A stretch of DNA of 64,000 bases from Desulforamulus hydrothermalis Lam5 = DSM 18033 (GTDB taxonomy: Bacteria; Bacillota; Desulfotomaculia; Desulfotomaculales; Desulfotomaculaceae). The stretch is from positions 186,001 through 250,000 of the forward strand of contig NZ_CAOS01000008.1 in NCBI RefSeq assembly GCF_000315365.1. The letters are read 5' to 3'. Shown one piece after another: positions 1-64,000 of the stretch. The position numbers were made by a program, and so were the translations under genes. Every line of letters begins with the position of its first letter. Position 1 is the first letter of the stretch. The notes beneath the pieces were generated by a model. That model worked only from the letters and a program-made list of their open reading frames with translations, made no database searches and was not told the origin of the DNA.

Positions 1-614
1 TCAACATTTTGCTTGAGAGGAATGGCTTTTCCCCGCCGCCAGCAAGCATCCGATGTAACAACCACTTTAGCTGCCGCATCTTTAATGCGATCCCGCAGTG
101 CCTCCGCAGAAAAGCCGCCAAACACCAAGCTGTGGGGTGCCCCGATGCGGGCACAGGCCAGCATGGCAATCACCGCCTCAGGGATCATCGGCATATATAT
201 GGTAACCACATCACCTTTACCAACGCCCAAATCTTTTAATACATTGGCAAACTTGCTTACTTCCCGGTGCAGGTCCTGGTAGGTTAAAACCACCTGGTCG
301 CCGGGTTCCCCTTCAAATATAATGGCTGCTTTATTTCTACGCCAACTGTCCAAGTGACGATCCACACAGTTGACACAGGCATTTATCTTGCCGCCCACAA
401 ACCACTGGGCAAAGGGATGCTGCCATTCCAGCACTTTATCCCAGGTTTTATACCAATGCAGTTTTTTGGCTTCCTCAGCCCAGTAACCTTCATAATCCAT
501 ACCGGCCCAATCGTAGATGCGGGCATCCCGGACATTGGCCCGGGCGGAAAAAGAGATGTCAGGATAATAAACCTGCTCTTCCGGAGCAAACGCAATGTTT
601 TTTTGGTTAAACAT
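1..614 (-). CDS. acs: Acetyl-CoA synthetase, N-terminal part (cut by window edge)
   Basis: Reading the minus strand from an ATG at 614 gives about 204 codons running off the window's left edge. The start has a good ribosome site (GGGAGGTAAGGTT then ATG). The translation contains [19 protein letters not shown], the VNCVDRHL segment and the [14 protein letters not shown] block typical of the N-terminal domain of AMP-forming acetyl-CoA synthetase. The family activates acetate with ATP and CoA to acetyl-CoA in the cytoplasm. The catalytic core and the acetylated C-terminal lysine lie outside the window. A related propionyl- or acyl-CoA synthetase cannot be excluded from the N-terminus alone, but the match to Acs is strong. 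Confidence 0.88.
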
Positions 615-941
615 AACCTTACCTCCCAAGCCGTTGTTTTAATCTTATCTTACAGAACCGTTGCCCAGGAGGATATGTTTTTCCCGTTAGTGAGCAGATT
701 ACACCATTTTTCTGATGATGCTTGCGCCGAACGGCAGCCGCCGCCGGTTTACCGGCCGCCCCGCCCGTCACCGGGCCGTTAACGCCCCAAATATACCGTT
801 CAGGTCTTTGTTGTGACCGTTAGCCGTAAAGAGACAGGAATCTTAACGCCGTTTAACCGGCCTTTAACCCCGTATTAACTAAAATCTAACGCAATTATGC
901 TACATTGAAAGAACCAAGAAATACCAGGGGTGCCATAAGAC
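615..941. other. Intergenic region between divergent acs and the GGDEF-EAL gene
   Basis: This 327-base gap separates two divergently transcribed genes and must hold both promoters. I see no convincing open reading frame. The part next to the GGDEF gene is AT-rich with repeated TTAAC stretches and a possible ribosome site (AGGGGTG) before the ATG at 942. No riboswitch-like structure was recognised. Confidence 0.5.
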
Positions 942-3253
942 ATGTATCTTCACAAACTGGTTAACAAAGTCGCCACAACACTGGGCAGCTTGCTCAAAGG
1001 ACGGAGCTTGTTCTTTTACCTGCTGGAGGGCAGCTCTTTTATGGACAAATTAAAAAGCATGCTGGCCGGCAGTGCTTCCGTACTGCTTATTTATGTGGAT
1101 GTGGCTGATTTTCACCGGATTATGCAGCTTAACGGCGAAGCCACAGCCAAAAGGGTACTGCATATCCTGCGCCGTGTCCTGGAAAAAAGAACCGGTCAAT
1201 TTATTAATTGCTGCGGGGAAGTTATGGTGGAGAATTTGTGGGGAGATGATTTTTTAGTGCTCTGCCGCCAGGAAGAAATGCCGCCCCCGGCAATTTTGAG
1301 CAAAACATTAACAGCTCTGCGTATTGCTTTAGAACAATCAATTAAAAACGAAGTTATTAAAATTACCGGACATACCTTAAAGCTGCATGTCGGTTATTCC
1401 ATCATCCGGCGGGGTCTGAAAAATCCCGAGCAGGCCCTGTACAGTGCTTTAAAGGAAGCCCAAAAGGCCGCCAAAGGCACCTGGGAACAGCAGATGGTGC
1501 ACCTGTTGGGGGAGTTTCATGACCTGCTGCAAAACAAAAATTTGCGCATCGTTTATCAACCATTGTTTCTCTGCAAACCGGCCAATCCTGGCTGGGAAGC
1601 CCTTACCCGGGGCCGGAAACAGTTACTTTTTTTCACCGGCGGTGATTTTTAACTATGCCCAGGAAGCAGGCCTGCTGTTCCCTTTAGAAAAGGTTTGCCG
1701 GGAATTGGCCATAAAAAACTTTGACCCGACAGACAGCGGCCAAAAGCTTTTTTCTTAACATTCACCCGCATACCATTAACGATCCCCAGTTTGTCAAGGG
1801 CGAAACCATGCGAATCTTGAAAGAAAGTCATTTAAGTTCACACAACCTGGTATTTGAGATTACCGAACGACAGGGCATCCATGATTTCCACCGGTTTAAC
1901 AAAACCCTGGCCCATTACCGCAATCAAGGCTATAAGGTAGCGGTGGATGACGCCGGCGCCGGTTTTTCCAGCCTGCAGGCCATTGCGGAAGTTCGGCCCG
2001 AATATATTAAAATTGATCATTCACTGGTTAAAGATATCGATACCAACCGGGTTAAACAGGCCCTGTTAGAAACTTTCGTTACCTTTGCCCAGAAAATCGG
2101 CTGCTCTATTATTGCCGAAGGTATTGAAACCGAAGCAGAACTGATGACGCTGCGTTCCCTTGGGGTGCATTACGGCCAGGGTTACTATTTAGCCCGTCCC
2201 GCCTATCCTTTACCGGCTGTGCAAACGGAAGCCCTTAACTGTATTCTGGCCCTGGCCTCCCGCAATCCCACCGGTATCTGGCAAAAGGCTTTTCCCATCG
2301 GTGAAATCAGTCAACCGGCCGTTCAAGTCACATCTAACACACCGGTTCGCCGGCTTAAGGAAATGATGGACAGCCATGATTTGCTTAACGGCGTAGTGGT
2401 ACTGGAAGGCAGCCGCCCGGTAGGGTTGGTGATGCGGCATCACTTGGACCGTTACCTGGGCACCCAGTATGGAGTAGCCCTGTATTTTGAACGTCCGGTA
2501 GCTATGATTATGGACAGTGACCCATTGACAGTAGACAGCTCACTGCCTATTGAACAGGTATCCCAGCTGGCCATGAACAGGGACCGGCTAAAGTTATATG
2601 ATTTTATTGTAGTAACCAAAGATAATCAACTGCAAGGCGTGGTATCCGTACAAACGCTGCTGGATACCATGACCAAAATCCGCATGGAGGTGGCCCGGGG
2701 CGCCAATCCTTTAACCGGATTGCCCGGCAACCTGACCGTGGAAAGAGAGATCAGCAACCGACTGACGGAAAAATCCCCCTTTGTTTGCATTTACCTCGAC
2801 CTGGATAACTTCAAGTCATACAATGACCGTTACGGTTTTGAAAACGGTGACCGTTTACTTCTTATGGCCGCCCGCTTGCTGACCGCTGTAGTTCGCAAAT
2901 ATGGCGGTGCCAATGATTTTGTGGGACATATCGGCGGCGATGATTTTATTGTGCTTACTTATAAGGATAAAGCAGAGGCCGTGTGCCGGCGCTATATTCG
3001 CTATTTTGACCGACTGGTAAAAAATTTTTATTCACCCGAGGATAAAAACCGGGGTGGTTTTTACGGCCTCAACCGGCAGGGACAGGCAGTCTGGTTTCCT
3101 CTGGTGTCAGTTTCCCTGGCCGTTGTTGACTGTGCCGGCCATTGCTCATCGGAACAGCTGGCCGAAACAACCGCGCAGTTAAAACAATATGCCAAAAACA
3201 AAAGCGGCAGCGTTTATGTCTGGGATCGGCGGCAGCACCGCCCACCGCTGTAG
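942..3253 (+). pseudogene. GGDEF-EAL-CBS-GGDEF cyclic-di-GMP protein, interrupted by several frameshifts
   Basis: The intact protein would have a degenerate N-terminal GGDEF-like domain (LLIYVDVADFHRI ... LWGDDFLVL), an EAL phosphodiesterase domain, a CBS-domain pair and a C-terminal GGDEF domain with an intact GGDDF core (YLDLDNFKSYND ... HIGGDDFIVL). Such proteins make and/or degrade c-di-GMP. The coding signal changes frame repeatedly between about 1550 and 1740. RIVYQP and WEALTRG lie in the first frame, IVSLQTGQSWLG in another, FNYAQEAGLLFPLEKVCREL in a third, and the rest of EAL from about 1730 to 3253 in the last. The downstream part (EAL remainder with DDAGAGFSSL and EGIETE, CBS, GGDEF) stays open for 510 codons. 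Either the gene is decaying or the stretch was mis-assembled. If translated as is, only an N-terminal fragment and possibly a separate C-terminal protein would form. Confidence 0.75.
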
Positions 3254-3291
3254 CTGCCAAGCGGCCCGGCTTCTCTTAATGTAGGCAAGCT

Positions 3292-3329
3292 GACAAATAA
3301 AATGTGTGCTACCACACATTTTATTTGTC
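3292..3329. terminator. Perfect 17-bp inverted repeat between the GGDEF gene and the DUF169 gene
   Basis: GACAAATAAAATGTGTG at 3292-3308 and its exact reverse complement at 3313-3329 enclose a 4-base loop (CTAC). It sits 39 bases after the GGDEF stop. No long T-run follows, so it may be a bidirectional terminator or an operator/leader hairpin for the DUF169 gene 60 bases downstream. Confidence 0.55.
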
Positions 3330-3388
3330 TATCATCTGATAACATATTATTAAACATACATATTCTTAATTTTTTAGGGGGAGTCTTC

Positions 3389-4201
3389 ATGCTGCTGATT
3401 AATGTTGCGGAGCTGGCCGCTAAAGAAAATCTTTCCTACGAAGATATGCACCGGGCGCTGGCGGTTCTTTATAAGTTAGAATACAACCCGGTGGCAATAA
3501 AATTTTATTTTGACCGGGAGTCATTTGATCAACTGGCAGCCGATAAACTGCCCGGCCCCAAAATGACCTTTTGTCAGGCCCTTTTGGCTTCCCGCATGAA
3601 CGACCATATTGTTAAAGTAACGGATGACAAGCTGCTTTGTGACAATGCCCGCACTGTTTTTGGCTTTCGGGCGCCCAGCGAGGAGGAAGTTAAAGATCAT
3701 TTAAAATATACAGCCGACTGGGATTTGGCCCAAAGGTGTTTGGAGGTTAAACCCAAACTTCCCCTGGGGGAATTAAAAGGCATTATGGCCGCTCCCCTAT
3801 ACAAAACTCCGGTAACGCCTGATGTGGTTTTCTTTATTGTAAATCCCTATCAAGCCTACCATATTTTAAATGATTACATCGGTGCCACTAAAGTTCCCAC
3901 CGTTACTTCCATCCATACGGTTAACTCGGCAGTGTGCGGCGGTGCCGTGGATTGCTACCTGCAACGTACCGCCGGCATGAAAACCATGTGTGCCGGCAGT
4001 TTTACCTCCGGCAAAACCGAAAAGGGCGAAGTCAACGTATTTATTCCCGGTGAGCATATTGCAGCCTTAACCAAACAGTTGTTAAAGAGAAGCCACCACT
4101 ACGGCGGCGGCGCATCCTTCATCGGTGCCGGCGGCCAAGAGTATCCCGGTATGGATGTGTGCAAAAAGTGTCCTATGATTCGCTTTAAAGATGTTGAATA
4201 A
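3389..4201 (+). CDS. DUF169 family protein
   Basis: A 270-residue protein starting at the ATG behind AGGGGGAG at 3376-3383; an upstream in-frame start at 3302 would read through the hairpin and lacks a ribosome site. The text PGPKMTFCQALLASRMNDHI, DNARTVFGF and the C-terminal CKKCPMIRF tail fit the DUF169 family, soluble cysteine-containing proteins of unknown function common in anaerobes and archaea. Conserved cysteines near CQALL, CGGAVDC and CKKC could bind metal or an Fe-S cluster, but no role is established. It is a single-gene unit with its own terminator at 4215-4239 and no functional link to its neighbours. Confidence 0.8.
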   Translation: MLLINVAELAAKENLSYEDMHRALAVLYKLEYNPVAIKFYFDRESFDQLAADKLPGPKMTFCQALLASRMNDHIVKVTDDKLLCDNARTVFGFRAPSEEEVKDHLKYTADWDLAQRCLEVKPKLPLGELKGIMAAPLYKTPVTPDVVFFIVNPYQAYHILNDYIGATKVPTVTSIHTVNSAVCGGAVDCYLQRTAGMKTMCAGSFTSGKTEKGEVNVFIPGEHIAALTKQLLKRSHHYGGGASFIGAGGQEYPGMDVCKKCPMIRFKDVE

Positions 4202-4214
4202 TGTGCAGCAAGCA

Positions 4215-4239
4215 AGGGGCCCGCTCTCGCAGGGCCCCT
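4215..4239 (+). terminator. Rho-independent terminator after the DUF169 gene
   Basis: AGGGGCCC and GGGCCCCT pair as an 8-bp GC stem around a 9-base loop, 13 bases after the stop codon. The following tract is A-rich rather than T-rich on this strand, so termination strength is uncertain. Confidence 0.6.
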
Positions 4240-4250
4240 AAAATAAATTG

Positions 4251-4279
4251 TTGACATATGGTTTTTTCAATGATAGAAT
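4251..4279 (+). promoter_or_regulatory. Sigma-A type promoter of the 27-residue small ORF
   Basis: A perfect TTGACA at 4251-4256 and TAGAAT at 4274-4279 are separated by 17 bases. The box pair lies 30 bases upstream of the small ORF at 4309, whose ribosome site AAAGGGGGTG follows directly. Confidence 0.75.
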
Positions 4280-4308
4280 GTTATAATAATCAGAAAGGGG
4301 GTGTTGCG

Positions 4309-4392
4309 ATGACAAAGGAGTTAATTAATCAAATCCTGGAAGACATTGGCCTGGAAAAAGTAAATGATAACGAAGAAGAAGCATCCCAGTAA
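4309..4392 (+). CDS. Small 27-residue acidic protein of unknown function
   Basis: The ORF starts with ATG at 4309 behind AAAGGGGGTG and reads MTKELINQILEDIGLEK followed by an acidic tail (VNDNEEEASQ). It has a consensus promoter 30 bases upstream and a strong terminator starting at its stop codon, so the whole forms a complete miniature transcription unit. The peptide is predicted to be one amphipathic helix with a disordered acidic end. I do not recognise a family. It could be a small regulatory or toxin-antitoxin-like peptide, but nothing in the sequence decides this. Confidence 0.55.
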   Translation: MTKELINQILEDIGLEKVNDNEEEASQ

Positions 4393-4431
4393 AAAGCCGA
4401 AGGCGAGAAAAGTTGCTGCCTTCGGCTTTTT
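4391..4431. terminator. Bidirectional rho-independent terminator
   Basis: AAAAAGCCGAAGGC and GCCTTCGGCTTTTT form a 14-bp stem with A and T runs on either side. It can serve both the small plus-strand ORF ending at 4392 and the minus-strand cysK ending at 4454. Confidence 0.85.
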
Positions 4432-4453
4432 GGTTGCTTGTTCCCAGTTCGGC

Positions 4454-5410
4454 TTACCGGTTGCTTTGCATACTTTCCTGCGGTCCTGTTTCCTTAAACA
4501 GGGCGGTAGATAAGTAACGTTCGCCGGTATCGGGCAGTAATACTACTACCGTTTTCCCTTGGCTGGCCGGCCGCTTCGCTACCTGCAAAGCCGCATACAG
4601 GGCGGCCCCGGCTGATATCCCCACCAGCATGCCCTCCTGGCGGGCTAACCGCCTGGCTGTTTCCATGGCCTGCTCGCCTGTCACTTGAAAAACCTCATCC
4701 ACCAATTCAAGATTTAATACCTGCGGTATGAACCCCGCCCCGATGCCCTGGATAGGGTGAGGCCCGGGGGAACCGCCGGAAAGCACCGGCGATTGGGCCG
4801 GTTCCACCGCCACTGCCTGTAAATCAGGTTTTTTCTCTTTAAGATAGCCGGCAACACCGGTAATGGTACCCCCTGTGCCAACGCCCGCCACAAAGATATC
4901 CACCTTACCCCCGGTATCTTCCCATATTTCTACCGCTGTATTTTCCACATGGGCCCGCGGGTTGGCCGGATTGGCAAACTGCTGCAACATAAAAGCATTA
5001 TCCAGGCCGGCCACCAGCTCTTCAGCCTTGGCAATGGCTCCGGACATGCCCTGTTGGCCGGGGGTGAGCAGCAACTCTGCCCCGTAGGCCTTCAAAAGGC
5101 TGCGCCGCTCCTCGCTCATGGTTTCCGGCATGGTTAAAATAAGGCGTATGCCCAGGGCAGCGCAAACCATGGCCAGGCCCACCCCGGTATTACCGCTGGT
5201 GGGTTCAACCAGCACACTTTCTTTGTTGATGATACCCCGCTGCAGGGCGTCCGCCACCATGGCATAGGCAATCCTGTCTTTTACGCTGCCGCCCGGGTTG
5301 AAATATTCCACCTTGGCCAACACTTCTGCTGCCAGGCCTTCGGTCAGGCGATTTAAGCGCACCAGCGGCGTTTTGCCAATGGTTTCTAAAATACTGTTAT
5401 AAACAGGCAT
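4454..5410 (-). CDS. cysK: Cysteine synthase (O-acetylserine sulfhydrylase)
   Basis: A 318-residue PLP enzyme of normal CysK length that makes L-cysteine from O-acetylserine and sulfide in the cytosol. Visible signatures are [12 protein letters not shown] near the N-terminus, NPGGSVKDR with the Schiff-base lysine at about K44, the substrate loop [12 protein letters not shown] at about residues 69-80, the phosphate-binding GTGGTITG and the GISAGAA segment. Downstream lies a shared terminator. It is transcribed alone, with a small ORF upstream at 5489-5716. A cysteine-specific T-box was not seen in the short gap upstream. CysM-type substrate variants cannot be ruled out, but the sequence looks like CysK. 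Confidence 0.93.
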
Positions 5411-5488
5411 AATCTTTCCTCCGCAAGATTTTTCTTATATCATAGAACAAAGCGGGAAAAATATACAGCACTTGGAAAACATACTGCT

Positions 5489-5716
5489 TTATTTCGTTGC
5501 CGCCGCCACAATTTCTGTGATTGCCTGCAGCATGGTTTGCAGGGCTTCCTGTATATTATCGTTTTTTAGATAACAAGGGATGGTAACCTGGCGGTCCGGA
5601 CCGCAGGCTGTGCCTAAAATAAAACCGTTGCCCAGCCTGACCAGGCTTATTCGCCAGTATTCCGTTTCCCCGGCAGCGTTTGTCAATGAGTGCAGGAAAT
5701 TTGAGCCGTACTGCAA
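5489..5716 (-). CDS. Hypothetical 75-residue protein
   Basis: Starts with TTG at 5716, eight bases after AAAGGAGG, and reads 75 residues including NAAGETEYWRISLVRLGNG. There is no signal peptide or membrane segment. The C-terminus (NDNIQEALQTMLQAITEIV) is probably helical. It lies directly upstream of cysK on the same strand with a 78-base gap, so cotranscription is possible. I do not recognise the family; the good ribosome site and the lack of a competing frame support it as real. Confidence 0.5.
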   Translation of the reverse strand: MQYGSNFLHSLTNAAGETEYWRISLVRLGNGFILGTACGPDRQVTIPCYLKNDNIQEALQTMLQAITEIVAAATK

Positions 5717-5983
5717 GACCGCGACCTCCTTTGGTACGATAGATTTCGTTCACAAAGGAGCATTTACCTTTGAAAAAATATTGCGAATATATCAGCGCCA
5801 AAGCTGTATCAGGAACTTTTTAGAGGTTTTATGATTAGCCACACTTGTCGAAATGCCGGTATCGCACTTGGGCGCCTAAAATAATATGGAAAATTTTTAG
5901 GCTGGCGTGAACATATTTATCTTTGTCAGAATATATAATAGGAATTATTGATATTTAGGAATGACTGATAAAGGAGTTTTGCT

Positions 5984-7318
5984 ATGAGCGAGCCCGGTTT
6001 GCCAATTCCGATTAATCCCAAAAGCAAGCGGCTGTATATCCCCACCAAACACAAATTTATTTTAGCCAATCTGACAGCTATTATGTGGTTTACCCTGTCC
6101 TGCTTTATCAGTTATCCCTGGGTATTGAGCCTGGCACAATTAGTGGGCAGTTGGGCCGGCTGGTTTATCGTTCTCTTTATTGCTTTAATACCGGGTTACT
6201 TAAACATGTTTTTGCTGGTCAGTTTGCTGATTGACCGGCCACCGCCTTTACAGACAGCCCGGGACTTGCCGCCTGTCAGCATCCTTATTGCCGCTTACAA
6301 TGAAGAAAAATCCATTTTAGAAACACTGCGTTCTCTCAGACAACAGAACTACCCCGGTATCATCAACATCATTGTTATTGATGACGGCTCGCTGGACCGT
6401 ACGAAAGAGCTGGTTTTAAATTGCGGCATGCCCAATGTTAAGTTAATTGAAGCAAATCACCAGGGTAAATCGGCGGCACTAAATAAAGGCTTACAATATG
6501 TTGCCGATGACTATGTAATAACCATCGATGCGGACACTTTTTTACATCCCCAGGCCATTACCCGCATTATGGCCCGCATGTTGGGCGATCCGGGTCATAC
6601 CGCTGCGGTGGCCGGCTGCGTGCTGGCTAAAAACTCCCGGGATACTTTTATGACCAGGCTGCAGGAATGGGATTATTTTTTGGCCATTTCTTCCGTTAAG
6701 CGCCAACAGGCCCTGTACCAGGGCACCCTGGTGGCCCAGGGGGCTTTTAGTGTATATAAAACCGCCGTAGTTAAAGAGGTGAGCGGCTGGCCCTCCTGCA
6801 TCGGGGAAGATATTGTGCTGACCTGGGCACTGATTAAAAAAGGTTACCGCATTGGCTATGAAGCAACTGCGGTAGGTTTTACAGAAGTACCTACCACCTT
6901 TATGGCTTTTGCCCGCCAGCGCAGACGCTGGGCCAGGGGTATGATTGAGGGATTTAAAGCTCATATTGACTTGATTTATAAACGGTTTTCTCCCACTGCC
7001 ATTCTGGTTGGCATTGACCTGTTATATCCCCTGCTGGACTTAACTTATACCTTTGTATATATCCCCGGCATTATTTTAGCCCTGTTTGGTTATTATTGGA
7101 TTGTGGGTCCCATGACGCTGGCGGTTATTCCTTTAACCTTGTATATAAACTATACTATGTACAAGTACCAGCGCAGCGTATTTCAAGAGCTGAACCTGAA
7201 AATCAGGCAAAACAAGCTGGGTTTTGTGGTATACACTGTTTGCTATCAGATTTTAATGTCACCGGTTTGCGTGTGGGGTTATTTTGAAGAATTTTTTGGT
7301 ATTGCCAAACGCTGGTAA
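5984..7318 (+). CDS. Membrane glycosyltransferase family 2 (poly-GlcNAc/cellulose-synthase-like)
   Basis: A 444-residue processive-type GT2 enzyme. Two N-terminal membrane segments (about residues 28-50 and 55-80) precede the catalytic domain: VSILIAAYNEEKS, VIDDGSLDRT, the metal-binding TIDADTF, the catalytic GEDIVLTW and the QRRRWARG motif that binds the growing chain. Further hydrophobic segments from about residue 340 to the end form the membrane channel. The architecture matches IcaA/PgaA-like poly-N-acetylglucosamine synthases and related exopolysaccharide enzymes, which add sugars from UDP donors and export the polymer. No deacetylase or partner subunit is adjacent, so the sugar is unknown. 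ATG at 5984 follows AAAGGAG; a terminator follows the gene. Confidence 0.85.
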   Translation: MSEPGLPIPINPKSKRLYIPTKHKFILANLTAIMWFTLSCFISYPWVLSLAQLVGSWAGWFIVLFIALIPGYLNMFLLVSLLIDRPPPLQTARDLPPVSILIAAYNEEKSILETLRSLRQQNYPGIINIIVIDDGSLDRTKELVLNCGMPNVKLIEANHQGKSAALNKGLQYVADDYVITIDADTFLHPQAITRIMARMLGDPGHTAAVAGCVLAKNSRDTFMTRLQEWDYFLAISSVKRQQALYQGTLVAQGAFSVYKTAVVKEVSGWPSCIGEDIVLTWALIKKGYRIGYEATAVGFTEVPTTFMAFARQRRRWARGMIEGFKAHIDLIYKRFSPTAILVGIDLLYPLLDLTYTFVYIPGIILALFGYYWIVGPMTLAVIPLTLYINYTMYKYQRSVFQELNLKIRQNKLGFVVYTVCYQILMSPVCVWGYFEEFFGIAKRW

Positions 7319-7344
7319 AAGGCCCTCAAAAAGGGCCTTTTTTA
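7317..7344 (+). terminator. Rho-independent terminator after the glycosyltransferase
   Basis: AAAAGGCCCT and AGGGCCTTTTTT pair around a short A-rich loop immediately at the stop codon, followed by a T-run. Confidence 0.85.
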
Positions 7345-7435
7345 TACTTTCGGTACAACTATACGTTATGATGACCTGTATATTTATAACTAAATGTTAT
7401 TTGTAATATAATAAAATATTATGATAAAATAGTTT

Positions 7436-7531
7436 GGGGAGAATGGGGAAGGTCCCCCCACGGGCTGCAAACCCGCTGGCCTGCCTGTGATCCAGGCGGG
7501 AGTCCGGTTCGATTCCGACTTCTCCCCTCCA
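7436..7531 (+). tRNA. Class II tRNA with GCA (Cys) anticodon and tRNASec-like architecture
   Basis: The acceptor arm has 8 pairs (GGGGAGAA with TTCTCCCC), followed by U73 and an encoded CCA at 7529-7531. The D arm is compact (GGGGA, AGG, TCCCC). The anticodon loop CTGCAAA is at 7465-7471, giving anticodon GCA. A long variable arm forms a 7-bp stem (CCTGCCT at 7480-7486 with AGGCGGG at 7494-7500). The T loop is the canonical TTCGATT; its stem needs one bulged C or two mismatches. The 8-bp acceptor, short D loop and long variable arm are selenocysteine-tRNA traits, while GCA plus U73 are cysteine identity elements (tRNASec normally has UCA and G73). Normal bacterial tRNA-Cys is class I with a short variable loop. 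It lies 12 bases before tRNA-Lys. Confidence 0.8.
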
Positions 7532-7543
7532 AATACAAGTTAC

Positions 7544-7619
7544 GGGTCATTAGCTCAATTGGTAGAGCAGGCGACTCTTAATCGTCAGGTTGGGGGTTCG
7601 ATTCCCTCATGGCCCACCA
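7544..7619 (+). tRNA. tRNA-Lys (CTT)
   Basis: A standard 76-base cloverleaf: acceptor GGGTCAT/ATGGCCC (one G-U pair), D arm TAGCTCAATTGGTAGAGCA, anticodon loop CTCTTAA (anticodon CTT), T loop GTTCGATTCC and an encoded CCA. A loose hairpin rich in GCCGGC follows, possibly its terminator. It is probably cotranscribed with the unusual tRNA just upstream. Confidence 0.93.
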
Positions 7620-7747
7620 CAGCCGGCTTGCAGCCGGCTTTTCGTATGAGTTGGATACTAAGTCCGTTAAGTGGTTAACAAGTGTAACAATGCCTTTATC
7701 AGTGAATATTATATGATGGAAAAATATTCACAATAAGGGTGATAAAT

Positions 7748-9217
7748 ATGGATAAACGCTGCCCCCCTTGCGCAACGGTTGAGGTTTTAAGTATACAGAA
7801 CTGTATCAGCACTCCCGTCCCATCGCACAGGCCGGAGGTTTGTTCCAGATGTTTTAATTTGCTGCAAAATCCTGGATTTGAAGCAGGTCTAACAAGGTGG
7901 CAGACCAGTGATAACGTATCGGTTTCCGATGCCTCTCCCTTCGAAGGCACACAACAGGCCATTATGCAAGAAGGTGTAGCGCATTTGTTTCAAGACGTTT
8001 CATTGTCTGGTCCGGCAAATTGTCCCTTGTTTTTTAGTGCTAATATTTCTACTAACAACGCTGTGGCCAATAACCTAACCGTGGAAGTGTTATGGCTGGA
8101 CGAAAACCGTAACGCTATGGCCAATGGACTTAGAGTGTTTTTACCCGGTTCCGCGCTAGGTATTACTTACTTTGACATTACTGACCGCCCTCCTATAGGC
8201 ACTGCCTTTGCCAGACTGCTCTTTAGTAAAACAGAAGGTACAGAGAATTCTTTCATTGTAATTGATCAGGTTATCCTGGCCCCGGTAAAAAGCAGCAATT
8301 TATTGGTGAACCCTGGCTTCGAGTCGGGATTAAACGGGTGGCATACCACCGGCTTTAGCCTTGACTTTACCGACCCCTTAGAAGGTCTTGTGAATACCGC
8401 AACCAACGTGAACGGTACAGTTTACCAGGATGTGCCTTTAACAGGTCAACCGTCCAATGCTTCCTTTTTACTTAGTTTTGCAGCCCTTACTACTCCGTTC
8501 TCCCAGGGGCCTACCGCCGCACTGACCGCTCAGGTCCTCTGGCTGGATGCAGCAAACAATATCCTTGGCACGCCGGGACTGGAAATTAACATTCCTAACA
8601 ACACCTTGAAAAACCAGTTTGGCTATTTGACCTACCTGGATCTAACAAAGCCGGCTCCTGCAGGTGCTGTAAAAGCGCGCATTTTGTTTACCGCGGACGT
8701 AGAACAAGGTTTTACCTTGAGACTGGATCATGTAATTTTTGCCCGGGCCGCTACTCAAAACTTAATCATAAATCCCAGTTTCGAAGATGGCTTGAACGGG
8801 TGGCAAAACGTCAACACCTCGGTCGTTAGTTTATCTGATGTTTATGAGGGGAATTATACAGCTGCTGTGGATACGGTCGGCGGTGTGCTTTATCAGGACG
8901 TTCCCCTGGCCAATGCGGCGGGCCATTGCTTTTTATTTAACACCGGTTTTAGATTTCGAGGCGTAGGCTCACAGGCCTTAACCAGTCAGGTAATCATTAA
9001 CATACTTTGGCTGGATCAGAACGGCAGGGAGATCGGTTTGGGAGCCAGTCTCATTATACCTCCCAATGATAACCTGCGGGATAAATGGCTGGTTTACACA
9101 GCCATTACAGAACCTGCCCCCCCTGATACAGTGTCTGCCAGGGTGCAATTTACCAAAGCCCCCAGCGCAAGAAGCGAGCTGGATATCGATAAGGTGGTGC
9201 TGGGGCGTTTGGTTTAA
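7748..9217 (+). CDS. Three-repeat surface-type protein with carbohydrate-binding-like (NPGFE...W) domains
   Basis: A 489-residue protein starting at ATG 7748 behind AAGGGTGAT. A Cys-rich N-terminus of about 35 residues (RCPPCATVEV, CSRCFNLL) is followed by three homologous units of about 145-150 residues. Each begins with an NPGFE/NPSFE..GL..W motif and contains a FQDV/YQDV strand, a VLWLD or ILWLD strand and an R(L/I)LF/VQF..-(I)D(Q/H/K)V strand. This is the look of jelly-roll carbohydrate-binding-like modules. There is no signal peptide, sortase motif or SLH domain. In Firmicutes, leaderless proteins of this kind can be spore-surface components; that role is an inference from type only. A hairpin repeat (9225-9258) directly follows and marks the edge of the defence island. 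Confidence 0.6.
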   Translation: MDKRCPPCATVEVLSIQNCISTPVPSHRPEVCSRCFNLLQNPGFEAGLTRWQTSDNVSVSDASPFEGTQQAIMQEGVAHLFQDVSLSGPANCPLFFSANISTNNAVANNLTVEVLWLDENRNAMANGLRVFLPGSALGITYFDITDRPPIGTAFARLLFSKTEGTENSFIVIDQVILAPVKSSNLLVNPGFESGLNGWHTTGFSLDFTDPLEGLVNTATNVNGTVYQDVPLTGQPSNASFLLSFAALTTPFSQGPTAALTAQVLWLDAANNILGTPGLEINIPNNTLKNQFGYLTYLDLTKPAPAGAVKARILFTADVEQGFTLRLDHVIFARAATQNLIINPSFEDGLNGWQNVNTSVVSLSDVYEGNYTAAVDTVGGVLYQDVPLANAAGHCFLFNTGFRFRGVGSQALTSQVIINILWLDQNGREIGLGASLIIPPNDNLRDKWLVYTAITEPAPPDTVSARVQFTKAPSARSELDIDKVVLGRLV

Positions 9218-9224
9218 GTAAAAA

Positions 9225-9280
9225 ATGACCACATTAGCCCTAAAGCTAATGTGGTCATTTTAATGTACAATGTGGTCAAA
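9225..9280. repeat. Left flanking hairpin repeat of the defence island
   Basis: ATGACCACATTAGC (9225-9238) and GCTAATGTGGTCAT (9245-9258) form a perfect 14-bp stem with a 6-base loop. A third, partial copy of the arm (AATGTGGTCA) follows at about 9269-9278. A diverged copy with the same order of parts lies at 21066-21122 on the far side of the DISARM genes in the same orientation. It may also terminate the surface-protein gene ending at 9217. Confidence 0.75.
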
Positions 9281-9763
9281 ATCTATAATAATCCCTCTGC
9301 CAGCTTTTTCTCCAGTATCTGCGAGGTCCTTACCCCATCATGCCACCATCGCCTATATAGCCTACACCGGCAGCTAACGTTACCTAGCAAGGCCGAGCGG
9401 AAGCGATTCAGGTAAAATTCACACCTCGTCCGGTGATTGTTTTAACAATTAGTTATTCAGGTGAGGATTTTTTACCTGGCTAACCAAAAACTTTACTTGA
9501 CAACTTTGAAAAATCACCCTCATGACTGAAGCTATAAAAACCGGGCCTACTATTTAAACTTACTTAAGGGGGAAAATCTTTGATATACTTCAAGCAGCCT
9601 TAATTATCCTTTTCTCCCTGTCTTTACTGTTGTCTCGTCAACTTGGCATAGCAGGTTTGATTGACAGGGTGGTCAACTTTTATTCTTCAAATACATGCAA
9701 TAAAGGATTTTGTTTATTAATCAAGAACTTCTCTTTATTTATACATTCAGGGGGTTCATTTAG
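9281..9763. other. Intergenic region upstream of the DISARM methyltransferase
   Basis: This stretch has no clear gene. An imperfect long inverted repeat at 9409-9478 (CAGGTAAAATTC with GGATTTTTTACCTG, plus CACCT/AGGTG) could form a leader hairpin. A short minus-strand reading at about 9293-9349 (RWWHDGVRTSQILEKKLAE, then stop) looks like the tail of a lost gene but is too short to assign. The ribosome site AGGGGG at 9749-9754 serves the GTG start at 9764. Confidence 0.45.
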
Positions 9764-11005
9764 GTGGCAATATGTAAACAGAATTATTACAAAAATTCAC
9801 TGATTATAGAGGATATTAGAACAAATACTCCTTATTACCACCCGGGTGTCTTTGATTTTCCTAACTTGCCCTACGATCTACCAATGATTAGCCTTTTTAC
9901 CGGTGCGGGGGGATTAGACCTTGGACTGGAACGAGCGGGATTTTCAACAAGAGCCTATGTTGAAAACAATAAATATTGTATTGAGACCATTAAAATTAAT
10001 CGAAAAGAATGGCGTTTGGTAGGAAATGGCGATATTACTAAAACAAACTCAAAAGAGATTTTGAAAACCGCCGGTCTTAAAATAGGCGAGGCAGCTTTAC
10101 TGGCAGGGGGGGCCCCATGCCAACCGTTCAGCAGTCTGGGTAAAAATGAAGGGGACAGTGTTTCTAACGGTAAATTATATAAATATTTCATCCAAATGGT
10201 TAAAGAAATACAGCCCGTTACTTTTATCTTTGAAAATGTACGAGGGATGGTTCAAAATCATAAAAAAGTAATTGAATTTATGGAACAGGAATTCGGTAAA
10301 TCCGGATACGGAATTTCCATTGCTTTGATCTGTGCCGCTGACTACGGGGTTCCGCAAAAGAGATACCGAGTATTTATTATCGGAAGGAGAGACGGTAAAA
10401 AACCGGGGTTTCCGTTTCCTACTCATGCCGAAAATCCTGAAAGCAGTTTAAAATATTTTAATACTCTTTGTGCTTTAAAAGGAGTACCGTTTCCATACCA
10501 AAAATTAAAAAAATGGGTTACCGTTGGAGAAGTTTTCAGCAGACTGACAAAGGAGCATTATAACAGAAAAGATAATTTTTATGCTCAACTTTCTCCCAAA
10601 ATAGTTGAAATGATCAGTTATATTAAGCCAAAAACCAAAATGTGTTGGGCTGACTTGCCCGATGATTTGAAATTTAATTGTTGGAAAAAAGGAAAGTTCC
10701 AAGGAAGAGATAACTTTAGCCGTCTTCAATATAATGAGCCTTCCGTTACCATCCGTACCGGAGCAATTTATCCTGCAAAAGGTAAATATATCCACCCCGA
10801 ATTAAATCGTGGATTAAGTACAATTGAAATGGCAGCTCTGCAATCCTTCCCGTTAAATCCGGGTAATGAAGGTTGGCACTTTTATGGTGGTATATTAAAT
10901 GTTGCCCGTCAAATCGGAAATGCTGTACCTCCTCTGTTAGCAGAAGCCATAGGTCATGCCTTGAAGCAACAGGTGCTGGAAATAATTAACGGAGCAGGGT
11001 GCTAA
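9764..11005 (+). CDS. drmMII: DISARM-associated C5-cytosine DNA methyltransferase (DrmMII-like)
   Basis: A 413-residue m5C methyltransferase with all core motifs: SAM-binding LFTGAGGLDLG (residues about 44-54), GGAPCQPFSS with the catalytic Cys at about 119, FENVRGM (about 157-162), QKRYRVFIIGRR, a target-recognition region, and RQIGNAVPP near the C-terminus. It transfers a methyl group to cytosine in a specific duplex DNA motif that cannot be deduced here. In class 2 DISARM this enzyme marks self DNA. Start is GTG at 9764, nine bases after AGGGGG. It is the only plus-strand gene of the island and runs tail-to-tail into vsr with a 4-base overlap of stop codons, so it has its own promoter. The island is visibly more AT-rich than its surroundings. 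Confidence 0.85.
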   Translation: MAICKQNYYKNSLIIEDIRTNTPYYHPGVFDFPNLPYDLPMISLFTGAGGLDLGLERAGFSTRAYVENNKYCIETIKINRKEWRLVGNGDITKTNSKEILKTAGLKIGEAALLAGGAPCQPFSSLGKNEGDSVSNGKLYKYFIQMVKEIQPVTFIFENVRGMVQNHKKVIEFMEQEFGKSGYGISIALICAADYGVPQKRYRVFIIGRRDGKKPGFPFPTHAENPESSLKYFNTLCALKGVPFPYQKLKKWVTVGEVFSRLTKEHYNRKDNFYAQLSPKIVEMISYIKPKTKMCWADLPDDLKFNCWKKGKFQGRDNFSRLQYNEPSVTIRTGAIYPAKGKYIHPELNRGLSTIEMAALQSFPLNPGNEGWHFYGGILNVARQIGNAVPPLLAEAIGHALKQQVLEIINGAGC

Positions 11006-11409
11006 TCCCCTCCGTTAATTGTTTGCTTGATATCATTTACCACACGTTCCAATTCCTTTTTAATTTCACAACCCCAGTAACGTTTAACCTTCCATCCCAA
11101 CTGTTCCAACTTTTGCGTAACCTTCATATCGTTCAAACGATTCTTTTTTATTTTGGTAACCCAGAAAACCCTGTTTTGCTCAGGTATTTGTCCGCATTTA
11201 GGACACCCGTGCCAAAAACAACCGTCACAAAACACTGCAATTTTTTTACCCGGAAAGATAATGTCCGGCCGTCCCGGTAATTTATTTGACAATCTATATC
11301 TTAATCCTTGTTGCCATAAAGCCTTACGTAATCTAATTTCCAAATCGGTATTTTTGTTTTTTACGGCGGCCATGTTTTTACTTCTTTCTTCTTTGCTCTT
11401 CGTATCCAT
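11002..11409 (-). CDS. vsr: Very short patch repair endonuclease (Vsr)
   Basis: A 135-residue protein with family marks NMAAVKNKNTDLEIRLRKAL, YRLSNKLPGRPDIIFPGKKIAVFCDGCFWHGC and a C-terminal W..KR.W. The family nicks DNA 5' of the T in T:G mismatches produced by deamination of 5-methylcytosine, starting short-patch repair. Its presence fits the adjacent m5C methyltransferase, whose stop overlaps its own by 4 bases from the opposite strand. It is the last gene of the minus-strand DISARM operon, 49 bases after drmB. Start ATG at 11409 follows AAGGTGG; an upstream GTG at 11418 lies inside that ribosome site. The D and H residues of FPGKKIAVFCDGCFWHGC are the expected active-site and zinc region. 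Confidence 0.9.
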   Translation of the reverse strand: MDTKSKEERSKNMAAVKNKNTDLEIRLRKALWQQGLRYRLSNKLPGRPDIIFPGKKIAVFCDGCFWHGCPKCGQIPEQNRVFWVTKIKKNRLNDMKVTQKLEQLGWKVKRYWGCEIKKELERVVNDIKQTINGGD

Positions 11410-11458
11410 AAAGACCACCTTAAATATTTATACAGCGTGATTTCTTCTTATAGCAATC

Positions 11459-13288
11459 TCAAATAAACAAGTTATTAAGTTTTGACAGAAATCCCATTTC
11501 CGGTTGATCAGGAAGTCCAACCACCAATGCTCTGTCCAGTAACCGGTTAAACTCTTCGCAACATGTTTCAGGCAACAATGCACAGGCATGACAGGCCGCA
11601 AGATTTAAAGACCCCAACCCTTGTCCTGTACTTTCAAAACACAGTGGGTCTGATGAACACCATGAAGCAGCGTTGACCGCCTTTTTAATGACAGAACCGA
11701 GAAATTCCGGTTTGCCTTGTCTGACCAGTCCCCCCATTGTTCCCTCCGAATCACCGCTGGCCGTATAAACTAATATACCGGCCATTAACGGCTGATCATC
11801 TGTCTCATTACAATAAATTCTTTCACGTAAAGAAGCACTGCCGTACCCGCATTCAAAGCTTAATTGTCTGATTAATAAATGAGCAAAAGTATGCAAAAAG
11901 ACAAATGTTGCCGTAATTTTTCGCGGTGGACGCTTTAATTCCGTCGCCATATGATAATATCTGTCGTTTAATATTTTAACTCTTTCTTCAATTTGAGGCA
12001 TCTGTGCCCAGCGGGACAGTTCATCGGTATTAAACATAATAAATATTCCCTCACCGTAAACTTCCACCGCCGGTAACCAGTCAATTTTTTTCTTAAAATT
12101 CTTTAAGTAAACCGCATAGCCAGTTTTTTCGTCATCTTCTTCTGCCGGGTGGGCGTCATTGCGATCCAGCGGCGTAAGCCTGCTGAAAGCATACAATGCC
12201 CTAACCTCTCTTAACCTGTGAACCTGGACAACCTTTTCGATTCCCGGGATTTTATAGTCTTTTCCGTCCCTGATCTGAATTTTAAAATTTTTTGATTCCG
12301 GACTTCCTTCGTCAATGAATCCCTGAAAAGCCTTATATTCATCGTATCGGTAATTGATCTCAACAGACTCAACCACTGTTAGAGGATCGTCATTAAGTAA
12401 CTTTTCAGCAGTCTTTTTTACCTCATTAAAATCACGGTTTATCAGTTTAGCAATCCTCTTATAAAGAACCTCCTTAAATGATTCCTCTTCCAACCCTCCG
12501 TCCTGGGATGACAAGACATCCCACTCACTGGTTCCGCAAATGTCCGAAATCAGGTTGTCGGAATAGGGAGGTATAACTATTGAGTTGATTATCAGAGGAA
12601 AGTAAACATTTGAGGCACCACGTTGAACGGTTTTCGGCCTGGAATCACATACCTCCTTCTCATCAACCCAAGGTTTATATCCGCTACATTGTGTATGAAT
12701 CCCCTCTTTAAATGCCTCATCCATTGTGTAAAAATTACCGCACTTTGTACAGCTGATTTTAATACCGGATAACCCTGAAGCGCTTCCGAATGTTTCGATC
12801 TTTAAGTGATGTTTTGAGAAACATCCTCCCTTACGATGTGCCCATTCTACCCAAGGAAAATCGTCAACATGCCCCTTCTCACATACAACAATAAATCTGC
12901 TGGGTACCAATTTAGCATGGCAAATATCACACCTGGGTATTTTGAATTCCTTTTTATACTTTTCCGTGTATCTCACGGTCCAATCATCAATATGCCTCAA
13001 TAAACGACAATTAGGACAAAAAAGCCATTTCGGAAATCTGACAAAGGGTATCCCGTCTTTATATTCCTGACCGGAAGGAGGCATTTTGAAATATTTTACA
13101 CCTAACCGAGCTTGCAATCGTTGGTCATAAATTTTGGGCCCTGCATTGACATGCCAAAATTCAGTTCCGGCCGGCATTAATGACTCCTCCGGCAAATCAA
13201 CGATACTTCCCACTCCGAAGGGACCAATAAATTGAGAACGCCTCAGAACCTCATACCTCATCCTCGGGTTATAACTGTCCTTACTCAC
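11459..13288 (-). CDS. drmB: DISARM protein DrmB (DUF1998)
   Basis: A 609-residue protein. The N-terminal half carries several zinc-ribbon-like pairs (CPNC at about 90, CDIC at about 119, CEKGHVDDFPW at about 137, CTKC at about 180). The C-terminal DUF1998 region includes HTFAHLLIRQLS, YGSASLRERIY, LVYTASGDSEGTMGGL and the Cys-rich CSSDPLCFES ... CHACALLPETCCEEFN. DrmB is a core DISARM component and forms a complex with the DrmA helicase that blocks incoming phage DNA. Its ATG overlaps the drmA stop by 4 bases (13285-13288), the translational coupling usual for this pair. The assignment rests on DUF1998 plus the DrmA neighbour and is firm. Confidence 0.9.
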   Translation of the reverse strand: MSKDSYNPRMRYEVLRRSQFIGPFGVGSIVDLPEESLMPAGTEFWHVNAGPKIYDQRLQARLGVKYFKMPPSGQEYKDGIPFVRFPKWLFCPNCRLLRHIDDWTVRYTEKYKKEFKIPRCDICHAKLVPSRFIVVCEKGHVDDFPWVEWAHRKGGCFSKHHLKIETFGSASGLSGIKISCTKCGNFYTMDEAFKEGIHTQCSGYKPWVDEKEVCDSRPKTVQRGASNVYFPLIINSIVIPPYSDNLISDICGTSEWDVLSSQDGGLEEESFKEVLYKRIAKLINRDFNEVKKTAEKLLNDDPLTVVESVEINYRYDEYKAFQGFIDEGSPESKNFKIQIRDGKDYKIPGIEKVVQVHRLREVRALYAFSRLTPLDRNDAHPAEEDDEKTGYAVYLKNFKKKIDWLPAVEVYGEGIFIMFNTDELSRWAQMPQIEERVKILNDRYYHMATELKRPPRKITATFVFLHTFAHLLIRQLSFECGYGSASLRERIYCNETDDQPLMAGILVYTASGDSEGTMGGLVRQGKPEFLGSVIKKAVNAASWCSSDPLCFESTGQGLGSLNLAACHACALLPETCCEEFNRLLDRALVVGLPDQPEMGFLSKLNNLFI

Positions 13289-16200
13289 TTTTTCCCCTCC
13301 GATAAATCTTTTATGAAAACGTTACAAACCGCATCAACATTTCTCATTGATTGTAAGGTGGGCCAATGCTTACCCCTCTTACCTGCCTGGTATAGCAAAT
13401 GTGGTTCCTTCTGTGACCCATAGGTCAAATTGCTTTCTGCACGGGCGATTTCAGCCCAGAATTCTATCTTTTTTATTAAATCTGACTCCGTGTCGGACTT
13501 TTCTTCGGCCATTACACTCTCCACCCTGGCAAGAATATAATCCGTCACCTTGTTTAAGTCGGGTATGTCCGGTGTAAATTCTCCGGCTTGGTTATCTTTA
13601 TTTAATCCGATCAGATGTCGTACCAAGGTAACAAGAACCGCATGCAAAGCCCTGTCTCTGGCCGGACCTGAAAAAGGCGTTACACTTGTCGGTTCAACAA
13701 ACTGATAGAATGCCTCATGATATGAAGTAAATCTTTCATAATGGGATCTGTCTCTGGGTCTGGCACCGTCATAAATCGTAAATATCAAGCCCGGATACTT
13801 TCTGCCCACCCTGCTTGTGGCCTGAATATATTCAGATGTGGTTTTCGGTTGACTGATTACCGTCATCATGCCCAGTCTGTCAATATCAACACCTACGGAA
13901 ATCATATTCGTTGCCAGTAATACGTTAACAGATTTTTTATCAGGATATTTTACTTTAAGCCGCTCAAGTATTTCAGGTATTTCTTCAGCACTTTTCCTGC
14001 TTGTCAACTCATCCGCTTTGTAAAACAACCTGCGTTTGGTTTTTCTTCGCATGGCAATTCTACGAACCTGATCTTTTATATCATCCTCAACCAATGTGGA
14101 ACATTTCCCCAATTCCCTTATGGTATTAAAATATCCTACCAAAGTCCAATATTTATCCTTTACTTCGTCGGAATAATCCAATTCCTCTAAATACTGTAAT
14201 TGGGCTGACATTAATCTTACCTGGGTAGTCGTCTGGGTTTTTCCGGCAGCTAAAATACCCGCATATAGTCGACCGGGTTTCTCCTCCAAGGAAGCCTGTC
14301 TGGCAAAAAATGAATCTTCCGCATCCAGACCGGGCGGCGGAAACTGCCTGACATCCCTGTTGTACAACGCCTTAACCTGATCACCGGCCCTCCTGATTGT
14401 AGCCGTAGAAGCAATAATTTTAGGTCTTATTCCCTTCTGAGAACAGAGTGCATCCAAAGCCGTCTCATATAAACCTACTATTGTTCCTAACGGTCCGGAG
14501 ATTAAATGCAATTCGTCCTGTATAATCAGTTCAGGAGATAAGTTATTATTTCCTGAATTTAATGCAAAGATATTAGAGATCTCTTTTTTCCAAGGCATCA
14601 TGGCAAATTTATCCACAGTAGCAAACAATAACGTAGGAGAATCCCTGTAAATATCATCATCAACAACAGATATGGGTAATTCATCCCTGAAAGCACAGGT
14701 TTTCTCCGTACATCTCAGGGCAAACCTTTTGGGGCGGTCCTTTCTTATATATCCCCATTCTCCTCTGCCCTTTTCTTTAATCATTTTTGTTCCACACCAT
14801 GGACAACTAAGTACCTGAAACGGATTTTTTTCATCCGTTCCTATTGCAAGTTTGTCCAGTTGATAAAATGCATCCTCCAGCGTATTGGGTGTTGAAGCAC
14901 TCCCGATCCATAAACCGATGGAAATGCGTCCTTCTCCTAATTCATTAGGATTCTCTTTTCTGATTAATTCACATGCACAAATTAAAGTGCCGGCTCTTTG
15001 AAATTGCTGAGCTGTCAGCAACCGTAAGGTATAGCGCATGATAATTGCAGTACCGTTTCCTATGACAGGATTTTTAAGTCGCCTTAAGAATATAGTAAAG
15101 GCCGATATCCCTAAGTAAGCTTCCGTTTTTCCGCCACCGGTCGGAAACCAGATTAAATCCACCAGTTCCCGGTCGTAATCCCCGGGGTTATCAATCCCTG
15201 CAATATTAAGAAGTATAAAAGCCAATTGAAACGGACGCCAAGATGCTTCTTGATCAGGTATTTTTTGATAATTCGGCCATTTTACAGGTTTGTCGTCCGG
15301 ATATCTGGTCTCCTCTTGTAATATGGTATGTGCTCTTTGCATCAACATGGCACGATTGGCCAACTGAAATGCTTTATATACTTTATCATTCTCTTCCAAA
15401 ACTTTTATTCCTTTAAAAATTCTTAACCCGGATTCTTCACAAAGTTTTATATGATCCTCGGCGATAGCTCTATATTCCTCCGGCAGAGTATTTTTTATTT
15501 TATTTAAGCCTTTTACCCACTCGGTATAGGCACCGGCAAAAAGCCTTAACTTTTCGATTATTTGGTTTTTGGAAAGGTCAGAAATATCACTAAGATTCTT
15601 CATAACCAAGATATCTTTTACATGATTTAATTCACTGACATCAAATTTAACTTGCGGCACTTCAGTATAAGGTATGATTTCCGTATAGATTCTTACAGCT
15701 TTATCGTTCTCTTTTTGCCAATTTACCGCACAACCATGACCGACCGCAAAGGTCTTTTTATTTCTGTAAAGTAAGGATAAAGATTTTTCTTCGGGGTCAT
15801 CTGAAAATTTATTGTAAGAACGGTAATCCAAAAACTCAGTATTTACGTCAACCGGTTCAACGGAAAAACCCACCTGAAAATATGCCTTTTCCGCATTTTT
15901 CTCTTTTTTCGCAATGTATTCGTTAATTAAAGATATTGTAAACAGGGTATGGTTGTAATCAGGGCTTGGACGCCGAATGCATACTATACTCAGTTTTTCA
16001 CCAACTTTTTCCGACCACCGTGAAATTGATTTACCACTGTCAGTGGGAACAACTATCGTACATTTTTCCTCAGACAGGGGAACCCTGACCCAACCGTTAT
16101 GAATTAAGTTGTATACTTGATATACAGCCGCTTTATATCCCTCATGGTCATAAAGCCTCAGGAGAGAATCCCTGTCCTCTTTTTCTATTTTAACTTTTGG

Positions 16201-16662
16201 TTTGATTTTATTTTCTTCGTAAGTAATACACCGTTGAAAAACTGACGATAGCTGTATCCCTTCCGGCAAAGGTTCAACTGGAACTTCACAGTCATCTAAA
16301 GAAACTCTTCTATAACCGGCCGCTTTTACAGTTACTTTTAACTCAGGATTTATACCGTTTACATAAAAGCTCATTCCTAGGGAAGACGGATAATATTGGT
16401 TAGCTGTATTTACAGAAATATCCAAATACTCGTTTTCATCAGAAACCGCAGCTTCATTATGACCGGTGTCATTATGTTCATCGTCGAAATTGACCTTCTG
16501 TTTCTGAGGGTACAATATCCCAACAGAGTATCTCTGTAACGGACTTTCAGTAATAATCTCACGTTCTTTGGGCATGTTTTTACCTTCTGACCCGGGTCCC
16601 ATCATTTCCATAATCACAGCGTTTAATAGATCATGTCTCAGTTTCTTATATTCATCCGTCAT
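13285..16662 (-). CDS. drmA: DISARM helicase DrmA
   Basis: A 1125-residue superfamily 2 helicase. Motifs: Walker A LIWFPTGGGKTEA at about residues 505-517, Walker B/motif II IIQDELHLISGPLG (DELH) at about 714, ASTATIRRAGDQV (motif III), ATNMISVGVDIDRLGMM at about 920 and the arginine-rich YIQATSRVGRKYPG (motif VI). A pair of CxxC clusters (CPWCGTKM, CTEKTC) lies between the RecA lobes. In DISARM, DrmA with DrmB forms the sensor/translocase core. The ATG at 16662 abuts the stop of the upstream NERD-helicase gene without a gap, and the stop overlaps drmB, so the genes form one tightly coupled operon. AT-rich codon use differs from the flanking chromosome. Confidence 0.9.
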   Translation of the reverse strand: MTDEYKKLRHDLLNAVIMEMMGPGSEGKNMPKEREIITESPLQRYSVGILYPQKQKVNFDDEHNDTGHNEAAVSDENEYLDISVNTANQYYPSSLGMSFYVNGINPELKVTVKAAGYRRVSLDDCEVPVEPLPEGIQLSSVFQRCITYEENKIKPKVKIEKEDRDSLLRLYDHEGYKAAVYQVYNLIHNGWVRVPLSEEKCTIVVPTDSGKSISRWSEKVGEKLSIVCIRRPSPDYNHTLFTISLINEYIAKKEKNAEKAYFQVGFSVEPVDVNTEFLDYRSYNKFSDDPEEKSLSLLYRNKKTFAVGHGCAVNWQKENDKAVRIYTEIIPYTEVPQVKFDVSELNHVKDILVMKNLSDISDLSKNQIIEKLRLFAGAYTEWVKGLNKIKNTLPEEYRAIAEDHIKLCEESGLRIFKGIKVLEENDKVYKAFQLANRAMLMQRAHTILQEETRYPDDKPVKWPNYQKIPDQEASWRPFQLAFILLNIAGIDNPGDYDRELVDLIWFPTGGGKTEAYLGISAFTIFLRRLKNPVIGNGTAIIMRYTLRLLTAQQFQRAGTLICACELIRKENPNELGEGRISIGLWIGSASTPNTLEDAFYQLDKLAIGTDEKNPFQVLSCPWCGTKMIKEKGRGEWGYIRKDRPKRFALRCTEKTCAFRDELPISVVDDDIYRDSPTLLFATVDKFAMMPWKKEISNIFALNSGNNNLSPELIIQDELHLISGPLGTIVGLYETALDALCSQKGIRPKIIASTATIRRAGDQVKALYNRDVRQFPPPGLDAEDSFFARQASLEEKPGRLYAGILAAGKTQTTTQVRLMSAQLQYLEELDYSDEVKDKYWTLVGYFNTIRELGKCSTLVEDDIKDQVRRIAMRRKTKRRLFYKADELTSRKSAEEIPEILERLKVKYPDKKSVNVLLATNMISVGVDIDRLGMMTVISQPKTTSEYIQATSRVGRKYPGLIFTIYDGARPRDRSHYERFTSYHEAFYQFVEPTSVTPFSGPARDRALHAVLVTLVRHLIGLNKDNQAGEFTPDIPDLNKVTDYILARVESVMAEEKSDTESDLIKKIEFWAEIARAESNLTYGSQKEPHLLYQAGKRGKHWPTLQSMRNVDAVCNVFIKDLSEGKK

Positions 16663-18399
16663 TTATCCTCTCCCCTTTGTTAAATACTCAATATTCTTTT
16701 CAAGGTATCTTTGTTTAAGGTTACTGTTTAGCAGAAGAATTAACAGTTGTCCGGCACGGCTCATTGCTACATAATTAACGGTATTGGCTTTGTCTCCGTC
16801 TATATCTTTAACACCGCAATAAATTATTACCTTGTTTTCCATTCCTTTAAACCCTTGAGCCGTACTGTATGTTATTTTGTTCTCGGGTAATTCCCCGGCA
16901 TTTTCATGCGTAACTTTCTCAAAATCATAAAAGGTTTTCAAGTCAATAATCATATCTTCAAACCCCTTCTCTGGATATAGCAGCGTGATAGCACCGGGCT
17001 TTACACCTTCGGAAAGAAGTTTTTTAATTATATCCACGAGGATATTTATTTGATCCCTTTCATCGATGAACCAATAATATTGAACCTTTTCCCCGCCCTC
17101 TGTCCGGGTGTTTTCTACGTTAAATCCCGAAACCACCGAAGTTTGGACAGCTATTTGTTTAGTATTTCGACAATTAATGTCCAACCGATAATCTGCCGCT
17201 CCAAACTCCGTAAGCTGTTTTACCAATGTTCGATCAAAGTTTTTATACAATTCTCCTTGATTATTTGAATCATAAAAAATCGCCCATTCCCCTTTTTCCA
17301 GTCCGTCTTTTAAAATGTAGTCCAGGGCCTGGAAATACTCAGAACATAACAGATCCTGTCCTTCATCAATAACCAAACAATCATAAGTCTCCTGAATTTC
17401 ATTTAATGCCCGGATAAAAAATTGAGGATATATTTTTTTGTAAAGCGTATCCCCGTTAAATTGATCGTGGACTTGTAAAAACTGATCCTGTAAACTTGTT
17501 GATAATATTATGTTATAAAAATATTTATGGACAGAATTTGCCGTTATGAGGTGATGGTTTTCCATTCGGTTTGTTTTATAACGTAATTTTCCGCCTAATA
17601 TTTTGTTATAGCAAAGCAGTAAAACCCTTTTATTGTTAAGTGCGGTTCTCCGTACTTTTTCCAAGGCCAAAAGCGTTTTACCGGTACCGGCGGTCCCTCT
17701 GAAAAATACTCTTTTGTTATTCTCCATTCTGTCTAACGCTTTATATTGCTCCTCGGTAAGCTGGATTATTTGTTTCTCTAAACCCTCCAGCTTTTCATTC
17801 AACGGTATGATCAGTTCAAAATCCTTTCTTAGATAACCCGCTAAATAATCTATCTCGGAGTTTGTAAACTTTCTTTTACCGGGCAGTTTATCATTCCAAT
17901 AACCAATCAACCTTTTAAGATATTTCCCAAACGGTTTTAATCTGTCAGAAATATCATATACAATTTGATTATCCCATTCAGGTGATTCAACACTAAATTC
18001 AATGTCCGGAAACAAAACACCGTATCCGAATAAACAATCGTTAAAAGAGTTGCCAAATTCCCGGTTTATGTTTTCCCTTAATGAATATAAAGCCGATGCT
18101 ACCTGTTTGAAAGGGCTTTCTTTTTTTTTCGTTATGAAGCCATACCTGTCGGTAAAAAACCAAAACCCGGCATCACGTTTAACTCGACCCCCTTTGACCT
18201 CAAGGCAAAACAGACCTCCCGAACCGAGTAAAATAAAATCAATTTCTCCTTCAGCTTTAAACATATGCCTGGCTATTCCCAGGGAATGAAGACAAACCCA
18301 ACCGTCAAGACCGGCTTCGTTTTTAATTAATTGAAATATTTTTTTTTCGGCTACACTTTTAATATTTGCATGTGTATAGGGAGGAATCATTCTTACCAC
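16663..18399 (-). CDS. NERD nuclease-domain / UvrD-like helicase in the DISARM operon
   Basis: A 578-residue fusion. Residues about 10-115 form a NERD-type nuclease-related domain with GEIDFILLGSGGLFCLEVKGGRV, whose D..EVK pattern matches the PD-(D/E)XK-like core. A superfamily 1 helicase follows: Walker A FFRGTAGTGKTLLALEK at about 233, VIDEGQDLL at about 345, INCRNTKQ, and the C-terminal STAQGFKGMENKVII ... YVAMSRAGQLL. Start is GTG at 18399 behind GAGGTGA. It lies 21 bases after the DrmE-like gene and directly abuts drmA. No DrmC (phospholipase-D-type) gene is visible, so this protein may supply nuclease activity; that is an inference. Similar NERD-helicases occur in other defence islands. 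Confidence 0.8.
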   Translation of the reverse strand: MVRMIPPYTHANIKSVAEKKIFQLIKNEAGLDGWVCLHSLGIARHMFKAEGEIDFILLGSGGLFCLEVKGGRVKRDAGFWFFTDRYGFITKKKESPFKQVASALYSLRENINREFGNSFNDCLFGYGVLFPDIEFSVESPEWDNQIVYDISDRLKPFGKYLKRLIGYWNDKLPGKRKFTNSEIDYLAGYLRKDFELIIPLNEKLEGLEKQIIQLTEEQYKALDRMENNKRVFFRGTAGTGKTLLALEKVRRTALNNKRVLLLCYNKILGGKLRYKTNRMENHHLITANSVHKYFYNIILSTSLQDQFLQVHDQFNGDTLYKKIYPQFFIRALNEIQETYDCLVIDEGQDLLCSEYFQALDYILKDGLEKGEWAIFYDSNNQGELYKNFDRTLVKQLTEFGAADYRLDINCRNTKQIAVQTSVVSGFNVENTRTEGGEKVQYYWFIDERDQINILVDIIKKLLSEGVKPGAITLLYPEKGFEDMIIDLKTFYDFEKVTHENAGELPENKITYSTAQGFKGMENKVIIYCGVKDIDGDKANTVNYVAMSRAGQLLILLLNSNLKQRYLEKNIEYLTKGRG

Positions 18400-18420
18400 A
18401 AATCGTCACCTCAGCCACGG

Positions 18421-20919
18421 TTATTTGTCTAGCAGCCTGTTAGTTCTGCCGACCGGGACAATAAACTTTTCTTTGGAAATCCTCTTTACCGTTACCGTTT
18501 GGACATATTTGGTAAGGTCATCTGTAATTTTTTGTAACATATCATCTTCCTGATTGATTGAATTTGCCATTAATGAAGATATCACCGACCTGGCTAAATA
18601 TCTTCCAAGCTGTACATGTAAAGCCCTGATTTTTTTACATGCAGTTATTACTTCTTCCGTTTTAACCAATAACTCCTGATGACCGGTCATCAATGTAATT
18701 GCCCTGATTGCATCATCTTCGGGGCCGATACAACTTTCATCATTAATCCATGATTTAATTGTTGCAGTTACCCTGGATACACCGTGTTTTTTAAGAAGTT
18801 TTTGAATATTTTCGTAACTATACCGGGTTTTTGCTTTAAATTCTTGTAATGCGGTTCTCCATAATCCTGATAATAAAACCAATTCTTTAATATGGGGATT
18901 TGATTCTTCAACAGTCTTAACTAATTTTTCAAAAATATCTTCGCTTGAGTCTTTAATAAAAATAAGGTTGTCATTGGTATTTAGCTCTTTTACTTTTTTC
19001 TTAATGACATTTTCCTCTTCTTCACTTAGACACCTACAATTATATCCATCCGTTAAAAACGCTACATATTCTTCTTCAAATTCAACAAAATATGCTTCAG
19101 TAGTCGGGTTTACCTCACCGACTTGTAATTTAGAAGCGGTATTGCTTATATATCCCAAAGAATTCAAAGCGTTGCCAATATATGTATCCATGTCATCTTC
19201 TTCCGCTTGTAGTTCGTGTTTTACATTTTGTCCTGTTAAATTGCAGGAGACTTTTTTTAATTTATTGTTTAATCTTTCTTGGCTTGCTCTAAACCATTTT
19301 TCCTCGAACGGATAGAGTATTAGATACTGCTCATTAGATGACGGATTAAGAAAAATTCTCGTATGCTTCTCTCCAAACCAACCGGAAAAAATAGCCTTAT
19401 TAAAAAAGCTTTTAGTAGTTTTAAATTCGTTTAAAGATATTATTTGAGGTCGACAGTTGAAGCAGTTTGCTTTTAACCATCTTCTTAAAATTTCTTTTTG
19501 GTTATCCTTATTGACAACAATACAATCATTATAATTTAATGTTTTAACCAAATCAGTAAAGGTTCTGTGCTTCGAATGATATTTTGTGTAAAAATTTATA
19601 AGACTCTTTAATCCTTCTATAACAAACCCAAAATCATTAAAGGTTAGCTTATTCACCGCCATAAACATTTCTGTCTTTAATTCTTCCAATTGATTAACTG
19701 TGGTTTGACAAAAAGCATATTGTTCTTCGCTCAGTAATAAAGGCATTGTCCTTAAATATGTTAATAGAGAATAACTCTTACTGATAAAGGGTACTTTAAA
19801 ATCACTTTCAAAATGTGATTTCCTGATTTTTTCCAAACGATGTTTAATATCCTCAATAATGTTTTCTTCTAATGCTTGTGTATTAACAATATGGCATTTT
19901 TGATTTACCAAAGCTTTCAATACCCTACGACTCCTGGTAAAATGATTATTACTGGGAGACGGCTCTGCAAGTGTTAATTTTCCAAGTTCCTCCGGTGTCC
20001 ATGAATGAATCCGAAAATTAAGGGATAAAAAATATCCTATATCATCAAAATCAATATCACTTATATCTCCTAGTACAATGATATTATTTAATCTTTTCTG
20101 TAATTCCCTGAGTGAAGTAAAATGACCTTTCAATTTTTGAGTTTTATAAATAACAACCGATTTAATATCAGGGTCATTTTGAATCATTTCTATGGCATTT
20201 CCCATACTCGCTGTAAAACAAACCACAGGCATTCTTTGTAAAGGATCAGAACCTATTCTTTCGAATTCATCCTTTTTATTATAATAACCGGCCGGCAAAA
20301 TATTGGTAAAAGGAATATTACCAAAACAAATATTAGTTAGGTTATTACAGACAGCATGTTTGTCACAAACAATAAGAGTTTTTGACTTAACTACAGGAGG
20401 TAATTCTGTTTCATCCAAATTCAATAACTCACATAGATAATCTTTAGCTTTGGCAACCTTGGGATTTGGGCGATGTATATATTTATTCACCCTTTTAGCT
20501 TTACCTTCATATTTATTTAACCTCCAAGCCCTTTCAAACGGGATGTAGATAACAGTATCTTTAAATCTGATTTTTAATTTTTGTTCTGATATTCCTAAAA
20601 ATTCTCCTAAGCAGCCGTCCAGTTTAACTTTATCACCTGTCTTTAGATATTCAGTTACATTTCTTGAAGCTTCCTTTATATCTTTTATATCTTTTTTTAA
20701 CATAATAAGAGGAACCACAACTGATGCTATCAACATAAGGGAAACACCGGTTGAATGTAATATTAATTGATAAACCGGTTCATTAAACAATGCAAATCTA
20801 GAAAATAAATAAGAATTTGCCTTGTCATATTCATCAAATTTATGCTTATATCTGTCAAATGTTAAATCAAGTTTTTCTAAAAAAGCCAATTCATTAAATA
20901 CCTCATGTCCTGGGAACAT
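18421..20919 (-). CDS. drmE: DrmE-like large protein, first gene of the DISARM operon
   Basis: An 832-residue protein starting at ATG 20919. A predicted membrane segment (about residues 52-73, SLMLIASVVVPLIML) follows a helical N-terminus, then a small beta domain (GDKVKLDGCLGEFLG ... IYIPFERAWRL), an alpha/beta region with KTLIVCDKH and SVVIYKTQKLKGHF resembling a nucleotide-binding or helicase-like fold without a Walker A motif, and a long helical C-terminus. Class 2 DISARM is defined by drmE beside drmA, drmB and drmMII. Size, position and lack of a recognised catalytic motif fit DrmE, whose biochemical role is unknown. The name rests mainly on context. It begins the minus-strand operon, so the operon promoter should lie in 20920-21065. 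Confidence 0.6.
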   Translation of the reverse strand: MFPGHEVFNELAFLEKLDLTFDRYKHKFDEYDKANSYLFSRFALFNEPVYQLILHSTGVSLMLIASVVVPLIMLKKDIKDIKEASRNVTEYLKTGDKVKLDGCLGEFLGISEQKLKIRFKDTVIYIPFERAWRLNKYEGKAKRVNKYIHRPNPKVAKAKDYLCELLNLDETELPPVVKSKTLIVCDKHAVCNNLTNICFGNIPFTNILPAGYYNKKDEFERIGSDPLQRMPVVCFTASMGNAIEMIQNDPDIKSVVIYKTQKLKGHFTSLRELQKRLNNIIVLGDISDIDFDDIGYFLSLNFRIHSWTPEELGKLTLAEPSPSNNHFTRSRRVLKALVNQKCHIVNTQALEENIIEDIKHRLEKIRKSHFESDFKVPFISKSYSLLTYLRTMPLLLSEEQYAFCQTTVNQLEELKTEMFMAVNKLTFNDFGFVIEGLKSLINFYTKYHSKHRTFTDLVKTLNYNDCIVVNKDNQKEILRRWLKANCFNCRPQIISLNEFKTTKSFFNKAIFSGWFGEKHTRIFLNPSSNEQYLILYPFEEKWFRASQERLNNKLKKVSCNLTGQNVKHELQAEEDDMDTYIGNALNSLGYISNTASKLQVGEVNPTTEAYFVEFEEEYVAFLTDGYNCRCLSEEEENVIKKKVKELNTNDNLIFIKDSSEDIFEKLVKTVEESNPHIKELVLLSGLWRTALQEFKAKTRYSYENIQKLLKKHGVSRVTATIKSWINDESCIGPEDDAIRAITLMTGHQELLVKTEEVITACKKIRALHVQLGRYLARSVISSLMANSINQEDDMLQKITDDLTKYVQTVTVKRISKEKFIVPVGRTNRLLDK

Positions 20920-21065
20920 TGTATCTCCCCTTATTAAAAAATTGCATCAGTTAAAATCAAATTGTTAAATATTGTAAATTTTTTGTTTTTATATTGTTTT
21001 ATTCTTTTATTTTACAATAAATCCTTTTTATTACTTTATTTCATTTTGCATCAGATAAAAAAATA
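20920..21065 (-). promoter_or_regulatory. AT-rich upstream region of the DISARM operon
   Basis: About 146 very AT-rich bases precede the DrmE-like ATG; the minus strand has a candidate ribosome site (AAGGGGAGA) just upstream of the start. Several TTGnnn and TAtAAT-like words occur, but none is distinctive enough to name a single promoter. No operator palindrome was recognised. Confidence 0.4.
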
Positions 21066-21122
21066 ATGACCACATAGCCTTTATGAGGCCAATGTGGTCA
21101 TATTCATGCCCAATATGGTTAC
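21066..21122. repeat. Right flanking hairpin repeat of the defence island
   Basis: ATGACCACAT (21066-21075) pairs with ATGTGGTCAT (21092-21101) around an inner GCCT/AGGC stem, and a third partial arm (AATATGGTTA) follows. The order and orientation match the copy at 9225-9280, with substitutions in the loop and third arm. It also lies just after groEL on that gene's strand and may act as its terminator. Confidence 0.75.
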
Positions 21123-21147
21123 AATACGCTCCTATACAAATCCTGCC

Positions 21148-22770
<1,623 letters not shown>

Positions 22771-22825
22771 TCACGACCTCCTTTGATATCAGAACTAATA
22801 ACGGATAAAAATTTTAGGTGTTAAT

Positions 22826-23110
22826 TTATTCAATGACGGCAAGAATATCCATTTCGCGCAGAATTAAATATTCTTCTTCATCAATCTTAACTTCATTTCC
22901 GGCATACTTGGAGAAAAACACCTTGTCGCCAACTTTCAGGTCGATCGCGGCACGCTGACCGTTTTCCAGCAGACGGCCGGGACCTACAGCGATAACTTCA
23001 CCCTGTTGGGGCTTCTCCTTGGCAGTATCCGGCAGAACAATGCCACTCTTGGTCTTTTCTTCCTGGGGCAGCGCCTTAACAACTACCCTGTCGCCTAATG
23101 GTTTAATCAC
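22826..23110 (-). CDS. groES: Co-chaperonin GroES
   Basis: A 94-residue protein starting with GTG at 23110 behind AAAGGAGGG. It reads [26 protein letters not shown], with the mobile loop that contacts GroEL, then [25 protein letters not shown] and [15 protein letters not shown]. It caps the GroEL ring. It is the first gene of the groESL operon, 54 bases downstream of the CIRCE operator, which implies control by the HrcA repressor under heat stress. Confidence 0.98.
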
Positions 23111-23164
23111 AAAAAACCCTCCTTTTAAATATATTAAGGTTTTTTAATATACGTGGCTGGTTTG

Positions 23165-23191
23165 TTAGCACTCATTAATATTGAGTGCTAA
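23165..23191 (-). promoter_or_regulatory. CIRCE operator (HrcA binding site)
   Basis: TTAGCACTC, nine bases, then GAGTGCTAA: a perfect CIRCE inverted repeat upstream of groES. HrcA binding here represses groESL in the absence of heat stress. Confidence 0.97.
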
Positions 23192-23203
23192 CACCCAGTA
23201 AAT

Positions 23204-23232
23204 ATAATACAGAACAAGAAAATTAAAAGCAA
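23204..23232 (-). promoter_or_regulatory. Sigma-A type promoter of groESL
   Basis: On the minus strand TTGCTT (23232-23227) and TATTAT (23209-23204) are spaced by 17 bases. The -10 box lies just upstream of CIRCE, so transcription would start close to the operator. Confidence 0.7.
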
Positions 23233-23512
23233 ACACCCGGGCAACAGAATATAACGGTTTAACTGTGCCAAAATCCAAATTAAGGGTATTTATCTTTTAA
23301 TTTCTCCTTCTACATTACATTTACAGGGTTTGTTAAATTGTCTGCCACCCAATCATTATTGTTGCCATTTTGCTGGATTTTTTATGCAACAAAAATTAAA
23401 TTTTCCTAAAAATTTCGGTCGTGGGCCCAGACAAATTAGGCCGGAAAGTCCCGTAGATACGGCTCCGCCGGCAAACTAAACAAATCTTCGGGCTGTCGGC
23501 AACAAACTTATA
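23233..23512. other. Gap between groESL promoter and the mogA-like gene, with a GC-rich structured stretch
   Basis: No gene is seen here. At about 23431-23470 nested complementary segments (GCCGG with CCGGC outside, CCGT with ACGG inside) could fold into a stable hairpin between AT-rich flanks. I could not match it to a known riboswitch or terminator. A second GTCGGCAACAAAC block lies near 23493. Confidence 0.35.
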
Positions 23513-24001
23513 TTAGGGCTGACCGCACTCGCCGCCTCTGCCGCTGAGTATTTCCAGGCCATGGGGCAGCACCGGCAACACCACCGCCAGGCATTCTCTG
23601 ACACCTTTTACGCTGCCAGGCAAGTTGATAATTAAGGTGCTTCCCCTGATGCCGCTTACCGCCCGGGATAACATGGCCTTAGGGGTTTTCGCCAGGCTGG
23701 CCGCCCGGATAGCTTCGGCAATGCCCGGCACCTGGCGGTCAATTACCGCCAGGGTGGCTTCGGGAGTATGATCCCTCGGCCCCAGGCCGGTACCGCCGGT
23801 GGTAAGAACCAGGTCTAACCGGTGGACGTCGGCAAATTCAATTAGTGTATCTTGAATGATTTGCGGGTCATCCGGCACCAGGCGGTATTGCTCCACCGTA
23901 CCAAGAGATGCTGCCATTTCCCGGATAACAGCCCCGCTGGTGTCTTCCCGCAATCCCTGGGAACCTTTGTCACTCATGGTTATAATTCCGATTTTATACA
24001 T
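23513..24001 (-). CDS. mog: Molybdopterin adenylyltransferase family protein (MogA/MoaB type)
   Basis: A 162-residue protein of the MoCF-binding family: IGIITMSDKGSQGLREDTSG at the start, VPDD, LVLTTGGTGLGPRDHTPEAT with the conserved GGTG and D, and INLPGSVKGVRECL near the end. The family adenylates molybdopterin with ATP before molybdate insertion by MoeA. ATG at 24001 is six bases from GAGGTG; a GTG at 24010 overlaps that site and is less likely. It is divergent from fdhD, and moeA-type genes lie just beyond. Because several paralogues share this fold, the MogA versus MoaB name is uncertain. Confidence 0.85.
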   Translation of the reverse strand: MYKIGIITMSDKGSQGLREDTSGAVIREMAASLGTVEQYRLVPDDPQIIQDTLIEFADVHRLDLVLTTGGTGLGPRDHTPEATLAVIDRQVPGIAEAIRAASLAKTPKAMLSRAVSGIRGSTLIINLPGSVKGVRECLAVVLPVLPHGLEILSGRGGECGQP

Positions 24002-24029
24002 CTTTTTCACCTCTTGACTTGATCAAATC

Positions 24030-24058
24030 TTCACATGACAGATTGGCTGGGTTACAAT
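24030..24058 (+). promoter_or_regulatory. Predicted sigma-A promoter of fdhD
   Basis: TTCACA (24030-24035) and TACAAT (24053-24058) are 17 bases apart, 38 bases before the fdhD ATG and its AGGGGGTTG ribosome site. Confidence 0.5.
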
Positions 24059-24095
24059 ATAGTAAAGTTCAGGGCGTTTGACAGGGGGTTGAAAG

Positions 24096-24884
24096 ATGGT
24101 TTGGCAAATTAACAAAGCAACTCAAAAGATCGTTCGCATTAAGGGCGATAAAGCTTTTGTTACAGAAGATGTGGTGGCCCGGGAAGTACCCGTTACTCTG
24201 TTTCTTAACGGCAAAGAATTTGTCACAATGGTTTGCTCCCCCCAGGCTTTAGAAGAATTGGCCGTCGGCTTTTTATGCTCAGAAGGTTTGCTGCAGTCAC
24301 CGGAAGAGCTTGAAAGCATTACCGTTGATGAGGAAAAGGGCCTGATCACCGTCCAGGCCCCCGGCTGCGATGCCGAGTCCAAATTTCTCAAAAGAAATAT
24401 CACTTCCTGCTGCGGCCGGGGCCGTCCGGTGTTTTATTTTGTCAATGATGCCAAAAGCATGAATAAAGTAACCGGCGTCCTGCTGGTAACCCCCGGACAG
24501 GTATGGGATTTATCCGACCGGTTGGAGCAAATGTCCGTGCTGTTTAAAGAAACCGGCGGCGTGCACAACGCTGCCCTGTGCGCCCCCACCGAAGTAATTT
24601 TGTTTTATGAAGACGTAGGGCGTCACAATGCGGTAGATAAAATCTTTGGCCGGGCTTTTTTAAACCGCATCCCCCTGCATGATAAAATATTGGTTTTCAG
24701 CGGCCGGGTTTCTGCGGAAATTGTTATTAAAGCAGGCAAGATGGGCCTGCCTGTCATCGTATCCCGCTCCGCCCCCACCGACCTGGGCCTGGCCATGGCA
24801 GAAAAGCTGGGCATCACAGTGGTTGGATTTGCTAAAAGCGAGCGTATGAATGTGTATACTTATCCTGCCAGAATCCTGGGTTAA
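24096..24884 (+). CDS. fdhD: Formate dehydrogenase accessory sulfurtransferase FdhD
   Basis: A 262-residue FdhD protein. The family carries sulfur from the IscS desulfurase to the molybdenum/tungsten bis-MGD cofactor of formate dehydrogenase, which needs it for activity. Visible marks are EVPVTLFLNGKEFVTMVCSP, EELAVGFLCSEGLL, the sulfur-transferring Cys pair in NITSCCGRG, TGGVHNAALC, EDVGRHNAVDKI and VSRSAPTDLGLAMAEKLG. No formate dehydrogenase subunit is in the window, but molybdopterin genes surround it. The gene is followed by a hairpin and then by a repeat element. Confidence 0.95.
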   Translation: MVWQINKATQKIVRIKGDKAFVTEDVVAREVPVTLFLNGKEFVTMVCSPQALEELAVGFLCSEGLLQSPEELESITVDEEKGLITVQAPGCDAESKFLKRNITSCCGRGRPVFYFVNDAKSMNKVTGVLLVTPGQVWDLSDRLEQMSVLFKETGGVHNAALCAPTEVILFYEDVGRHNAVDKIFGRAFLNRIPLHDKILVFSGRVSAEIVIKAGKMGLPVIVSRSAPTDLGLAMAEKLGITVVGFAKSERMNVYTYPARILG

Positions 24885-24906
24885 ACTCAGGTACCGGTTA
24901 CCTGAG

Positions 24907-25056
24907 CAGAGTATCGACAAACATTAACTGTGGTTTTTTGATCCCCTTTAGCCCCGGTCTACGCACCGACAGCACGATGATTCGCTATGACCGGTGCTGC
25001 GATAAGTGGCCGGCAGGGGATCACCAAACCACCTTGACTTTACTTTGTCAGACCTG
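24907..25056. mobile_element. Palindromic miniature element, copy A, between two related hairpins
   Basis: The 150-base element begins CAGAGTATCGACAAAC and ends with TTTGTCAGACCTG. Inside, a GGTTTTTTGATCCCC arm faces a GGGGATCACCAAACC arm. The hairpin ACTCAGGTACCGGTTACCTG just before (24885-24906) and ACTCAAGTGCCGGGCACCGA just after (25057-25078) resemble each other in the same orientation, as expected for a diverged target duplication. It lies between fdhD and the convergent ModE-like gene. It is the most divergent copy in the window. Confidence 0.65.
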
Positions 25057-25080
25057 ACTCAAGTGCCGGGCACCGAGTCA

Positions 25081-25464
25081 TCAAGTTGCTCTGAAGCTGT
25101 CCTGGAAAATTTCCGCCAGCGCCTGTTCTAACCTGCTGCGGAAAACACCGTAGCATGCCAGCAGCCGGTTGCCGTCCGTCGTTAGGGTGGCCCCGCCGCC
25201 GGCATCTCCCCCCACCTGGGTTTCTACCAGTTTAATGCCCCAGTTTTTCTCAGCAGTTTTAATTTTACCCCAGGCAGCCCGGTAGGACATACCCATGCTG
25301 CGGGCTGCCTGGGAAATGGAACCATATTCTTTAACATTCATTAACAGGTAATAAAGGCCATCCCCAAAATTGGTGCCGCCGCTCTCCAGCCAAACTTTAC
25401 ATCCCGGCTGGAACAGCTCTGCCAGGGGACGGCTTTTTTTTTCGCCATCCGTTCGTTTACTCAT
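25081..25464 (-). CDS. ModE-like winged helix-turn-helix regulator
   Basis: A 127-residue protein with a LysR-type winged HTH: DGLYYLLMNVKEYGSISQAARSMGMSYRAAWGKIKTAEKNWGIKLVETQVGG. This matches the N-terminal DNA-binding domain of ModE; the molybdate-binding MOP domains are absent. ModE-like proteins sense molybdate and control molybdenum uptake or cofactor genes. It follows the MoeA-PBP fusion by 3 bases in one operon, so it probably controls this cofactor block. Because it has no ligand domain of its own, it may read another protein's signal or act constitutively; this is inference. Confidence 0.8.
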   Translation of the reverse strand: MSKRTDGEKKSRPLAELFQPGCKVWLESGGTNFGDGLYYLLMNVKEYGSISQAARSMGMSYRAAWGKIKTAEKNWGIKLVETQVGGDAGGGATLTTDGNRLLACYGVFRSRLEQALAEIFQDSFRAT

Positions 25465-25467
25465 CCG

Positions 25468-27402
25468 CTAAATCCCCTGGCGATACATAATTTCACCGCA
25501 GTTTCGCAAATCATAACCGCCCAGGGCGGTCACCTGACGCTTAAATTCCGGTGTGGCCAGTACTTCCAGCAGGCGTTTGATATACGGGGTGTCCCAGTAC
25601 TCGCCGGGAATGCAGAGGTCGTAGCGCTCTTCCACCACCGGCACAAAGTCCAGCCCCAGGGCATTGGCGGCCGCCAAAATACCCAGCCCGGCGTCCGCCG
25701 AGCCGCTGGCCACCGCTGCTGCTACCGCCATGTGGGTATACTCCTCCCGGTTATAGCCGTAAATGCTGTCCGGCTGAATACCCAGCTGTTTAAGACGGTA
25801 ATCCAGCAAAATGCGGGTACCGGCTCCCCGCTGGCGGTTAATAAAGCGAATACCCTCCCGGGCCAAATCTGCCAACCCTTTGATATTTAAAGGATTTCCT
25901 TTAGCTACCAGCAAGCCCTGCTGCCGGTAAACCAGGTTGAGCAGGATCACCGGGCGGTCGCCTAACAACCGCTGCACATAGCTAATGTTATATTCCCCGG
26001 TATCTTCATCCAGCAAGTGGGTACCGGCACAATGGCATTCGCCCCGTTTGATGGCCGCCAGGCCGCCCAGGCTGCCCACGTTGGCACTGGCCAGGCCGGC
26101 GTCCGGGAACTTGCGCCGCAGGTGATTGGCCAACACATCCAGAGCCATATCGTGGCTGCCGATAACCACGGTGGTTTGACGCACTTCCGCCAGCGGCCGC
26201 ATTAGCTCAACGGTTACGGTTTCGCCGGCCCGGTAACCTTCCGACAGGCGGGGTATCCGCAACATACCGTCTGCCCTGACCAGTGACATAATTACCCCGG
26301 CCCCCCGGGAAATAGGGGTTGCAATTATTTTTTCTCCCACTTGTCCCAGTTTAACCCGGACAAATTCCTCCACGCCCATGGGCGAAGGCATTTTGCGGGA
26401 GATTATGGCTTCGGTTGTGGCGGGTGCCGGCGGCACTAAGCCCAGTTTTTTATACACCAGAGGCTGCACAAACAGCTCCATCACCAGGTAGGCAGATACC
26501 GGGTACCCGGGCACCCCGATGACCGGCTTGCCCTTCACTTCCCCGAGAATAACCGGCTTGCCCGGCTTAATGGCCGCCCCATGGGTTAGCACGGTGCCTA
26601 ACTCCCTGATCAACTGGGCCGTATAATCCTCCCGCCCGGCGGAAGAACCGGCATTAATCACCACTATATCTGCCTGTTCAACCGCATGCAGGAGGGAATT
26701 CTGCAGGCTGTCCCAATTATCTTCGGTAATGGGCCAGCGCAGGGGCTCGCCCCCCCAGCTGCGCACCATGGCACCCAATACCCGGGTGTTGTACTCCACA
26801 ATATCGCCCGGTTTTAAATCTGTACCCGGCTGAACCAGTTCGGTACCGGTGGGCAACAGGGCCACCCGGGGCCGGGGATAAACTTTCACGCCGGTAACCC
26901 CGCCCGCCAGCATGCCGCCAATATCCATCGGGCGGATCCGGTGATTGGCCGGCAAAATCATTTCGGTGGCTACCACATCCTCCCCGATGGCCCGCACATG
27001 CTGCCAGGGTGCTGCCGCTGAGGTTATTTCAAACAAGTCGTCTTCCACAAAATGAACATCCTCAATCATTATCACCGCATCACAGCCGGGCGGCATGGGA
27101 TCGCCGGTATCCACCACCTGGGCCCTCGGGCCCAACCGAATTTGCTTGGGTGATGCTTCCGAAGCACCAAAGGTAAGAGAAGAATCCACCGCAATGCCGT
27201 CCATGGCGGAAGCATTGTAATGGGGGGAAGAGTGGCGGGCAAAGACCGGTTCTGCCGTAACCCGGCCCAGAGCGTCCTCTGCCGGCACTTCTTCCGGCAC
27301 CCCGGGCACCAGGTAACCAATGGCTTCCAGGTGTTCCAGCAGGCCCGCCAGAGCCGCTTCCCAGGGGCGGTCATCCAGGTAAACATCTCGTTTATTTCTC
27401 AT
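25468..27402 (-). CDS. MoeA-type molybdotransferase fused to a periplasmic-binding-like domain
   Basis: A 644-residue protein. Residues 1 to about 405 are MoeA-like (YNASAMDGIAVDS, VDTGDPMPPGCDAVIMIEDV, LLPTGTELVQPG, INAGSSAGREDYT, PGKPVILGEVKGKPVIGVPGYPVSA). The remainder is a LysR-substrate/PBP-like domain (VVIGSHDMALDVLANHL, CAGTHLLDEDTGEYN, INRQRGAGTRILLDY, ADAGLGILAAAN). This fusion is known in anaerobes; the second domain may bind molybdate, tungstate or another cofactor ligand. ATG at 27402 follows AGGAGAC. It is in a minus-strand operon after moeA and the small HTH gene. It may insert metal into, or sense, a subset of molybdo- or tungstoenzymes. Confidence 0.88.
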   Translation of the reverse strand: MRNKRDVYLDDRPWEAALAGLLEHLEAIGYLVPGVPEEVPAEDALGRVTAEPVFARHSSPHYNASAMDGIAVDSSLTFGASEASPKQIRLGPRAQVVDTGDPMPPGCDAVIMIEDVHFVEDDLFEITSAAAPWQHVRAIGEDVVATEMILPANHRIRPMDIGGMLAGGVTGVKVYPRPRVALLPTGTELVQPGTDLKPGDIVEYNTRVLGAMVRSWGGEPLRWPITEDNWDSLQNSLLHAVEQADIVVINAGSSAGREDYTAQLIRELGTVLTHGAAIKPGKPVILGEVKGKPVIGVPGYPVSAYLVMELFVQPLVYKKLGLVPPAPATTEAIISRKMPSPMGVEEFVRVKLGQVGEKIIATPISRGAGVIMSLVRADGMLRIPRLSEGYRAGETVTVELMRPLAEVRQTTVVIGSHDMALDVLANHLRRKFPDAGLASANVGSLGGLAAIKRGECHCAGTHLLDEDTGEYNISYVQRLLGDRPVILLNLVYRQQGLLVAKGNPLNIKGLADLAREGIRFINRQRGAGTRILLDYRLKQLGIQPDSIYGYNREEYTHMAVAAAVASGSADAGLGILAAANALGLDFVPVVEERYDLCIPGEYWDTPYIKRLLEVLATPEFKRQVTALGGYDLRNCGEIMYRQGI

Positions 27403-27438
27403 GATCATGTCTCCTGTTTTAAATATTATTTTCTTGCC

Positions 27439-28668
27439 CTAAAACAGCCACACATCAACCAGTTCGCCAGCCTCTACTCCTTCTTTGGTCAGGGGCAGAT
27501 GAGCTACGCCGTCCGCCTTAACCATTGTGCTGATCAGCCCGGATTTGCCCATAACCGGATCAGCCAGCAGGCTGCCATCGGCCTGGCGGCGCAGGGTTAC
27601 CCGCAGAAAATCGTCCCGGCCGGTGGCCGAATGAATATTGCGGGTGATCGCGGCCCGCAGGGGAAACTTCTGGCGCGGCCGCAGCAAACCGGCAGATTCA
27701 ACCAGCGGCCGCACCAGCAGGTCGAATACCACCATGGCAGAAACCGGGTGTCCGGGCAGGCCAAACAGCGGTTTACCTTCCACCACCGCCCCGATGGTAG
27801 GTTTGCCGGGTTTAATGGCTATTCCATGAAACAGCACCCCCGGGTTGCCCAGGGCGGCAATAACTTTTGCTGTGGCATCCCGGGTGCCCACAGAGCTGCC
27901 GCCGGAAATCAGCACCAGATCATTTGCCGCCAGCGCCCTTGCTACAGCCTGGTAAAGAGATTGAAAATCATCTTCAATAATGCCATACAGGGTGGGTAGG
28001 CCGCCGGCTTCAGCCACCTGGCCGTAAAGGGTGTATGAATTGATATCCCTCACCTTGCCGGGTGTGGTAGGCTGGGTAGGGGGAATTAATTCATTGCCGG
28101 TGGACAATATGCCCACCCGCAGCGGCTCCCTGACAGGTACCCGGGTTACCCCCACCGCCGCCAGCAAGCCCAAATCCTGGGGCCGCAAACGATGGCCTGC
28201 CGTCAGCACCAGACTCCCCGCCGCCACATCTTCACCCCGCCGCACCACATGATCGCCCGGCGCCACCGGCTTGGTTACGCCAATGGTGCGCTGGTCCAAC
28301 TCCTCAGTGTATTCCACCATCACCACCGCATCGGCACCCGCCGGCAACATGCCGCCGGTGGGAATCAGCCAGGCTTGTCCGGGTTGCAGGGTGCCGTCGG
28401 CAGCCTGACCCATCAGCACTTCGCCACCCACATCCAGGTAGGCCGGCAGTGATTCGCTGGCACCAAAAGTGTCACACGCCCTTACGGCATAACCATCCAT
28501 GGTGGAGCGGTCAAATCCGGGCACATCGTCCCGGGCCGTGATATCCCGGGCCAAGATGCGGTTCAAGCTGTCCAGCAGCGGCACAACGGTTTCCTTGGTT
28601 CGCACAGTCAAATGATCCGCTAATGTTGTACGGGCCTGCTGTACTGTCAGTACATTGAATAACTCCAA
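27439..28668 (-). CDS. moeA: Molybdopterin molybdenumtransferase MoeA
   Basis: A 409-residue enzyme that inserts molybdate into adenylated molybdopterin. Marks: FDRSTMDGYAVRACDTFG, LMGQAADGTLQPGQAWLIPTGGMLPAGADAVVMVEYTE, LSTGNELIPP, ISGGSSVGTRD, PGKPTIGAVVEGKPLFGLPGHPVSA, ending with an SH3-like C-terminal domain. The likely start is TTG at 28668, five bases after GGAGGGG; longer reading to 28686 includes that site. It is cotranscribed with the MoeA-PBP fusion downstream, giving two MoeA paralogues in tandem, a pattern seen where molybdenum and tungsten enzymes coexist. Confidence 0.92.
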   Translation of the reverse strand: MELFNVLTVQQARTTLADHLTVRTKETVVPLLDSLNRILARDITARDDVPGFDRSTMDGYAVRACDTFGASESLPAYLDVGGEVLMGQAADGTLQPGQAWLIPTGGMLPAGADAVVMVEYTEELDQRTIGVTKPVAPGDHVVRRGEDVAAGSLVLTAGHRLRPQDLGLLAAVGVTRVPVREPLRVGILSTGNELIPPTQPTTPGKVRDINSYTLYGQVAEAGGLPTLYGIIEDDFQSLYQAVARALAANDLVLISGGSSVGTRDATAKVIAALGNPGVLFHGIAIKPGKPTIGAVVEGKPLFGLPGHPVSAMVVFDLLVRPLVESAGLLRPRQKFPLRAAITRNIHSATGRDDFLRVTLRRQADGSLLADPVMGKSGLISTMVKADGVAHLPLTKEGVEAGELVDVWLF

Positions 28669-28682
28669 AACAACCCCTCCGC

Positions 28683-28862
28683 TCAAAAGCAGCCCAGTTC
28701 ACAGGCCTTAATCTTAATCTTCAATTCATTACAAAGATCCCCCACCACTCTGGGGTGAACTTGCAATGCAGCGGCAATTTGCCGGGCCATCGTACAAGAA
28801 ATCTTACCTTCTGAGGCCTTTTCCTGCAGCAGCTTAATGATTTTTTCCTTTTGCTCAGCCAT
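28683..28862 (-). CDS. Small helix-turn-helix-like protein upstream of moeA
   Basis: A 59-residue protein starting at ATG 28862 behind GGAGGGGAGAAG. The sequence MAEQKEKIIKLLQEKA, followed by ISCTMARQIAAALQVHPRVVGDLCNELKIKI, has the spacing of a small helix-turn-helix, and the C-terminus is CELGCF with two cysteines. It is the first gene of the moeA operon, 14 bases before moeA. It could be a metal- or redox-sensing regulator, or a structural partner; there is no direct evidence for either. I recognise it only as a conserved small companion of moeA genes in this group, with moderate certainty. Confidence 0.6.
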   Translation of the reverse strand: MAEQKEKIIKLLQEKASEGKISCTMARQIAAALQVHPRVVGDLCNELKIKIKACELGCF

Positions 28863-29120
28863 AGACTTCTCCCCTCCAAGATTTCTTTCAGGATGTCGCA
28901 AAACCGGGCCGGTGGCTTTTTATCTCCCGTCCCACCTCAGGCGCGGGAGAAGCCGTTACCGGGGTGCCATTGGTGCCACCTTACAGTTTTTATTGACAAG
29001 CTGAAACATCTTTTTTGTGTTATTATTACATTACATTGTCTAAATATCCTGCCTGTTCCAGTGACTGTTATGTATTTTTTTGCATAACGGTAATAAAAAT
29101 AAACAAAGGGGCGTTAAACG

Positions 29121-30605
29121 TTGATTATTGGTTTATCTGACACAGCTTACAGCTACCTGGGCACTGTTCAGGATATTATCTGGTTGTTTTATCCCGGCGC
29201 CCGGTTTTCCACCGCCGCTGAAGGAGATTTGACCATTCAACTCATCTTAAATGACCAGGACGGTAACCTCTGGGCCGAAGCACAACTTTTTTCCTCCGGT
29301 ATGGCCGTGGCTCACCGGGAAACCGGCCAGCCGTGGCTGCCCGGCGAGAAGCAAAACGAATTAAAAAGACTGGCCCGCCTGGCGGTTTATCGCCTGCTGG
29401 TTTCCTACAGCGGCCGCCGGCCCTCTCCCTGGGGCATTATGACCGGTATCCGGCCCACCAAGGTAGTGCACCGGTTGTTTGACCTGGGGTGGCCGGCCAC
29501 GGATATTGAGCGTTACCTGGCAGAAAAGTATGCCCTGGCACAAGAAAAAGCCGCTTTAATTACCGCCATTGCCAAAACACAACGCCCTTATTTATTGTCC
29601 GGCACGTCGGCCGCCCGGCTGGTTAGCGTTTATATCGGTATCCCTTTTTGTCCTACCCGCTGCCTGTACTGTTCTTTTCCTTCTTATTCCATCAAGCAGC
29701 ACCGCACCCTGGTGGAACCCTTTTTAAATGCCCTGCTGAAAGAAATCCGGGAGGTGGGAGAAGCCCTGCAGGCCCGGGGGTTGCACGTGCAAACCGTTTA
29801 TCTGGGCGGCGGTACCCCCACCAGTCTGGGGGTGGATCAATTGAGCAGCCTGTTGGCGTCTGTCAACCGGTATTTACGCACAGACGAAACGGTGGAAATA
29901 ACGGTGGAAGGGGGCCGTCCGGATACCCTGACCCGGGAAGTTTTAGCAGTGCTGGCCCAACAGGGGGTTACCAGACTCAGCATCAATCCCCAAAGCATGC
30001 AACAGCACACCTTGGACGCCATAGGGCGTTCCCATACGGTTGAAGACATTTACCGGGCTACGGAGGAAGCCCGCCATTACAAATTTAACACCGTCAATAT
30101 GGACATTATTATCGGCCTGCCGGGGGAAACGGTGCAGGATGTGGCACACACCATGCGTCACCTGCGGCAGCTTAAACCGGAAAATCTGACAGTACATGCC
30201 CTGGCCTTGAAAAGAGCCTCTCACCTGAAACAGCGGCTGGCTGAGTTTTCTCTTACAGATGCCGCCCAGGCCGCCGCCATGTGGGAAGAAGCCGCCCGGG
30301 CAGCACAAGGCATGGGTTTGCAGCCCTACTATATGTACCGCCAGAAACAAATGGTGGGTAATTTAGAAAATATAGGTTATACCCTGCCGGGTCATGCCTG
30401 TATTTATAACATTCAGATGATAGAGGAGAGGCAAACCGTTATTGGTTTGGGCGTGGGGGCTGGTTCTAAGTGGGTAAATCCTTTGACCCACAGCCTGGTC
30501 AACCAGTATAATGCCAAAGAACCCCGTCAGTATGTGGAGCGGTTAGATGAATACCTGAGCCGCAAAATCAACCGGATTAAACAGCCGGTTGCGCCACAAC
30601 CCTAA
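29121..30605 (+). CDS. hemZ: Coproporphyrinogen III dehydrogenase-type radical SAM protein HemZ
   Basis: A 494-residue radical SAM enzyme. After a roughly 165-residue N-terminal domain with SPWGIMTGIRPTKVVHRL, the cluster motif GIPFCPTRCLYCSFPSY (CxxxCxxC, about residues 173-189) is followed by TVYLGGGTPTSL, VEGGRPDTLT, RLSINPQSMQ, MDIIIGLPGETV and a C-terminal HemN-like region. The family is annotated as oxygen-independent coproporphyrinogen oxidase, but the exact substrate of HemZ proteins is not settled. The start is TTG at 29121 behind AAAGGGGCG. It stands alone, transcribed divergently from the moeA block. Confidence 0.88.
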   Translation: MIIGLSDTAYSYLGTVQDIIWLFYPGARFSTAAEGDLTIQLILNDQDGNLWAEAQLFSSGMAVAHRETGQPWLPGEKQNELKRLARLAVYRLLVSYSGRRPSPWGIMTGIRPTKVVHRLFDLGWPATDIERYLAEKYALAQEKAALITAIAKTQRPYLLSGTSAARLVSVYIGIPFCPTRCLYCSFPSYSIKQHRTLVEPFLNALLKEIREVGEALQARGLHVQTVYLGGGTPTSLGVDQLSSLLASVNRYLRTDETVEITVEGGRPDTLTREVLAVLAQQGVTRLSINPQSMQQHTLDAIGRSHTVEDIYRATEEARHYKFNTVNMDIIIGLPGETVQDVAHTMRHLRQLKPENLTVHALALKRASHLKQRLAEFSLTDAAQAAAMWEEAARAAQGMGLQPYYMYRQKQMVGNLENIGYTLPGHACIYNIQMIEERQTVIGLGVGAGSKWVNPLTHSLVNQYNAKEPRQYVERLDEYLSRKINRIKQPVAPQP

Positions 30606-30615
30606 GCGGCTGTTA

Positions 30616-31212
30616 TCAGCCGGCCGGCGGCTCAGGCCGGCAAACAAGCACTCCCTTTTCAGTAATTACCATGTGTACCGGCTGATCATGGGGGCCCAGG
30701 CAGGATGATAAGCAGCCGCTTAACTGAAGCTGGTAAGCCAGCCCCACTGCTCTGGCATCCGGCCTTAAGCGCGGCAAAAAACGGTCATAGTAACCGCCAC
30801 CGTAACCCAGGCGGTTGCCCCGGGCATCAAAGGCAACCCCTGGCACAAGCACCAGGTCCAGCTCCTGTACCGGCACCGGCCGGATGCTGCCGGGGGCCGG
30901 TTGCCGGATGCCGTAAGGCCCCGGTACAAGATCCTGTGGAAAGTTTTCCAGCAGCGAGGGCAGCATGGTTTTATCCTGCCGGTTTACTACCGGTACGGCC
31001 AGTCGTTTGCCGGCTTGCAGGGCGTGGGTAATGAGCAGTTCGGTGGCCACTTCGCTGCGGTAATCTAAATATGCCATAACGGTTCGGGCTGTTTGATAAC
31101 ACGGCAGGGCCAGCAATTGTTCTGTGATGCGCCTGCTTTTGTCTTGTCTGGCCTGTTCCGTCAGGCTGCTGCGGGCAGCCAGCATTTGTTTTCTAAGGGT
31201 ATTTTTATCCAT
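30616..31212 (-). CDS. 5-formyltetrahydrofolate cyclo-ligase
   Basis: A 198-residue protein of the MTHFS family that converts 5-formyl-THF to 5,10-methenyl-THF with ATP. Marks: TLRKQMLAARSSLTEQ, YLDYRSEVATELLITHA, VPVV, and the signature LVPGVAFDARGNRLGYGGGYYDRFLP. ATG at 31212 follows AGAGGAAAC; the upstream extension to 31269 has no ribosome site and runs into the repeat element. It is convergent with hemZ (10-base gap). A repeat element lies just upstream of it, at 31252-31366. Confidence 0.93.
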   Translation of the reverse strand: MDKNTLRKQMLAARSSLTEQARQDKSRRITEQLLALPCYQTARTVMAYLDYRSEVATELLITHALQAGKRLAVPVVNRQDKTMLPSLLENFPQDLVPGPYGIRQPAPGSIRPVPVQELDLVLVPGVAFDARGNRLGYGGGYYDRFLPRLRPDARAVGLAYQLQLSGCLSSCLGPHDQPVHMVITEKGVLVCRPEPPAG

Positions 31213-31251
31213 CTCGTTTCCTCTTAAGAAAACTTCCCCCACAGGGAGGTT

Positions 31252-31366
31252 CAGGGTGTCGACAAACATTACCGGTAGTTTATGATCCCCTTTGGCTCCG
31301 GTCTACGCACCGGCAGGGGATCATAAAACCATCTCGCTTTGTTTTACAACCTTTGTCTACAGTCTG
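31252..31366. mobile_element. Palindromic miniature element, copy B, inside a duplicated hairpin
   Basis: The 115-base element begins CAGGGTGTCGACAAAC and ends CTTTGTCTACAGTCTG, with ATGATCCCC facing GGGGATCAT inside. The sequence AACTTCCCCCACAGGGAGGT just before (31231-31251) and AACCTCCCCACAGGGGGTTT just after (31367-31386) are the same hairpin in direct orientation with a few changes. The downstream copy still looks like the terminator of the ACT-domain gene that ends at 31390. Confidence 0.8.
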
Positions 31367-31389
31367 AACCTCCCCACAGGGGGTTTTTA

Positions 31390-31821
31390 TTACATCCGGT
31401 AAACTTCGTCCCCCGGCACAATACGAACCCCGTTCTGTTGCAGCACTTTGATGGCTTCGTCCACTTGTTCCACCCGGAAGACAATTAAAGCGGCGGTGGT
31501 AGTTTGAGTAACAAAGGCATAGAGATATTCAATATTGATGCCCACCTTATCCAGGTGACGCAGGATACTGCTTAAACCGCCGGGCTGGTCGGTTACTTCC
31601 ACCGCAATAACATCGGTGGTGCTGACGGTAAATCCCGCCTCCTTTAAAATCTGGTAGGCCTGCTGGGGTTTGTTGACTATCAAGCGGAGAATGCCGAAGT
31701 CGGTGGTGTCGGCAATTGACAGGGCACGAATATTAATATCGTTTTCTCCCAGCACTTCGGTCACTTTGGCCAGGCGGCCTTTCTTGTTTTCCAAAAAAAT
31801 GGATATTTGCTGTACTCGCAC
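31390..31821 (-). CDS. ACT-domain amino-acid-binding protein
   Basis: A 143-residue protein with two ACT modules: VQQISIFLENKKGRLAKVTEVLGENDINIRALSIADTTDFGILRLIV and VIAVEVTDQPGGLSSILRHLDKVGINIEYLYAFV. ACT domains bind amino acids and regulate metabolic enzymes. It follows the phenylacetate-CoA ligase by 24 bases on the same strand, a pairing seen repeatedly in anaerobes. The T-box leader upstream suggests that the pair answers to shortage of an aromatic amino acid. It may bind phenylalanine or a related amino acid and modulate the ligase; that is inference. It ends at a terminator hairpin. Confidence 0.85.
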   Translation of the reverse strand: MRVQQISIFLENKKGRLAKVTEVLGENDINIRALSIADTTDFGILRLIVNKPQQAYQILKEAGFTVSTTDVIAVEVTDQPGGLSSILRHLDKVGINIEYLYAFVTQTTTAALIVFRVEQVDEAIKVLQQNGVRIVPGDEVYRM

Positions 31822-31845
31822 TAATACAACCTCCTTTGTTTCACG

Positions 31846-33150
31846 TTATAATTCCCGCTTATCAATCACCCTTTTCGCTTTTCCTTCACTTCTCGGCAGC
31901 GATTTGGGTTCCACTAATTTAATTTTAGCAGAAATCCCCAAGACACTTAAGATGCGTTCCCGCAATCTTCTTTCCAAAACTTCCAAACCGGCCACCTTAT
32001 CTGAAAACATTTTGTCAGATAATTCCACTTGAATTTCCAGGTCATCCATGGCTGCCTTGCGGTCAACCACCAACAGGTAATGGGGTTCTGTTTCGCCAAA
32101 CTCCAGCAGTACGCTTTCGATTTGTGACGGAAAAACGTTGACACCCCGGATAATCAACATGTCATCGGTGCGGCCGGTTATTCTTTCCATCCGCAGGTGG
32201 GTGCGGCCGCAGGCGCATTTTTCCGGGTAAAGGGCGGAAATATCCCTGGTCCGGTAACGGATGACCGGGAATCCTTCTTTGGTTAGCGTGGTGAATACCA
32301 GCTCACCCTTCTGCCCGTAGGGGAGGGGTTGTTCAGTTTCCGGATCAATGATTTCCGGAATAAAGTGATCTTCAAAAATATGAAGGCCGTTTTTGCAGGG
32401 GCACTCCATTGCCACACCGGGCCCCAGCACTTCGCTTAAGCCGTATATGTCATGGGCGGTAATGCCCAGTTTGTCTTCCAGTTGTGCCCGCATGTTGTTG
32501 GACCAAGGTTCCGCGCCAAAAATTCCTGCCTTTAACCGCAGGCTGCCGGGGTCAATACCCTGTGCATGTAATTCATCCGCCAGGTACATGGCATAGGAAG
32601 GGGTACAGGCTAATATGGTGGTGCCGAAATCCTGCATCAGCATCAGCTGGCGGGCGGTATTGCCGCCGGAAATAGGCACAATGGCAGCACCCAGCCGTTC
32701 CGCACCGTAATGAATACCCAGACCGCCGGTAAACAAGCCGTACCCATAAGCATTTTGCACCACATCCTCTCTGGTGCCGCCGGCCATGGTCAGGCACCTG
32801 GCCACCAGGTCCGCCCAGGTATCCAGGTCTTTTTTCGTGTAACCAACCACAATGGGTTTGCCGGTGGTGCCGGAAGAAGCGTGCATGCGCACAATCTCAC
32901 TGCGGGGTACCGCAAATAAACCAAAGGGATAAGTATCCCGCAGGTCTTTTTTCGTGGTGAACGGTAAATGTTTTAAGTCCTCCAGGCTTTTAATGTCGCC
33001 GGGTGTGATGCCCTTCGCCTGAAAGGCTTGCCGGTAAAAAGGTACCGCCGTATATACCCTTTCCACCAGCAGTTTTAGTCTTTTTATTTGAATCTCAGCC
33101 AGTTGATCGCGAGACATTGTTTCATGATAAACATCCCAGTAAGCAGACAC
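31846..33150 (-). CDS. paaK: Phenylacetate-CoA ligase, T-box controlled
   Basis: A 434-residue AMP-forming ligase: [21 protein letters not shown] (ATP loop), [61 protein letters not shown] and [23 protein letters not shown]. The family makes phenylacetyl-CoA, and some members use other aryl acids. The likely start is GTG at 33150, five bases after GGAGGTGG; the ATG at 33165 lies before that site. The gene follows a T-box leader (33238-33606). Induction by uncharged tRNA suggests a biosynthetic role, reductive carboxylation of phenylacetyl-CoA toward phenylalanine, rather than degradation. No indolepyruvate oxidoreductase is nearby, so the pathway partner must be elsewhere. Confidence 0.88.
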
Positions 33151-33237
33151 ATTGTCCACCTCCATATTAATTTATTTATTTTTAGTTTGGTCAAAAAAAC
33201 CAACCCGCTTCCCGAAGCCATTTCACCCCCTTAAAAA

Positions 33238-33606
33238 ACTAAAAACTCCGTCCCCGACAGGGACGGAGCATTACTCCGCGGTACCACCCTGGTTGGCCAT
33301 GCAGGCCCACCTCACAGGTACAGGAAAGCCGGCGGCAAATAAAAAACTCCATCCACCAAGGGACGGAGGTATTTCCGTGGTACCACCCTAATTGCGTAAT
33401 GCCACTCTGCCGGTACGGGATATTTCCGATACCTTTCCCTTTTAACGGCGGGAACTCCGGCTGCACCTACTGACCTTTCAGCACAGCAACTCCGGAGGGA
33501 ACTTCAGTCAACCGTCCTTGAAGAAACTTCCAGTCGCGGTTTCTTCTCCCTGGCAAGGCCTGCTTTGACCTACTTTTCTCCATCATCGAATTGCCCTATA
33601 CTTTAA
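33238..33606 (-). promoter_or_regulatory. T-box leader with a second antiterminator/terminator module
   Basis: On the minus strand a T-box Stem I region (about 33606-33490; GGTCAA pairs with TTGACT) is followed by the T-box AGGGTGGTACCACGG at 33389-33375 and a terminator (33369-33340, CTCCGTCCC-like arm and T-run). A second T-box, AGGGTGGTACCGCGG at 33290-33276, and a second terminator (CTCCGTCCC with GGGACGGAG, 33268-33246, then T-run) follow about 100 bases on, without a second Stem I. The best specifier candidate is TTC (Phe) at 33501-33499 after TGAAG; this is tentative. It controls paaK and the ACT gene. Confidence 0.85.
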
Positions 33607-33847
33607 AAATAACTTACCACAGTTACCGGCAGCAGTCAATATTTTTTTACAATTAGACTGCCGCATCCTGCTGCCGGCTGTCAATATTTAAACACCTTAT
33701 TTAAACAACCTGCTACAATTTGTTCGGTGGCCGGCAGTGGCTATTCACAAGGAAATGTCTTGTTATACAAGTTATTAACAGACTTATCCACATTGTCCAC
33801 AGGGTTTCTTCCACAGAACAGTGGATAAGTCGGTAAAACAAGCTGAT
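33607..33847. other. Intergenic region with an inverted pair of DnaA-box-like sites
   Basis: No gene is seen. TTATCCACA, a perfect DnaA box, starts at 33784; GTGGATAAGTC at 33821-33831 is its inverted partner. GACTTATCCAC and GTGGATAAGTC form a perfect 11-bp stem around a 29-base loop with further TCCACAG words. Because no dnaA or dnaN gene is near, this is not a canonical origin; it may be a DnaA-binding or titration site, or simply a hairpin. The paaK-leader promoter should lie near 33607-33650. Confidence 0.5.
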
Positions 33848-33962
33848 CAGAGGGTCGACGAACATTATCGCCGGTTTATGATCCCCTTTGGCTCCGGTCT
33901 GCGCACCGACAGGGAATCATAAAACCACCTCCCTTTGTTTTACAACTTTTGTCTACGGTCTG
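33848..33962. mobile_element. Palindromic miniature element, copy C
   Basis: The 115-base element begins CAGAGGGTCGACGAACATTA and ends TTTTGTCTACGGTCTG, with ATGATCCCC facing GGGAATCAT inside. Unlike the other copies, no duplicated hairpin is recognisable on both sides. It lies 22 bases after the tsaD stop, where a terminator would be expected. Confidence 0.75.
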
Positions 33963-33983
33963 GATGATTTAGGTTAAGTTGTC

Positions 33984-35006
33984 TTAATATTTATCCTGTC
34001 CCAAAGTCAGTGAAGGCACCGCATTTAAGGTCAACGGGGCAAAATCACCCCGCAGGTATTTGTAATAGCCGGCACAGGCAATCATGGCTGCGTTATCGGT
34101 ACACAAATGCAGCGGCGGCAGCACTACCCGGCAGCCTGCCGCCGCTGCCCTTGCCTGCAGCAGCTCCCGCAGTCCCCGGTTAGCTGCTACACCGCCCGCC
34201 AGCATAATGGTCTTGACCCCGGTTTTTTGCGCTGCCAGCATGGTTTTTTCCACCAGCACTTCCACCACGGCCCGCTGGAAGCCGGCGGCTAAATCCGCCC
34301 GGTTAATCTCCTGGTTGAGCATGGCCGCCCGGTTGAGATAGTTCAATACAGCAGATTTTAGCCCGCTGAAACTAAAATCCAGGCTGCCTTCCTCCAAAAA
34401 GGCCAGGGGAAACTGCACCGCCCGGGGGTCACCCTGTTGGGCCAGTTGATCAATCAGCGGCCCCCCGGGATAGTCCAACCCCAAGGCCCGCGCCACCTTG
34501 TCAAAGGCTTCGCCGGCGGCATCATCCCTGGTACGGCCCAACAGCCGGTAGTCACCCCGGTGGGGCAGGTACACCAGGTCTGAATGGCCTCCCGATACCA
34601 CCAGGCAAAGCAAGGGAAACTCCAAATCCGGCCGGACTAAAAAATTAGCGGCAATATGCCCTTCCAGGTGGTTAACGCCAATTAAGGGGATATCCAACGC
34701 ATAAGCCATGGCTTTAGCTGCTGCCACCCCCACCAACAGCGCTCCCACCAGGCCGGGCCCGTAAGTAACCGCCACCGCACTGAGCTCCCCGGGGGTCACC
34801 CCGGCCTGGGCCAGTGCTTCCAGGATAACCGGGTGAAGGTTCTCCAAATGCTTACGGGAAGCAACTTCCGGCACTACGCCGCCGAATTTTTTATGTATGT
34901 CCACTTGCGAAGCAATTACATTGGATCGCAACTCCACCCCGTCCGCCAGCACTGCCGCTGATGTTTCATCACAAGAAGTTTCTATGCCCAGAATTATTAC
35001 ACTCAT
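33984..35006 (-). CDS. tsaD: tRNA N6-threonylcarbamoyladenosine transferase TsaD
   Basis: A 340-residue ASKHA-fold enzyme: [56 protein letters not shown] with the metal-binding histidines, [34 protein letters not shown] and [14 protein letters not shown]. It transfers the threonylcarbamoyl group to A37 of ANN-reading tRNAs with TsaB and TsaE. ATG at 35006 follows GGAGGATTTTTTC. It is the last gene of thiL-tsaE-tsaB-rimI-tsaD, all closely spaced on the minus strand. A repeat element follows it. Confidence 0.96.
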
Positions 35007-35034
35007 GAAAAAATCCTCCATTGGGGGGACGGAG

Positions 35035-35502
35035 TTAAGAACTGTCCCCGACTTGAATTGAAAGATCCAGCCACATAATAATGGCGTCCTCGTTGGTATC
35101 CGAGTAATATTTTTTACGCCGGCCTTTTTCCTGGAAGCCCAGCTTTTTATAAAGCTGCCGGGCCGCCTGATTGGAAGGCCGCACCTCCAGGGTCATGCGG
35201 GCAGCTCCCCGCAGCACTGCTTGGCGCATCAGCTCCATAAGCAGTCCTTCCCCCACCCGGTGCCCTCTGTGTTGGGGATGCACGGCAATGTTGGTAATGT
35301 GTGCTTCATCCAGCACCAGCCACATGCCGCCATAGCCCACCACCCGGTCCTGGTGCAGGGCCACCAGGTAATAGGCAAAATTGTTTTGGGTTAATTCGTA
35401 TGTGAAGGCCTGACTTGACCAGGGGGTAGCAAAGGAGGCTCTTTCTATCTCCAACACCCCCGGCAAATGCTCCACCTGCATTGGCACCAGCCGGTAATCC
35501 AT
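35035..35502 (-). CDS. rimI: Ribosomal-protein-alanine N-acetyltransferase RimI
   Basis: A 155-residue GNAT enzyme: [49 protein letters not shown] with the acetyl-CoA loop (R/Q)xxGxG-like pattern, [31 protein letters not shown]. RimI acetylates the N-terminal alanine of ribosomal protein S18 and perhaps other proteins. ATG at 35502 follows AGGTGG; the ORF can be extended to 35511 without a site. It lies between tsaB and tsaD, its usual neighbourhood. Confidence 0.93.
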
Positions 35503-35511
35503 AGCAGCCAC

Positions 35512-36216
35512 CTACTTCCCGCCCTTGGCCGCCAGCTTAACCTCCGCCTCGGACAACCTGATATATTCCGGTGCCAGCTGCAGGGGCGGCACGCCGCCGC
35601 CGCTCATCATTTTGCGCCAACCCAATTCTGCCAGCGCGCCTCCTCTGGGCAGCATGGCACAGCGGGGTGCCATCACGGCACGCCGGCCCAGACAAGTCTC
35701 CAGTTGCTGCCGGTATTCCGGTACGGCGTCACCCAGAAAGGTTACCGGCCCTTCCCATTGTTGTAAAAGCTGCACCAATTCTTCAATACCCAGGGCCAGG
35801 GGGCCGGCCAGCAGCTCCGGTTGGCCGGCATTGCCTCTGAAAACAGCGGCATAAACTTCATTTTTACGGGCATTCAGGATAGGACAGATAATTTGCGCCT
35901 GGGATGCCAGCGGCAGGGCCAGTGCCTCCAGGGTGGATACTCCCACCAGCGGCACCTGCCAGAGCCAGGCCAAGGTTTTGGCGGTGGTCAAACCGATTCT
36001 TAATCCGGTAAAGGAGCCCGGCCCGGATGATACTGCCACAGCCCCGATCTGCCCGGCGCTTATGCCCGCTTCTTCAATAACTGCTTTAATCATGGGCAGC
36101 AGGTTTACCGAATGGGTGCGGCGATTATTTACCAGCCGCTCCGCCAGGATGCAGCCATCCGCCGCCACCGCCACCCCGGCCACCGGAGTGGCTGCTTCAA
36201 TCCCCAAAACGTACAA
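35512..36216 (-). CDS. tsaB: t6A biosynthesis protein TsaB
   Basis: A 234-residue ASKHA-fold protein lacking TsaD's metal site: YVLGIEAATPVAGVAV, RRTHSVNLLPMIKAVIEEAGI, AVSSGPGSFTGLRIGLTTAKTLAWLWQVPLVGVSTLEALA and NARKNEVYAAVF. It is the scaffold that pairs with TsaD for threonylcarbamoyl transfer. The start is TTG at 36216 behind GGAGGAG, inside the 3' end of tsaE (20-base overlap), so the two are translationally coupled. Confidence 0.95.
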   Translation of the reverse strand: MYVLGIEAATPVAGVAVAADGCILAERLVNNRRTHSVNLLPMIKAVIEEAGISAGQIGAVAVSSGPGSFTGLRIGLTTAKTLAWLWQVPLVGVSTLEALALPLASQAQIICPILNARKNEVYAAVFRGNAGQPELLAGPLALGIEELVQLLQQWEGPVTFLGDAVPEYRQQLETCLGRRAVMAPRCAMLPRGGALAELGWRKMMSGGGVPPLQLAPEYIRLSEAEVKLAAKGGK

Positions 36217-36682
36217 GCTTCATCAACTCCTCCAGCAACTGCTGATAGCGTTCGCCCTTTGGCCGGAAGTAAATCCGGCGCACTGCCTCAACACCTTCTT
36301 CTCTCGTCAAACAAATATCCAGGCGCTGCCCGGGTAAAAGATCGGCAACCCGCCGGGCCCATTCAATCAAACAGACACCCTGACCGTAAAAATACTCCTC
36401 ATAACCCAGGTCCTCCAGGTCGGCCGGCCCGCCTAACCGGTATACATCAAAATGATAAAGGGGCAGCCGCCCTTCATATTCGTTAATTAAGGTAAAGGTG
36501 GGGCTGGTAACCGGCCCCTTGACCCCCAAACCCTCGGCCACGCCCTGGGAAAAGGCGGTTTTCCCTGCCCCCAGGTCACCGTTCAGGCATATGATATCCC
36601 CGGCTTGCAAAAGCCCCGCCATTTTTTGGCCCAGCTGCCTTGTTTCAGCCGGGGAGCGGCTGACAACCATTGCTTCACTCAT
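36197..36682 (-). CDS. tsaE: t6A biosynthesis ATPase TsaE
   Basis: A 161-residue P-loop protein: QLGQKMAGLLQAGDIICLNGDLGAGKTAFSQGVAEGLG with Walker A GDLGAGKT, SPTFTLINEYEG, LYHFDVYRL and VCLIEWARRV. TsaE binds the TsaB-TsaD complex and drives cycling of t6A synthesis by ATP hydrolysis. ATG at 36682 follows GGGTGATTTTTT. The 3' end overlaps tsaB. Confidence 0.95.
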   Translation of the reverse strand: MSEAMVVSRSPAETRQLGQKMAGLLQAGDIICLNGDLGAGKTAFSQGVAEGLGVKGPVTSPTFTLINEYEGRLPLYHFDVYRLGGPADLEDLGYEEYFYGQGVCLIEWARRVADLLPGQRLDICLTREEGVEAVRRIYFRPKGERYQQLLEELMKLVRFGD

Positions 36683-36732
36683 AAAAAATCACCCGCCCTT
36701 GTTATAGTATTGCCGGCAGCGGCAGTTTTTCA

Positions 36733-37752
36733 TTAGCCGGCGGGGCTGCCGGCAAAATGATTATATCCCCTCATGTTGATCATCTCCCTGACGCCGTTGG
36801 GCCTTTCCAACAACAGTCCCTCGCCGGCCGGCAGCATAACACCGATGGCCGTAAAAGGAACAGCCGCCCGCTGCAACGCTTCCTCCACCGCCCGGCGGTG
36901 CTTTGGCCGCAGGGTAAACAACAGTTCGTAGTCTTCGCCGCCGTTCATCACCCAATCCAGGATATCAGTGCCCAGCCGGCCGGCCAGCCGGCTAACTGCC
37001 GGCAATACCGGCAACGCCTTTTGCCAAATTAAGCAGCCCGTTGAGCTGGCTGAGCAAATTTCCCTTAATTCAGCCGCCAGCCCGTCGCTGTTATCGTCCA
37101 GGGCTGATACCCCTTCCAGGCCGGCCAGCAGAACCCCCGCCGCCACCCGGGGCACCGGCCGCAGGTGGGCTTTAATCAGCTGTTCTTTTAAAGACGGTGA
37201 GCAGTTCACTTGATGGGACAGCACATAAAGGCCGGCGGCCGCAGTACCCAGCCGGCCGGTAGTATAAATCAGGTCCCCCGGTGCGGCTCCCGAACGGTAC
37301 ACCGCCCGGCCCGCCGGCACTTCTCCCAGCAGGGCAATATTAATTACCAGCGGGCCGGGGGATTTGACCGTATCTCCCCCCACCAGGTTGACTTGATAAA
37401 GGCCGGCCATTTCCCGCAGCCCACGGTAAATGGCCAGCACATCCGCCACCTGGATATGTTCAGGCAGGGCCAGCGATACCACGCCGTGGGTGGGCCTGCC
37501 CCCCATGGCAGCAATATCGCTGATATTGACCGCCAGGGCTTTATACCCTACATCGGCATAATCACACCAGTCCAACCGGAAGTGGATGCCTTCCACCAGC
37601 ATATCGGTGGTAAACAACTGCCAGCAGTCGCCGGCACACTGCAAAACCGCCGCATCATCCCCGATACCGGCAATTACACCGGGTGAAGCGGGAAGTAGAT
37701 CTTTTTTTAACAGGTTTATCAAACCAAATTCGCCAACCTGTGAAAGATTCAA
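36733..37752 (-). CDS. thiL: Thiamine-monophosphate kinase
   Basis: A 339-residue ThiL: QVGEFGLINLLKKD, GIGDDAAVLQ, TTDMLVEGIHFRLDW, NISDIAAMGGRPTHGVVSLALP, NLVGGDTVKSPGPLVINIALLG, GDLIYTTGRLG and ALDDNSDGLAAEL, with acid-rich metal-binding loops. It phosphorylates thiamine monophosphate to the active pyrophosphate. The best start is TTG at 37752 behind AAAGGAGC; the ATG at 37797 needs a start before that site. A palindromic terminator (37800-37823) separates it from thiC, so it may have its own promoter (TATAAT at about 37785-37790 on the minus strand). It leads the tsa/rimI genes. Confidence 0.93.
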   Translation of the reverse strand: MNLSQVGEFGLINLLKKDLLPASPGVIAGIGDDAAVLQCAGDCWQLFTTDMLVEGIHFRLDWCDYADVGYKALAVNISDIAAMGGRPTHGVVSLALPEHIQVADVLAIYRGLREMAGLYQVNLVGGDTVKSPGPLVINIALLGEVPAGRAVYRSGAAPGDLIYTTGRLGTAAAGLYVLSHQVNCSPSLKEQLIKAHLRPVPRVAAGVLLAGLEGVSALDDNSDGLAAELREICSASSTGCLIWQKALPVLPAVSRLAGRLGTDILDWVMNGGEDYELLFTLRPKHRRAVEEALQRAAVPFTAIGVMLPAGEGLLLERPNGVREMINMRGYNHFAGSPAG

Positions 37753-37799
37753 CGCAGATAGCTCCTTTCCTGCCAAACTATGGTTATTATATAGCAAGA

Positions 37800-37823
37800 C
37801 CCCTGTCTTTTAAAAGACAGGGG
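37800..37823. terminator. Palindromic terminator between thiC and thiL
   Basis: CCCCTGTCTTTT and AAAAGACAGGGG form a perfect 12-bp self-complementary element 41 bases after the thiC stop. It can fold as a hairpin with a small loop. Confidence 0.65.
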
Positions 37824-37864
37824 CCACACTGCAGACCAGGGAAAGTTTAGGTGGTTTTATTGTT

Positions 37865-39163
37865 CTAGCAGCCCGCCGACGCTTTACCCAAATACTGCCC
37901 GACAATTTTCATAGCGCAATAATCACCGCACATAGTGCAGGCTTCATGGCCGTCCGGGTTGCGCTCCTGCCGGAAACGGGCTGCTTTCCGGGGATCCAGC
38001 GCCAGGGCTGTCTGCTTGTCCCAATCCAAGGCCTTGCGGGCAGCAGACATCTGCCGGTCCCACTCCAGGGCGCCGGGCACTCCCTTTGCGATATCAGCCG
38101 CATGGGCGGCCAGGCGGCAGGCCATAATGCCTTCCCGCACATCCTCCAGGGTTGGTAAGCCCAGGTGTTCCGCCGGTGTCACATAACAAAGAAAATCTGC
38201 CCCTGCCGCCGCAGCTACAGCCCCGCCGATTGCGGCGGTAATATGGTCGTAACCGGGGGCAATGTCGGTCACCAGGGGCCCCAGCACATAAAAGGGAGCC
38301 CCCTGGCAGAGGGTTTTTTGCACCTGGACGTTGGCGGCAATTTGGTCCAGCGGCACATGCCCCGGCCCCTCAACCATCACCTGCACTCCGGCGGCCCGGG
38401 CCCTGTCCGTCAGCTCGCCCAGGATAATCAGTTCCTGCAGTTGCGGCCGGTCGGTTGCGTCCGCCAGGCAACCGGGCCGCAGGCCGTCCCCCAAACTCAA
38501 GGTGACATCGTGTTTAAGGCAAATTTCCAGCAACCGGTCATACTGTTCATAAAGCGGGTTTTCCTGGCCGTGGTGCAGCATCCAGGCAGTTAAGAAGGAG
38601 CCGCCCCGGCTGACTATATCGGTAAGGCGGGGCTGGTTTTTCAGACGTTTGAGTACCTCTAAAGTAATACCGCAGTGAACGGTAATAAAGTCTGCCCCGT
38701 CCGCACAGTGCCTTTCAATTACCTCAAACAGGTCAGCCGCCGACATGGTTAACATATTGCCCCTTTTCGCCCGGTTCTCCAAAAAGGCCTGATAAACCGG
38801 CACCGTTCCCACCGGAAGGCGGCTGGCCCGGATAATTTGCCGGCGGCCCAGGTCAATATCACCGCCGGTACTCAGGTCCATCACCGCATCCGCGCCGGCT
38901 GACTGAACAACCTGCAGTTTTTCCAGCTCCCTGGCCGGATCCGGAAAGCCGGTGGAGGTTCCGATATTGGCATTGACCTTTGTTCTCAATCCCCGGCCAA
39001 AACCCACCGGATCCAGGTTCTGGTGATTAATGTTGGCCGGTATGACAATGGTTCCTGCCGCCACCCCTTGCCGTACAAACTCAGGCGTTACCCCTTCCTT
39101 TTCAGCCACCCGGCGCATGGCCGGGGTAATTTCGCCTGCCCTGGCCGCTAACAGTTGTGTCAT
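37865..39163 (-). CDS. thiC: Phosphomethylpyrimidine synthase ThiC
   Basis: A 432-residue radical SAM enzyme making HMP phosphate from aminoimidazole ribotide. Marks: [97 protein letters not shown] and the C-terminal CxxxCxxCxxxxC-type cluster site ([11 protein letters not shown]). ATG at 39163 follows GGGAGGTTGAAAACC. It is under the TPP riboswitch at 39231-39327. The length is that of the short bacterial form lacking the plant/proteobacterial N-terminal extension. Confidence 0.97.
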
Positions 39164-39188
39164 GGTTTTCAACCTCCCATAGAAAATA

Positions 39189-39214
39189 AAAAAACCCATA
39201 GGAATTATGGGTTT
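39189..39214 (-). terminator. Expression-platform terminator of the TPP riboswitch
   Basis: On the minus strand AAACCCATAATTCC and TATGGGTTTTTTT pair with a T-run after the stem, between the aptamer and the thiC ribosome site. This suggests transcriptional control. Confidence 0.75.
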
Positions 39215-39230
39215 GGTTAATAAACGGCTT

Positions 39231-39327
39231 CCCACATTCCCTTCGCTGGTACTAACCAGATCAGGTTCAAAGGGTCAAGCACATCATCGGGTGCTTATCT
39301 CAGCCCGCCTCACCGGGCCCCCCCATT
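39231..39327 (-). ncRNA. TPP riboswitch (THI element) upstream of thiC
   Basis: The minus strand carries the THI core: GGCGGGCTGAGA, then ACCC-like joining region, CTTTGAACCTGATCTGGTTA and GTACCAGCGAAGGGAA. These conserved segments bind thiamine pyrophosphate. With the downstream terminator, TPP binding would stop transcription of thiC. Confidence 0.97.
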
Positions 39328-39424
39328 GGTTTATCCTGTTCATATAAAGTTGTCATACACCCAGGTATTCTATGCAGCCCGAAAAAAACCTGCTAAAATT
39401 TTATGCCCGCCGCAAATAATTTTT

Positions 39425-39832
39425 TCAGGCAAAGCTTTCGGCACAGGATTGCTGATAACAGTTTAAGCGGCCGGCAAAATCCTGCAGCAGTTTTTTTACC
39501 TCCCCCAAGTCAAAGGGTTTGCTCATGCATAAGTAAGCCCCCTTTTGCAAAGCAACGGCAGCGGTTTCCTCCGCCCCGTAAGCTGTCATAATCACCACCG
39601 CTGTACCGGGAGCCATTTTTGTTATTTTCGTCAGGGCTTCCAGGCCTCCCATAATAGGCATCCGTACGTCCATAAAAACTAAATCCGGCTTATGAAGCCG
39701 CACCTTCTCAATGGCTTCTAAACCGTTTTGTGCGGATTGAACCCGGTGGCCCGCTTCTAAGGCAATTATCTCCAGCAGATAACGTACCCCCACCTGGTCA
39801 TCCACAACTAATACATCGAGTGTTTTTTTCAC
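39425..39832 (-). CDS. Single-domain response regulator (Spo0F/CheY type)
   Basis: A 135-residue receiver domain: TLDVLVVDDQVGVRYLLEIIALEAGHRV with the acidic pair, the phospho-acceptor D in LVFMDVRMPIMGGLEAL, the T in VVIMTAYG and the K in YLCMSKPFDLGEVKKLL. There is no output domain. It resembles Spo0F, the intermediate in the sporulation phosphorelay, but no sensor kinase is adjacent, so the exact role is inferred. Start GTG at 39832 follows GAGAGGAG; the longer ORF to 39862 has no site. The motif spacing and length are normal. Confidence 0.85.
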   Translation of the reverse strand: MKKTLDVLVVDDQVGVRYLLEIIALEAGHRVQSAQNGLEAIEKVRLHKPDLVFMDVRMPIMGGLEALTKITKMAPGTAVVIMTAYGAEETAAVALQKGAYLCMSKPFDLGEVKKLLQDFAGRLNCYQQSCAESFA

Positions 39833-39959
39833 AGTTCTACTCCTCTCGACATATTGTGACAAAATGGCAAGTCATACACATTTTACCATTTAGGCACTTA
39901 TTAGATTCGACGGAAGTCTGTTAAATCCTTTCAGCAAAAAACACTTTTTATGAAAATTT

Positions 39960-41117
39960 TCACTTTTTTCCAATAACCTGGCAACCGTTTACAAAAACCA
40001 TCTCAATCCGGTGGTTGGGGTCGAACAGGGAGCGGTCAGCAACTATTATGTCGGCATCTTTGCCCGCTTCCAGGGACCCCACCCGCTGCCGGATACCCAG
40101 CAGTCCGGCGGCATCAACGGTAATGGCCTTTAAGGCCGTTTCCTCCGGCAGCCCTCCCTTGACTGCCAAGGCTGCAGAAAGACTGAGATATTGTATCGGC
40201 ACCACCGGGTGGTCGGTCATCAGGGCAAAGGGGACGCCGGCCTGACATAAAGCCAGGGCGGTTTCCAGGCTGCGGTTCATTAATTCCACTTTGGCCCGGT
40301 TGCTGATAACAGGCCCCACCACTGCCTTAACTCCGGCCGCTGCCAGCCAGGGGGCAATCAGATGTCCCTCGGTGCAGTGTTCCACCACCAAGTCCAGGTC
40401 AAATTCCCGGGCTATACGCACAGCGGTCATAATATCATCCGCCCGGTGGGCATGCACCCGCAGGGGAACTTCTTTCTTAAGCACCCTGACCACCGCTTCC
40501 ATTTGCAAATCACGTTCCGGTATATTTCCCTCCGCCGCTGCCCGTTTCTGTTTAACCAGGTAATTTTGTGCCGCCACCAGGGTTTCTCTCAACAGGGCCG
40601 CCGAGGCCATGCGGGTGGCGGGCATTTTTTTACCGCTGCCATAAACCCGCTTGGGGTTTTCGCCCAGGGCACATTTAAGACCGGCCGGAAAGCGGATGAT
40701 CATGTCATCCACCACCGTACCGTGAGTCTTCATAACCACCATTTCGCCGCCCACCACATTGGCACTGCCGGGCCCGGTGACAACCGTGGTAACCCCGCCG
40801 GCCAGGGCATCTTGAAAACCAAGGTCATACGGATTTACCGCATCAATGGCCCGCAGGTGGGGGGTCACCGGGTTGCTGGTTTCGTTGGTGTCATCTCCTT
40901 CCAGGCGGTAAATTTCTTCCATAATGCCCACATGAGTATGGGCATCAATTAAACCGGGCAGCACCAGTTTGCCTGTTGCATCAAACACTTCGATATCATC
41001 GGGCAGGGGCAGCTGCCGGCCTACCTGTACAATTTTGCTGCCTTCCACCAAAACAGTGCCGCGACTGATGGGCGGCCCCGCCATGGTAAACACTGTTCCG
41101 TTAATAATGGCAAACAT
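39960..41117 (-). CDS. Metal-dependent amidohydrolase
   Basis: A 385-residue amidohydrolase: MFAIINGTVFTMAGPPISRGTVLVEGSKIVQVG, LPGLIDAHTHVGIMEE with the HxH metal site, VNPYDLGFQDALAGGVTTVVTGPGSANVVGGEM, VHAHRADDI and a MTDHPVVPI Asp-containing loop, ending KDADIIVADRSLFDP. It resembles imidazolonepropionase-like hydrolases of unknown substrate, common in clostridia. ATG at 41117 follows GGAGGAAGACG. It is 17 bases downstream of the PuuD-like gene, so both may act on one amide substrate (inference). Confidence 0.85.
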   Translation of the reverse strand: MFAIINGTVFTMAGPPISRGTVLVEGSKIVQVGRQLPLPDDIEVFDATGKLVLPGLIDAHTHVGIMEEIYRLEGDDTNETSNPVTPHLRAIDAVNPYDLGFQDALAGGVTTVVTGPGSANVVGGEMVVMKTHGTVVDDMIIRFPAGLKCALGENPKRVYGSGKKMPATRMASAALLRETLVAAQNYLVKQKRAAAEGNIPERDLQMEAVVRVLKKEVPLRVHAHRADDIMTAVRIAREFDLDLVVEHCTEGHLIAPWLAAAGVKAVVGPVISNRAKVELMNRSLETALALCQAGVPFALMTDHPVVPIQYLSLSAALAVKGGLPEETALKAITVDAAGLLGIRQRVGSLEAGKDADIIVADRSLFDPNHRIEMVFVNGCQVIGKK

Positions 41118-41134
41118 CGTCTTCCTCCTGTCAG

Positions 41135-41845
41135 TTAACCGGTTCGTTTATTCATCGCGGCCTGCACAAAACTTTTAAATAAAGCCAGGATACGGGCATC
41201 CTGGTACATACATTCGGGATGGCACTGTACCCCCACCACATAGGTGTGCCTGTTACTTTCTAATCCTTCCACAATTCCGTCAGCAGACCGGGCGGTAACC
41301 TGGAAGCCTTCGGCCACCCGGTTTACCGCCTGATGATGAAAGGAGTTAACCACCATACTGTCGCCCCAGGCAGCTGCCAACCGGCTGCCCGCCTGTATTT
41401 GAATGGTATGGGTACCGTACCGGCGGGGTGCCTGCTGGTCATGTTTTAATGGCTGCTGCACAGCTAAACTGATATCCTGCCAGAGGGTACCGCCGGCAGC
41501 CACATTAAGCAGCTGGATACCGCGGCAAATGGCCAGCACAGGCAGGTCCCGGGCCAGCGCCAGCCGGGTAAGGGCCAGTTCAAAACGATCCCGGTCCGGG
41601 CAAATATCCCCCATCAGGGGATGAGGTTGTTCACCAAACAACAGGGGATCCACATCTACCCCGCCGGATAACAGCAGGCCGTCCACCGCCGCCACAATTT
41701 CTTCTGCCTGCTCCTCAGCCAGGATACAGGGCAGCACTAAAGGCAATCCACCGGCAGCCTGCACCGCCTCTACATAATACCTGCTCAAAAACGTGCGACC
41801 GCTTTCCCGGTCGTAGGAACTGGTAATACCGATTACCGGCCTCAT
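41135..41845 (-). CDS. Class I glutamine amidotransferase, PuuD (gamma-glutamyl-GABA hydrolase) family
   Basis: A 236-residue protein: RPVIGITSSYDRE, GGLPLVLPC, VDGLLLSGGVDVDPLLFGEQP, ALTRLALARDLPVLAICRGIQLLNVAAGGTLWQDI with the catalytic Cys in AICRG, VNSFHHQAVN and GVQCHPECM with the catalytic His. The family hydrolyses gamma-glutamyl amides such as gamma-glutamyl-GABA; other substrates are possible. There are two ATGs, at 41851 and 41845; the second is nine bases from AAGGAG and is preferred. It is followed by the amidohydrolase. Confidence 0.87.
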   Translation of the reverse strand: MRPVIGITSSYDRESGRTFLSRYYVEAVQAAGGLPLVLPCILAEEQAEEIVAAVDGLLLSGGVDVDPLLFGEQPHPLMGDICPDRDRFELALTRLALARDLPVLAICRGIQLLNVAAGGTLWQDISLAVQQPLKHDQQAPRRYGTHTIQIQAGSRLAAAWGDSMVVNSFHHQAVNRVAEGFQVTARSADGIVEGLESNRHTYVVGVQCHPECMYQDARILALFKSFVQAAMNKRTG

Positions 41846-41901
41846 CGACATGCACTCCTTAAGAAAAATACACCCCTCTTGGGAGTGTATGCAAAATGCG
41901 C

Positions 41902-42252
41902 CTAAATTTCTACCAATCCCAGGCTGATTTCTACCGCCCGGTTTACTTTGTTCATTAATTCTTCATTCAATGATGAAACTTTTTCAAATAACCTGCTCTT
42001 GTCAATGGTTCTTAATTGTTCCAAAAGAATAACCGAATCCTTTTCCAGCCCGGTAGCCTTGGCTTGGATTTCCACATGGGTGGGGAGCTTTGCTTTGGCA
42101 ATCTGGGAGGTAATAGCCGCAATAATGGTGGTGGGACTATACTGGTTGCCAATATCATTTTGCAGAATTAATACCGGTCTGATGCCTCCCTGTTCTGAGC
42201 CGACCACCGGGCTAAGATCGGCATAAAATACATCGCCGCGCCGAACCTGCAT
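41902..42252 (-). CDS. ndoA: mRNA interferase toxin of the MazF/PemK family (NdoA/EndoA)
   Basis: A 116-residue toxin: [71 protein letters not shown]. The N-terminal RRGDV..ADL and the GSEQGG.RPV..QND blocks are diagnostic of EndoA-type ribonucleases that cut single-stranded RNA at a short motif such as UACAU. It is paired with the antitoxin 6 bases upstream. Confidence 0.95.
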
Positions 42253-42258
42253 GAAGCC

Positions 42259-42534
42259 TTATCCCTCCGCTTTGGCCAGCTCATAACCCGGGGAGAAATT
42301 CTCAATCCGCTGATACTCAACGGCCAGAGCCAGATTTAATTTTGCCATTTCCAAATAGCCCTTTTTCATTTGTTCTCTTAAGATGCGACGTTTACGCTCA
42401 GCAATATAAAGTTTCATGGCTTCCCGGATAAATTCGCTGCGATTTAGTCTTTCTTCCTCGACGATATTGTCCACTTCCGCCAGCAGACTGTCGGGTAGGC
42501 TGATCATGATTCGTTTAACTTGAGCCTGAGACAC
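42259..42534 (-). CDS. ndoAI: Antitoxin EndoAI-like, ribbon-helix-helix (CopG/MazE-type)
   Basis: A 91-residue protein with an N-terminal RHH domain (VKRIMISLPDSLLAEVDNIVEEERLNRSEFIREAMKLYIAERKRR) and a C-terminal extension that would bind and block NdoA. The start is GTG at 42534 behind AGGAGGT. It probably represses its own operon. It is the standard partner of the toxin that follows directly. Confidence 0.93.
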   Translation of the reverse strand: MSQAQVKRIMISLPDSLLAEVDNIVEEERLNRSEFIREAMKLYIAERKRRILREQMKKGYLEMAKLNLALAVEYQRIENFSPGYELAKAEG

Positions 42535-42598
42535 CTACCGGACCTCCTTGTTCAATACATTTTGATATATGATAAATATATACCCAGAACGGGCAAAA

Positions 42599-43114
42599 TT
42601 ATGTCAGGTAATTATCCGGTGCATCTTTGGCCGCACCCGGCCCCCGATCCAAACAGATTTTACCCGTACGCACCATTTCTACTATGCCATGCTCCCGCAG
42701 CATACCGCAGAGGGCGTCAATTTTTTCTTCCGTGCCGGTCAGTTCAATAACCATGGTTTCGCTGTTGACATCCACCACATTGGCTCGAAAAATATCTACA
42801 ATATTAACAATATCCGCCCGCCGGCCGGGGTCGTTAGCCCTTACTTTGATGAGCGCCAGCTCCCGGCTGATGGAATCCGCAGCGGCCAACTCATGGATTT
42901 TAATAACATCCACCAGCTTGCTCAGCTGTTTTACCACCTGATAAAGGATGTTTTCATCCCCCTGCACCACCAGGGTAATGCGCGTAATATTGGGATCCTC
43001 GGTATACCCTGCGGCAATACTCTCAATATTGAACATGCGACGGCTGAGCAAACCGGAAATTCTGGCTAAAACCCCTGGCTTGTTTAATACCAGTACGGCT
43101 AAACTGTGTCTCAT
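42599..43114 (-). CDS. ilvN: Acetolactate synthase small subunit
   Basis: A 171-residue regulatory subunit: RHSLAVLVLNKPGVLARISGLLSRRMFNIESIAAGYTEDPNITRITLVV (ACT domain), LSKLVDVIKIHEL and a second domain ending KIDALCGMLREHGIVEMVRTGKICLDRG. It confers valine feedback control on acetolactate synthase, the first enzyme of branched-chain amino acid synthesis. The large subunit is not in the window and ilvN appears alone. ATG at 43114 follows GGGGAG. Confidence 0.95.
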   Translation of the reverse strand: MRHSLAVLVLNKPGVLARISGLLSRRMFNIESIAAGYTEDPNITRITLVVQGDENILYQVVKQLSKLVDVIKIHELAAADSISRELALIKVRANDPGRRADIVNIVDIFRANVVDVNSETMVIELTGTEEKIDALCGMLREHGIVEMVRTGKICLDRGPGAAKDAPDNYLT

Positions 43115-43164
43115 GTTAAACTCCCCTTAGTAACGGGCTACTCCCTAAGGCAGCACCTCATGTT

Positions 43165-43246
43165 CAGAGTGTCGGCAAGGTTGGGCAGGCAGCCACACCA
43201 GGCTAACACTAGGTTATGGTTTTCTGCATTTTTGTCTATATTCCTG
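43165..43246. repeat. Possible degenerate copy F of the palindromic element
   Basis: The sequence starts CAGAGTGTCGGCAAGG and ends TTTTTGTCTATATTCCTG, matching both ends of the family (CAGAGTGTCGACAAAC ... CTTTGTCTACAGTCTG), but the inner palindrome is lost. It lies between ilvN and the zinc-ribbon gene, next to the hairpin at 43251-43275. Confidence 0.45.
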
Positions 43247-43250
43247 CATA

Positions 43251-43275
43251 CGGCACCAGGTAAAAACCGGTGCCG
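43251..43275. terminator. Terminator hairpin at the end of the zinc-ribbon gene
   Basis: CGGCACC and GGTGCCG pair around an 11-base loop directly at the stop codon of the minus-strand gene 43277-43651. A short T-run does not follow, so termination is inferred from position. Confidence 0.55.
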
Positions 43276-43276
43276 A

Positions 43277-43651
43277 TTATTCGGTTATCTTGGTACCGCA
43301 GTACGGACAATACCGGGCTTCTTCCGGCAGCTCTTTGCCGCATTGAGAACACAAAGCCGGTTTGGGCATTAATTTCTCAATTTGTTGCCGCAGCTTTTGT
43401 ATATCCTGCTCCACAGCCAGGGTGGACTGGCAAAGCCGCTCAATTTCCGGCACCAGTTCCTCTTCCCCTTTAAACTTGCGGTAGTAAAGCTCGCCCAGGG
43501 CTTCAATGTTATTTACCATTATTTTTTCTAACTTGTTGATTTCGTAACGCATTTTAGTAACTTCTAACAGCTCACCGGAACGTTTGGTAATTTCCCTGGC
43601 TTTTTCGCCAATATCCTTGGCTTTTTCACCGATGTTTTTAATAAATTCCAT
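43277..43651 (-). CDS. Coiled-coil zinc-ribbon protein
   Basis: A 124-residue protein: a helical N-terminus with heptad-like repeats (EFIKNIGEKAKDIGEKAREI), a central helical region, and a C-terminal zinc ribbon CSQCGKELPEEARYCPYCGTKI with two CxxC pairs. There is no membrane segment. Such proteins are widespread in Firmicutes and have no assigned function; protein-protein contact or a zinc-stabilised scaffold is plausible. It lies 14 bases after the GNAT gene and may be cotranscribed with it. Confidence 0.75.
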   Translation of the reverse strand: MEFIKNIGEKAKDIGEKAREITKRSGELLEVTKMRYEINKLEKIMVNNIEALGELYYRKFKGEEELVPEIERLCQSTLAVEQDIQKLRQQIEKLMPKPALCSQCGKELPEEARYCPYCGTKITE

Positions 43652-43665
43652 GTATCTTACCCCCT

Positions 43666-44121
43666 TTATTTTAAATCTATAATTACCGCACTTTCCTCAC
43701 AGTTAGGGAACTGCGGGCAGTTAACACACTCCTTCCACACTTTGTGCGGCAGTTCTTCTTTATTGATCAGCCGGAAACCACAGCGGGCAAAAAAGGCCGG
43801 TTTATAAGTCAGGGCAAATACCCGGGGCAATTCTAACTCCCTGGCTTCTTGCAAAAAGGTTTCCACCAGCGCCCTGCCCAGGCCCCGGCCGGTATAGTCA
43901 GGCGCCACCGCCAGAGCCCGGATTTCAGCCAGATCATGCCACAACACATGCAGCGAACCGGCGGCCACCACTTTGCCGTCGGTTTCCACCACAGAAAACT
44001 CGCGAATCCCTTCATAAAGGGTTGTCCTGGCCCGGGCCAGCATCTGGCCCTGAGCAGCATAGTGGCTGATCAATTGATGTATTTGTTCAACATCTGAAAT
44101 TTTTGCTTTTCTAATCTGCAC
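43666..44121 (-). CDS. GNAT acetyltransferase resembling the ArgA catalytic domain
   Basis: A 151-residue GNAT enzyme: IRKAKISDVEQIHQLISHYAAQGQMLARARTTLYEGIREF, AEIRALAVAPDYTGRGLGRALVETFLQEA with the acetyl-CoA loop, and FFARCGFRLINKEELPHKVWKECVNCP. The end (KVWKECVNCP..PNCEE) is typical of N-acetylglutamate synthase GNAT domains without the kinase-like domain. It could acetylate glutamate for arginine synthesis; no arg gene is near. Start GTG at 44121 follows AAGGAG; longer reading to 44187 has no site. Confidence 0.8.
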   Translation of the reverse strand: MQIRKAKISDVEQIHQLISHYAAQGQMLARARTTLYEGIREFSVVETDGKVVAAGSLHVLWHDLAEIRALAVAPDYTGRGLGRALVETFLQEARELELPRVFALTYKPAFFARCGFRLINKEELPHKVWKECVNCPQFPNCEESAVIIDLK

Positions 44122-44251
44122 TGTGACATCTCCTTGTTGTTTATTGCAAGCAGTATAGATACAAATATGGATTAAATTATTCGCCATTTATGCCAAAAAG
44201 ACCTGCTGTTTTCAACAAATTTCTCTTTTTTGTGCTAACGAGTGAGGCCGG

Positions 44252-44902
44252 TTAATAGCGGTAAGTTTTTTGAAACCTTTTTACCAGCAGGGCTCCTGCG
44301 GCAAATCCGGCAATATGGGCCAAAAAAGCCACCGACTGGGTACCCGGCAAACTAAAGGCTTGATTTAAAATTTGCAGCAGAAACCAAAAGCCCAAGAAAT
44401 AAAAAGCAGGTATCCGGATGATTTGGATAAAAATAAAAATAGGGATTAATGTAAGCACCCTGGCGTAAGGATAAAGAATAAAATAGCCTCCCAACACGCC
44501 GGCTATGGCTCCGCTGGCACCGATTAACGGCGAAGCGGAGGACGGGTCAGAAATAACATGGGCCAGGGTGGCAAGATAGCCGGTTATCAGGTAAAACAGC
44601 AAGAACCGTAACTTTCCCATACGATCTTCCACGTTGTCCCCAAAAATCCACAAATATAGCATATTGCCCAAAAAGTGCATCCAGCTGCCGTGCAAAAACA
44701 TGGCGGTTGTCATAACAAACAGCTGGCTGCCCAAACCCATGTGGAACAGCTGCGCCGGGGTTACACCGAAAAACAGAATCAAATCATCCATATAGGGGCC
44801 CAGGGACAGTTCGTACAGCCAGGCCAGGGTATTAAGGCCGATAAGGAGCAAAGTAACCAAAGGAAAACTCCTTGAAGGAATATTGTCTTTAAGTGGAATC
44901 AC
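44252..44902 (-). CDS. Rhomboid family intramembrane serine protease
   Basis: A 216-residue six-helix membrane protein. The key catalytic serine is in PLIGASGAIAGVLGGYF (GxSG) and the histidine in VAFLAHIAGFAAGAL; HGSWMHFLGNMLYLWIFGDNVEDRMG is the conserved second-helix HxxxN region. It cleaves transmembrane substrates inside the bilayer. Start GTG at 44902 follows GGAGGTAG. No obvious substrate gene is nearby. Confidence 0.92.
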   Translation of the reverse strand: MIPLKDNIPSRSFPLVTLLLIGLNTLAWLYELSLGPYMDDLILFFGVTPAQLFHMGLGSQLFVMTTAMFLHGSWMHFLGNMLYLWIFGDNVEDRMGKLRFLLFYLITGYLATLAHVISDPSSASPLIGASGAIAGVLGGYFILYPYARVLTLIPIFIFIQIIRIPAFYFLGFWFLLQILNQAFSLPGTQSVAFLAHIAGFAAGALLVKRFQKTYRY

Positions 44903-45054
44903 GGCACTACCTCCGCTGTTTTTCTGTATTATACAATATTTTATCGCTTAACATGTTCATGTGTCACACAAATACCCGCAGCAACTGACTGCGGGCAGCG
45001 TGCAAAAACCTGTATGGGGCGGTTTAATCAACATCTGCGGAAGCGCAGCAAAAA

Positions 45055-45396
45055 TTATGCCAGGGGGGTTTTCAGGCAAGGCCGGCGGGCAGGCAGCCGG
45101 TCGATGATTTTGGGCTGTACTTCCCGCCAGGACTCACCAAGGGGTTCTAAATATTGCTTGCCGAAGCGGTTAACTTCCTGCATAAAATCCTCCGGCCCCC
45201 CCTCTCCTGCTGCCAGCGTTTCAACATTTCTTCGGGCATCTTCAGCCAAAATTTTATAAACTATGCGGCCGCTGTCAGTCAGTACTTTAGCCAGGGCCTT
45301 AAGGCGCTTACCGTCCATATCTCCCACCAAAATCTTATGCACTTCTTCCCCCGGGGTTTGATAAATATAGATATCTTGTTCGGGCAGCCGCTGCAT
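45055..45396 (-). CDS. Hypothetical 113-residue protein
   Basis: Starts at ATG 45396 with AGGAGGTAAATCC upstream. The sequence RLPEQDIYIYQTPGEEVHKILVGDMDGKRLKALAKVL mixes strands and helices; no signal peptide, membrane segment or recognised motif. It lies downstream of pgi on the same strand with a 96-base gap. I do not recognise a family; the ribosome site and coding-like composition support a real gene. Confidence 0.5.
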   Translation of the reverse strand: MQRLPEQDIYIYQTPGEEVHKILVGDMDGKRLKALAKVLTDSGRIVYKILAEDARRNVETLAAGEGGPEDFMQEVNRFGKQYLEPLGESWREVQPKIIDRLPARRPCLKTPLA

Positions 45397-45491
45397 GGAT
45401 TTACCTCCTGTTTATTAGTAACTGCCTGTGCTGCAGCTAATTATTAGTTTGCGCATATAAAACATTTTTTTGCATACACAGCGAACCGGCC

Positions 45492-46925
45492 CTAAATAAT
45501 ATAAGCCGGATTTTTGGCCGGGCGGGCAGCCAGTTCTTCTTTTTTGGCTTCGTAGCCCGGCCGGCCCAGCAAGGCGTAGGTGGCGTTTTTTCCTTCCTCC
45601 ACACCGGGCTGGTCAAAGGCGTTAATGTGCAACAATTCCCCTGCAAAAGCAGTTTTGACTGCCAGCAGTTGAATCAGTTGGCCCACTGTGAAGGGGTTAA
45701 TTTCCGGCAAGGTAATCGTAAAGCTCAGGCGTGCGGCCTTCATGAGGGCATATTCTGTGGCCAGCTGCTCGGCGGTGAGCAATTCCCCCAGGGTATGGCC
45801 GCCCAAGAAAGCCAGGCCGGAAACATGTTTAAACACCCGGGGTATATCTACCTCCGCCCGGAAACTGCCTGCCTTTAAAAATGTAACAACCTTGTCAAAG
45901 GGCCCTTCGGTATAAAGCTGCACCTGGGAATGCTGGTCGGTGGCACCCAGGGCCTTGACCGGCGTCTGCCCCGTAAACACCTCCTCGCCGCTCAAATTAT
46001 AGCGCTTACCCAGGCTTTCTGCCCATAATTGGGCATACCAGTCAGCAAAATACTTTAAACTTTCGGCATAAGGCATCATGACAGAAATATTTTTGCCTCG
46101 CTGCATGGCTAAAAACTGCAACGCCGCCAGCAAATAAGCCGGGTTAGCAAACACGTCGGCCGTCCGGCAAAGTTGGTCCATATAGGCGGCCCCCGCCAGC
46201 AACTCTTCAATATCAATGCCACATACCGCCGCAGGCAGCAATCCCACCGGGGAAAGCTCGGAATACCGCCCCCCCACGCCGGACGGAATAATAAAGGTGG
46301 CATAACCCTCCGCCCGGGCAATTTTAATTAAGTTACCCCGCTCAGCGTCTGTGGTGGCAATAATATGGGCAGCATACCCGCTGCCCAGTTTTTGACGCAA
46401 CATTTGATATACGATCATAAACTGGGCCATGGTTTCAGCAGTACTGCCGGATTTACTGATTACATTAAAAATAGTTTGGGCCGGGTCAATAATGTCAAAC
46501 AGGGCGGCCACCCGCTCCGGATCTATATTATCCAACACATAAAACCTGGGCCCGCCACGCTTGTCCGGCGGCAGCTCGTTATAATGCAGGTGGTTAAGAG
46601 CGGTCTGTACCGCCAGCGGCCCCAGGGCGGAACCCCCGATTCCCAACACAACAAAGTTTTCGCAACGGCGGCGCACCTCCCGGGCGGTTTTGATTATTTG
46701 CCGCACTTCTGCCTCTTGCTGCCACGGCAAATCTCGCCACTGCATTTCGCCGGCGCTTCTTTTGGCCAGCATACGTTGATGGGCTGCCTGCAGCTGCCCC
46801 GCCAGGCTCTCAATGTCCTGCCGGGTAAAACCTTCTTGCGGCCCTACATAATCCGCCATCATATTGTTATAATCAATTTGCAGTTTCATTTGGGCCTGCC
46901 ATTGGGGTTGCCGGTAGCGGGTCAT
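45492..46925 (-). CDS. pgi: Glucose-6-phosphate isomerase
   Basis: A 477-residue Pgi interconverting glucose-6-phosphate and fructose-6-phosphate. Marks: FVVLGIGGSALGPLAVQTAL, VISKSGSTAETMAQFMI with the sugar-phosphate-binding SKSGST, GVGGRYSELSPVGLLPAA, WAESLGKRY, GATDQHSQVQLYTEGPFDK and QPGVEEGKNATYALLG. ATG at 46925 is six bases from GAGGAGG; the upstream ATG at 46931 lies in the spacer. Length is in the range of the shorter bacterial forms. Confidence 0.94.
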   Translation of the reverse strand: MTRYRQPQWQAQMKLQIDYNNMMADYVGPQEGFTRQDIESLAGQLQAAHQRMLAKRSAGEMQWRDLPWQQEAEVRQIIKTAREVRRRCENFVVLGIGGSALGPLAVQTALNHLHYNELPPDKRGGPRFYVLDNIDPERVAALFDIIDPAQTIFNVISKSGSTAETMAQFMIVYQMLRQKLGSGYAAHIIATTDAERGNLIKIARAEGYATFIIPSGVGGRYSELSPVGLLPAAVCGIDIEELLAGAAYMDQLCRTADVFANPAYLLAALQFLAMQRGKNISVMMPYAESLKYFADWYAQLWAESLGKRYNLSGEEVFTGQTPVKALGATDQHSQVQLYTEGPFDKVVTFLKAGSFRAEVDIPRVFKHVSGLAFLGGHTLGELLTAEQLATEYALMKAARLSFTITLPEINPFTVGQLIQLLAVKTAFAGELLHINAFDQPGVEEGKNATYALLGRPGYEAKKEELAARPAKNPAYII

Positions 46926-47116
46926 AATCATCCTCCTCTGCAAAATGCTTGTCAGTATATTACCATATTATTCCTTTTAATACATACTAAATGCTAAATT
47001 AGTTTGCCCATTTTTTTGCCCTTGCCGTTGCCCGGTATTAAAAACTGTCCAAAAATGCCGAAATTTGTGTTAAAATATTAAAAAAATCTTACAGACAGAA
47101 AGTGGGTGATTTTACT

Positions 47117-48001
47117 TTGTCTTACAATTCAGATAATGAAGTTGATGCTATTTACACCATTTTAGAAACCATCGGTCCCCAGGTGGTATCTATGGTGGCC
47201 GGGGAAACCGGTGAAAATGTACATATCATGGGCAAGGGCGGCGTTATTATTGCCACCACCCAACCGGAAAGGCTGGGCACTGTACATGAAGGCGCCCGAA
47301 AACTGCTGGCCGGCGAAATTGATGAGGCATTCATTACCGAGGAAGACTGCCGGCACCTCAGCGGGGTTAAGCCCGGCTATACAGCTCCCATTGTGTTTAA
47401 TAACCGGCGGATAGCCGGCCTGGGCATCTCCGGCGACCCGCACCGTACCAAACCCATGGCTCGCATTGGCATTCGGGTGGTGGAAGCCTGGATTGCCCGG
47501 GAAATGGCTAACCAAGCTGTCCGGCAAACCGTGCAGCAAGTGCATGCCCGGCTGCAGGAAGCCACAGCGGCCATTGAAGAAGTTTCTGCCTCAGCCCAAC
47601 ACCTGGTAAAAGGCAGCCAGGATCTGGCCCAAACGGCAGAACAGGCCAACCTGAAGGTAGAACAAGTTAACCGCATCCTGGAGGCCATTGAAGAAATCTC
47701 CACACGCAGCAACCTGCTGGGCTTAAATGCGGCCATCGAAGCAGCCCGGGCGGGTGAACAGGGCCGGGGCTTCGGCGTAGTGGCCACCGAAATTCGCAAG
47801 CTGGCAAACTCCAGCGCCAAATCGGTATCAGATACAGCCCAAATAATTGCTGAAATCAGGGAAATTTTTCAACAAATTGCCGGCGCAGTGCTGCAGCATG
47901 CTTCTTTAACAGAAAGCCAAACCGCCTCCCTGGAGGAACTGGCCGCCCAGCTGACAGACATATCCTTGCAAATGGATCAGCTGGCCGGCAACTTTGCTTA
48001 G
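47117..48001 (+). CDS. Soluble chemoreceptor with N-terminal diacid-recognition-like domain
   Basis: A 294-residue cytoplasmic methyl-accepting protein. Residues 1 to about 125 resemble the sugar-diacid recognition domain ([59 protein letters not shown]), and the remainder is an MCP signalling hairpin ([49 protein letters not shown]). It lacks transmembrane segments. It would sense a soluble ligand and feed CheA/CheW. Start TTG at 47117 lies after GGGTGAT; the ORF extends to GTG 47102. Methylation segments are short. Confidence 0.85.
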
Positions 48002-48071
48002 GCAGTAACTCCCATACTGCGCAACAGACAACGGTTGGTCTGCACACTTTCCTGCGGTAACCCGCAGGAAT

Positions 48072-48182
48072 CAGAGTGTCGACAAACATTAGCGGTGGTT
48101 TATGATCCCCTTTGGCTCCGGTCGCCGGCAGGGGATCATAAAACCACCTCGACTTTGTTTTGCAGCCTTTGTCTACAGTCTG
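48072..48182. mobile_element. Palindromic miniature element, copy D, inside a duplicated terminator hairpin
   Basis: The 111-base element begins CAGAGTGTCGACAAAC and ends CTTTGTCTACAGTCTG (inverted termini), with TTTATGATCCCC facing GGGGATCATAAA. The hairpin TTTCCTGCGGTAACCCGCAG at 48048-48069 is repeated at 48183-48204 with one changed base, then a T-run. The right copy still looks like a functional terminator for the chemoreceptor gene. Confidence 0.85.
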
Positions 48183-48303
48183 TTTCCTGCGGTAAACCGC
48201 AGGATTTTTTTTGCTTAAATCAGGCACTGCTGTCACACATTTCCTGCACTAATCATAATTTGGTAACAAAAAGTAACTGCCCAATTGAATGGAGGTATGT
48301 GCT

Positions 48304-48576
48304 TTGTTCAGAGAAGAAAAACCGTCCGAGCAGCCGGTGGTTCAGGCTGCACCTATGAGCCCCGGCCAAAGCGGCATGCTTTATCCCGGGCCGGGCATGA
48401 TGCCCAATTACCCCGCTATGCCCGGCGGCCAAGCCGGCTATTGCCCTTATCCCGGCTGGCAACTGGCACAGGTTTATATTCCCATCCAACCCTGCGGGGA
48501 TGCTCAGTTTGATCTGAGAAAAGCCCTGGAAGCAGGCACCCTGTACCCTTCTTTATACCAACCCTATCCTCGTTAA
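48304..48576 (+). CDS. cotJA: Spore coat associated protein CotJA
   Basis: A 90-residue protein with a proline/glycine-rich N-terminus and the CotJA core (LAQVYIPIQPCGDAQFDLRKALEAGTLYPSLYQPY). Start TTG at 48304 behind GGAGGTATGTGC. CotJ proteins are made in the mother cell during sporulation and deposited in the spore coat. It is the first gene of cotJABC, with cotJB 18 bases after its stop. No sigma-E promoter was identified with confidence upstream. Confidence 0.9.
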   Translation: MFREEKPSEQPVVQAAPMSPGQSGMLYPGPGMMPNYPAMPGGQAGYCPYPGWQLAQVYIPIQPCGDAQFDLRKALEAGTLYPSLYQPYPR

Positions 48577-48594
48577 CAAACGGAGGTGAATACT

Positions 48595-48864
48595 GTGGAA
48601 GCACAGGCAATGGCCCAATATCAACTGCTCATGCAAATTATGCAACTGGAATTTGCTGCCCTGGAACTTAACCTCTTCCTGGACACTCACCCGGATTGCC
48701 AGGAATCCCTGGCCCAGTTTAATAAAATTCATCAGGAGTTAATGCAGTGCAAGCGCACTTACGAACAAACCTACGGTCCCCTCTGCAATTTTGGTTTTTC
48801 ACCCAATGCGGGTAATTACTGGCAGTGGATCAATTCGCCCTGGCCCTGGGAAATTAAATACTAA
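48595..48864 (+). CDS. cotJB: Spore coat protein CotJB
   Basis: An 89-residue helical protein: YQLLMQIMQLEFAALELNLFLDTHPDCQESLAQFNKI, LMQCKRTYEQTYGPLCNFG and the aromatic end YWQWINSPWPWEIKY. The match to CotJB length and motif order is close. The start is GTG at 48595 behind CGGAGGTGAATACT. It lies between cotJA and cotJC in one operon. Confidence 0.93.
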   Translation: MEAQAMAQYQLLMQIMQLEFAALELNLFLDTHPDCQESLAQFNKIHQELMQCKRTYEQTYGPLCNFGFSPNAGNYWQWINSPWPWEIKY

Positions 48865-48882
48865 GCGAAAGGATTTGTGAGT

Positions 48883-49455
48883 ATGTGGGTATATGAAAAG
48901 AAATTGCAAATACCGGTTCGGGTATGCGGCCCCAATCCCCGTTTGGCCTCATTTATAATTACGCAGTACGGCGGCCCGGAAGGTGAGCTGGGTGCTTCTC
49001 TCAGGTACTTAAACATGCGTTACAGCATGCCCACCAACAAGGCCAAAGGCGTTCTTACCGATATTGGTACGGAAGAACTGGCCCATATGGAAATTGTAGC
49101 CACTCTGGTGCATAAACTCTTGGAAGGTGCCTCGGTGGATCAAATTAAAGCTGCCGGCTGGGGTTCGCACTATGCTGACCACGGCAAAGCCCTGTGGTGG
49201 GAAAATGCTGCAGGGGTACCCTGGATCGCCGCTTATGTTTCCGCCACCGGTGATCCGGCAGCCGATCTGCAGGAAAACCTGGCTGCCGAAGCAAAGGCCC
49301 GGGCGGTCTACGAAAACCTCATCCGCCTGTCCGACGACCCGGAAGCAACCAATGTTTTGCGCTGGCTGCGGGAAAGAGAAATAGTACACTTCCAGCGCTT
49401 TGGCGAAACCCTGATGGATATTCAAGAGTACATGAAGCAAAAGAAATTTTACTAA
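48883..49455 (+). CDS. cotJC: CotJC, manganese-catalase-like spore coat protein
   Basis: A 190-residue protein: MWVYEKKLQIPVRVCGPNPRLASFIITQYGGPEGELGASLRYL with a ferritin-like helical fold, TDIGTEELAHMEIVATLVHKLLEGA carrying E..H metal ligands, and AEAKARAVYENLIRLSDDPEATNVLRWLREREIVHFQRFGETL. This matches Mn-catalase family spore coat proteins, which may remove peroxide at the spore surface. ATG at 48883 follows AAAGGA; a GTG at 48877 is closer to that site. A long GC hairpin (49487-49530) follows. Confidence 0.93.
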   Translation: MWVYEKKLQIPVRVCGPNPRLASFIITQYGGPEGELGASLRYLNMRYSMPTNKAKGVLTDIGTEELAHMEIVATLVHKLLEGASVDQIKAAGWGSHYADHGKALWWENAAGVPWIAAYVSATGDPAADLQENLAAEAKARAVYENLIRLSDDPEATNVLRWLREREIVHFQRFGETLMDIQEYMKQKKFY

Positions 49456-49486
49456 TTTTTAGATAAATTTAATCCATATGCCCTGC

Positions 49487-49530
49487 GGGGCGGTTTGGTC
49501 CGCCGGCCAACGCCGGATCTTAACCGCCCC
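49487..49530 (+). terminator. Terminator-like hairpin after cotJC
   Basis: GGGGCGGTT and AACCGCCCC form a 9-bp outer stem around an inner CCGGC/GCCGG stem. A short T-run follows further on. Confidence 0.65.
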
Positions 49531-49627
49531 GTACCTGTTTTAAACCGCCTGATATAGTCTTTTTATATTAACTTACATAAGCCCCCTGCTGTTTGGAATA
49601 ATACATTTGAGGAAGGGGGTGAAAGAT

Positions 49628-50077
49628 TTGCCTGTTAATAAAAAATGGATTGTTATATTTTGCCTTCTTATGGCCGCCATGTTAGCCGCCGGCTGCACTG
49701 CCGCCCGCAAACCGGAAGCCACCAACCGCAACCCGGTGGCCCGGGAAAATAAGCAAGCCCGGATGCTGGCTCAAGAAGCTGCCAAAGTAGAAGGCGTGAA
49801 AAGCGCCTATGTGGTGGTTTCCGGCAACATGGCTGTGGTGGGGCTTAATATCGACAAAAACATGGAAGCAGCCCAAACCGACCGCATAAAATCCGAGGTT
49901 GGGCAGCGCCTGAAAAATGCAGACCGGCAAATTAACGATGTGCGTGTCTCCACCGATGCTGATACGGTAACCCGCATAAGAAACATTTCCGAAGGCATCC
50001 GCCAGGGCAGGCCGGTAACAGACTTCACCAAGCAGCTGGACGAAATTGTGCGCCGCATGACGCCCACCAAAGAATAA
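49628..50077 (+). CDS. YhcN/YlaJ-type sporulation lipoprotein
   Basis: A 149-residue protein. The signal peptide IVIFCLLMAAMLAAGC ends in a lipobox (LAAGC), so the Cys would be lipid-modified and the protein anchored outside the membrane. The mature part has ARMLAQEAAKVEGVKSAYVVVSGNMAVVGLNID and a second ligand-like strand pattern (QINDVRVSTDADTVTRI), as in YhcN/YlaJ spore-membrane lipoproteins. Start TTG at 49628 follows AGGGGGTGAAAGAT. It lies after cotJABC and next to a repeat element whose flanks duplicate its terminator. Confidence 0.82.
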   Translation: MPVNKKWIVIFCLLMAAMLAAGCTAARKPEATNRNPVARENKQARMLAQEAAKVEGVKSAYVVVSGNMAVVGLNIDKNMEAAQTDRIKSEVGQRLKNADRQINDVRVSTDADTVTRIRNISEGIRQGRPVTDFTKQLDEIVRRMTPTKE

Positions 50078-50111
50078 ATTTTACAATCCCTTGATTTTTA
50101 TCAAGGGATTA

Positions 50112-50376
50112 CAGAGTGTAGGCAAAGGTTGTAAAACAAAGTGAGGTGGTTTTATGATCCCCTGTCGGCGACTTGTCGAAGCACCGGTCACAGCACTTGA
50201 TGAGCGAAAGGAGCCATTGGGGTGGCGCCCACAGGACGTGGGCGCCAGCCGAACCGGGCCAGGATGGCCCGTTTGAGGCGACCCCAAGGGCGAACGGAGC
50301 GAATCATAGTGCTGTCGGTGCGTAGACCGGAGCCAAAGGGGATCATAAACCACAGTTAATGTTTGTCGACACTCTG
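50112..50376. mobile_element. Palindromic miniature element, copy E (long form), inside an exactly duplicated hairpin
   Basis: The 265-base element starts CAGAGTGTAGGCAAAG and ends GTTTGTCGACACTCTG, which are inverted termini. The strand is opposite to copies B-D. TTTATGATCCCC at 50151-50162 faces GGGGATCATAA at 50338-50348. It carries about 150 extra inner bases with a GGCGCCCACAGG/GTGGGCGCC hairpin. The flanking hairpin CAATCCCTTGAT.../...CAAGGGATTA occurs at 50084-50111 and again at 50377-50404 with all 28 bases identical, so this copy looks the youngest. Confidence 0.88.
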
Positions 50377-50510
50377 CAATCCCTTGATTTTTATCAAGGG
50401 ATTAATACTTTGTGACATTTGGCGGTAAAAATTATCCTTGATTTTTGCTTATTAATACAGTATTACAGTATTAGACCTTTTATTATTTAACTGCCGGAGG
50501 GTGGCCGTTG

Positions 50511-51860
50511 ATGAAAATAACCATAATCGGAGCAGGTAAAGTGGGCTTTGAAACAGCTAAACGTTTATGCGAAGAAGGCCACGACATTCTGGTGGTGGAC
50601 AAGGATGAAAGCAAGCTGGCCAGGGTAGATGAGCAGCTGGACGTCATGATTTTACGGGGCAACGGCGCCACCGCCCAGGTACTGCGGCATCCCCATGTGG
50701 TGGACAGCGAACTGCTGCTGGCTGTCACAGACAGTGATGAAGTCAATATCATCGCAGGCATGACGGGCAAAAAACTGGGCATTAAAAAATCCATTGTCCG
50801 GGTGCGCGACCCGCACTACGCCATGGACTCATCCTTTTCCCGGGAAGACTTGGGCCTGGACTTGATTATTAACCCGGAACTGGCAGCCGCCAGGGAAATT
50901 GTTCGTATGCTAACTATGGCTTTGCCGGTGCATACTGAGCCCTTTGGCCAGGGCAAGGTGCAAATGGCTGACATTACAGTAGATGAAGGCATGGTGCTGT
51001 TTGTTAACAAACGGATTAAGGATTTAGACATGCCCCCTTCCTGCTTGATTGTAGCTATTTCCCGCCGGGGCGATATGATCGTACCCGGCGGCATGGATTT
51101 TATTCTACCCGGTGACACCCTATACATCCTGGGTTTGCCCAGCAGTATCGATACCCTGGTATCAAAGGTTAAAAAACGCCGTCAAAAAAGAATTCATACC
51201 GTAATCATTTTGGGGGGCGGCCGTTTGGCTTATTACCTGGCCGATAAACTTTGTTCGCTGGGCATGTCGGTAAAAGTTATTGAGCAAAACTATGCCCGCT
51301 GCCAGGAACTGGCGGAGCGTTTACCTAACGCCCTGATCTTAAACGGGGACGGGACCGACGTTGACCTGCTCAAGCGGGAAGGTATTGAAGAAACCGACGG
51401 TTTTGTGGCGGTGACCGGTCTGGATGAAGAAAACCTGCTGATTTCTTTGCTGGCCAAGCAAATGGGCGCTAAAATGGTGGTGGCCAAAGTCAGCCGGGCC
51501 AGTTATGCGCCCATTGTGGAGAGTTTAGGTGTGGATGCCGCCGTCAGTCCCCGTTTAATTACCGCCAGCGAAATAGTTCGTTTTATCCAGGGGGGGCGCT
51601 TGTTATCGCTGTTTATGTTGTTAAACGGCAAGGCCGAGGTGGTGGAATTAATTGTCCCGGCGGCCAGCCGTGTAGTGGGTAAACCCCTGGCTAAATGCGG
51701 TTTGCCCAAAAACGTTATTGTGGGAGCTATTTTGCGGGAAGACCGGGCAATAATCCCGGAAGGAACAGAAAAAATACTGGCGGAAGACCGGATTGTTGTT
51801 TTTGCCCTGGGGCATACATTAAACACCATTGAGAAGCTGTTTGATGCAGGAGGAAAATAG
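50511..51860 (+). CDS. trkA: Trk potassium uptake regulatory subunit TrkA
   Basis: A 449-residue protein with two RCK/NAD-binding units. Each has a Rossmann glycine motif (KITIIGAGKVGFETAKRL and TVIILGGGRLAYYLADKL) followed by the acidic ribose-binding residue, and each ends with a TrkA-C domain. It binds NAD(H)/ATP and gates the TrkH channel. ATG at 50511 follows GGAGGGTGG; a TTG at 50508 adds one residue. The trkH start lies 2 bases after its stop, giving a coupled operon. Its promoter lies near 50404-50505, just beyond the repeat element. Confidence 0.95.
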   Translation: MKITIIGAGKVGFETAKRLCEEGHDILVVDKDESKLARVDEQLDVMILRGNGATAQVLRHPHVVDSELLLAVTDSDEVNIIAGMTGKKLGIKKSIVRVRDPHYAMDSSFSREDLGLDLIINPELAAAREIVRMLTMALPVHTEPFGQGKVQMADITVDEGMVLFVNKRIKDLDMPPSCLIVAISRRGDMIVPGGMDFILPGDTLYILGLPSSIDTLVSKVKKRRQKRIHTVIILGGGRLAYYLADKLCSLGMSVKVIEQNYARCQELAERLPNALILNGDGTDVDLLKREGIEETDGFVAVTGLDEENLLISLLAKQMGAKMVVAKVSRASYAPIVESLGVDAAVSPRLITASEIVRFIQGGRLLSLFMLLNGKAEVVELIVPAASRVVGKPLAKCGLPKNVIVGAILREDRAIIPEGTEKILAEDRIVVFALGHTLNTIEKLFDAGGK

Positions 51861-51862
51861 TT

Positions 51863-53302
51863 TTGCATATCCAACTGGTATTAAAAACTCTGGGACTGGT
51901 TTTGCTGTTTGAAGCAGCAGCCATGGTCCCTAGTCTTTTTATAAGTATTTTTTATCAAGAAGCCGGCACATTTTCCTTTTTGGTCGGCATAACAGCCGCC
52001 GGCTTAGCGGGATGCGGTTTGTATCTGGTGCCGGTTAAACATAAAAACGTGGGTTATCGCGAAGGGTTTGCCATTGCCACCTTCAGCTGGCTGCTGCTGG
52101 CGCTTTTTGGCGCCATACCCTTTGCGGTGGCGGGAGCTGTACCCGGCTATATTGATGCGGTTTTTGAAACCATGTCAGGTTTCACCACTACCGGTGCTTC
52201 GGTTATCCCTAACGTGGAAATTCTGCCAAAAAGTATTTTATTCTGGCGCAGTCTGACCCACTGGCTGGGCGGTATGGGCATTATTGTTTTGACACTGGCC
52301 CTGATTCCTTCTTTAAACATTGCCGGTATGCAATTGTTTAAAGCCGAAGTACCCGGGCCGACCAAAAGCAAGGTACTGCCCCGCATCGCTCAAACCTCCC
52401 GGCAGTTGTATAAAGTATACGTTTTTATTACGCTGATCCAGGTGGCGGCCCTCAAACTGGCCGGTCTTTCCTGGTTTGATTCTTTTATCCACACCTTCGG
52501 GTCGGTGGCCACCGGAGGTTTTTCCAACTACAATGCCAGTGTCGGACACTTCCAGAGTCTTGCGGTGGAAACCATTATTATCTTTTTTATGGTTCTCTCA
52601 GGCATAAACTTTGCTCTGCATTATTATTGGATGCGGGGTGACTGCCGGCCCCTCTGGCAGGATTACGAAACACGTCTTTTTTTAACCCTGATACTCTGCA
52701 GTACCGCCGTCATTAGTGTTAATTTATTTATCGTGACCGGCCACAGCCCCGCCCAGGCTGTCCGGGAAGCGCTGTTTACGGTATGCTCCCTTATTACGAC
52801 CACCGGTTATGCTACGGCGGATTACGATCAATGGCCCGCTTTAAGCAAGTTTATCCTGTTGTTTCTCATGTTTGTGGGCGGCTGCGCCGGTTCCACCGGC
52901 GGCGGCCTTAAAGTGGGGCGCCTGTTAATCTTGACCAAGGCATTCTCCCGCCAGTTAATGCGTTTAATTCATCCCAAGGCGGTTATTCCGGTACGCATCG
53001 GGCAGGATGTCGTTGCCCAGGAAGTGGTGGAATCTGCCCACGTCTTTTTTACTCTGTATATGATGTTGTTTGCCCTGGGTACTGCCGTTCTGGCCGCACT
53101 GGGACTTGACCTGGTTTCTGCCGCTTCCGCCGCTGCGGCCAACCTGGGTAACGTGGGGCCGGGTCTTGGTCTGGTGGGACCCATGTTTAACTATGCCGAC
53201 CTGCCGGATCTGGGCAAAATGACGCTGACTTTCCTGATGTTAGTGGGCAGGCTGGAAATTTATACGGTTTTGCTGGTCTTTAGTGTAAAATTTTGGCGTT
53301 AG
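51863..53302 (+). CDS. trkH: Trk-type potassium transporter membrane subunit TrkH
   Basis: A 479-residue membrane protein with about ten helices and four pore loops: ETMSGFTTTGASVI, FGSVATGGFSNY, SLITTTGYATAD and AANLGNVGPGLG, which correspond to the K+-selectivity regions. LTHWLGGMGIIVL and FVGGCAGSTGGGLKVGR are TrkH hallmarks. It conducts K+ with TrkA as regulator. The start is TTG at 51863 behind AGGAGG, directly after trkA. Length fits the family. Confidence 0.96.
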   Translation: MHIQLVLKTLGLVLLFEAAAMVPSLFISIFYQEAGTFSFLVGITAAGLAGCGLYLVPVKHKNVGYREGFAIATFSWLLLALFGAIPFAVAGAVPGYIDAVFETMSGFTTTGASVIPNVEILPKSILFWRSLTHWLGGMGIIVLTLALIPSLNIAGMQLFKAEVPGPTKSKVLPRIAQTSRQLYKVYVFITLIQVAALKLAGLSWFDSFIHTFGSVATGGFSNYNASVGHFQSLAVETIIIFFMVLSGINFALHYYWMRGDCRPLWQDYETRLFLTLILCSTAVISVNLFIVTGHSPAQAVREALFTVCSLITTTGYATADYDQWPALSKFILLFLMFVGGCAGSTGGGLKVGRLLILTKAFSRQLMRLIHPKAVIPVRIGQDVVAQEVVESAHVFFTLYMMLFALGTAVLAALGLDLVSAASAAAANLGNVGPGLGLVGPMFNYADLPDLGKMTLTFLMLVGRLEIYTVLLVFSVKFWR

Positions 53303-53387
53303 CAGGCAAAAATATAAACCAAAGTTGCGTAACCCAACCGGAAAAAGTCAGCCGGCACGCACCAACCTTTTCCCGCAAGCAAAGCAA

Positions 53388-53409
53388 AACTTGATTTGCA
53401 AATCAAGTT
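53388..53409. promoter_or_regulatory. Perfect 22-bp palindrome upstream of the FabK/NMO-type gene
   Basis: AACTTGATTTG and its reverse complement CAAATCAAGTT abut without a gap. It overlaps a candidate -35 (TTGCAA) and precedes a TAATAT -10 word at 53421-53426. MarR-type regulators such as FabT bind TTTGA/TCAAA palindromes, so an operator role in lipid gene control is possible but unproven. Confidence 0.6.
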
Positions 53410-53468
53410 GTTTTCTGCTTTAATATTGTTGACACCATGAAACAGGTTTTATGGAAGGAGTAAGTAAA

Positions 53469-54416
53469 GTGAATTTTCCCACCCTAACCATCGGACGGTT
53501 TTCCCCCAAGTACCCGATTATTCAAGGCGGTATGGCTGTCAGGGTTTCCACTGCTCCGCTGGCCGGAGCCGTAGCTGCCGCCGGCGGTATTGGCGTGATT
53601 GGCGCCACCGGCATGGAAGAAGATGAGCTGCGCCAGGAGATTCGTGCCGCCCGCAACATTGCGCCCAAAGGAATTATCGGCATCAACATTATGTACGCAG
53701 CCAGAGAATTTGCTAACATTGTCCGCACAGCCATAGAAGAAAAAATTGACATTATTTTCACCGGCGCCGGCTTTTCCCGGGATATATTTACCTGGGGCAA
53801 AGAGTCTGACACCCCCATTGTATCTATTGTTTCTTCCGCTAAGGTAGCTAAATTAGCAGAGAAATTGGGAGCTGCCGCAGTGGTGGCGGAAGGTACCGAA
53901 GCCGGCGGTCACCTGGGCACCGACCGTTCTGTTAAGGAAATATTCCCGGAAATAAAACAAGCGGTAAAAATTCCGGTCATTGCAGCCGGTGGTATCGTCG
54001 ATGGTAAGGGAATAGCCGAAATGATCCGTCTGGGCGCCGATGGCGTGCAAATGGCCACTCGTTTTGTGATGAGCGTGGAATGCGCTGTATCGGAAGCCTT
54101 TAAAAAGTTGTATCTCAACTCTACCGCTGAGGATGTGGTAAAAATTCTCAGTCCGGTGGGTTTGCCCGGCCGGGCCTTGAAAAACAGTTTGGTTTCCCGC
54201 ATATTCAGCGGTAATGCGCCGGAGCCGCAAAATTGTGTGGGCTGCCTAAAGCACTGTTCTCAATCTTTTTGCATCATGGAAGCATTGATGAACAGCCGTA
54301 ACGGCAACATCAAAGACGGGCTGGTGTTCTGCGGCCAGAATGTGCACCGCATTAAAGATATTTTGCCGGTTAAGGAAATTTTTGACCGGCTAATCAAAGA
54401 GTTTCGCGACGCTTAG
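53469..54416 (+). CDS. FMN-dependent oxidoreductase of the nitronate monooxygenase / FabK family
   Basis: A 315-residue TIM-barrel flavoprotein: YPIIQGGMAVRVSTAPLAGAVAAAGGIGVIGATG, GIIGINIMYA, DIIFTGAGFSRD, VVAEGTEAGGHLGTDRSV and PVIAAGGIVDGKGIAEMIRLGADGVQMATRF. It reads like enoyl-ACP reductase II (FabK) or a nitronate monooxygenase; sequence alone does not separate them. The C-terminus adds CVGCLKHC, which might bind a metal or cluster and is not standard for FabK. Start GTG at 53469 follows GGAAGGAG. A palindromic operator lies upstream at 53388-53409. The fatty-acid link is an inference from that operator. Confidence 0.82.
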   Translation: MNFPTLTIGRFSPKYPIIQGGMAVRVSTAPLAGAVAAAGGIGVIGATGMEEDELRQEIRAARNIAPKGIIGINIMYAAREFANIVRTAIEEKIDIIFTGAGFSRDIFTWGKESDTPIVSIVSSAKVAKLAEKLGAAAVVAEGTEAGGHLGTDRSVKEIFPEIKQAVKIPVIAAGGIVDGKGIAEMIRLGADGVQMATRFVMSVECAVSEAFKKLYLNSTAEDVVKILSPVGLPGRALKNSLVSRIFSGNAPEPQNCVGCLKHCSQSFCIMEALMNSRNGNIKDGLVFCGQNVHRIKDILPVKEIFDRLIKEFRDA

Positions 54417-54428
54417 GCAAAGATTGGA

Positions 54429-54458
54429 TTGATTTTTGGCTAATTTAAGTGTTATACT
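54429..54458 (+). promoter_or_regulatory. Predicted sigma-A promoter of the zinc-ribbon gene
   Basis: TTGATT (54429-54434) and TATACT (54453-54458) are 18 bases apart. The -10 sits in a TTTAAGT/ACTTAAA palindrome that may be an operator. Confidence 0.5.
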
Positions 54459-54586
54459 TAAATTACCTCTAAGTTTCACAACGTCAACGGTAACTATCTC
54501 CTCCCGAAAATTATATCGGTGTCAGGATATTGGTAGTTGGTTGGCACCGGAAATTTAGGGAGTTTAATTATTCGGGGGAGATAGGT

Positions 54587-54886
54587 TTGGCATTTTCCGA
54601 CAGAACTTTGACTTGCCGTGATTGTGGAGCAGAATTCGTATTTACCGTTCGTGAGCAAGAGTTTTTTGCTGAAAAGGGTTTTCAAAACGACCCTTCCCGC
54701 TGTCCTTCCTGCCGGGCTGCCCGCAAACAGCGGATGCAAGGCAGCGGCGGCGGTTATAACCAGCGGCAAATGTACGAAGCAGTGTGTGATGAGTGCGGCT
54801 GTACAACACAGGTTCCTTTTCAACCCAGCGGCACTAAGCCGGTTTACTGCCGTGACTGCTTTGCTCGGGTAAAACAATACCGTTAG
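54587..54886 (+). CDS. Zinc-ribbon protein with CxxC motifs
   Basis: A 99-residue protein with paired cysteines in CRDCGAEFVFTVREQEFFAEKGFQNDPSRCPSCRAARK, then CDECGCTTQVPFQPSGTKPVYCRDCFAR. It matches the small bacterial zinc-ribbon family of unknown function; the two CxxC...CxxC sets probably hold two zinc ions. Start TTG at 54587 follows GGGGGAGATAGG; the extension to 54530 has no site. It stands alone. Nucleic-acid or ribosome contact is a common guess for this family but is not shown here. Confidence 0.82.
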   Translation: MAFSDRTLTCRDCGAEFVFTVREQEFFAEKGFQNDPSRCPSCRAARKQRMQGSGGGYNQRQMYEAVCDECGCTTQVPFQPSGTKPVYCRDCFARVKQYR

Positions 54887-54946
54887 TCATAAAAATCCGG
54901 GTGTTATAAACACCCGGTTATTTTTTTAAGGCTTAGCCCTCCGCTT

Positions 54947-55255
54947 TTATAATCGCAGCTCCTGTTGGCTAATGTGTCTGGCTATCCTGCCGCCCCGGAC
55001 AGCCTCTTCATAATCAAATTCGTCCGCAAAATTTTCTCCGGTTAAAAATTCCACAGACACCCCGCAGGTATCCGCAATTAGGTTAAGGGCATCCCAGTCT
55101 GGGTAGAATAAGCCCTTTTCCAGTTTTTCCACCCATTTGGAGGTTTCTCCTATCTTAAACGCCAGCATTTTCTGGGTAAAATTTTGCCCGCTTCTTTTTG
55201 CTCTGTACTCGCGGGCCCTTTTCACTTTGAGGCCTAATTCTTTTGCACTGTACAC
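54947..55255 (-). CDS. XRE-family helix-turn-helix regulator
   Basis: A 102-residue protein with a Cro/C1-type HTH: GLKVKRAREYRAKRSGQNFTQKMLAFKIGETSKWVEKLEKGLFYPDWDALNLIADTCGVSVEFLTGE. The spacing of helices 2 and 3 (QKMLAFKIGETSKWVEKLEKG) fits a DNA-binding XRE domain; a short C-terminal tail follows. Start GTG at 55255 is preceded by AGGAGGC. It is convergent with the zinc-ribbon gene and divergent from the RHH gene at 55444, whose promoter region it may control (inference). Confidence 0.8.
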   Translation of the reverse strand: MYSAKELGLKVKRAREYRAKRSGQNFTQKMLAFKIGETSKWVEKLEKGLFYPDWDALNLIADTCGVSVEFLTGENFADEFDYEEAVRGGRIARHISQQELRL

Positions 55256-55443
55256 TGCTGATGCCTCCTTTATAAATTCCTTAGCCTTATTATTTGTTTA
55301 AGTTTCACTGGTATGAGTGGTAATTTTTCCGCATCGTTGTATTCATTTATTGGGTCTTAATAAGAAATTTTCCAGAACCGGTTATGGAATCCTGATAACA
55401 TAACATATGATATAGCAAAGCAAAGGATAAAGGAGGCAATTAT

Positions 55444-55698
55444 ATGCGCCGACATAAAACCATTACCATCAGTATCCCGGAAGATTTAATTGAATACTTG
55501 GATAAAAAGATTGCCCAAATTAATCGCAGTTCCTATGAAGAAACCAACCGCAGCCAGTACATCCGTTTGCTTATTAAAAAAGATATGGCTTCCCTGGCCG
55601 GCGGCAAAACTTCCACCCCTGAAGGAACAGAGGATTTGGCGCTGTCAGAGTTAGATTACTATAATTCGCTGCTTGACCTGGGCGGTTATCGCAGGTAA
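55444..55698 (+). CDS. Ribbon-helix-helix (CopG-like) protein
   Basis: An 84-residue protein: KTITISIPEDLIEYLDKKIAQINRSSYEETNRSQYIRLLIKKD, a RHH DNA-binding fold with the beta strand ITISI and two helices, plus an acidic C-terminal tail. It resembles antitoxin-like or small transcription regulators; no toxin gene follows. ATG at 55444 lies behind AAAGGAGGC. It is divergent from the XRE gene. Its target is unknown. Confidence 0.75.
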   Translation: MRRHKTITISIPEDLIEYLDKKIAQINRSSYEETNRSQYIRLLIKKDMASLAGGKTSTPEGTEDLALSELDYYNSLLDLGGYRR

Positions 55699-55852
55699 AC
55701 AAATACCCCCTTGTTCACCACTTGCACCAGGTGCTGTCACTGTATAACGGCAGCTGACAGTTGCAGGCAGGGAATATAAAATCACCATGCCGCCAACAAA
55801 CCCGTACCACTTTACAGATGATACGGGTTTGTTTTGTTTTAATAAAAGCAAG

Positions 55853-58285
55853 TTATTGAATTTCTAAACTGCTTATTTCACCGTTATCAAGTTTAATAAC
55901 TACATCCTCTCCTTCAAAATCCGAGAGATCATCCGCATCTATATCATCCCCGTCTTCGTCTTCAAGCTCTACGTCATCAGCAAAATACAGCTTGTGATCA
56001 CCGTTATCCTGCCGCAGGATAATATAACTGCCGCGGGCATCTTTTAATTCACCTTCTACAGTAATATCTTCGTCGTCAGTAATTTCTATTTTTTCAACCT
56101 CGTTGTCTTCTAAAGAAATTTTTACTACAGATCCAATAAGAATGTCTTCCAAATCAAGATCGTCATCGTCATCTTTTTCCACGATTACATTACTTGCCAG
56201 ATCATATGTTTTGCTGGTACCGCTTCTTTTAATAGTTATTTCATCGTCGTCCATATCCAGTTTTGTAATCGTTCCCGTGTAATTGCCATTATTGCCGGAT
56301 TCATCTGATATGGCAATAATAATCACTTCATCTTCATCGTTGTTAATTACTAATCTTACATAGTCACCTTCATTAATATCATCAAACTCTTTACTGCTAC
56401 CATCTTCATAAACATCCACCTGACTTGATACATCATATGTTTCTTCATCACCGTCATCTTTCTCTATGGTAATACTCCAGTTACCAGAAACATCCAGTTC
56501 GGTAACTTCACCCTCCAAAACTTCGTAGTCCATCACATCTATCCTGCTCACATCATCGCTGCTGTTAAGCTTGAGCTTTACATAATATCCTGTTCTAATA
56601 TCTTCAAAATCAATACTGCCACCATCTTTATAAACATCAACACTGCTTGCTACATTAAAGGTCTTTTTTGTACCGTCGGTTTGTTCAATCCTAATGCTCC
56701 AGGAACCGGTGTTATCAACCTCCAGCACTTCTCCTGCCAAACCGGAAGTAGATGACGCATACTCAGAAAGTTGAATAACACTTGCTTTATTTTGGCTATT
56801 CAGTTCAATAGCAACAGCATCTCCATCATCAATATCCGACAGGTTTATAGAACTACCGACCTTATCCTTTACCTTATAACCACTGGCCAGTTCAATTGTA
56901 AGCTCATAATCGTCACCGTCTTCAATGGTAATATTGGTTGAACCAACACTTACAACCTCACCAAACAGCTTCTTCGGTTCGTTTAACGGCACGACAGCAG
57001 TCACTGTATTGCCTGTTTTGGTCAGAGCTACCCTTTGACCTCGGACCAACTGGTAGAAGGTACCGCTGACAGCAGACTTGTTAATTTCCTCACTGGTACC
57101 GTCATCATAACGAACCGTAAAATAATCCAGATACACGTTGATAACATAACCACGGCTTTCATTGCCGGCAGGCAAACTGCTTAATAAGTAAATTTCTGTT
57201 ATATTGCCGTTGGTTACCTTGATTTCCGCCCGGGCGCCTACGGTAAGGGCGGTCAAATCCCTGGCCTGGCCGTACTGACTGATTTTTACCGATGACGCCA
57301 GGGGCCAGCTTGTAAGGCTGCCGCCATCCGGCTGGAAGGACAAGGTGGGCTGGCCGCCCGCCGCAAGCCCCCGGATGGTACCTGTATAGCCGGTGGTGAC
57401 AGACACACTGCTGCCCGCATCATTACCGGCGCTGAAGGCCAGATACGCTATTTTCCCGGCCGTATCCAAAACCACTTTTACATATTCCCCTGCTTTAAAA
57501 TCACCAAGCTGGCATCGCTTGCCCGCCCGGTATAACAGTGCTTCGTTGGCCATGCTCCAAGTATAGTTTTGGCCGCCCTTGCTGACGGTTATTTTTTTGC
57601 CTGTGGCATCCACAGCCGTCAGCCGGGCAATAAAATATCTGTCAGGCTGCGGGTTTATCTTGCCGTTTTCAACCAACCGGGCAATAATGGCCGCCATTTC
57701 CGCCCGGGTTACATTGGCATTGGGATCAAAGGTATTGTCGGTACGGCCGGCCATAATGCCGTGCTTGACAGCAGCTGCCACATAGGGCTGAAAACCTGCG
57801 GGAATGGCCCCTTTATCCTTAAAATCCAACTGATAGCCGTCTGCCGAGAGTTTCAGGGCATTGGCAAACAATACGGCAATCTCCGCCCGGGAAGCCGGCT
57901 TTTTGGGCTGAATGCTGGGAATACCTGTTTTAGATATATAACCTTTATCCGCCGCAAAAGCCACATTGCGCTGGGCCCAGGCAGGAAAACCGGCCGGAAA
58001 GTTGTATCCCCCTTGGGACATGCCGTAGCTGTCAGCTTCTTTGCGGTGGCCCAGTGCGCGGTTAAGAAAAATGATGGCCTCAACTTGGGTCACCGAATCC
58101 TTGGGCGCAAAAATACCGTTGCCCCGTCCCCCCACCAGTTCGGCAGCACTGCATTCAGCCACTGCCTGTTCCCACCACTTGCCGGAAGTATCTTTAAACA
58201 GGTAAGGGGAAGCCGCCCAGGCGGGTGCCAAGATGCCCAGGACAAGCACCAGAGTAATCATCAAACGCCAAATTTTGATCAACAT
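55853..58285 (-). CDS. S-layer homology domain surface protein with acidic beta-repeats
   Basis: An 810-residue exported protein. The signal peptide LMITLVLVLGILAPAWAAS precedes three SLH domains (about residues 27-205; AVAECSAAELVGGRGNGIFAPKDSVTQVEAIIFLNRA and two similar units) that bind secondary cell-wall polymer. From about 220 onward there are successive beta-rich repeats of about 60-80 residues (GEV.EV...WSI.IE..DG....Y.V.S.VDVY.DG..), increasingly acidic toward the C-terminus (EKDDDDDLDLEDI, EDEDGDDIDADDL). The acidic repeats could bind calcium. ATG at 58285 follows AAGGGGGGTATTG. An inverted repeat lies in its leader. Confidence 0.88.
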   Translation of the reverse strand: MLIKIWRLMITLVLVLGILAPAWAASPYLFKDTSGKWWEQAVAECSAAELVGGRGNGIFAPKDSVTQVEAIIFLNRALGHRKEADSYGMSQGGYNFPAGFPAWAQRNVAFAADKGYISKTGIPSIQPKKPASRAEIAVLFANALKLSADGYQLDFKDKGAIPAGFQPYVAAAVKHGIMAGRTDNTFDPNANVTRAEMAAIIARLVENGKINPQPDRYFIARLTAVDATGKKITVSKGGQNYTWSMANEALLYRAGKRCQLGDFKAGEYVKVVLDTAGKIAYLAFSAGNDAGSSVSVTTGYTGTIRGLAAGGQPTLSFQPDGGSLTSWPLASSVKISQYGQARDLTALTVGARAEIKVTNGNITEIYLLSSLPAGNESRGYVINVYLDYFTVRYDDGTSEEINKSAVSGTFYQLVRGQRVALTKTGNTVTAVVPLNEPKKLFGEVVSVGSTNITIEDGDDYELTIELASGYKVKDKVGSSINLSDIDDGDAVAIELNSQNKASVIQLSEYASSTSGLAGEVLEVDNTGSWSIRIEQTDGTKKTFNVASSVDVYKDGGSIDFEDIRTGYYVKLKLNSSDDVSRIDVMDYEVLEGEVTELDVSGNWSITIEKDDGDEETYDVSSQVDVYEDGSSKEFDDINEGDYVRLVINNDEDEVIIIAISDESGNNGNYTGTITKLDMDDDEITIKRSGTSKTYDLASNVIVEKDDDDDLDLEDILIGSVVKISLEDNEVEKIEITDDEDITVEGELKDARGSYIILRQDNGDHKLYFADDVELEDEDGDDIDADDLSDFEGEDVVIKLDNGEISSLEIQ

Positions 58286-58306
58286 CAATACCCCCCTTGG
58301 GTTGAA

Positions 58307-58346
58307 CCAGTCGGATGCCCGCTTGGGGCAACAGGTATCCGACTGG
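58307..58346. promoter_or_regulatory. Inverted repeat in the leader of the SLH gene
   Basis: CCAGTCGGAT (58307-58316) and ATCCGACTGG (58337-58346) form a 10-bp stem extended by a few more pairs, with a GC-rich loop, 22 bases upstream of the SLH start. It may stabilise or control the mRNA. Confidence 0.5.
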
Positions 58347-58520
58347 GCCAACAATTTAAATATGCTTTTCCTATGCTTATTTCGGTGCAGAACCCACAAT
58401 TCCTGTCCCAAATGGAAATTAAATGGTATAGGCAGAGATAAATAGGAATTTAAGCTGCCATGTCGAACTGATATTTATGGAAATAATATGCTCGGGGTAT
58501 ATAATCCAAGGAGGTAAACT

Positions 58521-58754
58521 ATGCATTACGACTTTAAAGAAGCCTTCAACCGCATCGGTCAGCAGCTGGATGAACTAACCAACGAAAGAATTGCAAAGCT
58601 GCAGCGGTTAAGTGAGGAAGGTAAAATTGATTTTGCCCAACTGGCCAATGAAACCTTAAACGAAATGATTAACAGCAACATCCGGGTAACCGTTAAAGTT
58701 CTTGAGGAATACCACCAAAAACTGATGCGGCATCTGGCCGAAAAAGGTTTGTAA
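58521..58754 (+). CDS. Hypothetical 77-residue helical protein
   Basis: ATG at 58521 follows AAGGAGGTAAACT. The sequence HYDFKEAFNRIGQQLDELTNERIAKLQRLSEEG and VTVKVLEEYHQKLMRHLAEKG is strongly helical and charged, probably a soluble helical bundle or coiled coil. It lies between the divergent SLH gene and the convergent epimerase gene. I do not recognise a family; the strong ribosome site supports expression. Confidence 0.6.
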   Translation: MHYDFKEAFNRIGQQLDELTNERIAKLQRLSEEGKIDFAQLANETLNEMINSNIRVTVKVLEEYHQKLMRHLAEKGL

Positions 58755-58772
58755 ACGCCTCGGCCGGCCGCT

Positions 58773-59708
58773 TTAGCAGTTTTGAACCGGCAATAAACTA
58801 ACAGAAGCCGCCAGGGCTGATGCAATATCCGGGTAGCTAAAAGGGATTTGCATTTCCAACAGTTTCTTTGGCCTTACTCTTTGTCCCTGCAGCAACAGCT
58901 CCCAAGCCATGTCTCCGAAAAGCAGGCCGGCTACCCAGGCAGGCAGCCGGGTCCGGCAAGTTTTACCCAAAACCCGTGCCAGGTGCCGGTGCATCTCAGC
59001 CACTGTCACTGCCTGTGGACTGCAAAGGTTAAAAGCCCCCTGAAAGCGCTCATCCGCTAAGGCCAGCGTCATAATACGCACCAGGTCAATCAGCTGAATC
59101 CAGGATACCCACTGTTTGCCGTCGCCGATATAGCCACCCAGCCCCCAGCGGTAGGGCATTATAATTTTTTCTAACACCCCTCCGCCGGCACCCAGGACAA
59201 TACCAAAACGGCAGCGGGCCACCCGTACCCCTAAATCCTCAGCGGCTCCGGCCTCCTGCTCCCAGGCGCGGCAAACAGCGGCCAGAAAACCTTCCCCCGG
59301 CGGGCTTGTTTCATCGAATACATTACTGGCATGGCAGCCGTAATAACCCACCGCCGAAGCATTCAGCAGCACTCGCGGATAAGGCCGGCCGGCTGCTCGA
59401 TTCCTTATCATGCTTTGCACTATTTGGCGGGTTACCTGCAGCCGGCTGGATAAAATCAGGTCCTTTACCCGTTTGTTCCAACGTCCGGCGGCAATATTAT
59501 AACCGGCCAGGTTTACCACTGCGTCAACCCGGCTGATCAGATCCGCCGGCAAAAGTTGGCCCTGCTCAGGCATCTTGACAAAACTGACCTCTTGCTGCGC
59601 CGGCATTGCACGATGCACACATAAGATGACCCGGTGGTTATGTTTAACAAGTTCCTTCACCAGGGCGTTTCCCACAAACCCTGTGCCCCCGGTTATTAAA
59701 ACCTCCAT
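58773..59708 (-). CDS. SDR-type epimerase (TIGR01777-like family)
   Basis: A 311-residue NAD(P)-binding protein: MEVLITGGTGFVGNALVKELVKHNHRVILCVHR, LISRVDAVVNLAGYNIAAGRWNKRVKDLILSSRLQVTRQIV, LLNASAVGYYG with the catalytic Y, and WVSWIQLIDLVRIMTLAL. This fits the TIGR01777 epimerase family, whose substrate is unknown. The GxxGxxG loop and the YxxxK-like region are visible (Y without a clear K, as in the family). It lies upstream of a tRNA cluster on the same strand. Confidence 0.85.
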   Translation of the reverse strand: MEVLITGGTGFVGNALVKELVKHNHRVILCVHRAMPAQQEVSFVKMPEQGQLLPADLISRVDAVVNLAGYNIAAGRWNKRVKDLILSSRLQVTRQIVQSMIRNRAAGRPYPRVLLNASAVGYYGCHASNVFDETSPPGEGFLAAVCRAWEQEAGAAEDLGVRVARCRFGIVLGAGGGVLEKIIMPYRWGLGGYIGDGKQWVSWIQLIDLVRIMTLALADERFQGAFNLCSPQAVTVAEMHRHLARVLGKTCRTRLPAWVAGLLFGDMAWELLLQGQRVRPKKLLEMQIPFSYPDIASALAASVSLLPVQNC

Positions 59709-59775
59709 GGCCCGCTCCCCCTTCGCTCAGGCGGATTACAAAAAAGGAACCGCAATTTGTGCAGTTCCTTTTGTC

Positions 59776-59851
59776 TGGAGCCGACGATGGGACTTGAACC
59801 CACGACCTGCTGATTACGAATCAGCTGCTCTACCGGCTGAGCTACGTCGGC
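59776..59851 (-). tRNA. tRNA-Thr (CGT)
   Basis: The minus strand gives GCCGACGTAGCTCAGCCGGT..., anticodon loop TTCGTAA with anticodon CGT, T loop GTTCAAGTCCC and encoded CCA. The cloverleaf is complete. It is the last gene in the direction of transcription of a five-tRNA cluster. Confidence 0.93.
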
Positions 59852-59932
59852 CTGGCAAATGCCACAAGTGAAATTGTCTGTTGCATCCATTGCTATAAAG
59901 GAGTTTTACCGCAACGGTAAAACTCCTTTGTT

Positions 59933-60008
59933 TGGAGCTGCTAACCGGGATTGAACCGGTGACCTTATCCTTACCAAGGATACGCTCTACCTACTGAGCT
60001 ATAGCAGC
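59933..60008 (-). tRNA. tRNA-Thr (GGT)
   Basis: The minus strand starts GCTGCTATAGCTCAGTAGG and has the anticodon loop TTGGTAA (anticodon GGT), a GTTCAATCCC T loop and an encoded CCA. It is separated by an 81-base spacer with a GGAGTTTTACC/GGTAAAACTCC hairpin from tRNA-Thr (CGT). Confidence 0.93.
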
Positions 60009-60013
60009 ATATA

Positions 60014-60089
<76 letters not shown>

Positions 60090-60210
60090 GTTGACAAGAA
60101 ATATCTTAGCAGAAATAAAGCCAAGAGTCAATTGCCAAAAATATTTCAATTATCCTTTAAAGTTTGTTACAAAAACTACAGGATCAATTAAACATTGACC
60201 CTGTAAAAAT

Positions 60211-60287
60211 TGGCGGAGCTGACGGGAGTCGAACCCGCGATCTCCTGCGTGACAGGCAGGCATGTTAGGCCTCTACACCACAGCTCC
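60211..60287 (-). tRNA. tRNA-Asp (GTC)
   Basis: The minus strand reads GGAGCTGTGGTGTAGAGG..., anticodon loop CTGTCAC (GTC), T loop GTTCGACTCCC and encoded CCA. It lies between the two tRNA-Val copies. Confidence 0.95.
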
Positions 60288-60295
60288 CGGTATAA

Positions 60296-60371
<76 letters not shown>

Positions 60372-60561
60372 ACAGCGACTGACAAGAAGTATATTATCAA
60401 ATTATTTTCTTTAAGTCAACATGTTTGTCTAAGGTTTTGCATTTTAATTTAGTGTTGATATTAACTTTTGCTTAATGGCAATCAAGCAAATTGACAAAAT
60501 ATTTTTGTTTTTTCAAAAGGGTTTTGGCCCGCTTTACAGAAGTTGTTATGGGGTGATAAAT

Positions 60562-60648
60562 ATGGGCAAATTGTTGCTTATTTTGGCGGTTATCGGCATT
60601 ATAATTTTATCCAGGTGGTCCAAGCGCAGCAAATGGGACGATGAGTAA
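60562..60648 (+). CDS. Small 28-residue single-membrane-segment peptide
   Basis: ATG at 60562 follows GGGTGAT. The peptide MGKLLLILAVIGIIILSRW then SKRSKWDDE has one hydrophobic segment and a charged tail. It is too short for the usual gene callers but has a good ribosome site and a clean stop. It stands alone between the tRNA cluster and the convergent copper-amine-oxidase-stalk gene. Short membrane peptides of this type occur as regulatory partners of membrane proteins or as type I toxins; no partner RNA was identified. Confidence 0.45.
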   Translation: MGKLLLILAVIGIIILSRWSKRSKWDDE

Positions 60649-60654
60649 TGCCTG

Positions 60655-61488
60655 TCACTTATTCCGGACGTCGGTGATTAACAGGTTGCCTTCCTTATCC
60701 CTGTGCAGCGTATAAACCCGCACCTCAAACTCTGTCATGTTATCCTCCCACCACAGAGGTAATTTTGCTTCCACCTTTGCTCCGGTATCGGTTAATTCGA
60801 TCACTGCCAGTTCCTTGCTGTAAAGCAGGGGTGTTGATCCTTCCGTGTAAAATCCAATATAACGGCCGTTTCGTGACCCGGCTGTCCAGAGGCTTTCAAT
60901 CAGCTGCCGGGACCAGTGCCGCCCCAATAAATTGATTAGATCATCTTTGGTAACCAGTTGCGGCGAGGGAGCAATATTATGTTGGGTCAGAAAGCCCTGG
61001 TTGTTATAATACTCAGCCCGCATCATTTGCCGGTCGGCAGCCAGCAAATGGCGAATCACACCTTCCCCGGTCAACTGTGGTTTGCTGAATAACACCAACC
61101 GGTCTGAACCGTCGGGACGGGGGTTTTGCAGGTCTAACAATTCAACCAGGTCTTGTGCGCTGAGAAAAGTTTTGCCCATAATCACTTGCGGAGCAGCCGC
61201 TAAGCTTTTTTCCTTACCGTTAACCGTTAAGCCGGGCTCCCACAGGCGGATTTCAATTTGCTGATGTTTTTTTTGAGCTAAAACTATACCCGTTTCCCAA
61301 TCGCCCGTCAGGGTATAACCTAACTCTTCAAATACCGGCCTGATGGGAAGCATCAGGCGACCCTCAATGATAACAGGCTCCCCGCCGGCTAACAGCTTGC
61401 CGTCCAACTCCGGGGCCGTAGCCGCATAAACCGGTAGCAAAGGGTATGACAGCATAACCAAAAGCAGCAGCAGAAACTTTTTGTGCAT
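60655..61488 (-). CDS. Copper amine oxidase N-terminal (stalk) domain protein
   Basis: A 277-residue exported protein. A signal peptide (KKFLLLLLVMLSYPLLPVYA) precedes a stalk-like region (VIIEGRLMLPIRPVFEELGYTLTGDWETGIVLAQKKHQQIEIRLW, LTVNGKEKSLAAAPQVIMGKTFLSAQDLVELL) typical of PF07833-type domains in Gram-positive surface proteins. The C-terminal half (residues about 150-277) is probably a separate beta-rich domain of unknown role. It is likely a cell-wall associated protein. ATG at 61488 follows AGGTGATTTT. Confidence 0.82.
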   Translation of the reverse strand: MHKKFLLLLLVMLSYPLLPVYAATAPELDGKLLAGGEPVIIEGRLMLPIRPVFEELGYTLTGDWETGIVLAQKKHQQIEIRLWEPGLTVNGKEKSLAAAPQVIMGKTFLSAQDLVELLDLQNPRPDGSDRLVLFSKPQLTGEGVIRHLLAADRQMMRAEYYNNQGFLTQHNIAPSPQLVTKDDLINLLGRHWSRQLIESLWTAGSRNGRYIGFYTEGSTPLLYSKELAVIELTDTGAKVEAKLPLWWEDNMTEFEVRVYTLHRDKEGNLLITDVRNK

Positions 61489-61589
61489 AAAATCACCTCA
61501 CTAAATATTGCTCTGAGGTAAATTTTATGCACATTTATTTCCATTTATTACCATTTAATATATATATATTTGTCTAAAAAACAAACCGG

Positions 61590-62123
61590 TTACCGGCCGG
61601 TTTGATAAGGTATATTTTCCAGCTGCAAAAGTTTTTCTTTCCAGGTCAGGCCGTAGCTAAAGCCTCCTAATCTCCCGTCAGCAGCCAGCACCCGGTGACA
61701 GGGCACCACCGGCGGCCAGGGGTTGGCCGCCACAGCTCCCCCCACCGCTCTGGCCCCTTTGGGGCAGCCGATACGCCGGGCAATCTCACCATAACTGACG
61801 GTTTGGCCGTAAGGAATCTCTTTAACTTCCTTTAATACCCGTTGCTGAAAAGCAGTTAACCCGGACCAAAAAAGCGGCAGATCGAAGACAACCCGCTGCC
61901 CGGCAAAATAGTTGGCCAGGGCTTGTGCCAGCCGCTGCCAGGGTTCATTGGCCGCCGCTTCAGCTGCCTGTGTTATGGCAGCTTCACTTAATTTTAAATA
62001 ACCGGCCAGGGTTGTTACCGCCTGCTGCGGGTTGTCATGGGGCAGGGTAACTCCGGCCAGCAGGCCCTCCTGCCAGGCTGCCGCCGACCAACCCCAACCG
62101 GTTTGTATTAATTGAAGGTTCAT
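61590..62123 (-). CDS. ogt: Methylated-DNA-[protein]-cysteine S-methyltransferase
   Basis: A 177-residue O6-alkylguanine repair protein. The N-terminal Rossmann-like domain is followed by FQQRVLKEVKEIPYGQTVSYGEIARRIGCPKGARAVGGAVAANPWPPVVPCHRVLAADGRLGGFSYGL, with the acceptor Cys in PCHRV and a helix-turn-helix for base flipping. It removes alkyl groups from guanine irreversibly. It overlaps the EamA stop by 4 bases, so the two are coupled. Confidence 0.95.
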   Translation of the reverse strand: MNLQLIQTGWGWSAAAWQEGLLAGVTLPHDNPQQAVTTLAGYLKLSEAAITQAAEAAANEPWQRLAQALANYFAGQRVVFDLPLFWSGLTAFQQRVLKEVKEIPYGQTVSYGEIARRIGCPKGARAVGGAVAANPWPPVVPCHRVLAADGRLGGFSYGLTWKEKLLQLENIPYQTGR

Positions 62124-63046
62124 GCTGTATCCCCCGTCTCAATAGCAGAGTTAGCAGTTATTGCCTCTTGTCGCTGGGAGTTAATAAAGATGTACAGCCC
62201 TATAAGAATCATAAAGCCTCCGGCCAATTGCAAAAAACCGGGTACTTCGTTAAAAATGAAGTACGCCAGCACGGTGGCCCCCACCGGTTCACCCAGGGTA
62301 CTGACGGATACCACAGCCGCTTTAACATACTTGAGGGCCCAGTTAAAAAGGGAATGCCCGCAAATGGTGGGAACAACGGCCAAGCAAACAAACCACAGCC
62401 AGGTCATAGCCGGGTAAGGGTAAAAAGAGGTGCCGCTTACCAGGTTTAAAGCAACCAAGACCAGGGCGGCTGCTCCGTATACCAAAAAAGTGTAGGGCAA
62501 CAGTGCCATGCGGACCCTTAAATGACGGCCAATTAAAACATAGCCGGCCACAAAAACCGCCCCCGCAAAGGCCAGCAGGTCGCCCCAAAGGGCCCCGCCG
62601 CCCAACCGCAAATCATGCAGGCCTATCAATACAGTACCTGCCAGGGCCACAGCCGCTCCCAGCAGACCTGCCTTGCCGATACCTTCCCGGTAAAGCAGGT
62701 ACCCGCCGCTGATAACAAAAAGCGGCTGCATGGCCACTAAAACTGTAGAACTGGCTACAGAGGTGTAATGCAGCGAGGTGATCCACACCGCAAAGTGCAA
62801 AGCCAGCAATACCCCGGCCAAACAGGCCAAGGCAAGGTCAGCCCGGCTGATCCGCCGCAATTCCCGGCGGCCGCTGAAATATGTGGGAACCGCCAGCAGC
62901 AATACGGTAAATCCCAGCCGATAGGCGGCAATAATCAGCGGCGGGGCTTCCGCCAGCTTGGTAAAAATACTGGAAAAACCTGCCGCCAGAACGCCCAGCA
63001 GCACTACCAGATAGGGATTAATAAGCGGCTGTCCCGTCCCCCGCAT
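62120..63046 (-). CDS. EamA/DMT-family metabolite transporter
   Basis: A 308-residue membrane protein with about ten hydrophobic segments in two homologous halves: PYLVVLLGVLAAGFSSIFTKLAEAPPLIIAAYRLGFTVLLLAVPTYFSG and GDLLAFAGAVFVAGYVLIGRHLRVRM, VVSVSTLGEPVGATVLAYFIFNEVPG. These are EamA-domain signatures of drug/metabolite exporters with unknown substrate. ATG at 63046. It leads the EamA-ogt pair. Confidence 0.88.
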   Translation of the reverse strand: MRGTGQPLINPYLVVLLGVLAAGFSSIFTKLAEAPPLIIAAYRLGFTVLLLAVPTYFSGRRELRRISRADLALACLAGVLLALHFAVWITSLHYTSVASSTVLVAMQPLFVISGGYLLYREGIGKAGLLGAAVALAGTVLIGLHDLRLGGGALWGDLLAFAGAVFVAGYVLIGRHLRVRMALLPYTFLVYGAAALVLVALNLVSGTSFYPYPAMTWLWFVCLAVVPTICGHSLFNWALKYVKAAVVSVSTLGEPVGATVLAYFIFNEVPGFLQLAGGFMILIGLYIFINSQRQEAITANSAIETGDTA

Positions 63047-63201
63047 TGCAGCACCGCCTTCCTAAATTTACTTAAAACCAACTAAATTTAGTCTGTTCTG
63101 CAAAGGCCCCCGGTTTCCTGCCGCCATCCGGCCTATTTGCAAAACAGCGCCTGCCTCTCAGACCGGAAGTCTATACCGGTGCCTGCTTTGTTTGGTTTGC
63201 C

Positions 63202-63885
63202 TTAAGGCCCGTTCTGACCGGCCGGCTGCCTTGCGGTGGCAGCGGTTATTTTGTCAATAGCTGCACCGGCCAGATAAGCCACCTGCCGTATCGCCAGGCC
63301 GCCGTCTTCATACATCTCCACCTCGCTCCGGTCATCCAGCAGCCGGTTCAGCTCCGTGAGGGCTGAGCGGGCAGACGAGCCCAGCTGTCCCAGAGCCCAA
63401 GCGGCATAACCCCGCACCTCCGCTGCGGGGTGAGTTAGCGAGTTGATTAATAAAGGTATAAACTCCTGCACCAGATCCGGTCGCCGCTGGCCAATCCTGC
63501 CCAGCGCCCAGGCAATGCCCCGGTGAAAAATTTCTTCTGCCGCAGCATTAACAACAATCGGCACAAATTCGCCAAACAAATCCGGCCGGCGATAAATAAT
63601 CTCCCCCACCGCCTCCGGGGCACTCCAGTTTGAGTTGCCGGATTCGTCATTCATAGACCAGAGCAGCCGCCGGATAATTTCCCGCACGCTTTCCGGCTCC
63701 TTAAGGGCCAGTGCTTCGGCAACCCGCCCGAGACCCTCAATGGCCTGCCACCGCCGGAGACCGTACGGATGGTAAAAACAGCGAAACAAATATTTAACGG
63801 CAGCCCGGTTTTGTACCGCCAGGTCAGCTAATTCTTCGTGTTGATGCCGGCTTAACAGTTTTTCTGTTGCTTCCCGCAGACCCAT
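63202..63885 (-). CDS. HEAT-repeat protein (DVU0298-like)
   Basis: A 227-residue all-helical protein: LRRWQAIEGLGRVAEALA, PEAVGEIIYRRPDLFGEFVPIVV, GIAWALGRIGQRRPDLVQEFIPLLI and VRGYAAWALGQLGSSARSAL form HEAT repeats. Proteins of this type were first seen in sulfate reducers and have no assigned role. ATG at 63885 follows GAGGTGAAAGCA; the ORF extends to 63927 without a site. It is 155 bases downstream of nothing else in the window that suggests a partner. Confidence 0.75.
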   Translation of the reverse strand: MGLREATEKLLSRHQHEELADLAVQNRAAVKYLFRCFYHPYGLRRWQAIEGLGRVAEALALKEPESVREIIRRLLWSMNDESGNSNWSAPEAVGEIIYRRPDLFGEFVPIVVNAAAEEIFHRGIAWALGRIGQRRPDLVQEFIPLLINSLTHPAAEVRGYAAWALGQLGSSARSALTELNRLLDDRSEVEMYEDGGLAIRQVAYLAGAAIDKITAATARQPAGQNGP

Positions 63886-64000
63886 TGCTTTCACCTCGTT
63901 AACAGACTGGTAAAAACATTGTATCACAAATGTGGTACTAAGTTATAAACCAGGGCTAACCAACCTCATACAAATAGATTAAAAGCACCATTTGCGGGGT

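Follow-up and report, generated by a model that had tools for sequence, protein, structure and literature searches.

The window analysed here, a stretch of 64,000 nucleotides of the Desulforamulus hydrothermalis genome (contig 8, 186001-250000), carries at positions 7436-7531 of the forward strand a genuine extra cysteine tRNA with the build of a selenocysteine tRNA. Judged by its sequence, this tRNA belongs to the kind already described as selC* tRNA-Cys.

The tRNA gene and its transcription unit

Direct reading gives a gene of 96 nt, encoded CCA included. In the acceptor stem, GGGGAGAA (7436-7443) is associated with UUCUCCCC (7520-7527) by 8/8 perfect pairs (98.9% of cells paired in relatives). 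The D stem, GGGG(A)/(U)CCCC, closes a loop of 3-5 nt and the anticodon loop, CUGCAAA, exposes GCA at 7467-7469. The long variable arm (7480-7500), defined by folding and covariation, has a stem of 7-8 bp (7480-7487 with 7493-7500) and a loop of 5 nt. The T arm (7502-7519), with the stem GU[C]CGG/CCGAC, is composed of 5 bp and one bulged C (7504), which gives an 8/5 branch plus bulge of 13 bp in total; a T stem of 5 bp with a bulge is also present in 64 distinct GCA/U73 sequences. The discriminator U73 (7528), a cysteine identity element, precedes the CCA (7529-7531). The 8-bp acceptor, 3-5 nt D loop, long variable arm, GCA, U73 and encoded CCA listed in an earlier note on this DNA are all confirmed in the sequence, and the cysteine identity that it proposed agrees with the retention of GCA and U73 in nearly all relatives.

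ARAGORN identifies the gene as tRNA-Cys(GCA). Its best Rfam model is RF01852, that of tRNA-Sec (Infernal, 45.5 bits, E 4e-8, just below the curated cut-off of 47), which supports the tRNA-Sec-like architecture put forward earlier; the general tRNA model RF00005 gave no better match. The minimum free energy of the fold is -48.2 kcal/mol (z -2.4). A misread class I tRNA is ruled out by the stems, by covariation and by RF01852 being the best model.

The gene shares with canonical bacterial tRNA-Sec (RF01852) the 8/5 branch, the short D loop and the long variable arm, but it has GCA instead of UCA, U73 instead of G73 and a bulged T stem, and the genome contains a separate true selC. It shares GCA, U73 and CCA with canonical class I tRNA-Cys, whose 7-bp acceptor (7/5 branch) and short variable loop contrast with the 8/5 branch plus bulge and long arm observed here. 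Allo-tRNAs, which turned up in the same searches, also have a long variable arm; however, their branch is of 12 bp (8/4 or 9/3) and their amino acid identity is different (mostly SerRS). The selC* tRNA-Cys described for anaerobes including Firmicutes (PMC7609411) have a GCA (or opal) anticodon, U73 and a body like that of tRNA-Sec, in which the acceptor is of 8 bp, the D loop short and the variable arm long. Their T stem is bulged, and they coexist with a true selC and SelB in an anaerobic host. All of this is found in D. hydrothermalis. The bulge of the group is reported as a dispensable A51a in a 4-bp T stem (PMC7609411), versus a C in a 5-bp stem here. Its presence had been correctly noticed in the earlier note, but it is a described mark of the selC* group (PMC7609411) rather than the further departure it was taken for.

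Compared by published description, the selC* of Desulfotomaculum nigrificans (Mukai 2017; Vargas-Rodriguez 2018) has the same GCA and a tRNA-Sec-like structure. The window tRNA belongs to a different genus (Desulforamulus) and is followed by a tRNA-Lys and not by YedE. The general architecture is also common to the selC* of Syntrophobacterales and Desulfobacterales, and the identity elements to the Syntrophobacterales-type copies. However, these tRNAs have an 8/4 branch with a bulged A and usually a SelB* close by, joined in Desulfobacterales by CysRS*, whereas the window tRNA has an 8/5 branch, a bulged C and neither partner.

A probable promoter of the unit lies at 7401-7430 on the forward strand (TTGTAA-18-TAAAAT, the second hexamer being preceded by TG; a weak match in a consensus scan) and a second match at 7383-7412. 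These are consensus matches and a weak indication, three promoter-like sites being found against 1.3 expected in shuffles. An ordinary tRNA-Lys(CTT) identified by ARAGORN (7544-7619, forward strand) is probably cotranscribed with the 7436-7531 tRNA, and the same pairing is repeated in several relatives. A terminator-like hairpin (7621-7639, forward strand), a consensus match, may end this two-tRNA unit. Downstream of the pair, DISARM-like defence genes occupy 9764-18399 (C5 methylase, Vsr, DrmB, DrmA and NERD helicase). The window also includes a T-box leader (33356-33595) and a TPP riboswitch (39221-39334), both on the reverse strand, and a TwoAYGGAY RNA motif on the forward strand (50174-50328).

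Conservation and distribution of the selC*-type tRNA

The selC*-type tRNA is present in 10/10 genomes of the family. A covariance model (R1) built from 12 copies was run on 113 genomes of the order (the whole class in our data set) and gave matches in 75, two of which contained tRNA-Sec only. After reading of the sequences, the Cys form (U73 with GCA, twice with ACA) was recognized in 64/113 genomes and a UCA form, which has A73 except for one G73, in 9 genomes, all from one family. Class-wide, the T stem is made of 5 bp and one bulged base. The nature and site of this base vary and it is missing in a few sequences.

Among 12 close relatives, an independent MAFFT alignment contains 14 two-sided compensatory cells versus 6.9 expected. 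The 83 distinct class-wide matches, aligned by fitting to the model and with a few non-members among them, contain 308 two-sided changes versus 69 in shuffles, a result with which the MAFFT alignment agrees. All 8 pairs of the variable arm have undergone two-sided changes. The occurrence in every family genome and these compensatory changes speak against a chance resemblance.

Extra selC* copies at two loci (L154 and L158) carry the anticodon ACA in place of GCA. In one genome (G066, L193:2501-2597), the intact gene is followed at 1.3 kb by a copy of its 3' half, which resembles the attachment-site remnant of an element that used the tRNA gene. On sequence evidence, a pseudogene is ruled out for the window gene by the conservation across the family and by the compensatory changes. 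That an ancient duplication of selC left it behind as a non-functional relic is hardly credible: such degraded copies (the 3'-half remnant and those with ACA) do exist elsewhere, but no genome of the family is devoid of the gene, compensatory change is strong and the window copy has all its stems and CCA intact.

The UCA form of family f16 (L168, L171, L172, L174, L178, L181, L189, L191 and L192) has a bulged T stem and a partly unencoded CCA, and is accompanied by a normal tRNA-Sec. The selC* tRNA-Cys was reportedly named tRNA-ReC by Vargas-Rodriguez in 2018, and its Pelotomaculum UCA derivative tRNA-ReU. The UCA/A73 form of family f16 is probably this Pelotomaculum tRNA-ReU.

A pattern search over named genomes identified selC* also in Syntrophobacteraceae, other Deltaproteobacteria, Thermodesulfobacteriota, Desulfofervidaceae and some Actinomycetota. 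The 4-bp T stem with a bulged A was observed here only outside the class, in most Syntrophobacterales-type copies and at a few other loci. Four loci (L216, L222, L232 and L238) from genomes labelled Actinomycetota or Solincola carry a selC* that has GCA and U73 and no bulge in its 8/5 branch; Actinomycetota is a phylum outside the list of the selC* review. Covariance-model matches of about 40-63 bits in other checked genomes were rejected as relatives, being true tRNA-Sec (UCA), and the weaker matches in the phylum sample were all ordinary tRNA-Sec on checking.

Selenium and cysteine machinery

The genome of D. hydrothermalis (2.69 Mb, rated 99.94% complete) contains both a normal tRNA-Cys and a true selC, for which the earlier note had suggested a search: two class I tRNA-Cys genes of identical sequence and a selC (UCA, G73; 70.8 bits). 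It also includes adjacent genes for SelA (named from sequence) and SelB (TIGR00475), and one CysRS. Neither SelB* nor CysRS* is present in this genome and a gene search over cut-off did not find YedE. A search for in-frame UGA codons around its own sel locus identified no convincing selenoprotein gene.

Since two canonical tRNA-Cys genes are present, UGC and UGU are already covered. The proposal that the window tRNA decodes these codons is therefore not favoured, all the more as the D. nigrificans selC* tRNA is reported to be delivered by SelB, not by EF-Tu, and to recode UGA with Cys (2024 review, PMC11415595). The GCA anticodon and U73, the ARAGORN label and the unit shared with tRNA-Lys would fit an elongator of unusual shape, a third tRNA-Cys that CysRS charges and EF-Tu carries. 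We nevertheless consider it unlikely: covariation has kept the 13-bp branch and the long variable arm class-wide, and an ordinary elongator has no need of them; linkage to YedE, SaoX or SelB* would be unexpected.

Charging by SerRS followed by conversion, also raised earlier, is not favoured either because the tRNA has U73, not the G73 of SerRS/tRNA-Sec. Aeromonas salmonicida provides a precedent for a tRNA-Sec with a cysteine anticodon that inserts Sec at chosen Cys codons (PMC11415595). A comparable tRNA, charged by SerRS and converted by SelA, would be in keeping with the tRNA-Sec-like body, with RF01852 as best model and with the selenium-linked neighbours in relatives. It is very improbable here, given that nearly all GCA relatives have U73 and that a separate selC, with UCA and G73, exists in the genome.

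Charging by CysRS* and UGA recoding were reported for the selC* of Desulfobacterales (PMC7609411, PMC9437257), and SelB adjoins selC* in many non-Firmicute loci, Syntrophobacterales-type among them, in what corresponds to the described SelB* arrangement. SelB was never found near the selC* of Desulfotomaculia (within 1.5-2.5 kb). In nearly all genomes of the order there is just one full-length CysRS, and SelB over cut-off is usually single as well. A dedicated CysRS* or SelB* partner is thus ruled out within the class, with one CysRS, usually one SelB and none near selC*. In the phylum sample, SelB occurs in 15/15 of the genomes outside the order that have the GCA form versus 266/398 overall (p about 0.002, ignoring phylogeny). 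In the class and order SelB is found in nearly every genome and co-occurrence there is uninformative. The T-stem pairs 49:65 and 50:64, considered as a marker of EF-Tu or SelB delivery, are uninformative as well since they are also present in tRNA-Ser, Leu and Asn.

Selenium genes beside selC* in relatives and proposed function

In 22 loci from 21 genomes and 5 families, selC* is followed on its own strand, after 20-75 nt, by the start of a gene for YedE (L080, L083, L084, L089, L095, L149, L153-L155, L157, L158, L163, L164, L169, L177, L180, L182-L184, L186, L188 and L190). The protein is assigned to TIGR04112, 'putative selenium transporter' (487.6 bits). In the order, 88 genomes have yedE over cut-off. 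Random placement would produce far below one such case of adjacency. At another locus (L173) yedE is divergent and 235 nt from selC*, and in a distant relative (L250) the order is yedE, selC* and a YedF-like gene. The next gene encodes SaoX (NF040735, 528 bits) in 7/9 UCA loci, and likewise in one GCA locus from the family that has the UCA form. The papers covered make no mention of a linkage of selC* to YedE or SaoX, the primary descriptions (Mukai 2017; Vargas-Rodriguez 2018) lying outside this coverage. As D. hydrothermalis is devoid of YedE, the link between selC* and YedE is a property of its relatives and not of its own genome.

Two other neighbours recur. A double-cubane-cluster reductase (NF040772) is encoded close to selC*, on either side, at seven loci of several lineages (L083, L149, L176, L187, L251, L256 and L082). 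In family f4, a protein of 71-77 aa (MHEELNKIKLKMKALGFSQQQIE...) without NCBIfam match is encoded after selC* or after the selC*-tRNA-Lys pair (L220:5657 region, L150, L090 and L145).

Genome context had led to the proposal that YedE transports selenium (PMC5322559). In the archaeon Methanococcus maripaludis, yedE mRNA increases by 5.3 log2 upon selenium depletion and yedE deletions have no clear transport defect (PMC11097638). The SaoX family includes predicted selenoprotein members (PMC13188914). The recurrent position ahead of putative selenium-transporter genes in relatives suggests that the tRNA is a backup for selenium shortage. A position so close to yedE, 20-75 nt ahead of it at 22 loci, could also be expected of a mainly regulatory or leader RNA, controlling for example the YedE mRNA, with no decoding activity. 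This is very improbable because conservation of the anticodon, U73 and CCA is strong, many copies, the window's included, have no YedE downstream, and the D. nigrificans relative is reported to be active in decoding (PMC11415595).

We regard as likely, from the combined analyses, that the window gene is a Desulforamulus selC* tRNA-Cys which is charged by CysRS, delivered by SelB and inserts Cys at SECIS-associated UGA codons when Sec-tRNA is short. The single CysRS would charge the tRNA with cysteine through GCA and U73, both of which are observed. The 13-bp acceptor/T branch and the long variable arm would make it a substrate of SelB and not of EF-Tu, as reported for D. nigrificans. SelB would then carry the Cys-tRNA to those UGA codons that have a SECIS element; on such a codon the third base is the only one with which GCA mispairs. 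Upon Sec-tRNA shortage, selenoproteins would thus be made with cysteine, a scarcity role already posited for the selC*/SelB*/CysRS* system of Desulfobacterales (PMC9437257).

This explanation is preferred because it accounts for the structure and identity elements in a genome with selC(UCA), SelA/SelB, one CysRS and two canonical tRNA-Cys, because the D. nigrificans relative is reported to depend on SelB and to recode UGA with Cys (PMC11415595) and because a low-selenium role was posited for related systems. The constant presence of SelB in the 15 sampled selC* genomes outside the order and the SelB* adjoining selC* in Syntrophobacterales-type loci argue in the same direction. The co-location of selC* and YedE in related genomes, together with the induction of yedE mRNA on selenium depletion in an archaeon, supports a selenium-linked role. 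Against it, D. hydrothermalis has no YedE and its copy sits before tRNA-Lys, the reading of its sel locus yielded no selenoprotein gene, the T-stem pairs do not set the tRNA apart from those of EF-Tu type, and SelB, being near-universal in the class, gives no indication of SelB dependence there.

The window tRNA adds one member to a known kind; what may matter is its class-wide context, in which the linkage to YedE and SaoX deserves attention. This linkage connects, on independent grounds, a transporter family without proven substrate (YedE) with Cys/Sec recoding. From the placement ahead of YedE, or ahead of SaoX in the case of the UCA form, the proposed role as a low-selenium safeguard gains a direct and testable prediction, co-induction on selenium starvation. 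We tentatively propose, as a possibility somewhat short of even, that in Desulfotomaculia a Cys-recoding tRNA heads selenium-uptake operons (tRNA-YedE and, in one family, UCA/A73 derivative-SaoX) and that selenium shortage would raise the importer and the Cys-for-Sec tRNA together. If so, one tRNA gene and one transporter gene would constitute a selenium-responsive switch of codon meaning.

Follow-up and report, generated by a model that had tools for sequence, protein, structure and literature searches.

A NERD nuclease-helicase encoded within a DISARM-type operon of Desulforamulus hydrothermalis and in DISARM loci of other bacterial phyla

RESULTS AND DISCUSSION

The window (the whole 64,000-nucleotide stretch of D. 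hydrothermalis DNA that was analysed) contains a gene island that is probably a horizontally acquired DISARM-type anti-phage operon. It would belong to a recurrent variant in which (drmE)–NERD-helicase–drmA–drmB is combined with a 5mC methyltransferase and Vsr, and in which the nuclease would come from the NERD-helicase. Judged from sequence, this looks like a widespread DISARM variant, because the NERD-helicase is paired with DISARM genes in at least six further phyla as well.

Organization of the island

The island comprises the following features:

9225–9260, no strand: perfect 17-base hairpin, low-coordinate end of the island
9764–11005, plus strand: 5mC DNA methyltransferase (Dcm/DrmMII-like), 413 aa; TIGR00675 dcm, 174 bits (cut-off 100.65); PADLOC MTase_II, 287 bits, and DrmMII, 205 bits
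11002–11418, minus strand: vsr, T:G mismatch endonuclease, 138 aa; TIGR00632 vsr, 134.9 bits (cut-off 97.85)
11459–13288, minus strand: drmB, DUF1998/MZB protein, 609 aa; NF038324 DrmB_fam, 493 bits (cut-off 240); PADLOC DrmB, 282 bits
13285–16662, minus strand: drmA, SF2/YprA-type helicase, 1125 aa; NF038325 DISARM_DrmAS, 1034 bits (cut-off 950); PADLOC DrmA, 812 bits
16663–18399, minus strand: NERD nuclease-SF1 (UvrD-like) helicase, 578 aa; Pfam NERD, 43.4 bits; PADLOC RTasNERD-Hel, 152.8 bits
18421–20919, minus strand: drmE-family gene, first gene of the operon, 832 aa; NF038316 DrmE_fam, 591.7 bits (cut-off 80); Pfam DrmE_C, 62 bits
21060–21105, minus strand: groEL terminator hairpin, high-coordinate end of the island; its arms, TGACCACAT...ATGTGGTCA, are the same as in the 9225–9260 hairpin

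The DISARM core is present as DrmA and a separate, adjoining DrmB, each above its curated NCBIfam cut-off. The minus-strand genes are transcribed in the order drmE-family gene, NERD-helicase, drmA, drmB, vsr. The NERD-helicase gene lies 21 bases from the drmE-family gene and abuts drmA with zero gap, and drmA and drmB overlap by 4 bases. The drmE-family gene has a clear ribosome-binding site (AAGGGGAGATACAATG) and sits behind the groEL terminator hairpin. The methyltransferase gene is convergent with vsr, the two meeting tail to tail with a 4-base overlap. An initial annotation, made from the DNA letters and their open reading frames, had named five genes here: a methyltransferase, a DUF1998 protein, a large SF2 helicase with DELH, a NERD/UvrD-type helicase placed between a DrmE-like gene and drmA, and that DrmE-like gene itself. 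All five reading frames are intact at these coordinates, the junctions are as it described them, and protein families back every assignment; the DELH belongs to the DrmA motif IIQDELHLISG. Its tight minus-strand operon of four genes stands as to those genes and their junctions, but vsr was overlooked. Since vsr begins 40 bases past drmB on the same strand, the operon probably consists of five genes.

Relation to the known DISARM classes

The same annotation assigned the island to class 2 DISARM. The DISARM core and the DrmE-family protein agree with this assignment, but DrmC is missing and the canonical DrmE model fails. The 832-aa protein passes the DrmE_fam profile NF038316 along its full length and thus has genuine DrmE similarity; against the canonical DISARM DrmE model (NF038323), however, it scores 60.9 bits, below the cut-off of 250, and therefore the plain label 'class 2' is too strong. 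Its DrmE_C domain covers residues 608–781, and no Walker A motif was found in the 832 residues. The predicted structure is of low confidence (pLDDT 63, pTM 0.34); an SF2-helicase-like fold proposed by Foldseek (XPB, Hef, RIG-I-like) is weak, with TM ≤0.22 to the query, and is not relied on. None of the 398 genomes sampled from the island's own phylum has a DrmE above the canonical cut-off, so that the sample offers no canonical class 2 locus for comparison. The adjacent methyltransferase matches the PADLOC model DrmMII (205 bits), with the generic model MTase_II ranking above it (287 bits).

Like class 2 systems (drmMII, drmE, drmA, drmB, drmC), the island combines DrmA, DrmB, a DrmE-family protein and an adjoining 5mC methyltransferase. 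Unlike them, it lacks drmC, its DrmE belongs to another subfamily (NF038316, not NF038323), it has the NERD-helicase and Vsr, and its methyltransferase gene is convergent with the operon. With class 1 (drmD, drmMI, drmA, drmB, drmC) it shares the DrmA–DrmB core but has no DrmD, PglX-type methyltransferase or DrmC, and its DrmA falls on another branch.

The NERD-helicase has intact nuclease and helicase motifs

The 578-aa protein joins an N-terminal NERD domain of the PD-(D/E)xK type, whose catalytic residues are intact, to an SF1 helicase; its identity as a NERD/UvrD-type helicase is borne out by the Pfam NERD and RTasNERD-Hel matches and by its SF1 helicase motifs. Residues E18, E52, D54, E67 and K69, which constitute the expected PD-(D/E)xK site, are invariant in 22 homologues, as are the cores of two helicase motifs, I (GxAGxGK) and II (DExQD); the Walker A lysine is K241. 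The AlphaFold model is confident (mean pLDDT 87), and its structural neighbours in the PDB belong to the SF1 helicases. The natural reading of sequence and model is that the protein is a putative active DNA-degrading translocase.

Alternatively, the NERD-helicase might be an accessory or regulatory part of DISARM, acting in remodelling, self-DNA repair or RNA cleavage, while DrmAB translocation alone blocks the phage. Indeed, Bravo et al. proposed that DrmAB loading and translocation may itself block replication, with DrmC being dispensable (PMC9142583). Some DISARM-like loci (L113, L114 and L029) have no nuclease gene, and the fold that best matches the NERD-helicase in the PDB is that of SLFN11, although the match lies largely in the helicase core. 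However, the invariance of the catalytic residues in 22 divergent homologues suggests that cleavage itself is probably under selection, and we consider a purely accessory role quite improbable.

NERD nucleases have been placed in TALON (PMC12458937), and elsewhere NERD has been assigned to Mokosh and Nhi-like systems. TALON resembles the island in having a YprA-family helicase and a NERD-type nuclease in one operon. The TALON helicase, however, is ARMADA-like and accompanied by TPR-CSD and TBP genes, neither of which occurs in the island, whereas the island has separate DrmA and DrmB proteins and a NERD domain fused to an SF1 helicase. A full-text literature search, with most subscription papers and supplements outside its scope, found no description of an association between DISARM and a NERD-helicase. 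Earlier notice in some table is possible, given this scope and the numerous DISARM-like classes to which Bell et al. refer as uncharacterized.

No DrmC_I, PLDc or PLDc_2 match in the genome

The absence of drmC noted in the initial annotation holds beyond the operon. Profile searches found no drmC in the operon, and the DrmC_I profile and Pfam PLDc_2 and PLDc gave no match in the whole genome (99.94% complete). In control genomes, PLDc_2 matched in 12 of 14 and PLDc in 11 of 14. DrmC is often missing from DISARM, and the recruitment of other (PLD) nucleases has been proposed for loci without drmC (PMC9142583), which would make the island an ordinary class 2 DISARM that lost drmC and receives its nuclease in trans from a chromosomal PLD protein. 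Given the lack of PLDc and PLDc_2 matches, the host offers no candidate for such a protein, and the explanation is already contradicted unless the protein is too divergent for Pfam. Moreover, the island DrmE is not of the canonical class 2 type and DrmC-bearing DrmA proteins form a separate group in the tree (see below). Taken with these observations, a PLD nuclease acting in trans is highly improbable.

No locus with a NERD-helicase contains a DrmC-like gene. Near two of them (L030 and L031), weak matches to the DrmC profile trace to type IV restriction enzymes of the PLD-ResIII kind, which are not part of the operon. Some DrmA–DrmB loci (L029, L113, L114 and L127) carry neither DrmC nor NERD-helicase, so that a nuclease gene beside drmAB is not universal. 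Furthermore, because DrmC was reported to be dispensable in the tested DISARM systems (PMC9142583), a nuclease is perhaps not needed at all.

Recurrence in other genomes

The NERD-helicase occurs with DrmA and/or DrmB in 25 of the 26 loci counted, which represent six named phyla in addition to the window's own and fall into three layouts. In the exception (L032, genome G153), one contig end carries drmE with the NERD-helicase and the opposite end drmA–drmB, and adjacency is therefore not established. Within the own-phylum sample, 18 genomes have DrmA at E ≤ 1e-60; seven of these carry the NERD-helicase with DISARM genes (G000, G009, G033, G080, G153, G209 and G383) and four a DrmC-like gene (G361, G348, G325 and, as a 151-aa partial, G344). 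A scan of GTDB genomes for the NERD-helicase outside this phylum yielded 29 loci, 14 of them with DrmA and/or DrmB, from Chloroflexota, Acidobacteriota, Pseudomonadota, Actinomycetota and Verrucomicrobiota. Plasmids added cases from Rhodococcus opacus, Azospirillum, Deinococcus gobiensis (Deinococcota), Rhizobium and Shinella. No relatives of the NERD-helicase were found in viral contigs, and no DrmA in phage records.

In layout (a), the order is that of the window, drmE–NERD-helicase–drmA–drmB, with a full drmE in the window, L030 and L031 and a split or shortened drmE in L054, L056, L060, L064 and L121. In the split form, the ~510-aa protein resembles the C-terminal half of DrmE (hhalign 99.1%, E 1e-18); its ~340-aa neighbour was considered as the N-terminal half, but the profile match fails (probability 0.6%). 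In layout (b), a UvrD-type helicase precedes drmA, drmB and the NERD-helicase (L033, L034, L049, L051, L075, L122, L124 and L138; only the drmB–NERD-helicase end is visible in L035, due to a contig break). The 828- and 791-aa proteins before drmA in L033 and L034 align poorly with DrmE and are UvrD/Rep helicases. Layout (c), found mostly in Gammaproteobacteria (L052, L058, L059, L061 and L062), consists of drmA, drmB, a ~395-aa SF1 helicase, a ~470–530-aa protein and the NERD-helicase. Two further loci (L057 and L123) have the NERD-helicase directly before drmA and no recognised DrmE. The position of the NERD-helicase thus varies between layouts. Since its gene abuts drmA and/or drmB in many unrelated genomes, the layout of the island is not due to chance. 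The earlier proposal that this arrangement defines a subtype is upheld: the same gene order recurs, with the NERD-helicase in the same operon slot elsewhere, and the gene marks recognisable subtypes.

NERD-helicases and DrmA have diverged together

The recurrence bears on a further possibility, namely that the NERD-helicase acts on its own as a single-gene anti-phage nuclease of the Nhi-like or DRT-associated kind and merely lies in one defence island with a DISARM that has no nuclease. Its best PADLOC model is indeed that of the reverse-transcriptase-associated NERD-helicases, with Nhi and AbiO weaker, and Nhi is a known stand-alone nuclease-helicase (PMC12904381). Homologues away from DISARM occur in the own phylum (L036–L046 and L048) and elsewhere (e.g. 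L063 and L066), so the gene can stand alone. The island protein shares with the DRT-type enzymes and Nhi the fusion of a NERD nuclease to an SF1 helicase, but it is embedded in a DISARM operon rather than solitary, only 21 and 0 bases from its neighbours, and no reverse transcriptase is found among the island genes. Against independence also speaks the cross-phylum recurrence with drmAB, together with the DrmA and NERD-helicase distance matrices, which are correlated over 24 loci (Mantel r 0.84; none of 5000 permutations as high). Moreover, DISARM-linked copies cluster on the NERD-helicase tree, where this label requires 6 changes; the expectation from 500 shuffles is 17.2, and none of them needs so few. 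Overall, we regard an independent nuclease as rather unlikely.

On a DrmA tree built by a quick method (49 rows), the NERD-helicase label requires 9 changes, whereas shuffled labels average 16.6 and none of 500 shuffles needs so few, although this tree and the counts are biased, many NERD-helicase loci having come from searches with that very gene. All nine DrmC rows fall into one group (SH-aLRT 96), which contains no NERD-helicase row. Co-occurrence counts, which cover one phylum sample and plasmids, show both genes together in none of the 18 own-phylum DrmA genomes and in none of 53 plasmid records with DrmA, where the NERD-helicase is present in 9 and DrmC in 18. The probability of zero overlap on plasmids by chance is 0.016 if records are independent, which they are not. 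Because NERD-helicase and DrmC mark different DrmA branches, the former appears to be an alternative nuclease between lineages, not a demonstrated swap within this operon. Thus, of the suggestion that the NERD-helicase replaces DrmC, the part that stands is the presence of a different nuclease in an operon lacking drmC; the exchange is one between lineages, and the NERD-helicase may have the function of DrmC.

More broadly, and tentatively, DISARM may have at least two nuclease lineages: a branch with DrmC (PLD) and a broad, undescribed branch with a NERD-SF1 helicase as effector. This effector would be inherited together with DrmA, and separate subtypes of the branch would differ in their partners (DrmE, UvrD or helicase-ART-like). 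If so, DISARM would be a modular machine built on helicases, whose effectors can be exchanged.

Proposed mechanism

For the island as a DISARM-type operon with its own NERD nuclease, the following mechanism seems most likely. DrmAB would load on a free 5'-overhang or on single-stranded phage DNA, a property known from a class 1 DISARM (PMC9142583). The fast-diverging DrmE, devoid of a Walker A motif, may aid recognition or assembly. The NERD-helicase would translocate on the exposed strand and degrade it with its PD-(D/E)xK nuclease, possibly taking the effector role assigned elsewhere to DrmC. From their families, the methyltransferase is expected to mark self DNA and Vsr to repair T:G mismatches left by 5mC deamination. 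The way in which DISARM destroys DNA is a question that this host makes accessible: its genome has no PLDc or PLDc_2 match, and its operon carries a different nuclease-helicase whose catalytic residues are intact, so that single-gene and point mutations can address it. Catalogues of defence systems could take up the NERD-helicase as a DISARM marker.

Origin of the island

The GC content of the island is 30–42% versus about 49% in its surroundings. In three genomes of the same genus, 0.3–0.9 kb or a single other gene separates groEL from the gene that follows it, a homologue of the one that the window carries at 4454–5410; the stretch 5411–21147 is absent from this site. One of these relatives, G383, carries a NERD-helicase DISARM locus of layout (b) elsewhere in its genome.

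Boundaries of the DISARM island

Two hairpins with the same arms, TGACCACAT...ATGTGGTCA, lie at the ends of the DISARM island:

9225-9260, hairpin at one end of the island
21060-21105, hairpin at the other end

Counting either the 9-mer of the arms or its complement, five copies are present in the 64-kb window, every one of them at the two island ends. A related hairpin is found 3' of groEL in a genome of the same genus (G383), and the groEL terminator may therefore have been copied during insertion of the island. None of the island's ORFs was recognised as an integrase gene. The region missing from three same-genus genomes (5411-21147) exceeds the island in size; besides the island it contains genes for a family 2 glycosyltransferase and for a protein with a carbohydrate-binding domain, as well as tRNA-Cys and tRNA-Lys.

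Separately, a second low-GC dip (~40% GC) occurs at 55853-58411; it was ruled out as a defence gene and encodes an 852-aa S-layer-homology protein.

Vsr and partner genes at DISARM-type loci

A Vsr gene is close to many DISARM-type loci, including 8 of the 26 with the NERD-helicase and 3 of the 9 with DrmC, and is usually accompanied by a 5mC methyltransferase. Its occurrences are:

11002-11418, minus strand, Vsr gene of the island
Other loci: drmE-type layout (L054, L056, L060, L121); UvrD-drmA-drmB-NERD-helicase layout (L051, L075, L124); DrmA-DrmB with neither DrmC nor NERD-helicase (L029, L113); also L108, L110, L133

In the proteobacterial layout (L052, L058, L059, L061, L062), the NERD-helicase is preceded by a ~470-530-aa protein, whose L059 equivalent (L059:8601-10004) matches the 2CompART ADP-ribosyltransferase domain at a sub-threshold 25.4 bits (cut-off 27). 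Ahead of the UvrD-drmA-drmB-NERD-helicase operon of L034 (genome G080) are genes for three proteins (L034:9865-15655): one Hsp70-like, one coiled-coil and one of 1016 aa that has no Pfam match; genes of similar size likewise stand ahead of the operon at locus L115. On an Oscillatoria nigro-viridis plasmid (L140:12075-16035), plasmid-borne dnaN, dnaX and holA directly follow a class 1 DISARM.
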